In this document: positions 1-64,000 of the stretch, piece by piece
How positions within the stretch are numbered: position 1 is the first letter of the stretch
Layout: every line of letters begins with the position of its first letter
Assembly: GCA_914767715.1 (NCBI GenBank)
Contig: OU612067.1
Location: 22,914,162-22,978,161, forward strand
Length of the DNA: 64,000 nt
Direction of reading: 5' to 3'
From: Membranipora membranacea
Lineage: Eukaryota > Bryozoa > Gymnolaemata > Cheilostomatida > Membraniporidae
Program-made: the position numbers and the translations under genes
The notes under the pieces: generated by a model
Databases searched by the model: none
The model's input: only the letters and a program-made list of their open reading frames with translations
Told to the model about the DNA's origin: nothing

Positions 1-3000
1 AAAAAAACGAATTGCTATTTTCCACAATTTGCATTTTTTTATTATTTTTATTTGCCCTATGAACTCACAGTATTTGAATTACCGGGGTAATATATCCACT
101 TTTCTAATAGGACTGTCACTTTAATTGAAAACAAAGTTCTGATTGTGACTTAAATCATCCCTGTAATACTGCACTTTATTACACATCCCACCAATGGTGC
201 TTGTGATAAACAAGGTCACCATTGAGCGTATAGGAACCTTTGCTTATGCATAATTATTTCTGAGTTGAGTATGAGGCTACTTACATATATCTGCTGTTTT
301 GAGCTTCTGAATTTCTCTGCAGCTTTACCAACAACTTCTTCTCTAGCCGCACAATACTGGACACTGGCACTGATAAAAAGAGAACAAACAGTCTATAGAG
401 TGTTGGAGCTACAAATATCTGCAACCGCAGATTAATTTTTTTCTGGAGGGAATTGAGCTAACTATTTCTACCCAAATCAACAAACTTCTGGTACTAAAGT
501 TCTCTGACTGGAAAGTGTATGGTAAGAGATAAAAGACCAAACAAATACTAGCATGTGGTTATTTACCATATGCGCCCATACCCTAGATCACAATGGTGAG
601 GGCGGTATTATACCACTCCCTGTCTGACCCTAAAAGGAGCAATAACTAATGACTAGTATTGATATGGCGATTGAAGGTTTGGTTTATTATCATTAAACCT
701 GCTACTCTACATTAAACTAGATTCCGGCAAACAATTGATCAACCAATACAACAAATCTGACCTACTCTAACCAAGGAGTTAGGCCCTCATCCCTTACTCT
801 AACATTATAATCACACTACGAGAGGGCAGTTGAAAACAGACCAATCTAGGTCTATGGCCCCCGGAATGATTAAGGAGGCAACCAATTAAAGCTGCATTCT
901 ATAAATTGAAAGAAACAGACATCCTTTCATTTTGAGGGCTCTGCTGCTTTCTGTAACTTCATGGCAAGCAGATGAGTGCATGCTGTGTACTTTCACTTCG
1001 GAAGATGATTTTGCTTGTGGGTTTTGCATCACAGCTAAATATCCTAATATCATTTACCTAACATTTACTAATTCATATCGGAGGGTATGGGCAACGATGC
1101 ACTGTATCTACAACACTGAGCGTCATTAAAGTAAAAGATAAGAGACACTGTAATAAAGAGAACAAAAGTCTATAGAGCCTATTAGCATGGCCATGTTTCA
1201 CACCCTCTGTTATCGGTTTCAAACAACTGTCTAGGGTCTCATACAGGGACATTGTAAAATTGAAAACACTTTTCTGATTGTGAGTTGACACACCCCTGTT
1301 ATAACACTTTATTACTCATCTCTCCAATGGTGCTTGTGATACACGAGGTCACCATTGAGCGTATAGAATGCAACCTTTGCTTCAACATTTGGGGCGACCT
1401 ATTTAAAATTGGAGCCAGCTATGTACCAACTTTTTCTAACCAAAACAAAGCGTTGAGTTGTCTTCACCTTATGTGAATTCAAATGGTATGCCCAATGTAA
1501 CATAACCAAAGGCCATGTTTGACGATATGACCATGGCACAGGACGTCATTTCATTTCCAAACATGCGGTCATTACCTAAATTCTTGTGAGATAGGAGGAG
1601 ATGGTGTTTGAGCCTTCCTATTCAGGAGGGGAAATTAGCACAAAGAACCTATGCTGATATGCCACAATTAAATAATTATTTCTGAGTTGAGTATGAGGCT
1701 ACTTACATATATCTGCTGTTTTGAGCTTCCGAATTTCTCTTCAGCTTTACCAACAACTTCTTCTCTAGCCGCACTGGACACTGGCACTGATAAAAAGAGA
1801 ACAAACAGCCTATAGAGTGTTAGAGCTGCATATATCTGCAACCGCAGATTTCTTTTTTTCTGGAGGGACTTGAGCTAACTATTTCTACCCAAATCAACAA
1901 ACTTCTGGTACAAAAGTGCTCTGACTGGAAAGTGTATGGTAAGAGATAAAATACCAAACAAATAGTAGCATGTGGTTATTTACCATATGCGCCCATACCC
2001 TAGATCACAATGGTGAGGGCGGTATACCACTCCCTGTCTGACCCTAAAAGGAGCAATAACTAATAACTAGTATTGATATGGCGATTGAAGGTTTGGTTTA
2101 TTATCAACAGACCTGCTACTCTACATTAAACTAGCTTCCGCCAAAAAAATTGATCAACCAATACAACGAATCTCACATACTCTAACCAAGGAGTTAGGCC
2201 CTCATCCCTTCTCTAACATGTGGCACAATAAGAAAGTTAAGAATAAGGACACTGCAATAAAATATCCAAAGTCTACCTACTTAACATTGACCTTGATAAA
2301 TTTCGTAATGCCTGTTATCAGCTTTCGACAGTAAATAGCGTCCCATTCAGTGACATTGTGAACTGAAATCATGGTCATGGCTCTGATTATAAGCGAAAAT
2401 GCAACGGTAGGGGTGTTAGTGTTTATTTAAAACAATATTTTAACTCTTCTAGAGATGGTAAAGCCCCTGACCTCACCACAAAGAATTTGGAAGGACCCAG
2501 GTTTGCATTACTTGTGTACTCTAAATTTGCTATTCGGTTATTAGAATTGCTCTGAAGCGGAGAATTAGGCTACTTGTGGACAAATGATGTGCTGAACTTT
2601 GGCTGTCTGCGTTTTTCTTTACCATATGGCACACCAACTAGTCTGTCTGCATTTTTATTTATCATACAGACAACAGTGGCATGGAGAATAGCCGACACTG
2701 CAATAGGCAGTACAGGGTCTCATGTGTACATTGCCTGGTATCAGTTTTATGTCACAAATAGAAATTTGGGTCGATATAGCTTCACTTTGGAAAACGATTT
2801 TGCTTGTGGGTTTGGCATCACAGCTAAATATCCTAAAATCATTTACCAAACATTTACTAATTCCTATCACAGGGCATAGGCAACAATGCACTGTATCTAC
2901 ATTACTGCAGTCTGATAAGAGACACGGTAATGAAGAGAACAAAAGTCTATGGAGCCTATTTATATCCGCCAAATTTCACAATTTCTCTTATCAGATTTAA

Positions 3001-3800
3001 AGAATTGACTAGAGACCCATTCAAGCGCATTGTTAATTGAAAACTAAGTTCTGATAGTGAGTCAAATCATCCCTATAATACTGCCCTTTATTACACATCC
3101 CTCCAATAGTGCTTGTGATAAACAGGGTCACCATTGAGCGTATAGGAACCTTTGCTTCTGCATTTGGGCGACTAATAAATGGGAGCCAGCTATGTACCAA
3201 TGTCTCAACAAAATTCTGCTGCTGTCTGTATGTTCATGGCAAGCAGATGAGCGCTCGTGGAAGGCATTGCATGTTCAATACGTTCACTGCAGAGAATGAT
3301 TTTGCTTGTGGTTTTGGCATCACAGCTAACTATCCTAATATCATTTACCAAACATTTACTTTGACGGTATGAACATGGCACAGGACAACATTTCATTTCC
3401 AAACATGAGGTCATCACCTAAATTCTTGTGAGATAGGAGGAGGTGGTGATTGAGCCTACCTAAACAGGAGGGGAAATTAGCACAAAGAACCTATGCTATT
3501 TTGCCACAATTAACTAATTATTGATAAGTTGAGTATTAGGCTACTCACATATATCTGCTGTTTTGAGCTTCTGAATTTCTCTGCAGCTTTACCAACAACT
3601 TCTTCTCTAGCGCAAAATACTGGACACTGGCACTGATAAAAATAGAACAAACAGTCTATAGAGTGTTGGAGCTACAAATATCTGCAACCGCAGATTTAGA
3701 TTTATCAGGAGGGACATGCACTAATTACTTCTACCTAAATCACCAAGACCCTAGTATAAGAGGGCTTTGAGTGGAAGGTGTATGGTAAATGATAAAAAGT
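1..3800. repeat. Diverged repeat blocks, three copies each
   Basis: This stretch is built from three blocks that each recur three times in the same orientation. Block alpha (a GTGCTTGTGATA core followed by a CACCATTGAGCGTATA core) is at about 195-240, 1329-1372 and 3108-3152. Block beta (TATCTGCTGTTTTGAGCTTC core) starts at about 257, 1678 and 3515 and runs for several hundred bases in the first two copies. Block gamma (GCATCACAGCTAAATATCC core) is at about 930-1170, 2770-2945 and 3240-3365. Spacing between copies varies, so this is degenerate tandem duplication rather than a clean array. I recognise no protein in the open frames here. Confidence 0.75.
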
Positions 3801-6608
3801 CAAAAATAGTTGCGTGTGAACTGTTTTGTGAATTATGTGTGGCCGTATTAGACTTTTCTGGTGCAATCTTACACTATTCCTTCTCCACCTGCAGTAGCAA
3901 CAATAATGAAAGGTCATTAACAAAATTTCCTCAATGCAATGCTACCCTCAAGTTCCTGGGTAAATCAAACTGGCTGAACATCTTGTCCGGAGCTTCTGGG
4001 AATTCCAGAAATTGCATTATGGGAAACTTAACTATGTGTAGCAAAAAATAATTGTTACTTGTCACATCTCATTGTGTGCCCTTTGTGTATTCTGTAGGAG
4101 TGCAAGGCAAATGAATCAGCCAGTTTAACCATCAGTGAAACTACCAACTATAAACTAAGCATTATGCTTAGTATTAGGGTTTTTGTTGGGGCGTTATTGA
4201 CCGCGGGTACATACAATGTGGTAAAAGGAGCGCAGGCTCAGCATAAAAGATAGGAAGTCGCCGGCTTACGAGGAGAAGAAGCTAACTTACATATAACTGC
4301 TGCTCCAAGCTTCAGATTTTCTTTGCAGCTTCGTTGACCACTTCATATAACACAACACTGTAGTAAACAATGACTGACACTGTAGAACAAAGTAATATAT
4401 ATATTATACTAATATTTGCATCACCTGTAACCTGCATTTTTACAATCTTTCAAACAAGATAAGGGTTCTAAACTTTGTGACATTGGTGCCTTTACAATAA
4501 ATTTGTGGTTACTATTAACATTATTTTGAGTTGGTCTAAATCCATTCCGCCACCACCCCCCCTCTTCTTATCTCAAAACTGTCATAATACTGAACAGGTA
4601 TATCGAATCATTCCTAAAACGCAAATGTGACCAGAAATTGTAAGAAAAGTAGTCCAAGCCATTTTTTTTCACATTTGTTGACCTGATCTACTGGGAATTT
4701 CTGTAAATTGCATTATGGGAAAATTTGACATTTGATGCAACTAATAATGGTCCTCGTTTTGCGTGCTCCAGCTAGAGTGTTCAGAATATATATCAAAGTT
4801 CCTGTTTGGTTGGTATAAGGTGAAGTCATGAAGGAGCTGCTACAAACTCACTAATGACAAAGCGCCCCCAATTATTAGGATTCAAAATTTAATTCAATAT
4901 AAGCTGCCCATTATAATCATTGGTGTAGTAATAATAATATTATTATTATTACAACACGAATGATCAATTAAATTGATATTAGGATACTCACTAGACAACT
5001 TCTCTCTGAGCTCCCCAGTTTGTCTGCAGCGACACCAGCAGGTTGTACATCAATGGCCTGATACTAATGCAAAGATCCAAGTACTGTAAACGGGAATGAA
5101 GTGATCCGGCTAACTTTTAGTATTCAACTCTTATCTCAAGTGTGACGTGATCAGCTGAAGTTAGTTACCAGCTTACTAGAGAGAGGCTAAAATTGTGGCA
5201 CAATTTTCTTATCAGTGTAAACACTTACTGATAAACTACCAGGTAACTGTAGTGCTGTCGAGTAAACTATGACATGAGTCAACAGTTTGTCAATCAGAGT
5301 TGTAGCAGCTCCCTATCCGATATTAGAGAGGGTATTATGGATTCAAGTTCATAACTGCAAGTCGATACTTCCTCTCAGGAACTGTACAATAATTGATGAA
5401 CAGAAAAGCTACCCGATATCTGTCCAGTAGTAGATAAGTTATAGTATTTAAATTCACTACTACTCGTCACTTACTGACAAATTAACGCCTTCCGTGATAA
5501 TGTATATATATATATATGTATAAATATATAAATTCAAATCTCTGCTTTTAAGTGTCATCTGTGTGTATTTGGCCCCAACTAAGTGTCACTCAAAAATAAG
5601 GAGTCATTTGATATGACGCACAAAAAATCATGTCTTAAATCCTCTTAAATAATCATGTTGGCCATCCTTAACCCAATAGTAATTAATGGTAGATAAAATA
5701 GCCTGACATGGTCGGACAACTCCAATGCAAAGATATGCCCTACACACATAGCCTATATATATATATATATACACATATATGAATCACTCATTGTCCAGGG
5801 TTTTTATGGGTACAATAGTGGGATATATAATATATGACACTTTATTGCACAAATGTGTGTATATATATATATATATATATGTGTGGCATGTAGATGGTGA
5901 ATTCACTATACCTCTCCACAAGTAGCTGAATGGACATCCCACCGCAAGACATAAATGAGTAATGGGAAACCCTAGGGGTAGACCCAGAAATACCAGCTTA
6001 CATTCCAACTCTAGAATACAACACTAGTGTCCCCACAGCTGATCAAACCAACAAAGCTCTTGTAATACATCATACTCTAGCCCCTTTGTATATCATCGAT
6101 GTGTTATCTCACTCATATGAATTATAGGAAAGCTGACAAAATAGGCACTACAAATCGACTGTGATCGCGTGGAACCCCAAATGCTTGTGCCAATCAGGAA
6201 GAGATGGTGGTTTCACAAGATAAAATTTTTCTGCCCATTTCTCCAAACCTCTGTTCATTTGACTGTAATTCAGATGTGTTAATTCGACAAGCCTTGTTGT
6301 TGTTGTCTTCCCTGGCCCATCCATAATCCGATATTGCCGACACCGGAGCACACTATAGCTGTCCCACTACAGATCGAAAGAATGATATCCAAACCATTAC
6401 CTCTCAGATCCCAATTCTATCACCGACCAGCTATTCCATGTTTATTCTATACACCTCCAATTGTTTCTACGAATTGACGCTACTGTATCCACCGCTTCAA
6501 TCAGAGGTATTACATCACTAGGTGTAAACTGAATTATGTGTTTTATTGCGCAGGAAATGAGTTCATGTAGGCCCTTGATCTGAGCCTCCCAGACTTTTGT
6601 CCCCCCCC
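3801..6608. other. Gene-poor stretch with diverged repeats and AT microsatellites
   Basis: No supported gene. Weak relatives of block beta recur near 4284-4345 and 4985-5040. (TA)n or (AT)n tracts lie near 5508-5530, 5754-5778 and 5859-5882. A 67-codon open frame on the minus strand (6148-6351) is not recognised and may be chance. An 11-base C run at 6601-6611 sits exactly at the left edge of the segmental duplication. Confidence 0.5.
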
Positions 6609-8883
6609 CCCTAATCCTAACTCATAGTGGTGCCTGCTACAGATCTCATACAGCCTGGAGATGCATAGTTACGAGTTACATCCTTAGTCTTATAAAAATC
6701 AGCTCTGATCACTGGTCGGGTCTGTTAGTGAGGCTGATGGAGCTATAGAGTTTATCTGTGTCTGAAGATGCTGCTTTTCTAATAAAAGTCTCTCTTTAGT
6801 AATCTTATTCTGTTCCAGTTTGTTAGTCAGTGACCTCATCAATGGTGTCACTAAAGTATCTAGTATATGGCAGACGCTGGCTGAGTAAACTGAAATATAA
6901 TAATGACAGATACCTGTTACTCTTAATTCTTATGGTCTTGCTTGACAGGCCCACAAAATGCTTGGAATTGTGATATGCGAGGCTACACACACCCACTTTC
7001 CATACCTTGTGAAAACATTGCCATGTGACTGAGCAATGAGTAAGGACCAATGACCGATCAAATGTGCTGCATTGAACCAACTGGCCAACGACAAAAGCGT
7101 AGGTCAAGATGCCAATTCACAACACCAATATGAGGGACTCCGAAAAGACGCATCGTTAGCGCACCCAACTGCGTTGTTCGGCATTGAACAACTGAGGAAG
7201 ACAATTCCACGTATTTAGTTGGCCTGTGGCCTGGGAGCAGATTCTAGTGTATGATAGTCTATCTACTGAATAATCACAAGGTTATAACACCTCAGGAACA
7301 ACAAGTTTTAGATGAAAATGGAAAAATAATGTGACATCGAGTTTTTGGGGTTTTGTGGAGAGTCGGAGGTATGGTCTGCCAGGTGGAGAATGCAGCGGGA
7401 ATATCACTTGTGACCTTTTTAATCGTTCCAGCCTCCAGGGACCTTAGGTGTGTATTCTTCCATATAAACACAATTTTCAGTATGATATTTGAACTGTTCG
7501 CAGTACCATGCAATGAAAATCAAACCAACTACTTTCTTTTTGATAAAAGAATAGTCATGGGTATATCCGATATCACACTCACCTGAAGAATTATGAACCT
7601 GTGTTACTAGATTACTATCTTTATCAGCTGGTATTGTGGAGCGGTAGGCTATACTCTCTTCTGTTAGTAAAACTTTAGGTAAGGAAATAAGGCTATGTAG
7701 ATTATGTGCTTCATAAGTCAGTTTCTTGTCCACGTAGAGTGGTACTTCTTTTCTGTCAAAACTGAAAATAGAGAAGCTAAGTCCGGCATGTGTGTTTATG
7801 ACTCATCAAACCAGTTCAATTAAATAATTCATTAGTGTTGGCAAAGTAACTTAGCTGTATGTTAAGTGCCTTTTTTTAATCAGAGATCGGCAACCCTAAA
7901 TGTCTCACAATCCCTCAGAACCTCACAGCAAGAAAATGTTACGAAACTTACTCATGAGGGTTACTCGTTTTCTGTACAGACTGAAAACATGTCACTTGGA
8001 TCTGTGATTCCTAGAACAGAACCATCTCTTATTACAGGTAGGTGAGTTATGGATATCTGAGCATGTCATGTAAGAGTCGCACTCCCAGCTGAAAGTGAGT
8101 AATTGAGGTATAAGAGCTCATCTTATGCTGGGTCAGAAAAAAACCCTCACTAAACCGACAAATAACGTAACATGAAAAGTAGTCTACCTGTGTGGTTTTA
8201 TCGATATTAAATACTGAAAAGATAACTCCAACAAAACAAGGATCCATCATCTGATAGTCAGCCTGGTTTCTCATATCTACAACAAAAAAGACGGGTTCAT
8301 AATTGACATCAAAAGTAGTGAGTAAGAGAGGCGAGTAAAACACACCACACTAGTCATGTTGTACAAATGTAGCCCAATGCTTTCGAACGAAGTATTACCA
8401 GTAACGTGTTGCAGAGAAGTATTAGTTATTCGAGTACAGATTTGCAAGAGAGCTCAGCTTTGACCAAGATAAAGTTTGTACTGATTTTGTTAAATTCACC
8501 CCTTATCATACAAGTGGACCTAATAAATGAGAGGATATCGTAAATTGGAGTTGTGTCCTCATTGAACCTTTTAGTCAAAAGACAGACAACTCTTGTTTGT
8601 AGTTCACTTCTCGAGCAGAAAGTAAAGCGCCGGAAATTCAACCAGGTTGCAATTTATGTCAATTTATCATCAATCACATTTCACTTGATAATCCAATGCC
8701 ACTGACAGCAAACCAGCACAATGGAGAAAGCACATAAGAGTTTCCCACAAAAATACAACTGAGAGTCACAGAATCTTTCGATGGAAATCATGCGGCCCTT
8801 TTATGTGTACCACACTAGTTGCAGACAGCTAACCTATGGCTAACTTAATATCAACATCACGTCAATAATCGCCATACAGCAGA

Positions 8884-8980
8884 GTATATATATATATATA
8901 TATATCATATATAAGTATATACATACATATAATTGAATATAAGTATATACATACATATAATTGAATAGAATATATATATA
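8884..8980. repeat. (TA)n-rich microsatellite, BRCC3 intron, copy 1
   Basis: Runs of TA with an imperfect AAGTATATACATACATATAA unit repeated twice. The orthologous tract in copy 2 (about 36834-36955) is expanded and rearranged. Confidence 0.85.
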
Positions 8981-9366
8981 GAGTAGACATCAGATTAATA
9001 ATTACCGACATGAGAAGGCCAGACGGTGATGTGTGGATGAGAGTGATACCATCCTATTACCCTCATTGGTCTCTTTAACTTCTGACCTAGACTCTGAAAT
9101 ATAAACATTACAAAGTAATCTAAACATTTGTTACTATGGCTTCTACCAAACTGGAACGAGAAATGATTGATATGTAAATATATATAAGGAAGCTATATAT
9201 GAAATGTTTATAGCAAATAAAGACACTGAAGTTGTTCTAGAATTTAAGCGCATACGGTAAGAGACATCAGCTGTGATATCAAATGTTCCATGGATTCATC
9301 GAGATGCCCTCATAGGCTGGTGATAGAACAAGTCTGAAAGGTTGCTTAATCTACAGTCAAAATTTC

Positions 9367-9572
9367 ATGTCAGCCATAGAACAAGTTTGATCCAATTTGC
9401 CTGCATTTCCCTTGCTCCCCTTTCACTGGTCACGCCGCAGGTCTTTTTGCCTGCGGCGTGACCAGTGGAGAGGGAGCAACTCCAAATGCAGGCAGATTGA
9501 CCAATCTTAGCCTTGTCACGATTGGCTACTGACAGGGCTAAGCAAGGGTAGACCAAACTTGGTCCATGTCAG
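9367..9572. mobile_element. Fold-back (MITE-like) element, copy 1
   Basis: Near-palindromic sequence centred on a perfect stem at 9425-9466 (ACTGGTCACGCCGCAGG paired with its complement). The outer arms continue the pairing: TGCCTGCATTT against AAATGCAGGCA, and CATGTCAG at one end against a matching end near 9572. It has no coding capacity. It lies in a BRCC3 intron and is present in both duplication copies, so it predates the duplication. Confidence 0.65.
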
Positions 9573-10146
9573 TCTTAATGTTGAAAAATTATTTTTTCTG
9601 CACACCATGGTAAGAAGTATTGATGCTCAACATACATCAGCATGCATAGCAGCATCGGTGAGTTGTTCAGGTGATATCTCACATCTATCTTGTCATTTAA
9701 TCTGATCTCTGTAGTATCACCAACGCAGACACATGAGCCACAGAGTCATTATCTAACTGTAAAATAAATATCATATCTCCAACTATGATCTTGCAGTTGC
9801 TTCCATATTAGTGGGGTCCAGGTGCCTAGTTCAACATGAAAAACGGAATGCCACTTACAAGTTTCTGATAATGAATTCTGACACACAGGCTAACCTATTC
9901 GTATACTATGTGTAATACTTTTTCTATGCTCAGCGCTGAACCATCATCGCAGAGTAAGAGGGAGTCTATGTATGATGACAAAATTTAGCTAAAGTCATGA
10001 ATTCTCTCCTAACGTCACTTTATACATCTCATGTCTTCTACTGTATTTGTAATCTCATCATCTTAAAGGTGGAGAATTTTGATCGAAGCTAAGTTGCGAG
10101 TAAGTTCTCTTCATTTGGTTTTTTTCAGGCAGTTTGAGATATTAGG

Positions 10147-10462
10147 TAGCCAATGTGTTGGCTCTGATAACTGATTTGCTGGGTGGAGTGAAAGAGCTAA
10201 TGTCAGGTCATATCACACATATCATGTGATATACTATTGCATGTACATCTCTGATCGACGGAGAGTGAACTAATTCACTTAGCATGAGTACCATCGGTGT
10301 GACGACCCAAGTTCATTTTCATTAATTAAGAGTGGGTACAGGTTAGGTACTCGTACTAAACCGACTCTAACGATCAGAGATACACACGATGTCAGTGTGA
10401 GGTGATGTGGTACCTATGACATTGTCTCTCTCCCTATTCAATCGGAGCTAACGCATTGGCTA
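10147..10462. mobile_element. MITE with TAGCCAATGTGTTGGC termini, copy 1
   Basis: The left end reads TAGCCAATGTGTTGGCTCTGA and the right end is its approximate inverse (CGGAGCTAACGCATTGGCTA). Flanks look like an imperfect direct repeat (GATATTAG and GATATTGG). Non-coding. It lies in the first BRCC3 introns and is shared by both copies. Confidence 0.6.
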
Positions 10463-10584
10463 GATATTGGGTATAGTAGCAAAATAGATAAAATAGCCTA
10501 CATCACCAATGAGGAGTCCCATAACCTCCTCTCTTTCAGTAGAACATAGACATCGGACGCTAGCACACATCCACTAGCAGCCAT

Positions 10585-12297
10585 AATTACGCACTGCCAA
10601 CTACTACCCTGCAACAAACAAAGATAACTCCCATGTATTATATAGCTGATCAGTTTACTAAACAAATAATGTAACAGTTAAAAAAGGGTGCAAATGAAAG
10701 TTTAAATTGATTATTTTTAGAGCATTTGAAAAAAATATTTGTACAGCTGACATGGTGCAACTCTCACTGAGGCCCGTGATTTGTTGATTTTACCCGTGAC
10801 TCGTTGATTTTTCCCGTGATTCGTTGATTTTTAGACCTTTTTTGATACCATTTTTATTTTCAACCAATGGGACTTAAGCTAGAGAGTAGAGTAAAATAAC
10901 CTCATATAAGTCTTGGTACAGTTATCGAGTGCCCCTGTGGCCGAGGCCTCAACGCACACAATTCTTTTACGATACATTACAAAATAAAGCACAGTTGTGC
11001 TGTAGTATGTTGGATGGGACCAGGGGAACAATGTCTGGGAACCTCTCCTCAGACATGTTCCAATACACCTATGAGACTTGTATAACAAAAGGCCTTTTGT
11101 ACTTGAACCAAGGACAGTAGAGACCATAACTCTATGGTAGAGACTAGCTCCTTGCACTAACTTACTACTGAGTTGCCAGGGTAGGCCTATTATTATTATT
11201 ATCATCAATGAAATTTGAATTGACAAATTCTTATTTCATTATATCATGACTTCAATATTATTTCACCTCAGGGCCTACTGTATTATACACGTTTACTACA
11301 TTATTATCAGTTCAGATCAAAATCATTCTAGTTCTCCTGTTTTAAATTACTGCTGTACTAGTACTTACTAGTCTTAGACAATAATGTGTTGACACTGATT
11401 GAAGGCAACACATTGGCTTAATGAATGAGTAAGAGGGACTTCTTGGCTTGGCTACATAATATTGTACTTACCTGGCTTTCCAGTTTCCACTTACTAGCAG
11501 AGCTAATATATATAGATAAAGGGACAGCTTTGCTTACTTACTTACAGCTTGCTTACTTGCTTACTTGCGTACAGCTTTGCTTACTATAGTATGCTCTTTG
11601 AGACGATGATCTCAAATTATTGACTAGGAAGTTCTCTTGAAAGCATATGAACACATGATTTAGAGATCAACCTAACAGGAAATAGTCACATTGATAGGCT
11701 GCACCCATGATTTAAGATTTTTCATATTGTAATATAATTTACCTGTAGTCTTTCAAACTGTAGACTATCTACAAAATCAAAACTAAACTAAGGAAGACAG
11801 TGACTTTTTTATTATTTATTTACAAGGCTAAGGGCTACAATATATCAGGAATAGATAGCTTTGCTTTCATATACTGATTGTCAGCTTGAAACCTTCTTAG
11901 CATAAATAGCTTGATGTGAGTCTGAGGCCCATCAGTAGGTTACCTTGGCCATTGCTAGAATAAATGCAATCTCTCTGCAGTCTCTGTCTGTCTGTTACAC
12001 TCTGTCTGTCATTATGTCAATTATGAATTAGTTAGGTTTTTCAAGGAGTAACAGGTTTCTTCTGTGACTCCTTGGGTTAGTTGGGTACATACTAATTTAG
12101 GAATGTTGGAAATGAAGCGACCTGTGTGAAGGAGGATCAGATGGACTCAAACCAAGGAGTTTGACAACCATTGCATTGTACTTTCTCCTATATCTTCCTA
12201 GTGTTTGTTGGCTGTCTACCATAGCCAAGTGCTTGTCCTATATTGCCCGAGAGTTTATTGACTCATAATCATAGGTGTTATTTGTTTTTATTTGTAG
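10585..12297. other. Intergenic stretch between divergent BRCC3 and CUB copies, copy 1
   Basis: It separates the 5' end of the BRCC3 pseudogene from the first recognisable CUB exon. No first exon or signal peptide for the CUB gene could be supported. It contains a three-unit tandem repeat of about 21 bp at 10772-10832 (core CCGTGATTCGTTGATTTT) that is absent from copy 2, and a TTACTTAC/GCTTGCTTAC-rich stretch near 11530-11580, also copy-1 specific. Confidence 0.5.
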
Positions 12298-12942
12298 AGT
12301 GCGGCGGTGAGTTGACAGGTGAGACGGGAAATTTCAGATTCCCACCTGCTCAGCATGATACCTATATCCGCATGGAGTTAGCTGTGCCTGGAGAATTGTC
12401 ACCAGCCTGAATAAGGTAAACAAATACAGAGTTGTGTTCCCTGTGTTCATTTCTACAATACCTGTATCAAAATTGAAAATGATTTGCTTTCTGGAGTATT
12501 TTTGTCGCATAAGTTTATCTGTTACAGGGGAGACAACATGTAAACCAAATAACATGATAAAACATAGTTGGACATGATCTCCTGGAGATTACAAGCTAGA
12601 TTTGCATTGTGGGATAAGTGCTGCCATTACCTTTGGCATATAGACTAATTGATGTATAAACGTTGTGTTTTTGTGCTACCTTGTGGCATACATTTGTTGA
12701 TGCCTAGATGTCCTCCGCTTATACAAGTAAAATTTTTTCATGGAGGATTTTTCTATTTTTTTCCTCAACCATTAGAAAATAACGTCACTTAGCAGATAAA
12801 AAGATATTTGAACTTATGGATTTTTGTTTTCAGGGAGTTGATAACATCACCTCAACACACAACCAACTGTATTTATGGTTTAAGACTGACTCATCAGTGA
12901 GTGCACAAGGGTTCGCTGTTGCATGGACCTCACAGACTCCAG
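12298..12942 (+). pseudogene. CUB piece 1, copy 1 (frameshifted)
   Basis: Exons 12298-12415 and 12834-12942. The first begins CGGELTGETG and is 118 nt against 116 in copy 2; the extra two bases near 12360 break the frame. The second is a CUB C-terminal half ([15 protein letters not shown]). The middle of the domain, including the YDY block, is missing in both copies. Confidence 0.75.
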
Positions 12943-13464
12943 GTGGGTCTAATTGATAATATCTAATGATGCAGTTTAACAGTGAATAATCAACAACTAG
13001 GAAACTAAGGGTGGAGCTAAGCCCACCTCTTGTGAATTCTAGGCATCTGAGCTGCATAAAGATTGAATCAGGAAAGAGTCATGACTAGGACAGGTCTGGC
13101 TTGGTTGCCGGTGCAGGCTGTAGCTTTGCAAACTAGCAACTGGGTGGTCCCCACACTAGTAACAGACTATCTGACCAGTACACTCACCACGTCTTTCAAG
13201 CTCAGTTTTTTATGTTCCATTTTTTGTATTCATTTATGCAAACACAAATCATAAAAAAAAACTAACAAAAAAATAATTGTTTTGCTTGATTAAGAAAAGT
13301 CTTAATTCCAATGCTTCCATTCAAGAGCACTTATCCAAGCATATATGCTACCACCAAACAAATTTTGATTATAAGAAATTGAAGAGATAAGAAATGGAAG
13401 GTCAGATGTCACTTTTAAGTAATAGTTCTGAAATTGAACTATTTCTCTACTTTTCTTTTTGCAG

Positions 13465-14235
13465 TTTGCGGTGGTGATATTTGAGATGAGACCAGTTGTT
13501 CTATCTCGAGTCCAGGATATCCTGGTAACTACCCAATCAACAGAACATGTGTGTGGACTATACGCGTACCTGCTGGTAATAACATACATGAACACTTTGT
13601 TGGTGTGAATTTAGAAGCTCATTCTAACTGCAGCTATGACTATATTGAGGTAATGAAGTTTTCCACAGCTATTTATGAGGTTTCCCATAGTCATTTATGA
13701 AGTTTTCCACAGTCATTCATGAGGTTTTCCACAGCCATTCATGAGGTTTTTCTGACCCAATTTATGGGGGGAGGGGTTTTTTTGCAAGGATTGAAGTTTC
13801 ACTTTGTATTCACAGATCCAGTTAGGTTAGCCCATATTTGTACTCTGCATTGGATACACTGATTCATTTTGATTAATAAGTTACAGCACAGATAATTTAC
13901 AGAATTTCTCACTGCCAAAGAAACTATGATCCTCAAATGTTTCTACCAAGCCACAGCACCAATGTTCAGTGCTAAAGAATGATCCTAAAATATTATTTAC
14001 TGTAAGTGAATTATGGCTGCATTGCTAATATAATCTTATTAATTTTATTGTTGTCTCCCCTGTTGATAGTTCAGGACGGGTTTGAGAGAGACAGACTCGC
14101 TTATCCAGAGATACTGTAACAATACCCCACCAGATAACATCGTAGTCGAAGGAGATGAGCTCTACATCAAATTCAGCTCAGATATCAGCCTCCAATATAA
14201 CGGGTTCATGGTCACCTGGAATGCTGTCCCATCTG
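13465..14235 (+). pseudogene. CUB piece 2, copy 1 (nonsense)
   Basis: Exons 13465-13649 and 14070-14235. The CGGDI start is followed by TGA at 13482-13484 where copy 2 has CGA (Arg). The rest remains open, with [23 protein letters not shown] and a normal second half that keeps the conserved Gly before FMVTW. Confidence 0.85.
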
Positions 14236-14435
14236 GTAAGAAGCTAAGTTTTGCATGTTATAGACTGGTCATACTTCACAGGATGGCATTTATCCAACTG
14301 TTTGGTTGCAAGTGTCTTTAACAAAGAGCAGTAGCAGTATGATTTGGTGATTACATATATGCGGTATGGAACTCTATCAAGTTGAAGGATATATTTGTTG
14401 AAATTTGCCTGCAATTTTAGAAGCTAAGTTTTACA

Positions 14436-16351
14436 ACTAGGTGGATCAATTTTATTCATGCATCAAATTATTCTCTGATTCTTCAGCTCCGTAATGATGT
14501 GCTTCTTTAGAAAATTGGTCCACTCTTAGTGCATTTTATATCTATCGCAGTAGAGGCCTTCCCGAAAACGCTCACATCAAGCCAGGCTAACGTTTCGTGA
14601 GGTCAGAGAGCTGTTTGAGTGATCAGCCTATTGTAAAATCAAAACAAACAGAGCTATCTTGTATTCAATACAGCAGAAAATCCATGGTGCTGATTTTCAT
14701 TTTCCACTATGAGCCTATGCACCCACATCTCAATTGCAACCTCATGGAAGGGCACTGGCATCCCCATCCCCAAATTTGAGATATGATGGTCTAAAAAGTC
14801 AGCTTATTTGTGTGATTTCTGCAAATGTAGGTCAACACAGAGCACCAAACTAAGGCTATATTGTGTAGTAAGGTATTCCATGAATGGCCCCCATTGAATA
14901 CAATACTCCACTGAGATCCACTGGCTAAGTAAACAAACTTGGAATTTTATATTACAACAAGCACAGCGGTGTGTGTGTGTGTTCGATTGAGAATAAATGA
15001 CACATACTATAAAATGAGGTAAGATGCAGGTCAGATAATAAAATAATCCAGCGATAGCTGAGTCATCGGCTGCACAAAGTTAGTGAAAATAAGGCGAAGG
15101 GAAAGGAGATCAAGAATTTTTAGACTTTAGCATTCCAATATGTTATAGCTTTAGACTTTAGATAAAGCTTTAGACATTAACTGTGTTACTGTTCTCATAT
15201 TCTTGAAACTGACCAGCTTATAGTATGCCTTATGTATAATTATTTGAACTTGACTAAAAACTTTCGGTGAGGACCTGCTGTTTGCCATCCATTGTATATT
15301 TATAATTGGAGATTTTTAATTGATAAAACTTTATCAGCAGACAAACATTCTAGATGTGATGATAAAATTCTAAATAATGTGCTGGGTAGATGGCGAGCCG
15401 AGGTAAATCCTAAAAATACTGTGCTGCGGCTAACTGTGACAAAGATTTTTGATTTTTTGTAAAAAATGGCAAGAACACAAAACATCAACCAAGACACAAA
15501 TTTTTGCTGGTTATGTAAGTCAAAATCTATTTGTCATCAATTATTGTAATGCCCATTGAAATATTATTGTCATTCCGCTTGAGAAACAAGCCTACCTCTG
15601 CATGCATATCCTCCACGGTCAGTTCTTGTGAAGAAACATATTCCTTCACCATCAGTTGCTTGCCCTATTCCCCTAGAATGGCCCCAGAAGCTTCATTTTC
15701 TGAATCAACAGAACTTAGATAACATCAGTTATCTGACGACATTATTGCCATCGAAATATTTTGCCCAAAACTAAGGATCGTAAATTTAAGAGCGTGTGTT
15801 GAATAATGTTAGACAAATTGATCGTGGCTAATAAACTAACTCTGGCTATGTGAATTGGGGCCTGTATCATTCTATGGTCATGGATGTTTATACGATGAGC
15901 ATATCACAGAGTAAGGATATATCCTTACTCTGTGAGCATATTTTGCAGTCATCGATGAGGTAGTTTATTATGAGCCCGCAATAATGTTTGTTTTGACAGC
16001 AATGTGATATTTTATGTGGGGAGAGCCTTGTCAAAGATTATAAAACATTGGCCATGTAGACATAACCACATCCACTAGGATACTGTGTGTAGTCAACAAA
16101 GATGTTGATGCGTGACCTATTTAGCTAAAGTTGTTGAGGAATTTCTATCAACACAGCGCACTAACAGCTCTGTGACGTCAAATATCACACCCTTTTCAGG
16201 GTTAATTTTATGCGAGTGTTTTTAGGAAGGCCTCTACTGCGATAGATATATAATGCACTTAGAGTGGACCAATTTTTTAAAGAAGCATATCATTACGGAG
16301 CTGAAGAATCAGAGAATAATGTGATGCATAAGTAATATTGAGCCACCTAGT
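14436..16351. mobile_element. 1.9-kb non-autonomous TIR element
   Basis: Present in this intron of copy 1 and absent at the matching place in copy 2 (about 42640-42650), so it is a real insertion. The terminal inverted repeats are about 140 bp (14436-14575 and 16211-16351), start ACTAGGTGG and match imperfectly. The inside has no recognisable coding region. It contains a short palindrome near 15905-15940 (CAGAGTAAGGATATATCC and its complement). No clear target duplication was found, so the superfamily is undecided. Confidence 0.8.
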
Positions 16352-16388
16352 GGTTTAACCCTTTATTATCATCCTGTTTACATTACAG

Positions 16389-17129
16389 CACCCAATTGTG
16401 GAGGAAACCTCAATTTGACGGATGGAATTCTCATCTCTCCAAACTATCCTAATCACTACAATCACAACGGTGACTGCGTGTGGGTTATCTCGATCCCTGT
16501 CAATGAGAGAATTGCTCTTAACTTCACTGACTTTGCTATGGAATCGTCCGCTACTCGTGCTTTTGATTATATTGAGGTAAAAACACTGTCTATCCCACAT
16601 TCATTCACCAAATTTAGTTTTAGGATATTTTGAGAGATTGACCAGTGTCGTGCGATGTTTACTAGTGTTCATTAAAGAGAAAGTTTTCGATAGGATAAGC
16701 AAATATTTAGGTCCTCCCAAAACTAAACTGCCATGATTTGTGATGAGCATTGAGTTTTCTAATCAGAGAAATAATTTATTATGATCCAATGTATCTGTCA
16801 AAATAAATAGCTCTGTTAAAAAGTCTTGATCGATATGGCCTTTCTTTTCTTAGTCTTAATTTGCCAAATTGTCTGCTAGTTTGCAAAGCTCTGTTCCTTC
16901 TCTGAGCCCCAAACCTAGACCAAAGCCAAGATCAAGTAAGGCATGGTTCATAGTGCTATGTTTGTTTTCTAGGTACATGATGGTACTGATGATACATCGC
17001 CACAATTTGGTAAGTTCTGTGGAACCTCCTTCCCTGCAATGATCACCAGCACTGTACCAAACTTGTATGTCAGATTCCATTCAGACTCCAGTGTGAACAA
17101 CCGAGGGTTTAGAGCTACCTGGACTGTTG
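16389..17129 (+). pseudogene. CUB piece 3, copy 1
   Basis: Exons 16389-16576 and 16973-17129, open in frame. Begins NCGGNL with [14 protein letters not shown]. The third structural Cys is replaced by Arg (CGT at 16556-16558, before AFDYIE). The second half has GKFCGTSFP and RGFRATW. Confidence 0.8.
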
Positions 17130-18021
17130 GTGAGTAATTTCATTCAATAAACCGGCAAGGGAGAACTTCCCACATAAAAACTCACCGCTGTTTTTTTTTT
17201 GGGCTTATTCATATAAAACTTAGCTGCAAGTGTTACAATTCTTCATGAATGTACAATCAGACAACGATGTACTGTGAATTCAAGTTGGTGGATTTTGTTC
17301 CATCTTTTTTGTACAACTCAGTTCCTAAATATGTTTCCTGTTCTATGGATTTCTACGAATCTATATGATCTATATGATTAAATCTTTGAATTCATGTTTG
17401 TCATACATTGCTTGGCCATTCACCCCAGAACTTAAAAGTGAATGGCAGTTTTTGTGTATATTCTTATGATGTTAGATGGTACATTTGAAATACCGACAAC
17501 AGTCATAAACAATCGCCACATCTGACTGACTTTTCTGAGAATCAACAACAATATAATAACTCAAAGGCCTTATAGTTCCTGGATTTGTGGTTGGTTGTCA
17601 GGTCAGGAAGCTCTTTGGTTTGACTTGACATAATCTTAATCCACTACTAAATACCACAAGCTGAATTAAAATAATTTGTAAATAGAATATCCAAAGAATA
17701 GAAAACAAAATTTATACTTCTAGCCTGATTGGCACTTCCATAACAACAACAGATATCTTGAGCTCATCACTAATTTTTTGATTTTTTTCATTGTGCGGTG
17801 ACGATGATGGATGAGATATGCAGTATTTTTCAGATGAATATGTGACTTGGTCCAGAACCAACTAGTTTTTGAATCTCCAACAGTCAACCAAAATTATTGA
17901 ATAAAGGGATATTTTTTATCATGGTTGATAACGTTTCTTGAATCATGGCTCACCAGTGTTTAATCATAATCTTTATCCTCCTTTATTTATGTCACTATTA
18001 AGATATTTTCTCTGTTGTCAG

Positions 18022-18991
18022 CATGCGGAGGAATATTTACAGATCCCACAGGGGTGATAACTTCTCCCTACTGGCCTAGTCAGTATCCTCATTCTAAGAC
18101 ATGTAACTACCTGCTGACCGCTGCCGAGTATCAGAATATACAAATGACCTTCACACAGTTAAGTATTGAGAGCCACACCTCCTGCATATTTGATGGATTG
18201 TCGGTAAGTTAACGTTGCCTACTGTTTGTCAATTTCTTTACAATCCTTTGCAAAACGTACATGGCTTGTCTTATGTAGCCAATGTGTTGGCGGCTCTGAT
18301 TTGCTTTATCCCACCCCACAGCTAATCATCTCAGAGCATAGAAATAGAGCCAATAGAAACCTAGACCGCTCTTGGGAGTCCTCCCACTTTTCGCCAATCG
18401 CCTGTATATAAGAAATCAGTGGTAGGTTTTCTTTCGAGAATGAAATTAATGGACTAGCTGAAAAACTAACCCGCTATCCTTACTACTATCTGGGTGTAGC
18501 AGGAATTTTTTCTGGACATTGAAATTCATCAAGATAACAGGCTATCCCTACCACTGATTGTGTTTAACCAGTAATATTGAAAAACTACAAATACTGGTTA
18601 GGCATCTATGTATCGATGTCTATCTCTCAGAGCCAACCAATTGGCTAGTCTTATGCCGCATATACTTTTTGCACCCGCAAAATTCTGAAATAATCTAAGA
18701 AACTATGTTCGTACCAAAAACATATCAAAGCTTTCTGGTGCTGCCTGTTACAATAGCCTGAGAGAACTTCCCAACAAACACTTTTTTTGTGAATTTTGTA
18801 GGCATACAATGGTTCCAACTCAGAGGCACCGCTGATGAGACCCAAGATGTGTAATGATCAGATCCCACCTCCATTGATCTCCACAACAAACAGCATGTTC
18901 CTGGTATTCGCTACAGACAGCTCAGTGAGTGATTTGGGATTTCGAGCTACTTATGAGTTCTAGAATAGGACAACTCCTGAGGAACCATCAG
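18022..18991 (+). pseudogene. CUB piece 4, copy 1 (late stop)
   Basis: Exons 18022-18203 and 18802-18991. Starts [16 protein letters not shown] and ends with GFRATYEF followed by TAG at 18961-18963, where copy 2 has TGG. The Cys in MRPKMCND is kept. Confidence 0.82.
18276..18647. mobile_element. MITE with TAGCC ends and 8-bp direct repeats, copy 1
   Basis: Inverted ends TAGCCAATGTGTTGG and CCAACCAATTGGCTA, flanked on both sides by GTCTTATG, an 8-bp target duplication. Same family as the MITE at 10147. The length of the duplication suggests hAT-type mobilisation. It lies in a CUB intron and is shared by both copies. Confidence 0.7.
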
Positions 18992-20169
18992 GTAAAGCTG
19001 TGAAATAGTAAATTATCCCACAATGCATTTACATGAAATTTCCTGTAAAATCGAGTAGATGTGAGCATTAATGAGTTTGACTTCAATTGACTGATAACTG
19101 ATGGTTTCAGTTAGGGTGAAATGATTTCGGGTTTTCATTTACCTGGCAGAGTGTATTTTCTTCCCAATAAACTTCCAGGACCACAATACCACTGACATAA
19201 TCTTTCTTTTAAAGATTCTCAATCACCAGAGTGAGGGATCGTGTTATTTCTCAATCAGTCCAGTCTTGTAAATAAATTGTGTGATCATTTTGCTTATTGT
19301 CATATCCCTTGAAACCTTAAAACCCTTGTAACTGCCACTAAAATGAATCATTTAAAGTCATAAAACATTGATTACATTACATTAATTTACCCTAACAGTA
19401 TGTGGTGGTATCCTGACTAACAGTACTGGTACAGTCAGAAGTCCAGGCTACCCGAGCTTCTATCCTCATGGTGTAGACTGTCTATGGGAGATCAGAGTAC
19501 CAGCAGGCCTTCAGATTCGTCTCTCCTTTGACACGTTCAGTATAGAGCAGACAGAGGGCTGTAACTGGGATTATGTACAGGTCGCTGAGAACAGAACCAG
19601 TCTCAACAACACCAGGTAAGAATATCCCAATATACTATTGTCATTTAGTTTAACGTGTTAAGTAAACTGAGCTTACAAGAAGAATGGGAATCTAGTTTTC
19701 TGTTTATTAATTGTTAAATTTATAAAAGGGTTTTAAAAGTGGGGGGGGTGCTATTTGTCGAATTTTTGCTTCAAAACTCATCTGCAGAGAGTCACTTGAT
19801 GGGTTGTTCCTGCCCAGACACAGAAAAATCAATTCTTTATCAGTGTGTAGGGTGTAGGATATCGCTATCGAAGCCTCTTCTTCTTTTTACATCCATACTT
19901 AAGTAGTATGGGAAGAGTTCTTCATGTATGGTTCGTTGGATTTGCTTGTGTTTCCTGTAAATATAATTGAGGCTATACATCTATTTTATAGCATTCAGAT
20001 TAATTATGCTGTGTTTTATATTGTACTTTAAACCCAAATTTTAATGCGCCACACAATAGAAATATAAATCAATATAATGTGGTAGCAGTTGCAGAAACAC
20101 CATGCTCTTTTGGCATATCTACCTGTTAGGGGAAGGAGATATCTCACCCTCCTTGTTGCCAGCAATTGC

Positions 20170-20173
20170 TTAA
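20170..20173. repeat. TTAA target-site duplication, left
   Basis: TTAA directly precedes the left terminal repeat. The same TTAA follows the right end (31335-31338), and a single TTAA is at the empty site 46212-46215. Confidence 0.93.
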
Positions 20174-20558
20174 AGGAACAATACACTTCTGATCTCTGTT
20201 TGACAGCCAACGCAGCTCTGAAAAATGTATGCAGGTACTAAAACTCTGGTAATATAGTGTAAAAACCCCTGTTCTGCTCAAATATGCATTCTAAATTGAA
20301 GTTGTGCATCCCCAACATGAAATAAGACAACTAATAGAATGAAGTTTTTAGCTGAAATAGTCTGCTTTTCTCAATAGGTTGTCTGCCCCTACCTGATGAA
20401 TTGATACAAATGTATCATAATGCGCATATGCATGATGTAATATTTTCTAGCCACCCAAACATTTTGCTTTTAAGCCACATCCGGGAGGTTTTTCAACAGA
20501 AATGACTTGCAGCAATCAGAGGATTTTCTGAGTTTATCAAACATTCACTGTTGAAACT
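20174..20558 (+). repeat. Kolobok left terminal inverted repeat
   Basis: Starts AGGAACAATACACTTCTG. It pairs with 30950-31334, with only a couple of mismatches in the outer 325 bp, then more divergence inward. The plus-strand gene begins just inside it, so this repeat may supply the promoter. Confidence 0.92.
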
Positions 20559-20563
20559 AAAAG

Positions 20564-21636
20564 ATGAGTTCTAAACCAACGCCGTATGCTTTTGCTCCAA
20601 CCAAGAATGGCCAGAAGCTTCCTTGGGAATTGGGGATACCTGAAGATGGGAGAGTTCTGCCTCCTGTCCCAACTGGACACAGAAATACTAGTCTAGTGGG
20701 AGTACAAGTACAGGATCATCATCATCTGCCACTGGGAGTGCTGACCCCTCACCTTACCGACCAGGAAGGATGTGGGAGGCCTTTAGAGAGGAACAGCATG
20801 AGCAACAACATGTTGATCAGGTAATGTTTTGTAAAATTGCTTCAAGCTTTCATATATTTATATAACATTGATCGCATCTGCATCCGTATTCACACTTACA
20901 TTACATGGGTCAGATCCTATTAATCTAAAACAGCTAAGCGAATACAATCCTTATTCAGTAAGATCAAGACCACGATAGATTATGTTGCTAAATACCTATT
21001 TCAGAAGTGGTTAGAAGGGTTGCCTCAATTCTGGCAGCATGTGAAATGGTAGATACTTTTTTACTAGGGCATGATTCCAGGTTGGGGTAGTATATTGACT
21101 TCCCTTTGATTGTTATTTAGGTCGAACAAAGACCATCGCCTCCACCACCACAGGCAGATGCTGTAGTCAGGAGGAGAGATGTCTGTACCTGCCAGAGATG
21201 TCCAGCAGATATGCCAACTAGAGCTGAAAAGAAATGTTGTATGAAAGAGGACATAGTAAAGACATATTTTGAGGGGTATCAGGAAGGTGTCTGCCTATCT
21301 ACAGCTGCCGAGGTGCAACATCTACTTCATCCCATCTCTGTCAAGACCTCATGGCTAGCACAGCGTCAATACCTTGGATATCAGGGAGAGGACTTAAACT
21401 TTGAGCTGATGACGAACGAAAATTACAGATACCACGCCTATCGGAACTATACCAAGTATATTCACGGTATATTGGGGCAGTTCAGGAGAAAAGTTGTGCC
21501 AGCCTGCATAGTGACAGCTATTCGGAATACATGGCCCTCTGAAACTTACAGAGGATTCATTGATGTCAATGAGGACGGCCAGCCTTTACCACCTGATTAT
21601 GACGAATTAGAAGCTCTTGAAGGAGAACAAATCTAG
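20564..21636 (+). CDS. P2X7-receptor C-terminal (ballast) domain protein carried by the transposon
   Basis: The reading frame is exon 20770-20820 joined to 21121-21636 (GT at 20821, AG at 21119-21120), ending TAG 21634-21636, giving about 188 residues from ATG 20770. The second exon holds the zinc-binding P2RX7 C-terminal domain: CTCQRCPADMPTRAEKKCC, then GVCLST, then YRYHAYRNYTKYIHG, GQFRRKVVPACIV and IRNTWP. Family knowledge: this domain forms the cytoplasmic ballast of vertebrate P2X7 and also occurs as free-standing proteins in invertebrates. A longer frame opens at ATG 20564 (MSSKPTPYAFAPTKNG) but is out of phase with the downstream exon; a TAG at 20689-20691 blocks the correct frame upstream. 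This implies either a short start at 20770 or a frameshift. Its role in the element is unknown; accessory DNA- or protein-binding is only a guess. Confidence 0.85.
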
Positions 21637-21825
21637 ACTCCACCACCAACCCAACGGCCCTTTTCAGGGCCACCATCTCTTACCAAAGAGTTGTTCCAAC
21701 ATTTTTAATTGATAAAATGATCATACAGCAGCACTGTTGAAGTCATTCCATAAACAATGACATGCAATGCTAAGTATCAAATGCCCACATAGTAGGGATT
21801 TGATAACTTTCTGATTTTTATCTAG

Positions 21826-21930
21826 GTTGAACAAAGACTAGCACAACCTCCACAGGAAGATGTTGGATGATTTTACACGCTAGATGTGTCCTGTCATTAT
21901 GCTAATAAGAGCTGAACGTGGTTCAAGGTC
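21826..21930 (+). pseudogene. Degenerate second copy of the P2X7-domain exon start
   Basis: After TTTTATCTAG the sequence GTTGAACAAAGAC resembles the start of the exon at 21121, followed by ACCTCCACAGGAAGATG and a ruined CxC region with stops (TGA at about 21866). It looks like an internal tandem duplication of the passenger exon that has decayed. Confidence 0.55.
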
Positions 21931-22656
21931 AACAGCTGATACCAAACTGTGAAACATTTGAAGTACTTGATGCTGAGGTTAGTCAGAGTAAGTATAGTCA
22001 GCATCAAAAGACAATTTCAACAAATTCTTGCAATGGTGTACAGAATGTTGCCACTGATCATAAACTTTTACTGGCCACTGCAATATGAATGGACCATTGA
22101 CTCTAGAACCAAGTTTAATGATAGAGACCCTCTGAGCGGCCATGTGCAAGTGGGTCAGTGCTGATTTAGAACTAAAATTATCTGGTGCTTCACAACAGAC
22201 AACTATTGAAGCCAATAATGTGATGAACTTTTTTTTATTATCCTGAATAATCTTTTTTTTTTCAGGAAATACAGGATTCAGCGGACATACAAGACAACGA
22301 ATAACACACTATACATAAAGAGACACCGCTGAAAAATATGAACCCGAAATACAGCTCAACTCTTACAAAAAGTTAAAATACTATTCTGTAAAAAATGCTT
22401 ATAAATGTACACATAAAATTAGCTGCACATAATATTATCTTGATTTTTCCTGAGTTGCATGCAAAGTATCAAGTCAAAGAGTTATGTTTTTTACAACCAT
22501 GAGAGCAAGAATTCTGAATAAAGTTACACATATGTACAAGGTTTCCATGTTCACCACTAACACACTACAGTGAGACACGGTCGACTTATGAACACGACTT
22601 ATGATTAAAACGTTATTCTGTAAAAATTATGAGTTGCTAGCGGAGAACCAAAGGCA

Positions 22657-24199
22657 CAATCTATGTTTTCTATAAACATAAGAGCAATAATGCTGAAATA
22701 ATATTGCTCATAAACTACTTATTTTGCACGTAACAAGCACGGAGTCAAATGGAAGCTTCATCTTCACAAATTCTAAAGGAATTCTTCCCAATCAGGGTTA
22801 GGATATACAGGGCTGTAACAATTATTATAGATACGGTTCTAACTGCTAACAACGGACTTTCTCACTGTTAACAGCTGCCTCCGTACAATTATACCCCTTA
22901 CACCCAATATGACGAGGTATCTATGTATCCTCGATAGCCGGGATTTAGGGAAATTTATGTATAATAAAATTGTGATAGTTTTGTTTTGATGCTGTGCCAT
23001 GCATGTGGGTGTATGTTGTGATATAATATGGTTCAGGTTCTTACGTGTGTTAACTATCCTGTCATTCATGTACGCTATTAACTCCTTCATTTGATGACAA
23101 ATCACAAAACATCTGGAGAGAATCTATGATCAGTAAATTTGATGGCTCAACTAATTCCGTGTGAGACAACTGAACTACAGACGAAACCCCATCAAACCTC
23201 TCAAAGTTTAAGTGAATAGAATGAGTAGTCAGGTTTCCTAGTTTTCAGATCATATTTTTCCATCCAACTTTTTTGTGATTTGTCATCAAATATAGGAGAT
23301 AAAGAATGTGGGTGTATATCTATGAGTTTTTACATCTATAGGTCCAAGTTTCAAATTTCCATAATTGCGGAGCTTACGTTATTATAATTACTATGTAACC
23401 AGCTGCTTACTGTCATTGGTTTCTCCTCATGAAATACTTTGAGCGTCTTGTAGCTCTTCATTATCATCCACTATTAGATTTCCCCAATAAACAAGGACTG
23501 GAGTTGCAGTAAACTATATAAGTATTTCATGAGGAAATAACAACAACAGAAGACACTCAATTTCCAGCCTGTTAGTATAGTAATTTCAATATTGTAAGCT
23601 CTGGCGTTATGTCATCTTGAATGAGGGATTCCAAAACTAATTCTTCTAACTCATAAATTCGACACACTGTTTCAGTTAATTTGAAATTTGGACCCAAATA
23701 TGAAAAAATACATGGATAGTCCGAATAAGATAAACTCCCATAGTCAGGCCTCCCTCCCTCCCTCCCACATCCATAATTGAGTATATGAATGACATGATAA
23801 TTAGCACGTTAAACAACCAGAATAATATTGCATTACAACAATCACTTACAAACATGGCTAAGCATCAATGCAATAATATTACAATTTTATTTTACATGAA
23901 GTTTCCCTAAATCCCGGCTATCGAGGATACATAGATACCTCGTCATATTGGGTGTAAGGGGTATAATTGTACGGAGGCAGCTGTTAACAGTGAGAAAGTC
24001 CGTTGTTAGCAGTTAGAACCGTATCTATAATAATTGTTACAGCCCTGTATATCCTAACCCTGATTGGGACGAATTCCTTTAGAATTTGTGAAGATGAAGC
24101 TTCCATTTGACTCCGTGCTTGTTACGTGCAAAATAAGTAGTATATGAGCAATATTATTTCAGCATTATTGCTCTTATGTTTATAGAAAACATAGATTGA
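22657..24199. repeat. Nested inverted repeat inside the Kolobok element
   Basis: Two arms of about 315 bp (22657-22976 and 23881-24199) are near-perfect inverses, with ends CAATCTATG and CATAGATTG, around a non-coding centre of about 0.9 kb. A more diverged copy of the right arm follows at about 24220-24460, and a diverged relative precedes the left arm near 22490-22560. It may be a nested non-autonomous element or an internal fold-back. The centre also has a smaller inverted pair (CCTCATGAAATACTT near 23425 and AAGTATTTCATGAGG near 23521). Confidence 0.75.
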
Positions 24200-24504
24200 T
24201 AGATAGATTGACCATTGAGGCAGCATATAAACCTCGTCATATTTTGTGCAGGGTGTATAATAGTACAAAAGCAGCTTTTAGCAATGAGAAAGTATGTTGT
24301 TAGCAGTAAGAATTGTCATCTATAATTATTCTTAGAGCACTACAAATCATAGCACTGAATTGTAACGACTTCTTTTAGAATTTGTCATGATAAATCTAAC
24401 CTTCAATTCTATGTCCGTCATGGGCAAAACTTGTAGTGATATGTACAAGGTTGTCTACAGGTGAACATGTTACATGGTGAAATTGTGCTGACCAGATTAC
24501 TGCC

Positions 24505-27500
24505 TCAAAATCTCTTATACTTCAGGTAGTCTGCTTTCAGCGCCTCAAACTCCGGCTTAGGGGTGTCCTTGCTAAGTCGTGCTCCTCTATCCTGAAAAAA
24601 AAATTGAATGCTTTGTATGTTGGCATAATACTGTAAGGTTTTGTATTTATTTGGTATGACGGCAGCAATGAAGATACAAAGTTTTGTACCATGTCCACTT
24701 TGGGTTTCCAAATGAAGACAATGCCATGTTGATCAACATTGACGACCGCAGTATACACACACATAATTTCTAATGCCCTATTATCAAGTATTGAGTATTA
24801 CATCAAAGCTATAAAAGCAATGGTGCTCAACTTACTGGTTGCAATGGAGCCTTTGGATATATACCCTCCGCATCAGTAAGGATGTCGGCCAATATATCCT
24901 TCCTGAAGTTGTAGGTCTTGGGGACGTATACTGGACGCATCCGGAAACTCTTAGCACTTTTAGTGTATACCATACGGAGCTTTGGGGTTCCATCTTCCTC
25001 TAAAGTATAGTAAACAAAGATGTTGCTCTGAGTATTATTATTACATTACAACAAACGGGTACAACACTGATCGACAACACACAAAAAAGACTGTTGACAA
25101 GAGATTTTTAGTGCTGACATTGAATTTTTGATTTTCCCAATAATTCAGTGTATACCAAGGGTTCGGTTCTGGACTTTTCAAAAAAATTGTGCGTTGAGAA
25201 AAATGCAAAAAATTTTCTGATGGGTGCCACTTACCATATATCACTGGCCTTGAGCAGTTCTCATTGTGGTCCATGAGAGCGAGCTGAACACGAGCGTTGT
25301 AGCTGGGAGGGTCGTAATCCACCCGCTTGCTGACATAGGCAAGGAACAGAGAATGAAGAACCTCCAACTTTCCTGTATGAACTCCGTGAGTACAGAGCCT
25401 GAGTTGGTCAAGGAACGGCTTAGACTGGATGTGCTGAACTAACACCTGATGTGCCGCATCTCCAGCTTTGAGAAATTTCACTTCTCTCTCCTCATTACTG
25501 CAAAACAGATATTGGATCAGATGATTAGTATTACACAGATAAGACAATAAGAAAATAATTTAAAGTTTACCATTACAATAGAGATACACCCAAAGACACA
25601 TGAACTTCTTGACCATTAGATCCTTCCTATAAACTGCAAACTCATTTGAATTTCTCAACGCTAAATGGTTTTAATGGTTATTTGTCAACCAGGGACTTTC
25701 TTTATGGAATTATGTATCCAAGCAAATGCAAGACAGTACAAACCAGCCTTTTCATCGCTAGCTGTTTTTTGCAACTGTTCCAAGCAAAGCAGCAGCCATG
25801 TATTTATTAGTGAGAAAACAAATTAGTGTGAATTGTACTCACTTGGATAGTTCAGGATGAGCACATTTGGTGAACAGCTCATGTCCTGGAAAAGCAGCGT
25901 GTCTGTTGGTAACATGAAAGTTCATGCTGAGGACCATCTCCCTCAGTTTCTTTTCGTCCCCCTCACAACTAGCAGCACTCCACCAAACATGGTTTGTGAG
26001 GTGTTGGATCCAGCCAGTCAGAGCTCTAGATGCCTGATTGAAAAAGATAAAACAAACTTTTATCTTGTATGCCAGCGTTGGGATGCAGCTGTTAATAGTT
26101 GTGTGTTTATTCTGTATCGCTGCCACTGACACGCTGACATTACAGTTACACAATCTGTATGACGCCTTGACCGCACCATCTTCATGCATAATATTCTTAT
26201 AGGTATCGAATAGGTATTAGAATTTGAAATGGTTTTGAATTTATTTCTGTGTTTTTTTATGAATCATGTTTTCAATATCAATGTAGTACGGCGCATGATG
26301 TGTAGCGGGAATATAATGTACTCACAGCAGTTTTAGCTTTTTTGGCAAGGTTTTTGCCAAGATTCTTGCACAAATGCCAAACATCTAGGCCGTGTTTGAC
26401 TGCTGTCTCCAATCTCATGTAGGCCCGGATCGACAGATTCCCATCTGTGGTCACTGATCTGAGGTTGAACAGCTTCTTGGCAGCTTGGTACAAGGTAACA
26501 AAAGCCTCCTTCTCACTGGCAACAGCTGATGACCTAGTGGCCGTCTCTACAGTGAGGTTATGTGTCACCTTTCCACTAGCCTTCAAAACAAAATTAAAAA
26601 TCAATATAACAACAATAGAGACCCTTGACTTTCTCACAAACATGTACATAATGGTTCTACTATTATTAATTGACATTGTGTAAAATATAAACTGTATTGT
26701 GACAGTGATATTGAATGTGAGTTAGACAGCAGAAGGGTAGAAATCTAACTCGGGGCTTCAAAATTCACACCATTTATGTGTTTGACTGTATGGATTTGTA
26801 AAGATTGTTTACCAAGCTCAGGTCTTACTGCATTTTGGTAATTATTGTCGCTTTATTTAGGCTGTGGTGTTATCGCTGCCTGTTATGTTCATATCACAGA
26901 ATATGTTGAATACTGAACACTGCTAAACCAAGACTTTCTGAGTAAGATAAATAATCCATGTCGGATATCTACACTTACAGAGTCCATGAGAGTGTAGGTG
27001 CAGTATCTGGCTGAGTGACCTGGACTATCATATCGTCCGTCTCCAGATAAGTCAACAGGCTCACCTGGTAAAATGTATAAATAACGTTGGAAACATTTAG
27101 GTAAAATAGTGAAAATATAACAGGTAGAATCAATGTTAGAAGGACACAGGGACCCCACACAACTATTTAAAACTTCTGTGAACAACTTGCTCTCACAGAA
27201 AATTTTAAATATTAATTTAGTTATGTATGAGATATAGAGTAGGAAATATTACCTCTGGCTATAACCTCTTCTCGAGCTTTCTCTAGGGACAGTTTGACAT
27301 GTCTCTGTATCTGGGGTATAATATGCTGCCTCTGGTACTTGTAAAAGGTCGTCGCCGACACAAACTGCAGATCAAGCAGTTGGAAAAACTTCTGAATACC
27401 TCCGAACATCTGCCCACTGTGAAGTAAAAAAATAACTGTTCAGTATGGGTGTAAATATCGAAAAGTACCAATGACCACAAAATTCATCCTGTTTATGTCT

Positions 27501-30500
27501 TCAAGGACATGTAAACATGAAAGAAAGACCAAATTTTCTGTTAATATTGTAATTGAAGTGTTAGTTGAGTATAATCAGGCAAGTTTGGAGGTGACTGAAT
27601 AAAACCTAGGACTAATCTTTGGCTAGCTGAGGGGAGGGGGCAAGTCTATATGGAATGTAAAGAATGTCAGTAAATATTAGCTAGCCTTCAATTTAGCTTC
27701 TCTAAATTATTGGAAAATAACAAACTTTTTTTCCTGCAAATACTATACTCATCAGAGGTATGTCATTGATGGCCCCACGTACATGAGAATTCAACATTCA
27801 ATAATTATTGCATTATAATGTCAAATTCTTGGTTCAACTTTCCACCAGTTTGATGCCAGCACTAGGTCTACAACTTATACTTTGTTGCTAGTTGCATCTA
27901 GTCAAGGTTCTCTGCAAAGCAATATTACATAGCTAGCAATTGTACTGCAACACAATTATATCTAACATTGTGATAAAGATAAGGTGGTAATGCGATACAT
28001 ACGTTAGAAACATGGTTGAGACCAACTCTACATTTCCCTTAGCTTTCATCCCAAGTTTCGGCTGACTTCTCCATGAATGTTTCCTCTTACAAACTGTGCA
28101 CTGGGAACGGAGTATTAGGAGAGAACCTTTGGTCTCAGATACAGAAACTGGTCCAAGTTTCTGACCGCAGCGACAAGGAATCTAAAATAGAGAACGATGA
28201 TTATTCTTGATTGGCAAGGACGTACATGTCACCTCACAAAACAATATTTAGTAAGAGTGCTACATCCAAGGGACTATCACATTAGTGAGGGGAGATGTCA
28301 ACAAATGTCTCTTTGCTTGCTTACCTTTGAATACAAGCAGGGTTAGTCTAAAGTTTTAGTCACTAGTATCCAAGGTATTTTCGTCTGAACAATATGAAAT
28401 TCTAAACTGATGGATTGATTAAAACTCTATTCACAGACTTCTTTATAACCACACATATCATGGTTGTCCGATACAAATTTGGTTATAAGATACACAATTT
28501 AGGTAGGTTCATATTCATATATTTCACCTGCTTGTAAAGGTCTAGAATTTCACTTTGGTATACAATGTGTTTTCTCGACTCTCTGCTCTGGATGACCTCT
28601 TCCTCTACATCACTATCTGAACTGATAGCAAACCCGCTGTACTTGCTCATGTTCAGCGTGTGATTCATGAAGTATACGTCTTCAGGGTCCAGCTCTAAAA
28701 AATTGAAAGGGCATAATATTCTAGACACGGCAATGGAATTAAGGCGAGATGAGGTATGGGTAACTGGTATGAATTTACTGCTAATATTATAACATATACC
28801 ACAGCAGTAAAACAGAGTTCTACAATATTTACAAATACATGCACCCTTCATGTAGGCTTTCACAACGTTGTGCTACGTATCCAAGTTCCAAAATATTAGT
28901 TCATCTTATTGCAAGAGTCATACATACCTTCTGCATCTACTGCCAAATCTTGTGCTTCATGGTCTGGGTGAGTGAGGGTAACATCATCCAGTAAGTCATT
29001 CTGAGAAGATTCTATAAGTTTTGAGAAAAAAATAAATGTTATAGAGCTAAGATTGGTGATTCACAGTATATGGTATTAGGTAGCAAAATCATTTTAAAAT
29101 ACTGAGGGTATTCGGAGAGCTATTTAAAAATATGAGTCACTATGTTAGTCTTAGCTATACGATAACCTAGATTCTATCGCGGTTTCTCTACGAGAGCTCA
29201 ATGTACAGTCAAGGTCAAGGGTCAAATGAAGCAGAAAGTTTCAATTATCTTAACTTACCTTCATTGTCAAACACCTCAACCTTGACAGCTGAACTGGTAT
29301 CTAACATGCCACCAGCAGTGACATCTTCCATGACTGGAGGTCTCATCGGAGATGGTCTGGAGCCTGCTGAGGAGATGGGGGATAAAGACGGTGATGGCCG
29401 GACAGGTGAGGCACTTGAATAGAGTGGTAGGATCTTTTGATGTACAGGCGAAACAAAGGACGTACTTGTCAGATCAGATGAAGCCATAGTCTCAGATTTT
29501 ACAGGTGTCGACTGTTTGACCTTGGTTGGCTTAAGTGAAGATGTAGGTACTCCCGCTGACCTTGGTACAACACGCAGCCTTGGAATTCTTGACGGTTTTG
29601 ACGATGTTACAGTCTGAGGGATAAGATTGACCATCGGCTTGGTTGGCTGAAGTGTAACTGTTGCTCCTAAGTTGACTGTCCTTGGTATCACTTGGAGCTG
29701 TGGTGTCATCGATGGTGTTGAAGGAGTCACAGTATGAGGGATGAGTTTTCCCTGAGGTGTCAGAAGATATCTGCTACCCGGTTTTACTGTAACACCCGGC
29801 CTTACTGTTAGTATTCGAGCTTGTGATTGAGCAGAGGTTGGCGTAGACAACAGCGAGTGAGTTGGTACGGGTGTTGATGGCTGCATAAGATTGAGAGGGT
29901 TGAGTGGTGACGTTGGTGGTGATGTTACTATCTCTAAATGCTGCGATACCTGTTTGTAGGGTATCCTGGTCACACGTGCAGAAGCTGGCACAGCCTAAAA
30001 TATACATTATATATCAGCTACTGATAAAAATCCTTGGCCGGAAAACGTAAGCAGAAATAACGCACACAATAGGTGGTATAAATATGCTGATAGTGAGTCA
30101 AGCGCGCAATTCTTTCATGATCAGGCAAACTAACTTCTCCAACCAGACAAATTCTATCTCTGAAAATATACGCTGTTAACCAATGTCACCGATTGCTTGT
30201 TCTTGAATTTGAATTACTCTTGAATGAGTCAACATTGTAAAATAGGGGCCTGACTCCTAGGACTAGGACCTAAGCTAAGTTAGAAGTCACTTGACAAGCC
30301 CTTATTATACAATCTTCGATTTTAAAATTAAATAATATAGAACAGTACAACAGACTCCAGAACAATATTCTAAATATATATATATTATTTTACTTCTCAA
30401 TATATTATATGGGCATATCACTCACACTGACACTGGGCAAGCAAGAAATTTGCCCCTCCCAAAACAAAGGCTGGGTCTTTTCTAGACTAAATTCAACTGA

Positions 30501-30927
30501 CAAAGGTTGTCTACAACTAACTAGAGCTGAATTTTCTTCTTCCTTGGAAAGTATTTTTTCCTATTTATTCATAATAAACATATATTATTATATATATACT
30601 ATAAATTATACTATACTTACTATAGATAGATAGGCAAAATAATACAACACTTACCATTCTCTTTCTAGATCTTGGAAGCTTGAGAGTTGGTACACTGCCC
30701 TTGACCAACCTCCTAGACCCATCATCTTTAACAGTATACTGATCTTCAGTGAAGTGTTCATGACATATTCTGGAATACTTGTACTGTTTCTCCATAAATG
30801 TTCCATAGTGAATATCACTTCTCTTTGCCAATTTGAAAATAATTTCCCTCTGCTTAGCTGAAATAGAGAACAAAGACACTCATTTTGTATCTTGAGTGTT
30901 CTTGCAATTAAATATGATGCAAATCAT
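24505..30927 (-). CDS. Kolobok transposase with N-terminal THAP zinc finger, 12 exons
   Basis: Exons in transcription order: 30927-30655, 29994-29259, 29011-28928, 28694-28528, 28181-28003, 27416-27253, 27064-26979, 26580-26326, 26033-25843, 25497-25235, 24999-24836 and 24591-24505 (TGA). Phases agree at every junction. The THAP domain (C-x4-C in CIIFNC, C-x2-H in ICHEHF, then VKGSVPTL) is followed by a long Pro/Ser/Thr-rich linker, a CRCG...CTVC zinc motif with SQPKLGMKAKGN, and TTFYKYQRQ. Next come the catalytic-looking blocks GDGRYDSPGHSA, TTDGN with DVWHLCKNL, NHVWW, and HTGKLEVLHS with LMDHNEN. These blocks fit the DDE-type Kolobok family; exact catalytic residues are inferred. An in-frame TGA (30882-30880) lies inside the THAP domain between the first two cysteines and VSLFS, so this copy is probably inactive unless translation starts later. 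Confidence 0.9.
30880..30882 (-). other. In-frame TGA within the transposase THAP domain
   Basis: The frame reads NTQDTK, TGA, VSLFSISAKQR with both sides in the same phase and matching the THAP fold. No intron is short enough to remove it. It is probably a single-base nonsense change. Confidence 0.8.
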
Positions 30928-30949
30928 AGTTGTGGTTACTGGAGCAGAT

Positions 30950-31334
30950 TGTTTCAGCAGTGAATGTTTGATAAAACTCAAAATATCCTCTGTCTGAAGC
31001 AAGCACGTGTGTTGAAAAACCTCCCGGAAGTGGCTTAAAAGCAAAATGTTTGGGTGGCTAGAAAATATTACATCATGCATATGCGCATTATGATACATTT
31101 GTATCAATTCATCAGGTAGGGGCAGACAACCTATTGAGAAAAGCAGACTATTTCAGCTAAAAACTTCATTCTATTAGTTGTCTTATTTCATGTTGGGGAT
31201 GCACAACTTCAATTTTGAATGCATATTTGAGCAGAACAGGGGTTTTTACACTATATTACCAGAGTTTTAGTACCTGCATACATTTTTCAGAGCTGCGTTG
31301 GCTGTCAAACAGAGATCAGAAGTGTATTGTTCCT
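30950..31334 (-). repeat. Kolobok right terminal inverted repeat
   Basis: Inverse of the left repeat. The transposase ATG (30927-30925) lies just inside it, mirroring the plus-strand gene at the other end. Confidence 0.92.
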
Positions 31335-31338
31335 TTAA
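31335..31338. repeat. TTAA target-site duplication, right
   Basis: Right-hand TTAA flanking the Kolobok element, followed by GTATAATATG exactly as at the empty site in copy 2. Confidence 0.93.
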
Positions 31339-32170
31339 GTATAATATGTTTATAGTAGTTGTTTTTGAGCAATGAGGTGACAACTTATAATTATATGACC
31401 ATTCTTTTTACTACTTATAGAAAAAATACATGCCTGATCATACGTAATCATCTTTGCTTCAAATATTTGAATTAGGATGAGATGAATATTTCCATGTCAT
31501 TTCAAGCAGTCTTCTAGTGAGAAACTCAAATTGTTTGTACTATGTCTCAATCATTGTTTTGTTGCTTACAGGAATGGAGGTAATGAGTTGTCTCCCCTGA
31601 TTGGAAAGTTCTGTGGAACAAAAGTGGATTCACCAATCTTCTCTCACAGGATCAAGTTCAAATCAGACGTCTCCAGCGCTGCTCCGGGCTTCAGAGTCTT
31701 GTCACCAAACTACCCTAATGCCTACAACAGAGAAGCAGAGTGTTACTGGACAATCACAGTGGCTCAAGGAAGCTCTGTCATGCTTGTCTTCCTAGACCTT
31801 GACATTGAGAGACACGACTCATGTGCTTACGACTATGTAGAGGTAAGTGTGTAAGCCAGTTGTTACTGGATTTGCATAATATTTGAGATTTTAAAGACCG
31901 ATAGGACGACTTCAAAGTTGCCATGTTTTTCTTTTGATGGCATCAATCTTTATTTTGATTGCAAACATACCACAGAAGAGTAATATGAAGAGAGCAATCA
32001 GTTGAGCTCATGTGGGGTGACTTAATGTAAGCGAGCAACATCTCTTTACTAACGGAGTTAGAAGTATATATAAGCTAATGAGGTTGAGTTGATGTAAGCT
32101 GGCTATGTAAGCTGGCTATTTCAAACAGTTGCGAAAAAGTACTTTCTTTGACACAAATTACCATTTATAG

Positions 32171-32324
32171 GTCGTCGAAAGAATACATACTGGCAGATCT
32201 CTGGGTAAAATATGCGGAAACACACCACCCCAACCAGTGAGCACTTCTGGTAATCAGATAACCGTCAAATTCAGAGCTGATACTTCAATAGGTGGTCGAG
32301 GTTTCAGTGCTGCTTTCTTTGCAG
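32171..32324 (+). pseudogene. CUB second-half exon, copy-1 tail
   Basis: One open exon, phase 0 in and phase 1 out, with GKICGNTPPQPVST and GGRGFSAAF. It pairs with the fused exon ending at 31842 to make one complete CUB domain. Confidence 0.8.
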
Positions 32325-32509
32325 GTATGTTATGAGTCCTACAAAATATTACTGTCATCAAATGATGAACTTTTGGCAATTGAAGCTCCCATGATTGGAA
32401 TGGCTCTTCTGCTGAAATAAATGTCAGTTTTTACAAATGTTTGTTTTAGAGAAAGTCTTCATTATATTGTCAATGACATTGTTGTGCTATTTTTAACACA
32501 TAATGCCAG

Positions 32510-32695
32510 CATCAAGTGTTGAATGCCAGTTCAGGTGTTATCGAGAGCCCTAACTTCCCTGACCCCTACCCACATAATCGTAACTGTTCATGGGTTATCA
32601 ATGCTGGGCTCGGTAATATAATTTCACTGGCTTTCAGTCACTTTGATATTGAGGATGATATAGTTGGCAACCAATGTCGCAACGATCAGTTGGAG
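32510..32695 (+). pseudogene. CUB first-half exon, copy-1 tail (frameshifted)
   Basis: Contains SSGVIESPNFPDPYPHNRNC and FSHFDIED. The acceptor at 32508-32509 leads into a different frame, and the exon is one base too long for the 1-0 phase pattern. No second-half exon could be found before 33068. Confidence 0.7.
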
Positions 32696-33067
32696 GTTTG
32701 TAATGGTTATAATAGAAAAACCCATATGTCTGTCCGCTCTGCTTATGTAATACTTACCACTAACCCCTTTCTACCGGATTATTGCTTCGAGTCATGCTGT
32801 CCCATTTGGCAGTTTTTTGTTGTTGGTGGATCATTCTTATTGGTAAGGCGAGGGTAGTTCTATTGCAAGATATTTGAAACAAACTGGGACAAGAGATAGT
32901 CATACTTCTGAATTCAGGCGGAGAATCAATCATTGAATGGCAATATGAGCAACTCAAGTGTCTAAAACTTACATCCTATTAACCTTCACCTTACCTTGAA
33001 ATCAAACAATATTCTGTACTATCTGTTACTTACATTCTGCTCATAAATGTTACTAACTTGCCTGCAG

Positions 33068-33250
33068 AGTGCCAGAACCAGAACTTGACAGCGCACCAGG
33101 GTGTAATAGAGTCCTAACTTCCCCAACCCTTACCCAAATTCTCGTAACTGCTCCTGGCTCATCTCAACCTCCACCGGTAATACGCTGAGTGTGCGATTCT
33201 CTCACTTCAAAATTGAGGATCATTCCAACTGTGTCTTTGACTACCTGGAG
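33068..33250 (+). pseudogene. CUB first-half exon, copy-1 tail (2-bp deletion)
   Basis: Similar to the previous exon (GVIES, PNFPNPYPNSRNC, HSNCVFDYLE). Two bases are missing near 33112, giving TAA at 33114-33116. The donor GTAGGT follows at 33251. Confidence 0.75.
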
Positions 33251-33369
33251 GTAGGTGGAGCGGTTTCAATTGGTGACCACTTCTTTATCATTTAACACCC
33301 AAGCATGCAACCACTAACATCGCTATACTCTACTCCTTTGGAATATCCAAAGCTTTTTAGTTAATGTGA

Positions 33370-33565
33370 TGTCTAAGTCTAAGTATAAGTCTTCATTGCG
33401 GAGAGGGTTGCCCCTCTAGAGTACAGGTTTTGGGACCCATGGTAAGCCAGGCCCATAGATTTAAAAAACAGTTTTTTAAATCTATGGCCAGGCCCTATAT
33501 CCTTGCCCGCCGGAATTAGAACAAGATCACAAGTCCGCACTCTTAACCACCAGACCACGCCAAAA
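33370..33565 (-). mobile_element. tRNA-derived SINE-like element
   Basis: Read on the minus strand it starts GGCGTGGTCTGGTGGTTAAGAG, like a tRNA A box, with a B-box-like GTTCTAATTCC downstream. A short palindrome (CATAGATTTAAAAAAC and its complement) lies at 33451-33488. It lies in the last copy-1 CUB intron. Confidence 0.55.
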
Positions 33566-33925
33566 TATCATTAAAATAGTTTCGTTGCGCAATGATTTTA
33601 CTGGCGCTGCAAAGTTATTATATTTCTAAAATATAACTCATAATATACTTGCGATCATATTTGACTCCTAATGGTTGTTAACGACCGACCGAGTGATGGT
33701 GTATTTTTCCAACAATTTATGAACCACATAAGCTGGGGGGCGGGTATTAGTTAAGATGAATCCCATGTCTTATTTGATCATGACAACCTAGAATTTTTCT
33801 CAAACTTGTTTGTTTGGACCGCTTACAAAGTAACAAGGGTGGGACTTGTCTTAGTCATGAAGATCCAACAAATGTGAAATATCATATTCACAAATATACT
33901 ATTGAGACACTACTGTGTGTTGCAG

Positions 33926-34096
33926 GTACAGGACAGAGTAAGCCGAGAGAGTAAATCATTAGCAGAGAAATATCCTAATAGCTGTTCAGGGAAGAAAGCT
34001 GTATCTGTTCCCTGGGTTCAACCCACGTCGCTAAACACATATACCCTGCTACTGAACACTAATATATATAGGACTTATAGGTATATGATCAATTGA
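33926..34096 (+). pseudogene. Possible terminal exon of the copy-1 CUB run
   Basis: After a TTGCAG acceptor there is a 56-codon frame to TGA 34094-34096, in the phase expected for a CUB second half. Similarity to CUB is poor, so it may be a decayed half-domain or chance. Confidence 0.25.
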
Positions 34097-34564
34097 GATG
34101 TTACCACACTTTATGTTGCGTCCCTTATTCACTGGGACTTTTTATCATTATCAAAGGCATATATCTAACCATCCATGTTGAAGTAAGCCCACCATGCGTT
34201 TCTGTTCAAATATGCCTAACACTTTTAGTTAGAGTATTCTTCTCAAAAACTGGCGCAGTTTGGTTTTGTGTAAGCCTGAGAATACCGAAAGGAATTATCA
34301 CAGCTGTTTGCATACTACACTATCCTCATCACCCATATTTGATTAAAACTATCATTATATACCAGTTTTTTTTATTATTCAAAATAGTGTAAATGAACTT
34401 TTCTTGTGAAAGAATTGTCAAACACATATATGTGGAAGTGAAAAATTTGGCGCTTACTAAACTTCACCATCATGAAATGTGCAGCTGAGTCATCTAGAGT
34501 TACACCCTGCTAGTGGTTAGACTGTAATATTCATGTATAGATAAGCTCCATACACTGCTAAAGT
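34097..34564. other. Spacer between duplication copies
   Basis: No gene recognised. It separates the decayed end of the copy-1 CUB run from the left edge of duplication copy 2 at 34565, which lies just beyond the BRCC3 stop codon. Confidence 0.5.
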
Positions 34565-34656
34565 CTGCCTAATCCTAACTCATAGTGGTGCCTGCTACAA
34601 ATCTAATACAGCCTGGAGCTGCATAGTTACAAGTTACATCCTTAGTCTTATAAAGA

Positions 34657-37600
34657 TCAGCTCTGATCACTGCTCAGGTCTGTTAGTGAGGCTGATGGAG
34701 CTATAGAGTTTATCTGTGTCTGAAGATGCTGCTTTTCTAATAAAAGTCTCTCTTTAGTAATCTTATTCTGTTCCAGTTTGTTAGTCAGTGACCTCATCAA
34801 TGGTGTCACTAAAGTATCTAGTATATGGCAGACGCTGGCTGAGTAAACTGAAATATAATAATGACAGATACCTGTTACTCTTAATTCTTATGGTCTTGCC
34901 TGACAGGCCCACAAAATGCTTGGAATTGTGATATGCGAGGCTACACACACCCACTTTCCATACCTTGTGCAAACATTGCTAAGTGACTGAGCAATGAGTA
35001 AGGACCAATGACCGATCAAATGTGCTGCATTGAACCAACTGGCCAACGACAGAAGCGTAGGTTAAAATGCTAATTCACAACACCAATATGATGGTCTCTG
35101 AAAATACGCATCGTTAGCGCACTCAACGGCGTTGCTCGGCATTGAACTGAGGAAGACAATTCCACGCATTTAGTTGGCCTGTGGCCTAGGAGCAGCTTCT
35201 AGTGTATGATAGTCTATCTACTGAATAATCACAAGGTTATAACACCTCAGCAACAACGAGTTTTAGATGAAAATGGAAAAATAATGTGACACCGAGGTTT
35301 TGGGGTATTGTGGAGAGTCGGAGGTATGGTCTGCCAGGTGGAGAATGCAGCGGGAATATCACTTGGGAGCTTTTTTTATCGTTCCAGCCTCCAGGCACCT
35401 TAGGTGTGTATTCTTCCATATAAACACAATTTTGAGTATGATATTTGAACTGTTCGCAGTACCATGCAACGAAAATCAAACCAACTACTTTCTTTTTGAT
35501 AAAAATAATAGTCATGGGTATATCAGATATCACACTCACCTGAAGAGTTATAAACCTGTGTTACTAGATTACTATCTTTATCAGCTGGTATTGTGGAGCG
35601 GTAGGCTATACTCTCTTCTGTTAGTAAAACTTTAGGTAAGGAAATAAGGCTATGTAGATTATGTGCTTCATAAGTCAGTTTCTTGTCCACGTAGAGTGGT
35701 ACTTCTTTTCTGTCAAACCTGAAAATAGAGAAGCTAAGTCCGGCATGTGTGTTTATGACTCATCAAACCAGTTCAATTCAATATTTCATTAGTGTTGGCA
35801 AAGTAACTTAGCTGTACGTTAAGTGCCGTTTTTTAATCAGAGATCGGCAACCCTAAATGTCTCACAATTCCTCAGAACCTCACAGCAAGAAAATGTTACG
35901 AAACTTACTCATGAGGGTTACTCGTTTTCTGTACAGACTGAAAACATGTCACTTGGATCTGTGATTCCTAAAACAGAACCATCTCTTATTACAGGTAGGT
36001 AAGTAATGGATATCTGAGCATGTCATGTAAGAGTCGCACTCCCAGCTGAAAGTGAGTAATTGAGGTATGAGCTCATCTTATGCTGGGTCAGAAAAAAAAC
36101 CCTCACTAAACCGACAAATAACGTAACACGAAAAGTAGTCTACCTGTGTGGTTTTATCGATATTAAATACTGAAAAGATAACTCCAACAAAACAAGGATC
36201 CATCATCTGATAGTCAGCCTGGGTTCTCACATCTACAACAAAAAAGGCGGGTTCATATTTGACATCAACAGTAGTAAGTAAGAGAGGCTAGTAAAACACA
36301 CCACACTAGTCATGTTGTACAAATGTAGCCCAATGCTTTCGAACGAAGTATCACCAGTAACGTGTTGCAGAGAAGTATTAGTTATTCGAGTACAGATTTG
36401 CAAGAGAGCTCAGCTTTGACCAAGATAAAGTTTGTACTATGTTTTGTTAAATGCCCATGAGCAGGCTTATCATACAAGTGGACCTAATAAATAAGAGGAT
36501 ATCATAAATTGGAGTTGTGTCATAATTGAACCTTTTAGCCAAAAAGCAGACAACTTCTGTTTGTAGTTTACTTATTGAAAGGGAAGTAATGCTCCTGAAA
36601 TTCATCCAGGTTGCAATTTATGTCATTTTATCATCGATCACATCTCAGATGATAACCCAGTGCCACTGACATCAAACTAGGCTAATAAAAAGCACATCAA
36701 AGTATTGCAAAGAAAAAAAGAATTTTTCGATGGAAATCATGCGGCCCTTTTATGTGTACCACACTAGCTGCAGACAGCTAGTCTAAGGTTAACATAATAC
36801 CAACGTCACGTCAATAATCGCCATTCATGTGAGTATATATATATATATATTTCATATATAAGTATATACATACATATAATTGAATATAATATATAAATAC
36901 ATATATATATAAGTATATATATAAATATAAATGTATATAATATATATATAGTGTAGACATCAGATTAATAATTACCGACATGAGAAGGCCAGACGGTGAT
37001 GTGTGGATGAGAGTGATACCATCCTATTACCCTCATTGGTCTCTTCAACTTCTGACCTAGACTCTAAATTAGAAACAATAGAACGTTATCTAAACATTCA
37101 TTATTACTATGGGTTCTACCAAACTAGAACAAGAGTTGAGTAATATGTAAATATATATAAGGAAGCCATATATGAAATGTTTATAGCAAATATAGATACT
37201 GAAATTTTTTCTAGAACTTAATGCGCATATGGTAAGATCTATCAGCTGTGACATCAAATGTTCCATGGATTCATCAAGATGCCCTCATGGGCTGGGGATA
37301 GAGCGGGTGGACAATTACAAATCTTAGAGCTTGTGTAATCTACATACATAATGTCATGCCAACCATAGAATAAGTTTGATCCAACTTGCCTGCATTCCAG
37401 TTGCTCCCCTACCACTGTTCACGCCGCAGGCCTTTTTGCCTGCGGCTTGACCCGGGGAGGGGAGCAACTCCAAATGCAGGCAAATGGACCAAACGTGGCC
37501 TTGTCACGCTTGGCTACTGACAGGGCTTGACAAGGCTAGATCAAACTTTTCCATGTCAGCCATAATGTTGTAACATTAGTTTTTCTGCACACCAAGGTAT

Positions 37601-38641
37601 GCAGTATTGATGCTCAACATACATCAGCATACATAGCAGCATCGCTGAGTTGTTCAGGTGATATTTCACATCTATCTGGTCTTTTATCTGATCTCTGTAG
37701 TATCACCAAGGCTGACACATGAGCCACAGAATCATTATCTAACTGTAAAATAAATATCATATATCTCACTATGGTCTTACTGTTGCTTCTATATTGGTCG
37801 GGGTCCAGGTTCCTAGCTCAACATGGGAAACTGAATGCCACTTATAAGTTTCTGATAATTTATTTATTGAGGTTTTCTTAAAGTTTCTAGTAATTAAAGC
37901 AAATTAAAAATAACTTGTTGACCTCAATGAATGAATGCTGACACACAGGGCTGACCAATTCATAAACTATATGTGATACTTTTTCTATGCTCAGCGCTGA
38001 GCCATCATCGCAGAGTAAGAGGGAGTCTATGTATGATGTCAAAATTTAGTGAAAGTCATGAATTCTCCCCTAACATCCCTTTATACATCTCATGTCTACT
38101 ACTGTATTTGTAATCTCATCATCTTAAAGGTGGAGAATTTTGATCGAAGCTAAGTTGCGAGTAAGTTCTCTTCATTTGGTTTTTTTTCAGGCAGTTTGAG
38201 ATATTAGGTAGCCAATGTGTTGGCTCTGATAACTGATTTGCTGGGTGGAGTGAAAGAGCTAATGTCAGGTCATATCACACATATCATGTGATATATTATT
38301 GCATGTACATCTCTGATCGACAGAGAGTGAACTAATTCACTTAGCATGAGTACCATCGGTGTGACGACCCAAGTTCATTTTCATTAATTAAGAGTGGGTA
38401 CAGGTTAGGTACTCGTACTAAATTGACTCTAATGATCAGAGATACACACGATGTCAGTGTGAGGTGATGTGGTACCTATGACATTGTCTCTCTCCCTATT
38501 CAATCGGAGCTAACGCATTGGCTAGATATTGGGTATAGTAGCAAAATAGATAACATACATCACCAATGAGGAGTCCCATTACCTCCTCTCTTTCAGTAGA
38601 ACATAGACATCGGACGCTAGCACACATCCACTAGCAGACAT
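34657..38641 (-). CDS. BRCC3: BRCC3 (BRCC36), K63-specific JAMM deubiquitinase, copy 2
   Basis: BRCC36 is the zinc metalloprotease subunit of the BRISC and BRCA1-A complexes and cleaves Lys63-linked ubiquitin chains. Exons in transcription order: 38641-38564 (tentative), 38026-37980 (tentative), 37742-37623, 37063-36976, 36232-36144, 35967-35909, 35718-35540 and 34847-34657. All intron phases are mutually compatible. Recognised blocks are EEVMGLLIG, LQRSDKRPDRCEISPEQL, GWYHSHPHITVWPSHVD with the complete JAMM pattern H-x-H-x7-S-x2-D, YQMMD, TCFQSVQ, and a C-terminal coiled coil (NKLEQNKITKERLLLEKQ) ending at TGA 34659-34657. Length is about 280 codons against about 316 in human. The first exon is odd: the frame holding STEREEVMG is not the one holding the DVYV block just upstream, so the start is either the internal ATG at 38627-38625 or the exon carries an old deletion. 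It lies head to head with the CUB array. Confidence 0.87.
36834..36955. repeat. (TA)n-rich microsatellite, BRCC3 intron, copy 2
   Basis: Copy-2 counterpart of the tract at 8884-8980, with additional TATATAAATA units. It lies in the BRCC3 intron between the exon at 37063-36976 and the exon at 36232-36144. Confidence 0.85.
37356..37562. mobile_element. Fold-back (MITE-like) element, copy 2
   Basis: Counterpart of the fold-back element at 9367-9572. The central stem has diverged: the right arm reads GCGGCTTGACCCGGG where copy 1 is perfectly complementary. Confidence 0.6.
38209..38524. mobile_element. MITE with TAGCCAATGTGTTGGC termini, copy 2
   Basis: Counterpart of the MITE at 10147-10462, with the same inverted ends and flanks. 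Confidence 0.6.
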
Positions 38642-40259
38642 AATTACGCACTGCCAACTACTACCCTGCAACAAACAAAGATAACTCCCATGTATTATAT
38701 AGCCGATCAGTTTACTGAACAAATAATGTACCAGTTAAAAGACCAGGGGAACGATGTCTGGGAACCTCTCTTCAGACATGTTCCAAGACACCTATTAGAC
38801 TTGTATAACGAAAGGCCTTTTGTACTTGAACCAAGGACAGTAGAGACCATAACTCTATGGTAGAGACTAGCTCCTTGCACTAACTTACTGAGTTGCCAGG
38901 GTAGGCCTATTATTATCCTCAATGAAATTTGAATTGACAAATTCATTCTTATTTAATTATATCATGACTTCAATATTATTTCATTACATTTTATTACAAA
39001 ATAAAGTACACCTATGCTGTAGTAATTGGATAGGCCCTGGGGGCCGATGTCAGGGAGACATGCCCCAATGCACCTATGAGAGTTGTGTAACAAAAGGCCT
39101 TTTGTTTGGTGAACAAAGGAGTACAATGGCAGGCAAAGTGTGCTTGTCTGAATGCATGTTGTGGATTCATGTGATTGCATGCTGGGGCGCGTGTATGCTA
39201 GGCTCAGCTCTCTACTTTTGCTACACTCATTTGTGGGGATACACAATCCACCCGCTGCTATGATATGTAGGAACCACTGGTAAAGGGTATTTCACAACTG
39301 TACTTTATTTTGTAGGGTCACCTCAGGGCCTTATTATACATGTTTAGTAAAAAATTATCAGTTCAGATCAAAATCATTCTACTGTTTTAAATTACTGCTG
39401 TACTTACTAGAAAATGTGTTGTCTCTGATTGAAGGCAACACATCGGCTTAATCAATGAGTAAGAGGGACTTCTTGGCTACATAATATTGTATTCATCTGA
39501 CTTTCCAGTTTCCACTTGCCAGTATGCTCTTTGAGACGATGATCTCTAACTATTTACTAGGGAGTTCTCTTGAGAGCATATGAACAGAAGATTTAGAGAT
39601 CAACCTGACAGGAAATAGTCATATTAATAGGCTGCACCCATGATACAAGATCATTCATAGAGTAATAAAATTTACCTGTAGTGTTTAAAACTATGGACTA
39701 TCTACAAAATCAAAACTAAACTAAGGAAGACACTTGTGACTTTATTATTATTTATTTACAAGGCTAAGAGCTACAATATATCAGGAAAAGATAGCTTTGC
39801 TTTCATATATTGATTGTCAGCTTGTAACCTTCTTAGCATAAATAGCTTGATGTGAGTCTGAGGCCCATCAGAAGGTTACCTTGGCCATAGCTAGAATAAA
39901 TGCAATCTCTCTGCAGTCTCTGTCTGTCTGTTACACTCTGTCTGTCTGTCATTGTTGTGTTAATTATGAATTTGTTAGGTTATTCAAGGAGTAACAGGTT
40001 TCTTCTGTGACTCCTTTGGTTAGTTGGGTACATACTAATTTAGGAATGTTGGAAACAGGGAGAATGGAAATGAAACGACCTGTCTGAAGAAGGATCAGAT
40101 GGACTCAAACCAAGGAGTTTGACAACCATTGCATGGTACTTTCTCCTATATCTTCCTAGTGTTTGTTGGCTGTCTACCATAGCCAAGTGCTTGTCCTATA
40201 TTGCCCGAGAGTTTATTGACTCACAATCTTAGTAAGGTGCTTTTTGTTTTTATTTGTAG
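38642..40259. promoter_or_regulatory. Divergent intergenic region between BRCC3 and the CUB array
   Basis: BRCC3 runs left and the CUB array right from this 1.6-kb stretch, so it should hold both promoters and possibly a short first exon of the CUB gene. No signal-peptide exon could be supported. Repeated pieces with core AACAAAAGGCCTTTTGT occur near 39089 and, with AACGAAAGGCC, near 38808; related pieces are at 11085 in copy 1. Confidence 0.4.
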
Positions 40260-40907
40260 ACTGCTGCGGTGAGTTGTCAGGTGAGACAGGAAATTTCAGA
40301 TTCCCACCTGTTCAGCATGATAGCTATCCGCATGGAGTTAGCTGTGCCTGGAGAATTGTCACCAGCCTGAATAAGGTAAACAAATACAGAGTTGTGTTCC
40401 CTGTGTTCATTTCTACCATACCTGTATCAAAATTGAAAATGATTTGCTTTTTGCAGTATTTTTGTCGCATAAGTTTATCTGTTACAGGGGAGACAACATA
40501 TAAAACATATAACTTGATAAAACATAGTTGGACATGATTTCCTGGAGATTACAAGCTAGAATTGCATTGTGGGATAAGTGCTGCCATTACTTTTGGCATA
40601 TAGACTAATTGATGTATAAACGTTGTGTTTTTGTGCTAACTTGTGACATACATTAATTGTTGATGCCTAGATGTCCTCCGCTTATACAAGTAAAATTTTT
40701 TTCATGGAGGATTTTTTTACTTTTTTTCTCAACCTATTAGAAAATCACGTCACTTTGCAGATAAAAAGATATTTGAACTTATGGATTTTTGTTTTCAGGG
40801 AGTTGATAACATCACCTCAACACACAACCAACTGTATTTATGGTTTAAGACTGACTCATCAGTGAGCGCACAAGGGTTCGCTGTTACATGGACCTCACAG
40901 ACTCCAG
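40260..40907 (+). CDS. CUB domain 1 (truncated)
   Basis: Exons 40260-40375 and 40799-40907. Starts [10 protein letters not shown] and has [12 protein letters not shown] and [17 protein letters not shown]. The central part with the YDY block is absent and no exon for it is visible in the intron, so the domain is shortened by about 40 residues. Confidence 0.7.
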
Positions 40908-43900
40908 GTGGGTCTAATTGATAGTATCTAATGATGCAGTTTAACAGTGAATAATCAACAACCAGGAAACTAAAGGTGGAGCTAAGCCCACCTCTTGTGA
41001 ATTCTAGGTTTATGAGCTGCATAAAGATTGAATCAGGAGAGAGTCATGACTAGGACAGGTCTGGCTTGGTTGCCGGTTTAGGCTGTAGCTTCGCAAACCA
41101 GCAACTGGGTGGTCACCACACTAGTAACAGACTATCTGACCAGTACGCTGACCAGTACGCTGACCAGTACGCTGACCAGTACGCTCACCAGTACTCTGAC
41201 CAGTACGCTGACCAGTACGCTGACCAGTACGCTGACCAGTACGCTGACCAGTACGCTGACCAGTATGCTCACCAGTACGCTCACCAGTACGCTCACCAGT
41301 ACTCTGACCAGTACGCTCACCAGTACGCTCAGCAGTACGCTGTCCAGTACGCTCACCAGTACGCTCACCAGTACTCTGAACAGTTTGCTGACCAGTACGC
41401 TGACCACGTCTTTCAAGCTCAGTTTTTTATGTTCCATTTTTTGTATTCATTTATGCAAACACAAATCATAAAAAAAAACTAACAAAAAAATAAATGTTTT
41501 ACTCGATTAAGAAAGGTCTTAATTATAATGCCTCCGTTCAAGAGCGCTTATCCACCAAACAGATTTTTGATTATAATAAATTGAAGAGATAAGAAATGGA
41601 AGGTCAGATGTCACTTTTTTAGTAATTGTTTTGAAACTGAACTATTTCTCTACTTTTCTTTTTGCAGTTTGCGGTGGTGATATTCGAGATGAGACCAGTG
41701 GTTCTATCTCGAGTCCAGGATATCCTGGTAACTACCCAATCAACAGAACATGTGTGTGGACTATACGCGTACCTGCTGGTAGTAACATACATGTACACTT
41801 TGTTGGTGTGGATTTAGAAGCTCATTCTAACTGCAGCTATGACTATCTTGAGGTAATGAAGTTTTCCACAGCTATATATGAGTTTTGCCATAGTCATTTA
41901 TGAAGTTTTCCACAGTCATTTATGAGGTTTTCCACAGCCAGTCATGACGTTGTCTAACCCAATTTATGGGGGGATGGGGTTTTTTGCAAGGATTGAAATT
42001 TCACTTTGTATTCACAGATCCAGTTAGGTTAGCCCATATTTGTACTCTGCATTGGATACACTGATTCATTTTGATTAATAAGTTACAGCACAGATAATTT
42101 ACAGAATTTCTCACTGCCAAAGAAACTATGATCCTCAGATGTTTCTACCAAACCACAGCGCCAACGGTCAGTGCTAAAGAATGATCCTAAAATATTATTT
42201 ACTGTAAGTGAATTATGGCTGCATTGCTAATATAATCTCACTAATTTTATTGTTGTCTCCCCTGTTGATAGTTCAGGACGGGTGTGAGAGAGATAGACTC
42301 GCTTATCCAGAGATACTGTAACAATACTACACCAGATAACATCGTTGTCGAAGGAGATGAGCTCTACATCAAATTCAGCTCAGATATCAGCCTCCAATAT
42401 AACAGGTTCATGGTCACCTGGAATGCTGTCCCATCTGGTAAGAAGCTAAGTTTTGCATGTTATAGACTGGTCATACTTCACAGGATGGCATTTATCCAAC
42501 TGTTTGGTTGCAATTGTCTTTAACAAAGAGCAGTAGCAGTATGATTTGGTGATTACATATATGCGGTATGGAACTCTATCAAGTTGAAGGATATATTTGT
42601 TGAAATTTTGCCTGCAATTTTAGAAGTTAAGTTTTACATATCTTAACCCTTTATTATCATCCTGTTTACATTACAGCACCCAATTATGGAGGAAACCTCA
42701 ATTTGACGGATGGAATTCTCATCTCTCCAAACTATCCTAATCACTACGATCACAACGGTGACTGCGTGCGGGTTATCTCGATCCCTGTCAATGAGAGAAA
42801 TGCTCTTAACTTCACTGACTTTGCTATGGAATCATCCGCTACTTGTGCTTTTGATTATATTGAGGTAAAAACACTGTCTATCCCACATTCATTCACCAAA
42901 TTTCGTTTTAGGATATTTTGAGAGATTGACCAGTGTCGTGCGATGTTTACTAGTGTTCATTAAAGAGAAAGTTTTCGATAGGATAAGCAAATATTTAGGT
43001 CCTCCCAAAACTAAACTGCCATGATATGTGATGAGCATTGAGTTTTCTAATCAGAGAAATAATTTATTATGATCCAATGTATCTAGGTATTCTGTCAAAA
43101 TAAATAGCTCTGTTAAAAAGTCTTGATCGATATGGCCTTTCTTTTCTTAGTCTTAATTTGGCAAATTGTCTGCATAGTTTGCAAAGCTCTGTTCCTTCTC
43201 TGAGCCCCAAAACTAGACCAAAGTCAAGATCAAGTGAGGCATGGTTCATAGTTCCATGTTTGTTTTCTAGGTACATGAGGGTACTGATGATACATCACCA
43301 CAATTTGGTAAGTTCTGTGGAACCTCCTTCCCTGCAATGATCACCAGCACCGGACCAAACTTATATGTCAGATTCCATCCAGACTCCAGTGTGAACAACC
43401 GAGGGTTTAGAGCTACCTGGACTGTTGGTGAGTAATTCCATACAATAAAACAGCAAAGGGGAAATTCCTATTATGATTAAATATTTTAATTCATGTTTGT
43501 CATATATTGCTTGGCTACCAGGAATTTAAAAGTGATTGGCAGTTTTTGTGTATATTCTTATGTTGTTAGATGGTACATTTGAAATACCGACAACAGTCAT
43601 AAACAATCGCCACATCTGACTGACTTTTCTGAGAATCAACAACAACATAATAACTCATAGGCCTAATATTTCCTGGATTTGTGGTTGGTTGTCAGGTCAG
43701 GAAGCTCTTTGGTTTGACTTGACATAATCTTAATCCACTACTAAACACAACAAGCTGGATTAAAATAATTTGTAAATCCAAAGAATAGAAAACAAAATTT
43801 ATACTTCTAGCCTGATTGGCACTTTCATAACAACAACAGATATATCTTGAGCTCATCACTATTTTTTTGATTTTTTTCATTGTGCGGTGACGATGATGGA

Positions 43901-46900
43901 TGAGATATGCAGTCTTTTTCAGATGAATATGTGACTTGGTCCAGAACCAACTAGTTTTTGAATCTCCAACAGTCAACCAAAATTATTGAATAAAGGGATA
44001 TTTTTTATCATGGTTGATAACCTTTCTTGAATCATGGCTCACCAGTGTTTAATCATAATCTTAATCCTCCTTTATTTATGTCACTATTAAGATATTTTCT
44101 CTGTTGTCAGCATGCGGAGGAATATTTACAGATCCCACAGGGGTGATAACTTCTCCCCACTGGCCTAGTCAGTATCCTCATTCTAAGACATGTAACTACC
44201 TGCTGACCGCTGCCGAGTATCAGAATATACAAGTGACCTTCACACAGTTCAGTATTGAGAGCCACACCTCCTGCATATTTGATGGATTGTCGGTAAGTTA
44301 ACATTGCCTTCTGTTTGTCAATTTCTTTACAATCCTTTGCAAAACGTACATGGCTTGTCTTATGTAGCCGATGTGTTGGCGGCTCTGATTGGTTTTATCC
44401 CACCCAACAGCTAATCATCTCAGAGCATAGAAATAGAGCCAATAGAAACCTAGACCGCTCTTGGGAGTCCTCCCACTTTTCGCCAATCGCCTGTATATAA
44501 GAAATCAGTGGTAGGTTTTCTTTCGAGAATGAAATTAATGGACTAGCTGAAATCTGACCCACTATCCTTACTACTATCTGGGTGTAGCAGGAGTTTTTTC
44601 AGGACATTGAAATTCATCAAGATAACAGGCTATCCCTACCACTGATTGTGTTTAACCAGTAATAACAAAAACTACAAATACTGGTTAGGCTTCTATGTAT
44701 CGATGTCTATTTCTCAGAGCCAACAAATTGGCTAGTCTTATGCCGCATATACTTTTTGCACCCGCAAAATGCTGAAATAATCTAAGAAACTATGTTCGTA
44801 CCAAAAATATATCAAAGCTTTCTGGTGCTGCCTGTTACAATAGCCTGAGAGAACTTCCCAATAAACACTTTTTTTATAAATTTTGTAGGCATACAATGGT
44901 TCTAACTCAGAGGCACTGCTGATGAGACCCTAGATGTGTCATTATCAGATCCAGCCTCCACTGGTCTCCACAACAAACAGCATGTTCCTGGTTTTCGCTA
45001 CGGACGGCTCAGTGAGTGATTTGGGATGCCGAGCTGCTTATGAGTTCTGGAATAGGACAACTCCTGAGGAACCATCAGGTAAAGCTGTGAAATAGTTAAT
45101 TATCCCACAATGCATTTTCGTGAAATTTCCTGTAAAATCGAGTAGATGTGAGCATTAATGAGTTTGACTTCAGTTGACTGATAATTCCTGGTTTCAGTTA
45201 AGTTGAAATGATTTCGGGTTTTCATTTACCTGGCAGAGTGTATTTTCTTCCCATTAAACTTCCAGGACCGCAATCCCACTGACATAATCTTTCTTTTAAA
45301 GATTCTCAATCACAAGAGTGAGGGATCGTGTTATTTCTCAATCAGTCCAGTCTTGTAAATAAATTGTGTGATAATTTTGCTTATTGTCATATCCCTTGAA
45401 ACCTTAAACCCCTTGTAACTGCCACTAAAATGAATCATTTAAGTCATAAAACATTGATTACATTACATTAATTTACCCTAACAGTATGCGGTGGTATCCT
45501 GACTAACATTACTGGTACAGTCAGAAGTCCAGGCTACCCGACCTTCTATCCTCATGATGTAGACTGTCTATGGGAGATCAGAGTACCAGCAGGCCTTCAG
45601 ATTCGTCTCTCCTTTGACACGTTCAGTATAGAGCAGACAGAGGGCTGTAACTGGGATTATGTACAGGTCGCTGAGAACAGAACCAGTCTCAACAACACCA
45701 GGTAAGAACATCTCAAAATACTATTATTATTTAGTTTAATATGTTAAGTAAACTGAGCGTACAAGAAGAGTGGGGATCTAGTTTTCTGTTTATTTAAATT
45801 TATAAAAGGGTTTTAAAAGTCATCTGCAGAGAGTCACTTGATGGGTTGTTCCTGCCCAGATACAGAAAAATCAATTCTTTATCAGTGTGTAGGGTTTAGG
45901 ATATCGCTATCGAAGCCTCTTCTTCTTTTTACATCCATACTTAAGTAGTATGGGAAGAGTTCTTCATGTATGGTTCGTTGGATTTGCTTGTGTTTCCTGT
46001 AAATATAATTGAGGCTATACATCTATTTTATAGCATTCAGATTAATTATGCTGTGTTTTATATTGTACTTTAAACCCAAATTTTAATGCGCCACACAATA
46101 GAAATATAAATCAATATAATGTGGTAGCAGTTGCAGAAACACCATGCTCTTTTGGCATTTCTACCTGTTAGGGGAAGGAGATATCTCGCCCTCCTTGTTG
46201 CCAGCAATTGCTTAAGTATAATATGTTTATAGTAGTTTTTGAGCAATGAGGGGACAACTTCTAATTAAATGACCATTCTTTTTACTACTTATAGAAAAAA
46301 ATAGATGCCTGATATTACGTAATCATCTTTGCTTCAAATATTTGAATTAGGATGAGATGAATATTTCCATGTCATTTCAAGCAGTCTTCTAGTGAGAAAC
46401 TAAAATTGTTTGTGCTATGTCTCAATCATTGTTTTGTTGCTTACAGGAATGGAGGTAACGAGTTGTCTCCCTTGATTGGAAAGTTCTGTGGAGCAAAAGT
46501 GGATTCACCAATCTTCTCTCACAGTAACAGGATGTGGATCAAGTTCAAATCAGACGTCTCCAGCGCTGCTCCGGGCTTCAGAGTCTGGTATGAGGATGCT
46601 GGTGAAGGTAACTTCAATATGTTGTCAATTTTTATGATATTTTCCACCTGAATTTTGAATCATTCAAAACTTGTTCAATATCTAATTGTTTACGATTCCA
46701 TATTCCTATGGCTATTTTATATTCCACATTTCACTAACAGGTTGTGGCGCTGAGCTGTCTGGCCCAACTGGTAGATTTCTTGCAATCAACTCTATGTTTC
46801 ATTCAGATCGGACGCTTCCTTGGCTCAGAATGGTTTCAGGCTTGAGTATCTGACTATAGGTAAGTTTAAGAGTTCTACTGGTTTGCAATGCTAGGTCGCT

Positions 46901-49900
46901 TTTACTCGAAATGGCCATCATGATGGGACCCTCCTGACTGGTCAGATTATTTGACCTACAGGCATTGGACACACATTTTCTGAATTCTGAACTTGGAACT
47001 TAAAAATTATTGATATCCTATGCTAGCATCATTCTCCCATCACTAAAAGGAGTATCCTATGAACCAGTAGCCAACTATACCATCTTTATCCATATGAACA
47101 AATAACCAAATATACTATCTCTGTCAGTGTCTGTATGGGCCCGCACAGAGATACCTTATAAAACATGTGAATATTTCCCGACCACCTATTTGTTTGCTAC
47201 TACTAGAAAATCTAGGTGGATCTAATGATACAAACTCAAGTAATATTGGTAAGATTGTGTGAAAGCTTATCACCGATGTATTTTTAACAAGTCTTAACAA
47301 GCCACTATCATTGTTTGTGTAGATTCAAATGCCCACTCATGCTAAGAAATCTGTATACATGTGTAAAACTTTTTTGTCTAATAACACCATGTTGCGACAG
47401 CCTTGTCAAATCGCCTATCATAAAAGCTTAACCTATCTGTTAGAATGTCTGCAATATGCATGTTTGGTTACAAAGCAACATCACAATCTTACAGTGGTGT
47501 TTTTGTTAAAAGTATCCAAGTTAATAAAAGGAAGACCCAAGAAGAAAACCAAAATTCAATGTCGTCGGTGTTAATAAGTGTATGCGTTTGTCAATCCGGT
47601 GCAAGGGTTATAAGTATTTCATCTGTGTTTATGATTTTGCACAGTGTTATTCCTTTGTTTTTCGTATTCGCTAGGTTGTGGTGGAGACTTTAATGCAGAA
47701 ACAGGACAATTCTCCAGTCCAGGATACCCTGGACCTTACCCACACAACAGAGAGTGTATTTGGAGAATCACAGTACCTATTGGAAGACGCATCTGGATAT
47801 AAACAATGTGAACCTCGAATATCACTCAAATTGTACCTATGACTTTATTGAGGTATAACAAACAGGTTCCGTTTTTGTTTGGAAACACAAATCATAAGCT
47901 AGAAAACATTCCAGTTTTGCAGAGAAAAATGTTTAGAAAGTAATCTCATGATGAGAGCAGAGACACATACTATTTAAAACCCACAACAACGCAAATAACT
48001 AGCCATTGAGATGCGATGTGCTCTTAGTCATCGACCATCTGATCTTTTTTGTTGTGCCCCTCAATCAGCAACAAATCAATCTGCATTCTCTTTCCTGTAG
48101 GTTCTCGGTGGTCCCGATTCCAACTCCCCACAGCTTACTAAGATATGTCAGGATAGAAACCAGTCGAGCTCAGTCACCTCAACCGGTAACCAGATGTATG
48201 TTAGATTTAAGACTGATAGTTCATCTTCAGGCCTCGGCTTTTCTGCTAACTTCTCATCTGTTGACCAGGGTGAGTATGAGAGTGCAAAGAAGAACAGGCA
48301 TGAGACTTCATAAACTATAAAAACATTTATTATAATCCAATTTGCTGAAGTCATGTTGTTTGTACTAAAGCAACATAGCCAACAAATGATTGGCCAAGAA
48401 CAAATTAAAGTATTGAAGAAAAAACGATTTAAAAATCGATATGACGATGAATGCACTTTAAATTGCACATGAATGTAGTTTAAATCTAAATCATATTGTG
48501 AGTTTACAATTGGAAATATATAAATCTACATCATTGTTTGAGTGATTTGTGAGCAAGACCCCCCCCCCCCCTTGCAGGTTTCAGCAATCAGATAGTCTTT
48601 GCTGTTTATAATTAAAAGACCTCCCTGGCTAACAATTGTCTCTGAATCGATTTAGGCTGCGGAGGTGTGTTCACTACTCCTACTGGCAACATACAGTCCC
48701 CCGGCTACAATACCGGCTATCCACACAACACAAACTGTGAGTGGAACATCACCGTGGCAGCGTTCCAGACAGTACAGATCACATTCAAGAACTTTGACCT
48801 TGAAGATCATGATGCCTGTATCTATGACTATGTAGCTGTAAGTACATAGAGTCATAGTAAATGCAGTTGAATGGTGTAATGGAGAATTGTTATGGACACT
48901 CGAATTAAGATTGCAAGTCAAATACATCATGTTTCAGTCATTTGTGTTTGAGTAGAGCCACCATATTGCGATTCAGTGTTGTTCGTTACACCTAACCAAA
49001 TCAGATTCTGTACAACTGCCAATTGACTTGACAATGGCTTTCTGGTGAAATGCTAAATTTGCGAAACATAACAAAAGTCGTTTACTTGTAGATCTATGAT
49101 GGATTGCTGACTACTTCACCACAACTAGATAAAATCTGCGGCTCTAATCTCACAAACCATACATATACTAGTAGCGGTAATACGCTTAGATTGAGAATGG
49201 TAGGTTATCCTGTCGGCCTAGAAGGCTCAAAACTTGCAGTGGGATATTAGTTAAGACTGAGAGCCAAGAACATGTTATGCTAACGCGAGGAATTTCTGAT
49301 GGAAATATATCATATTAATTTAATACAATTGCTTGAGGTGAGAAATGTATTTGATTTCTATTTTAGTTTGCTTTGTTTATTTTGCTTTGTGTAGTAAGAG
49401 ATCATGCTTATCACGAGAAATTTATCACTTTTGAAATGATTAGGTTGCTATTGTGTACGTACAAGACACTGTATTGTGTAGGGAAATATATGCATTGTTC
49501 ATGGCAATCATATGACTTGACTAAGATGGATGCCAAATACATGTTTGTAAGGAGTTGTCTCCACAACATCAAAGGGTACACAACTATTAACTACAAAACA
49601 GTTATATTCATTGTTTTTAAAAGATCATAAGGATTTACAGACAATGATTTAACAATTATTACAGAGAACTGACTCCTCTAGTAATGGGAGAGGATTTGAT
49701 GCTTCCTATAAGACAGCATGTGGAGGACGTAAGATTGTAGGAGACGGTGTAGAAATGATCAGATCACCAAACTATCCTCTGAACTACGACCCTAATACTA
49801 ATTGTACTTGGACTCTTATGGGAGCATTACCGGGTACGTGTCTTTTCTTTTCATACTTAAAACATAAATTTTATTTGGAGTTAAAGTTTCACATTGATTG

Positions 49901-52900
49901 CTTACATAGTTGCAAAATATTGCATTGATGCCTTTATCACCAATTTGATCGAAATCTCAAATGGAGAGGCTAGAATAGTAACTTCAATAGTCATCCCTCT
50001 TCACGCGATGACTTGTAAAATCTGTCAAGCCATCATTTGGTTGTTGGCTGATAATAACTGCTGTTTATCCTGAATTGATCACGCTTATAATGATTTTAGT
50101 GGACAGAATCACGCTTCAGTTCAATGATATAGATATAGAGGAGTCCCAGTCATCACAAGGCTCGGGAGAAGGTCTCTGTATACACGATTCTATCAGGGTA
50201 TGTCAGATTATTTATCGTGATGGTAGTTTTTTACAGAATTCATGTATGTACGCCTTTGAAATCCTAAATCATTTTTCAAAAGCCTTCTATGACTGTATGA
50301 AACTTGGGCATCAATTCAGATTTTAGTTAGCAGTGTGACGTTGACTGGTTTAGACAATAAAGAATGATATCAAATAATATGATTGAGTGTGTATGATAAA
50401 GGATAATGGACGAGATGACAATTTTGTCTGGTCCTCTCAGGCCAACTGTATTTTTTTTGGTTCTTATAATAATAGTGGCGTAATTGGTGACCTGCAGATC
50501 CCAGCATTGTAAACTGATGAGATGAATTATCACTGGTTCTTTGTTCTGTCTTCAGGTACTTCAAGGAGATAATGTGGACGCCCCCGAACACGGCAGATAC
50601 TGTGGTGATGGTATACCCCAAGCTATAACATCAACTGGTTACGCTCTGACTTTGGTCTTCAGCTCAGATGCCTCTGTTCAACAAGGAGGGTTCTCTGCTT
50701 CTTATAGCAAATCAACTTGATGTAAGAGAATTTCTATGGTTTTGTTTGATTGTTGACAAATTGAACATAAATTCATGACCCATTGGTCCTACTTCTCCTG
50801 GATTTACTCAAGTTTAAGACCAGTCCTGGAAATCGGCATGCAGTAGAGGTATTCAAGTGAACTGATTCATTTGTGTAATACAAAAAAATTATCACCAATC
50901 ATAACTTACAGGGAAGAAAAAAGAAAGATATATGAAACTAATTAACAGTGTCAGGCGATACTCGGATGTGTGTTTCTTCGTACTGGATTGCATGGGTTTT
51001 ATGTGATAAGGCTATATTATGGTTTCAATTATTTCTCTCTATTATATAAGTCTGTGGAGGGAACTTTACAGCCACACATGGAGCATTCAGTACACCCAGC
51101 TATCCAGACCCGTATCCCAGAGATGCTGAGTGTATCTGGTATCTCAACGCTGCTCCTGGTAACCAAATCCAGCTTAGTTTCACGTAAGTAACAGGTGCAA
51201 GACATATTATTGAATCCTTCGAATTCATCATGCAAAGCAGCAGAGCAACTTATGGAGGATGGGTATACCCTCATTTTGACCGGGTGTTCTTTCCATAAAT
51301 TTAGTGGTAAATATGATTACAATACTGTCCATGGTTATACCATTGCTTGGTCTTAGTAACATTCTCTCTTTTGTATCTAATTATTGAAATATCATTTATC
51401 AGGGCGTTTGACATAGAAAACACAGACGGATGTAACAGGGATTATGTGGAGATCAGAGATGGACGTGATCAATCAGTATCATTAGGCAGATACTGTGGCC
51501 AGTCTATACCAACAAACGTATCAGTGGCTCAGTCAATGTACGTCAGGTTCAGATCTGACGCAGCAAATCAACTGTCAGGATTCACAGCCCAGTTTAGCAC
51601 TTGTAAGTAGTCATTTAATTCACTCAAAGTTTGGAAGCAAGGTAGATTCGGCTAAAAATCACTGTTTCGGTGTAGAAAGTTGTAGATAGACTCCTATTTA
51701 TATACAAATCTCGGGTGAATGTCGGTTAATTCAGGAGCCTCATGTTATGCTCATGATATTTCGGCTCTCAGGTTACTGGAGGTGATAAGCTTAATCTTAG
51801 GCTATGTATAAAGATCATTAAAACAATTATAAGATAGCAAATCTCCTTGCAAAGATTGACATACAGATTGTTTACTGTATTTTTCACCCTATTTACAGTG
51901 ACAGGAGGTGACATGGTTGGTAATTCTGGCCAGCTTGCATCTCCACTCTATCCAAGAAACTACCCACACAACGCTGATCATACCTGGAGTATTATCGTTG
52001 ATCAGGGCAAGAAAGTCAGGATTCAGTTTGTTGAATTTGATATTGAAACAGGCTCTACATGCCAGTATGACTACCTTCAGGTAAATTACTTAACGTTGTG
52101 TAAAATGATTGATTGAGTTAGTAGTATCTAGTAGTTTACTAATCAATTAGCCAATGACTGATTTGAACTTAGTTGAGACTCTTTAACAAAAGTTTTTGAC
52201 TATAGTGCAGATGGCAATTTGAACTAGATATCTATCCTAACAGGTTGTTATGAGTCCTTTCTCAATGTGATATACTTTTTTCTAGTTCCTGGATGGCCCA
52301 GCAGACAGTGGACCACTAGAGCTGATGAAGATTTGTGGTACAAACCCACCCCAGCCGTTCAGTAGCACAGGCAATGTGATGACAGTCGTCTTCCATACCG
52401 ATGTATCTGTAGTAGGTAGAGGTTTCCTCTTCAACTGGACTGCTGTTGATCAAGTGGTCACAACTCCTGGAACAACCCTAGAACCAGGCACCACACCAGG
52501 TAAATATTTCCTGTTGTCATTGTTACTAATATTTATGTGGATTGACATCAATAAGTGTTCCAGGTGTAAATCTGTATCTACAGGGATAGAGGCCAGGTTT
52601 GATGACTGGAGTGTTTATTTAAATGGATGAATTTAGGAACTACGCAATAAGACTCCGATACAGTTTTGATCTCTTCTATCTTCTTGCAGCTGGATGTAAC
52701 TTCGAGTTAGTTGCCACTGATTCTGCTCAGAACTTAACCTCACCCAACTGGCCTGAAAACTATGATAATGGCATGGACTGTACATGGACTATCAGATCAA
52801 CAGGAGGAGAAAAGATTGAGCTGACAATCGTATCACTAGATATCGAGGCTTCCGCAACATGCCTCTATGACGCCCTGCAGATTTACGATGGTATTGTGCT

Positions 52901-55900
52901 TAGACCATGTATTTTACACCAGACTCTCTTTGAGCGCAAAGCCAGTAAATACAGTTGTGTCCCTTATTGACTGAGTGGCACGCCAATTAACAAGATTCAA
53001 AGGAGTGCATACAATCAAGCATAAGCAACATAAGATATTGAGATAAACCTGAAATCGAATATTCTACTGCAGTTGTTGACGGGACTAACATATTACCATG
53101 ACCATATATCATGATTAAATTCATGTGCCATCTTGTGGTACAGGCTGCAGGCTTTGTTCAGTGTATTGGTTATAACTTCACCCTTCACCCTCTATTGATT
53201 TTAAATTACAGGAGAGAATGAACTACCTGGTAGGCTGTTGGATACTAAGTGTGGTAGAATCACTACTGTACAGCCTGGAATTAAATCTAGCGGTGGAAGC
53301 ATGAGACTGAGGTTCACATCTGATGTCAGCGTAACGCGAGCAGGATTTTTAACTCCAATATAAGACCAGTACGTACAGTATAAATTAGTAATTCTAGGCT
53401 TTTTCAATTTTCTAGCCTCCGCCATACATACCCTCTTTTAGCTCATCGAAGTTGAATTGATGAAAATGGATTGCAAAAAGTTTGCAGCTTATATCATGTT
53501 GGCTTTTTTGAAAGTTTCGCAAAACTTATTCTCCATTTGTATTAATTTTTTCATTATGTCTGTCAAACCCACTCTGTTTTGAAGTGCTGTCATGATTATA
53601 TCAATCAGTCAACCAGTTTAACGGCTTTTTTTATGACCTATTGTGTTTTATTTATCCAGCTTGTGGAGGAATTTTGACAGAAGCTCAAGGTGTAATTCTC
53701 TCTCCTAATAATCCAAATGTCTACCCTGTAAATTCGAGCTGCCAGTGGATGATTCAAGTTCTTACAGGTAGAACTATAGATCTTACAGTTGAAAGTTTCA
53801 GTCTACCCAACTCAAATAACTGTACTGGAGACAGGCTCAGGGTAAGTAAATAATAAAGTAAATATAGTAACATAAATATGATGTGAATACCAACGGCATA
53901 GTTGATGACTGTAAATTGTTTTCAAATTCCCAAAGATTGCTCAATCTTTGCATTTAATAATGTTTTACATACAACTAGCGATATAAACCCAGGTTATCCC
54001 ACAAGTCGACATACTGATCAGATTGCCACTGTGTTTTTTTGCTGCCCATGTTTGAAACCCAAATAAATTTGAAGGGATTAAGACTGAATCTCTACTGAAT
54101 ATTTTGTGATGGTCCTCATTTGCTAGATTTTGAATGGTAACAACGAAGACGAAGATTGTGGTAATGGTCTAACTGCTCCCAAGACATTCAGCTCTGCATC
54201 TCACTTCATGTGGGTTGAGTTTGTATCCGACTCTAGCCAGGATACCGGTGGTAACTTCAGAATCTCCTATGAAGAGGTGAGTACAGTCTTCATTAGAGCC
54301 AGACAAAATTGTGTCTGCAAATCGGACATATATAACTTATACTGCACTGTGTGCTGATGCCTACTATATTTAATTATCTCGAAATTTAGTACAAAAGTAG
54401 TGGTACTGAACCTATGCTATCTATCGGTGAACTTTATTATTTTGATGAAGAGTTTATTCCCTTACCCATTCAACCAAGAGGCTGCTATGCTGTGCATGTA
54501 GACTAATTGAGAGGGAAAGTATTGTACATAACAAGTTGTAATCTCCACAGCTGAGCAGAAGCAGCAAGCAATAAATCTCAAATGAATGTCTTGCTAAAAT
54601 ATGGAGCATCCCCCTTCCATTATTGTAATTATCGCAAAGTTGAAAAATTCCATTTACTTTCTGTAGAAATCAGTTGTGTGTGGAGGACATTTGCTTGTAC
54701 CTGATGATGATAATTTCGTGGGTTCATTTTCATCTCCTGGATTTGGCGAAAACAACTACCCCCACAATGCTGACTGTGTGTGGATCATAACTGCTCCATC
54801 TAATGCCAGAATTCAACTTGACTTCCCAACATTCGACTTAGAAAATCATGTCACGTAAGTTAGCTTGTAATTTGTGTTGGGCTTGGGCAGTCGAATTTCT
54901 ATCTTGCTGTGTTTACCAATTCTACAAATGTTTTACAGCTCCCCGGCATCGCCATTTTGAAATTCATAAGCAATTTTTGGTATCTTTGAATTTGACTTGC
55001 TAGATAAGCAATCTTGATATGTGATGACGTTTACTTACAATGGCATTCAATATCTGATACTTAATAATTGACTGCATCACTTAGTAAATCATAGGCCTTG
55101 TTTATTCAACAGTGTCTTGGGTAATTGGAGGTAAGAATTCTAACTACTTTTCTTTATTTTGGTCGTGACGTGAATGATATTTTATTCAGCATGGTTTTAA
55201 TACGCTCCTTTTTTCGCCATTCTTCTACAGCTTCAATTTCATAATGCTTGATTGTGATTCATTCAACCCAAGTACAGCATGTTCGACAAGATCTCGAATC
55301 AACCCTTGACCTCTCTAATCTACAAAACATGAATACTCTATTAAATTTCATTTGTAGCTGTAACTATGACTACCTTGATGTAAGGGATGGGGGTACTGAG
55401 AACAGCCCTTCATTGTCTAAGCTCTGTGGATCAGATAGAATATCTACCATTAGGAGTACCTCCAATGTGATGAGACTTAGACTTGTAACTGATGATTCCG
55501 TTGGTAAAGGAGGATTCAACATCACCTATAAGAAAGGTTAGTTGGGTTGTATATCTCCAGGTATCACCTGTCAAAGAGAAGAATATTAGTTTGTTATTTG
55601 TTTTCCTTTGATCCCCTGATTGTGGGTACAAACTTTGATATAGAACTTTGGTCACGACCAGATTTTTGAGCTAACTCCTAACGGAAGGAAAATTATAGGT
55701 TTACACTCAACTTTGTGGCCAGTAGATACGGTCAAGGGTGGGTCGTTGCTGTCCAACTACCCTGTGAGAAGATGAATGATGTTGTTTAACCAAGCTGGTT
55801 ACATGACCCAAAGGCTGGCAGGCCAGTCTTCCAGATTCCACCACAGTCACCGGGATTCAAACACAGGATGACTTGCATGAAAAACCCGCACTTCACCAAT

Positions 55901-58900
55901 TGAGCTACGGCTGGTCTTATAAACATTTGTGCATATTCTCATAATCTTCGTTTTCTCTTTACAGATAATTGTGGAGGTACTATCATTGGAGCCAGTGGAC
56001 TCATACAATCACCACTGTATCCCACAAACTACCCCAACGGAGCAGACTGTGAGTGGTTCATACAGGGACCTACTGGACACTTCCTGCACATCAACTTCAC
56101 ACAGTTCCAGCTGAGTAATCAGTTCCAGCCTGATAACTGTACTGGACAGGATAGCCTCAGCTTCTACAACAGAGACAGATTTGGTAATAATATTAACACT
56201 CAAACATTTTCATTCATAGACCCTGCGCTAATCCATTGCGCAGACATTTCAAAGTGAAATTGGCCCTACCAATCGCAGCGGTCCATGCAGTTTCCCTCAA
56301 ACTATTGCTGTGTCACCTTGAAGCCACTGCTGTTTATTTTGGTAATCTTTGAAGAGACGTGAGGCTGGCTACAAAATATTTGTAGTTCTTTGTATACTTT
56401 TCACCAAAGAGTCAACCAAATGCTTTCTTTGTTGTAGGGAATACTACTGATATGATAGGGAGTTATTGCGGTAGAAGTGCACCCGCGGACATCAGAACGG
56501 CTGATAGCAGAGCTTACATAAACTTTAAATCTAACTCTAATGATAACTACCCAGGATTCTCACTGAACTTCTATGCCAGCATTGAGAGTAAGTAAAGATC
56601 ATGAATTTGTCAGGACAAGATTGAATTACATAGCCTAAACCTTGGTTTTTTTGGTTTCTATTTGGCATAATGTAGATTTTGAATGAAAAGGACCGCCTCA
56701 CAAATCTGTTCTCTCCAAATTTTAGCTACAGTACTACCCAGCCCCAGAAATATTATGCCAGTATGTGCAGCTACAAATAAAACGCTTTTGTCGTATTACA
56801 ACTTCTACTCTTTAATTTAGGTTGTGGCGGACAGCTAACAACACCTACGGGGTCAATCCAATCACCTAACTACCCAGGATATTATCCACACTCGAGAATA
56901 TGTACATGGTTAATTACTGTACCTTACGGCAAAAGGATCACACTGACCTTCGCTGATTTCAACATCGAGGTTCACAGCAACTGCTTCTATGATTATCTTG
57001 AGGTAATCTATTTTATATCGTGATCTCTAGCATTAGCCAAAACAATGATGTTTCAAAATCCAGTCCAGATTGTTTAGCCACAGATTCGTTCATACTCCTC
57101 CAATCTTTACAAACACAGTGTTTCTAACAGTGTATACAAAATTACATGCATGGTAATTTCAAACATGAAATTAAAAATAAGATTGGAGACAGTTTGTGAT
57201 CACAAAAAAACCTTCTGTATACAACACTTGGTATTGGTTTGTAGGTCAGAAATGGTCAATTGGAGAGATCACCTGTATTAGGCCGATACTGTGGTAATAA
57301 CACAGCGCAGACCGTCGAATCAAGTGGTAACAAAATGAAGATTCAGTTCAGAAGTGACGGCAGCGTCAGCAATGGAGGATTCAGAATTACTTACACATCA
57401 GATCAAGATGCAGGTTGGTTAACACCTTTACAGTGTGCTGAAGTCGTATTATAGCTTCTTTTTCAGGACTTGCCTAAACTACTTGTCACTCTATCGATGC
57501 TCACCCGTTCTTGTTACAACAGATTTATGAATACCATGGAATAACCGCAAGAGCCCTGTATTTCAACTTTATTTGCAGTTTGCGGAGGACTTATAAATCC
57601 ATCATCAGGGGACGTTGGATACATTGTAACGCCTGGATATCAAGAGACCATTATGCCAAATGGTGACTACAATCTCACAGGTGTGTGAAATGTGCGACAA
57701 CATCTCAGCCGAGATCTACATTATCTGTGTTAGACTGAGGAATGTCTCACATTTAACAGCTAACACCTTTCAAATGCATTCCAATCTATTTTTATCTCAG
57801 AGGCCCCATTTTTGTTTTGTTTGGCTAGATATGTTTAATATGAATTTTTGGCATCTCATGAATACTCAAAAATGAAATATTTGTCAACAATAAACAGCAG
57901 TCCCTTAGTCCTTATGACAAAAGTTCTGTTTTATGGTCCTATATAACCAGGTCTTACTCGAAGACTAGTAATTGTATTACATTTATCAGTGTTGTGATAA
58001 GACTGTTGCTATTTTTCTTACTCTTTGATCCGTTGGACAGTGATTTTTCTATACAAAAGTTAATTTGATTAAAAATTCAAAAGATCTGTCATATATATAT
58101 ATATTTGATTCATTTGCAGGCCAGTATCCCAATTTGCTGCAGTGTGAGTGGGTGATCGAAGGAGCCACTGCTTTGAACCAATCTGTCATTCTCAAATTTG
58201 AGCCAGATAGATTCAAACTCGAGCACGATGGCGAATGCCGATACGATTTTCTGTTAGTTCACGAAGGTGAGTTTGAAACAGTGATTATCCATCTCCAAAT
58301 GTCTTTTTTAAAATGATCAGGATCCACATGACTCAAAGCTACACATCACTTGGATGGGTGGTTTTTAATCCGCATGGCAGAGTGCTAAACAATAGTTTGT
58401 GTCTTTGTAGGCATAACATCTACTGGTCGAGACGTAGGCAGATTCTGTAGTAATCTAACCAACAATGTACCCCGAGTTGTATCTGTTCCTGGTAATCAAA
58501 TGTGGTTAGCCTTTGCTTCAGACGTGTCCGTTCAACACGAGGGATTCAACATCACATATCAGTTTGCACGTAAGTTCTAATTATCATCCCTCGTATCAAG
58601 TTTTTGTTTCATCCTACAAATTGTAAATTGTAAAAGCAGGGTCTTTTTGCGTCAACTTGCAGACCCAGTATTGCTCATTTCGCCCTCATGGATGCTCTCC
58701 GCTGAGAGTTACAAATTTATAGGTGTTCATCTAGGCTGAGTTCCCCAAATAATAAGATCAGATGTTTTGGTGTTAGTATGATTTCTATTGTTTTTGTGTT
58801 TCAGCATGTGGTGGCGTCTTGCAGAGTGACTCAGGAGTTATAACTTCACCCAATTACCCAAATAATTATGACCATGATATAGGCTGTGCCTGGGAGATCA

Positions 58901-61900
58901 TTGCGGAGGATGGTGCTCAAATCGAGGTAGGGAGCAAAGATTTGAATGGAAAATTAACATTTTGCAAAATTGTTGTATACTTTGGAGTTGGCCCTCTTTG
59001 ATTCACAGAAGCTGATATGCGTGTCTGTAATAGAGCACAGTCCATGTAGACTAGTGTCTAAAAATTTACTTTGAAGTCTTGTATGTCATCCTTGATTGGC
59101 TAACCAACTATATACATATTAGGGTGCAAAGGTCATTACCTTCCTTTCATTGCTTCACCTCTGATCATGTGACAGTGGACCTCAGAATATCAAAGAGTCC
59201 TTTCGAGATGATTTTTCATCAACAGAGTTTTTTATATTTTACCAGCATTTGAGGATTCGTTTCTTAGCTATGCTACGAGTCTGACACTAATTGATAATCA
59301 CAACATCAGTTAAAAGTATCTTCCATTATCAAATGATTCCAAAAAATAATCATGAACTGACACGTGACTCAGCTTAATTTAGGGAAGAGTATACCAATCT
59401 GTTTGTTTCCTGCGCTCACCTTTTCTTGGACATGAAACACGTGATTTCAATACATTTTTACATATCCCCTTCTTCTTACATTTTCAGCTCACGGTTGATA
59501 GTTTCAATCTAGAGAGCAGTACAAAATGTGAGTACGACTACCTAGCAATCTTTAATGGAGGCTCACATTCATCACCTCGCATAGCCACCCTGTGCCAGAG
59601 TAGCTCCGCTGGAAATCAGTACATCTCAGCAACTAACCGACTCAGACTGGAATTCGTGTCAGATTACAGCGCCAGCGGAAGCGGCTTTTCTCTCTCCTAC
59701 AGAGTCAGGCAACAAGGTAAGTCGTTAACGATTTTTCGTTGGTACATCAAATCTTCTACTTGGTTTGTGTCTTTAAGGTGATGCCGCTTTGTGTTATTTC
59801 TTACAATGCTATTCTATGATTTAAATTTTCAAATTTAGAGCGAATCATGCCTTTTCGAAGGGCATTAGAACAAGACTTTTCCTTCTGGTGGGTGAATGAT
59901 AATACACAATCGGGGTATGGAGACGCCTAGCTGATGTGTTGGCTCTGATTGGTTGGCGGATTGGTGGTTCACCAGTCAGAGCCAACACATCGGCATAGAT
60001 GGGCCCTGGCAGGAAGTGGCTATACACGGCTCTTTGAAAGGGTACATACATTCTAAATCGGCATCATGAGACAATCTTCAAATTTTTGTTACAGGCTGTG
60101 GAGGCGTATTTACTGATCTTGCTGGAAACATTTCTTCACAGAACTACCCAGGAAATTATCCCCACAATGTAGAATGTTACTGGGACATTATGCTTCCTGC
60201 GGGTTATACAGTCATCATGCAGAACAATGGTACATTTGATATTGAGTCTGGGGGTTCAACAGCAGACTGCTTCTATGATTACATTGAGTTCTTCAATGTA
60301 GACAGTGATGGAGTTGAGGTGAATATATTTGTTAGAAAAGGATGTTTCTTGTCCTCTTCAGAATCAAATAAGTTTTTGCTGATACAAACTGAAGGGAAGC
60401 TTACAACTTACACACCAACTTACGACTACCTTTAGTCACACTGACATTTTTGCCGCAGAAGCCTTAATTCATTTCCAATGCATAGATGAACATGCTTTTA
60501 CTGTCGGCAACCAGGGGGTCCTTCACTTAGAATGAGGGACTATGGTTATAAAGCCAAATCATCGCTGTTTTGTTTGTTCAATTAGGCTCAATTGTTCCCA
60601 AATTAATCACTGAAAAGATGAATAGTTTCATGAAGACCTCTAGCATGTCATGCTCACTCCGCAAGGAGCTTATTTGATTCTCACTGTGGCAGTTTTTAAT
60701 TATAATACTCCTAGGCTGCTTATTTGCATAGTCATCGTTTTTTTATAGACAAGAATTGGGGACCAAAAATATTGTGGCACAACACCGCCGCCAATCCAAA
60801 CTTCCTCTGGTAATCACATGAGGGTCAAGTTCAGATCAGATCCTTGGACTAACGGACAAGGATTCAATATGAAATGGACAGCCGGTGTGTAACTTATCTC
60901 GTTTCAACTTTTGACTTTTATCTGGCACAATTACTTGCTTAGGGAGACAGCATGATTTGACAGCTTGATTCATAAACATAATGTCTGGCTAAAGTTTCAT
61001 TACGTTTTATGGTGAATGTAGCAAATGTGTCTGTTTTGTTTGGTGGTATCTCCCTGACCAAACAGATCAGAGCCATCACATTGGCTAGGTGAAAGGTGAT
61101 ATAAAATAGTTCAGATATGTAAAAATATCCAGCACAATGAGTGGGGCAATAGTCTGGAGTTAATCATTTGAATTCTATGACTCGTATTCAGTTAATATAG
61201 CTATAGCATTCCCTTCTGTTACAAGATCAACTGATTTGTATCTCAAGATTAAATTGGCCCATCTGAGTATTGTGGACCTTTGTGACAATCCTAATGTGTT
61301 CCAGGTTGTGGCGGAACCTTTGACGATGAATCTGGATTAATCTTCTCTCCTGGTTATCCGAACAACTACCAGCACCATCTACTTTGTGATTACGTTATAA
61401 CTGCGAGACAAAATCAGTTTGTTGTTTTACAGTTTGATGAATCAAACTTCAGAATTGAGGGTAAGTCAGTCGATAAACAATGTTGATTAAGTATTACTTT
61501 GTTGAATTTTACCAACCATAAGAGGCTATCTTGGGAGCGCAAGTGGTGCAATTGATAGAGCATGGGTCGAGAGGTCTTGTTTTCAATCCCCGGCGGATCT
61601 TTGTTATGTCAGGAAAAGCATCCGACCCCAAATGCTCCTGTGCCCCTACAGAATCCACTCTAGACCCGTACTGAAAAAGAAACCAAACAACATTAAGGTT
61701 TCTCATATGGCATCACAGGGTTTCAAGACTATAATAAGAAGCTTTCTATGTTAAATAGATTGATCCATCTGACTTGCAGGATGGATAAATGTAGCTCATT
61801 GATAGTTTTTTTTTTAGCTTCAAGTAATTGTCAGTATGATTCAGTCGAGATATTTGAGGGGTCAGAAAATGGAACCAGCAAGGGACCTTTCTGTGGTCTC

Positions 61901-63663
61901 ACCGCACCAGAGCCCGTAGCTACTCGTGGCTCTATGATGATAAGATTCAAGTCAGACAGTGACACTTCGGATGATGGATGGAAGGCTACCTATGTCAAAT
62001 CAGGTAATTGTAGAGAAAAGTGCCGGTTGTCTGCTGTGACTACTCTGATCAAACTTAGAGACCATCGAGATTCATAGACACCAGGCTCACAGAAAAAAGT
62101 TATTGGAATCAATATCAAAGTTATACATAATAGAATCAAAAGCGGTAGCCATTGTGTTGTCAAAAAAAGTAGTACTGGTAGTGTGTAGCTCCACATTTTC
62201 ACGTAAATTAAAAATATTTTCAATTTGTTATGAAGCAATTCTTAGTAAGAAAACATTGGTCTTAATGGCTAGTGTCTCATTACTTTGGCTTATCATGAAA
62301 GCATTAGGAGTTCAACTTTTTCGAAGCGGCAATGATAACACGCTCGAATAAGATGTTTTCCATTGTTACAGACTGCGGCGGTTACCTGAATGATTCATCT
62401 GGTTTATTGAAGAGCCCGACACACCCGGTTGACTATCATCATAACCTGAACTGTACCTGGTTGATTGAGGTGTCGTCTGACCAGGCTGTCAATCTGAGGC
62501 AAGTTTTATTTATGCTGTTTGAACAATGAGCACAACAACACAAACATTGCAGTTTCTGGTTTTCTCTTTGAAGATTCCAAAGTAATGAAAAAGTTTCACA
62601 TTTTAGATTTGAGGAGTTTGATGTTGAATCAAGCGTTAATGGCAACTGCCAGTATGATTACCTAGCTGTATACGACGGCACAACTGTAGATTCGTCCAAC
62701 TTGATTGGTCGATATTGTGGTGACGTGTTACCTGACAACGTGAAGTCTACGTCTAACACCATGACCGTTCAGTTCAAAACAGATGGTAGTGTGGCAAAGG
62801 GTGGATTCAGGGCAGTCTATCAGGAGACTCATGGTAAGATATGATGCCAGAAATATAGAGGGCTACTTATGAGACCTGCATATCTACTTGTCACATTGAC
62901 ATACGATTTGGGAGATACATAACCACTTTTCAATCTTCTGGTAGAAATGCTGTTGGAGCTTCAATGAAATTGTTGATCAGAAAGATTACAAAAGTGTTTT
63001 AAAAATTCATTGTGGCAGATTTTTTCCATGAACAACTTCATCAAATGAATCATCCCATAGCTTAAACCACTGCTGCACACAGCCAAATATGTGTTTATTG
63101 AATCATGTATAGCTCAGAACTAATAAATTGAGGCTGCTATTTCCACATTGTCACCTAATGAGCGAATAATTTGCACAAACTGGTTGTCGAAATTAGGGTA
63201 TGAAATTGATTATCTACTTATCTTATCTTATCTTACTGGTGGAAATTAATGACTTCATCAGCTTGTGCCTATATTTCATGCCCTGATTTTGAAGATCAGT
63301 TTGTGCAAATTATTTGCCCATTAAGTGACAATTCCAGATTAAGTCTCAATTAGTTAATATGGAGCTATACAGATTTCAATGAGCACAAATTTGCCTGAGT
63401 GGCAGCAGTAGCTAAAGGGTAAATCGTTTGAGCATTAACATGTTACTGTTGTAGGCGAGGCTCAGGGATGCGGAGGTAGACTTAACAACACAAGTGGTAC
63501 CATCACACCAGTAATCGGCTCAGATAGCATGTACCTGCCAAATCTGGATTGTGTGTGGACTATAACTGTACCAGATAACAAGGTCATAGCTATTAACTTG
63601 ACCCAGATTGTTATAGAGTCTGGCAGTAGCTCTGATAGTGGATGTGAATATGATGGCCTTGAG
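40260..63663 (+). CDS. Tandem CUB-domain array (cubilin-like); 5' part decayed, runs off right edge
   Basis: Forty-four plus-strand exons encode 22 recognisable CUB domains. Each has the family signs: CGG start, SPxYPxxYP, Cys-x-Trp, YDYxE near the middle, CG in the second half and GF near the end. Domain borders fall almost always at phase-1 introns, and most domains have one internal phase-0 intron after the DYLE block. Disabling or damaging changes: TAG 44931-44933, frameshifts in 46741-46859 and 47675-47852, TGA 50718-50720 and a T-run frameshift at 53346-53350. Domains 10 to 22 are otherwise open. CUB repeats bind protein ligands outside the cell, often with calcium, as in cubilin. No start, membrane segment or stop of the whole gene is visible, and it could be more than one gene. 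Confidence 0.85.
41139..41402. repeat. 12-bp minisatellite, 22 units
   Basis: Twenty-two units of ACCAGTACGCTG (264 bp) with scattered substitutions (CTC for CTG, TCT for GCT). It lies in the intron between CUB domains 1 and 2. Copy 1 has a single unit at the same place (about 13173-13184). Because the unit is a multiple of three, all frames stay open and give spurious QYAD- or LTST-type proteins. Confidence 0.95.
41668..42437 (+). CDS. CUB domain 2
   Basis: Exons 41668-41852 and 42272-42437, open. [41 protein letters not shown]. The usually conserved Gly before FMVTW is Arg (AGG at 42404-42406); copy 1 keeps Gly. Confidence 0.85.
42677..43427 (+). CDS. CUB domain 3 (two key residues lost)
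   Basis: Exons 42677-42864 and 43271-43427, open. The first structural Cys is Tyr (TAT 42685-42687, NYGGNL) and the conserved Trp after the second Cys is Arg (CGG 42769-42771). Copy 1 keeps both but has lost the third Cys. The second half ([16 protein letters not shown]) is normal. Confidence 0.85.
44111..45078 (+). pseudogene. CUB domain 4 (nonsense codon)
   Basis: Exons 44111-44292 and 44889-45078. [16 protein letters not shown] and SCIFDGLS are normal. TAG at 44931-44933 replaces the Lys codon (AAG) seen in copy 1 between MRP and MC. Downstream codons remain open to the phase-1 donor. Confidence 0.85.
44365..44734. mobile_element. MITE with TAGCC ends and 8-bp direct repeats, copy 2
   Basis: Counterpart of the MITE at 18276-18647. 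The GTCTTATG repeats are kept at both edges. Confidence 0.7.
45485..46607 (+). CDS. CUB domain 5
   Basis: Exons 45485-45701 and 46447-46607. The internal intron is phase 2, a few residues after DYVQ, unlike the phase-0 pattern of the neighbouring domains. [44 protein letters not shown]. Open throughout. The Kolobok empty site (46212-46215) is in its intron. Confidence 0.87.
46212..46215. other. Empty Kolobok target site (single TTAA)
   Basis: GCAATTGCTTAAGTATAATA here equals the joined flanks of the element at 20170 and 31338 with one TTAA instead of two. Confidence 0.93.
46741..46859 (+). pseudogene. CUB domain 6 collapsed into one exon, frameshifted
   Basis: The exon begins [13 protein letters not shown], then at about 46783 switches to a different frame that reads [17 protein letters not shown], the end of a CUB domain. 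The middle of the domain and its intron are deleted, and the reading frame stops at TGA (about 46851). The donor GTAAGT is intact. Confidence 0.8.
47675..48269 (+). pseudogene. CUB domain 7 (1-bp deletion)
   Basis: Exons 47675-47852 and 48101-48269. [18 protein letters not shown] and ECIWRITVP are followed by a frame break near 47793-47796 that yields TAA at 47800-47802; the other frame continues [20 protein letters not shown]. The exon is one base short of the expected length. The second half is open ([10 protein letters not shown]). Confidence 0.83.
48656..49733 (+). CDS. CUB domain 8
   Basis: Exons 48656-48837, 49092-49199 and the first part of 49665-49833. [50 protein letters not shown]. 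The last exon runs straight into domain 9 with no intron at the border, the only such case in the array. Confidence 0.87.
49665..50721 (+). CDS. CUB domain 9, ending in TGA
   Basis: Exons 49665-49833 (shared with domain 8), 50100-50197 and 50556-50721. [18 protein letters not shown], an atypical GLCIHDSIR in place of YDYLE, GRYCGDG and GGFSASY. After SKST an in-frame TGA (50718-50720) lies one base before the donor GTAAGA, so either the protein ends here or this is a nonsense codon. Confidence 0.83.
51051..51602 (+). CDS. CUB domain 10
   Basis: Exons 51051-51183 and 51403-51602. [57 protein letters not shown]. The internal intron is phase 2 and lies before the acidic FDIE block. Open. Confidence 0.88.
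51899..52499 (+). CDS. CUB domain 11, lacking the first disulfide
   Basis: Exons 51899-52080 and 52286-52499. The usual CGG is TGG-type (LTGGDMV) and the partner Cys before Trp is Thr (ADHTW), so both cysteines of the first disulfide are gone together. YDYLQ, KICGTNP and GRGFLFNW are normal. A Thr/Pro-rich linker ([14 protein letters not shown]) follows. Confidence 0.88.
52690..53372 (+). CDS. CUB domain 12 (T-run frameshift)
   Basis: Exons 52690-52890 and 53212-53372. [28 protein letters not shown] with a phase-1 internal intron, [16 protein letters not shown]. At the T run 53346-53350 one base appears missing: the frame hits TAA at 53361-53363, while restoring the phase would give FNSNIRP and a phase-1 donor. 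It may be real or a homopolymer error. Confidence 0.82.
53660..54276 (+). CDS. CUB domain 13
   Basis: Exons 53660-53841 and 54127-54276. [32 protein letters not shown] in place of [23 protein letters not shown]. The domain ends at a phase-0 intron, unlike its neighbours. Open. Confidence 0.88.
54667..55536 (+). CDS. CUB domain 14
   Basis: Exons 54667-54854 and 55358-55536. [43 protein letters not shown] with a phase-2 intron inside the acidic block, [16 protein letters not shown]. It begins in phase 0, matching the end of domain 13. Open. Confidence 0.88.
55730..55916 (-). mobile_element. tRNA-derived SINE-like element
   Basis: On the minus strand: CCGTAGCTCAATTGGTGAAG (A box) then GTTTGAATCCCGG (B box), followed by unrelated body sequence. 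It lies in the intron between CUB domains 14 and 15. Confidence 0.65.
55965..56587 (+). CDS. CUB domain 15
   Basis: Exons 55965-56183 and 56438-56587. [27 protein letters not shown], an insertion-bearing middle ([16 protein letters not shown]), [17 protein letters not shown]. Phase-1 internal intron. Several N-x-S/T sites. Open. Confidence 0.88.
56821..57413 (+). CDS. CUB domain 16
   Basis: Exons 56821-57002 and 57245-57413. [62 protein letters not shown] textbook two-exon domain with 1-0-1 phases. Open. Confidence 0.9.
57579..58569 (+). CDS. CUB domain 17, three exons
   Basis: Exons 57579-57680, 58120-58266 and 58411-58569. [14 protein letters not shown], then an extra stretch before QCEWVIEG, then [19 protein letters not shown] and EGFNITYQ. 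All internal introns are phase 1. A (TA)n tract lies just before the second exon. Open. Confidence 0.87.
58805..59716 (+). CDS. CUB domain 18
   Basis: Exons 58805-58926 and 59488-59716. [50 protein letters not shown] and GFSLSYRV. The internal phase-0 intron sits earlier than usual, before the FNLE block. Open. Confidence 0.88.
59927..59999. repeat. Short hairpin related to the TAGCC-type MITEs
   Basis: GATGTGTTGGCTCTGATTGG is paired with its near inverse (CCAGTCAGAGCCAACACATC) around a loop of about 25 bases. It shares the GTGTTGGCTCTGA core with the MITEs at 10147 and 18276. It lies in the intron before domain 19. Confidence 0.6.
60095..60884 (+). CDS. CUB domain 19
   Basis: Exons 60095-60318 and 60749-60884. 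[62 protein letters not shown]. The internal phase-0 intron lies later than usual. Open. Confidence 0.88.
61018..61091. repeat. Short TAGCC-type MITE remnant
   Basis: GTAGCAAATGTGTCTG at one end and CAGAGCCATCACATTGGCTA at the other, related to the ends of the MITEs at 10147 and 18276. It lies in the intron before domain 20. Confidence 0.45.
61305..62003 (+). CDS. CUB domain 20
   Basis: Exons 61305-61460 and 61818-62003. [25 protein letters not shown] (Tyr in place of the Trp), [21 protein letters not shown] with a phase-1 internal intron, GPFCGLT and GWKATY. Open. Confidence 0.87.
61526..61695 (+). mobile_element. tRNA-derived SINE-like element
   Basis: AAGTGGTGCAATTGATAGAG resembles a tRNA A box and TTTTCAATCCCCGG a B box, followed by a non-tRNA body. 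It lies in the intron of CUB domain 20. Confidence 0.55.
62372..62833 (+). CDS. CUB domain 21
   Basis: Exons 62372-62498 and 62607-62833. [39 protein letters not shown] with a phase-2 intron splitting the Arg codon, [25 protein letters not shown]. The intron uses a GC donor. Open. Confidence 0.88.
62499..62606 (+). other. GC-AG intron in CUB domain 21
   Basis: The donor reads GAG/GCAAGT, the strong consensus for a GC donor, and the acceptor TTTTAG. Only this junction joins NL and FEEF in phase. No GT donor nearby gives an open frame. Confidence 0.8.
63141..63335. repeat. Inverted repeat in the last CUB intron
   Basis: Arms 63141-63210 and 63273-63335 are imperfect inverses (TAATTTGCACAAAC against GTTTGTGCAAATTA), with a TCTTATCTTATCTTA run between them. 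Probably a small fold-back MITE. Confidence 0.6.
63455..63663 (+). CDS. CUB domain 22, first exon (gene continues)
   Basis: Exon 63455-63663. [36 protein letters not shown], then donor GTGAGT. The second half lies beyond the window. The remaining 337 bases show nothing recognisable. Confidence 0.87.
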
Positions 63664-64000
63664 GTGAGTTATTGTGACCAAGGATTCAGGCCATAAGCAG
63701 TGCTATAAGTGGACTCTTTTTGTTGTGGGTACTCTAACTCTAACTCTCTGGGTTAAAAGTTGTTTTGAGAAATATTTGCTTTTTCTAGATCAAACTATGC
63801 AGAAATATAGATGTGTAATAGTATGATTGATTTTGTGTCCAAAGAGACAACTTCACACTGTTTTGCGCAGAATCCAGTGTGGACTGTGTTCTAAAGATTC
63901 CCTTTCTATTTTTTTTGTTGGAACTCAGTTCCCACCAGTTCCCACTCGCTCAGAACTCATAAGTCATAAATCGAGTTGATGCTGTTGCTAACTCATCACC

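Follow-up and report, generated by a model that had tools for sequence, protein, structure and literature searches.

The 11,161 bases at 20174..31334 of the window (the whole 64 kb stretch of DNA that was analysed) are very probably, at about 93%, a Kol0-type cut-and-paste DNA transposon of the Kolobok superfamily. The element is inserted at TTAA within a CUB-domain gene, in one of its introns, and has KolX, the gene that encodes the P2X7 cytoplasmic ballast domain, as a gene of its own. According to Kojima and Bao (2022; PMC9587614), families of the Kol0 group, the original Kolobok, encode KolX as a second protein alongside the transposase, and the idea of a ballast-carrying transposon is already in print there. 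That account proposes that P2X7 originated when a P2X4-like gene was fused with KolX, so that the direction of flow was from transposon to receptor. The element described here, well preserved though slightly damaged, belongs to the lineage already reported as the source of the ballast domain. It provides independent and clean support for the published claim that P2X7, an inflammation receptor, has a transposon protein as its ballast domain: the ends of the element are sharp, and its target duplication and empty site lie within one 64 kb window.

Element boundaries and the empty site

The element is flanked by TTAA on each side and lies between two CUB-domain exons. The features that define its ends and its location are:

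20170..20173, left TTAA target-site copy, from the sequence and the single TTAA at the paralogous empty site
20174..20498, plus strand, left terminal inverted repeat, with weaker similarity continuing to 20557
31010..31334, minus strand, right terminal inverted repeat, from self-comparison of the ends
31335..31338, right TTAA target-site copy, from the sequence and the empty-site comparison
46212..46215, paralogous empty site with one TTAA, in the second copy of the host duplication
19616..31571, plus strand (the strand shared with KolX), phase-2 host intron that contains the element

The terminal repeats are inverted and are 99.4% identical over 325 nt. Beyond these 325 nt a weaker similarity continues to 384 nt, with 96.4% identity over 385 alignment columns in all. 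Read inward, either end of the element starts AGGAACAATACACTTCTGAT, and the termini (AG...CT) follow the 5'-RR...YY-3' rule given for the Kolobok superfamily in PMC9587614. The 4-bp TTAA target-site duplication, reduced to a single TTAA at the empty site, is also characteristic of this superfamily. The sequence-only reading had placed the element at exactly these coordinates with TTAA on both sides. It had also spoken of long terminal repeats; the repeats are there, but their orientation is inverted, and no family of direct repeats was found in 19000-33000 (seed 14, length 30). The 99.4% identity of the terminal repeats suggests that the insertion is young, or it may reflect gene conversion between the repeats.

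The host DNA around the element is duplicated in tandem, and the second copy has the empty site. The duplication, which contains CUB-domain exons, covers 6610-31699 and 34568-46586, with blocks 81-99% identical and the left ends of the copies approximately 28 kb apart. In the second copy, 45812-46215 corresponds to the left flank of the element (19770-20173; 98.5%) and 46212-46586 to the right flank (31335-31699; 92.9%), and the two alignments share four bases, the TTAA at 46212-46215. When the joined flanks were compared with the empty site, the junction was free of gaps; the nearest gap, of three bases, was about 20 bases to the right. Because the flanks meet at a single TTAA with no gap at the junction, we conclude that the entire 11,161 bases, including both genes, are one mobile unit, which was either inserted into one copy once the duplication had taken place or excised cleanly from the other.

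The host gene can be read through without KolX. The host open reading frames scanned on either side of the element all matched CUB (6/6), and the CUB exons that flank the element join over the phase-2 intron to give one open CUB reading. Among the findings that the sequence-only reading had named as counting against it was a plus-strand gene that coincides with a host locus; the empty site excludes a host origin for that gene. A location in an intron and on the strand of the host gene is the geometry required for exon capture, although the splice phases are unsuitable here.

Other repeats and insertions were seen in the window. An insertion of about 1.9 kb in the first copy of the duplication (14428-16359), with inverted ends of 153 nt at 89%, is absent from the second copy near 42638-42643 and is probably another DNA transposon. 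An array of a 12-nt repeat (41076-41459, approximately 30 units) has two open frames, with DQYA and STLT repeats, respectively. Towards the left end of the window (356-3871), a 253-nt unit is present in three direct copies that are 68-96% similar to a reference copy.

The transposase gene

The minus strand of the element encodes a transposase with a THAP domain and the signatures of the Kolobok superfamily. The features are:

24505..30927, minus strand, transposase gene, 12-exon model with GT-AG introns and consistent phases
30927-30655, 29994-29259, 29011-28928, 28694-28528, 28181-28003, 27416-27253, minus strand, exons 1-6
27064-26979, 26580-26326, 26033-25843, 25497-25235, 24999-24836, 24591-24505, minus strand, exons 7-12
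30655..30927, minus strand, THAP domain exon (Pfam THAP), with an in-frame TGA at codon 16 (30880-30882)
26979..27064, minus strand, exon with the first catalytic Asp (LSGDGRYDSPG), from the alignment; the catalytic role is assigned by analogy
26326..26580, minus strand, exon with the second catalytic Asp (TTDG) and the DxxH signature (DVWH), from the alignment of ten
25843..26033, minus strand, exon with H2CH-type zinc-finger residues, identified by eye in the alignment
25235..25497, minus strand, exon with the catalytic Glu (GKLEVLHS), from the alignment of ten

The model comprises 883 codons, counting the final stop and one internal stop. Exon 1 is supported by the THAP profile, exons 5-11 by tblastn, and exons 2-4 and 12 by splice sites and an open frame only. 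Some of the tblastn matches of relatives to exons 5-11 extend slightly beyond the modelled edges, and the donor of exon 10 is the one with the best consensus among three phase-compatible candidates. The minus-strand open reading frame 30565-30879 matched Pfam THAP with an E-value of 6.4e-6 (27.3 bits, cut-off 23.9), a match that spans only positions 47-86 of the 87 in the profile; the first part of the domain precedes the in-frame TGA, and its first cysteine pair was identified by eye.

The catalytic residues are conserved. The motifs LSGDG, TTDG, DVWH and GKLEV start at residues 540, 607, 629 and 754 of the model. In the alignment of ten sequences, every row has both Asp residues as well as the D and H of DxxH, and the catalytic Glu was found in all eight rows that have a letter at that position. 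The transposase therefore has the DDD/E triad, with C/DxxH between the second D and the last E, that defines the Kolobok superfamily, together with the THAP and H2CH features of that superfamily as described in PMC6004289. The core matched the Pfam Mutator-like transposase (E 2.3e-13). Among the 7995 best candidates scored, nine database proteins matched the core at an E-value of 1e-5 or better, with 28-40% local identity. The named hosts among these nine were three sea urchins and one bryozoan, and the four relatives concerned had 30-40% local identity (27-34% in the alignment).

The KolX gene and the ballast domain

The plus strand of the element encodes KolX in two exons:

20564..20820, plus strand, KolX exon 1 (MSSKPTPYAFAPTK...) followed by an S/T-rich linker, from tblastn of the relatives P0003, P0005, P0008 and P0010 and three-frame translation
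21121..21636, plus strand, KolX exon 2, P2X7 cytoplasmic ballast domain with seven cysteines, from Pfam, profile search and predicted fold

Exon 1 ends at the donor GTAATG in phase 0 and exon 2 begins after the acceptor ATTTAG. In tblastn, exon 1 matched the N termini of the same four relatives at 50-73%, and 12 of the 27 aligned relatives have the motif Y-x-F-x-P close to the N terminus. Three-frame translation indicated one frame break in exon 1 of this copy, at about 20692-20710. A degenerate partial repeat of the start of exon 2 and its acceptor lies at 21812-21916 (66% over 122 columns, with in-frame stops).

The open reading frame at 21121-21636 matched the Pfam profile PF20478 (P2RX7_C) with an E-value of 1.3e-7 (32.2 bits, cut-off 23.5). 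This is the check that the sequence-only reading had proposed for the plus-strand protein. Its broader description, a Kolobok-type element with a THAP transposase and a ballast gene on the opposite strand, also agrees with the Pfam matches, the ends and the TTAA. KolX is predicted to have the P2X7 ballast fold and is a small, probably zinc-binding protein. A single-sequence phmmer search of the PDB gave zero matches at E-values up to 1, and a Foldseek search with the predicted fold gave none at 0.001 (best, 4.8e-3); the link between KolX and P2X7 is drawn from Pfam, the profile search and the structural alignment. No P2X channel domain was found in the KolX open reading frames with Pfam.

Conservation in the ballast domain is uneven. 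Not all relatives have the seven cysteines: two are missing from P0022, and in P0021 two are replaced by Ala. Four arginines, R108, R123 and those aligned with rat R546 and R578, are invariant in all 28 rows (the window and 27 relatives). Where the guanosine-nucleotide site of P2X7 has H547, R574 and K583 (residue names and positions as given in PMC7016195), the aligned residues of this element are Y, V and S.

Alternatives, role of KolX and classification

We considered whether KolX might be something other than a regular gene of the element. It is improbable that a Kolobok element captured a host ballast-domain gene once, as cargo, in this genome only. Ballast-domain proteins are described in many animals outside P2X7 and offer a possible host gene (PMC7016195, an earlier report than that on KolX; its main text gave no hit in a word search for 'transpos'). 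However, the Kol0 lineage is reported to have KolX as its second protein (PMC9587614), and the sharing with relatives extends beyond the ballast domain to exon 1 (50-73% to four relatives) and the Y-x-F-x-P motif. The view of the ballast gene as cargo picked up by the element thus gives way to KolX as the regular second gene of Kol0, as that source describes it.

Still less probable is a pair of nested or neighbouring insertions, in which a THAP transposon lies beside a ballast gene of distinct origin, from the host or from another element. The two genes do have an internal inverted repeat pair (22657-23080 and 23774-24198) between them. However, the empty site lacks everything between the TTAAs in one step, KolX is outside the pair, between it and the left end, and no target duplication was seen at the pair. 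The internal repeats are identical in 390 of 425 columns (99% over the outer 300 nt), with an additional diverged partial copy at 24224-24385, and represent either a nested element or an inverted duplication. The least probable account is that the ballast exon belongs to the CUB gene and lies between transposon ends by chance. KolX shares its strand with the CUB gene, and the acceptor of KolX exon 2 is good, but the flanking CUB exons join in phase 2 without KolX, and a splice from the upstream CUB exon into KolX exon 2 is out of frame and runs into an early stop. In addition, the paralogous intron is without KolX, and tblastn of 28 relatives against the window gave matches only in the element.

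For the Kol0-type element, the mechanism would be that of its family. The THAP/DDE transposase would bind to the terminal inverted repeats, excise the element and integrate it at another TTAA, which would thereby be duplicated, and KolX would serve as an accessory factor for transposition. A role for KolX in transposition is suggested by the shared layout, with Y-x-F-x-P in the N-terminal part (in the 12 relatives above) and the ballast domain in the C-terminal part. This copy looks recently inserted and no longer autonomous. Its activity is doubtful because of the TGA in the THAP exon and the frame break in KolX exon 1, which suggests that it would depend on help from other copies; either lesion may instead be a sequencing or assembly error.

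No stated role for KolX was found in the passages of PMC9587614 consulted. With low confidence, and judging from residue conservation, we favour binding of nucleic acid or protein over nucleotide sensing, because of the invariant arginines, in contrast to the changed counterparts of H547, R574 and K583. A more specific version, which we think rather unlikely, is that KolX may be a working transposition factor whose zinc-clamped basic surface would hold nucleic acid or the transposase, with the guanosine-nucleotide pocket of P2X7 built on that older surface. The gene model should aid in testing what KolX contributes to the transposon. The sequence-only reading had suggested that such an element offers a route for spreading the domain between genomes or onto receptor genes. 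A mobile source of the ballast domain is right; spread between genomes is not supported, as no relative was confirmed when viral contigs were scanned with the KolX alignment, leaving a viral carrier unsupported, and the four transposase relatives with a named host are only 30-40% identical locally.

Comparison with known systems points to Kol0 as the probable placement of the element, to judge from the described features compared, all of which fit. Kol0, represented by Kolobok-1_XT, is described as having a TTAA target, 5'-RR...YY-3' ends, a DDE transposase with DxxH, and a second gene, KolX, with the cytoplasmic ballast fold of P2X7 (PMC9587614). The Xenopus Kolobok transposases likewise have THAP and H2CH (PMC6004289). 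Here, KolX was found beside the transposase by Pfam, profile search, tblastn and structural comparison, and we saw no difference in kind among the described features compared. Further details of this element are the 325-nt terminal repeats, the 12-exon transposase model, the two-exon KolX and the internal inverted repeat pair. In vertebrate P2X7 the ballast domain is fused to a channel, whereas KolX of this element is not, its N-terminal part is a separate S/T-rich stretch, and the flanking host exons encode CUB domains.

KolobokP shares the Kolobok superfamily transposase but has a His-Me nuclease and, at its termini, long direct repeats of about 450 or 660 bp (PMC9587614), and no family of direct repeats was found here (19000-33000, seed 14, length 30). 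No His-Me nuclease, DEDDh exonuclease, lambda-type nuclease or RecQ helicase (KolobokP/D/E/H) was found among the 10 open reading frames scanned with Pfam, a set that leaves out some short exons. The piggyBac transposons have the TTAA target duplication in common with this element, which differs from them in its AG...CT ends and its transposase with THAP and DxxH.
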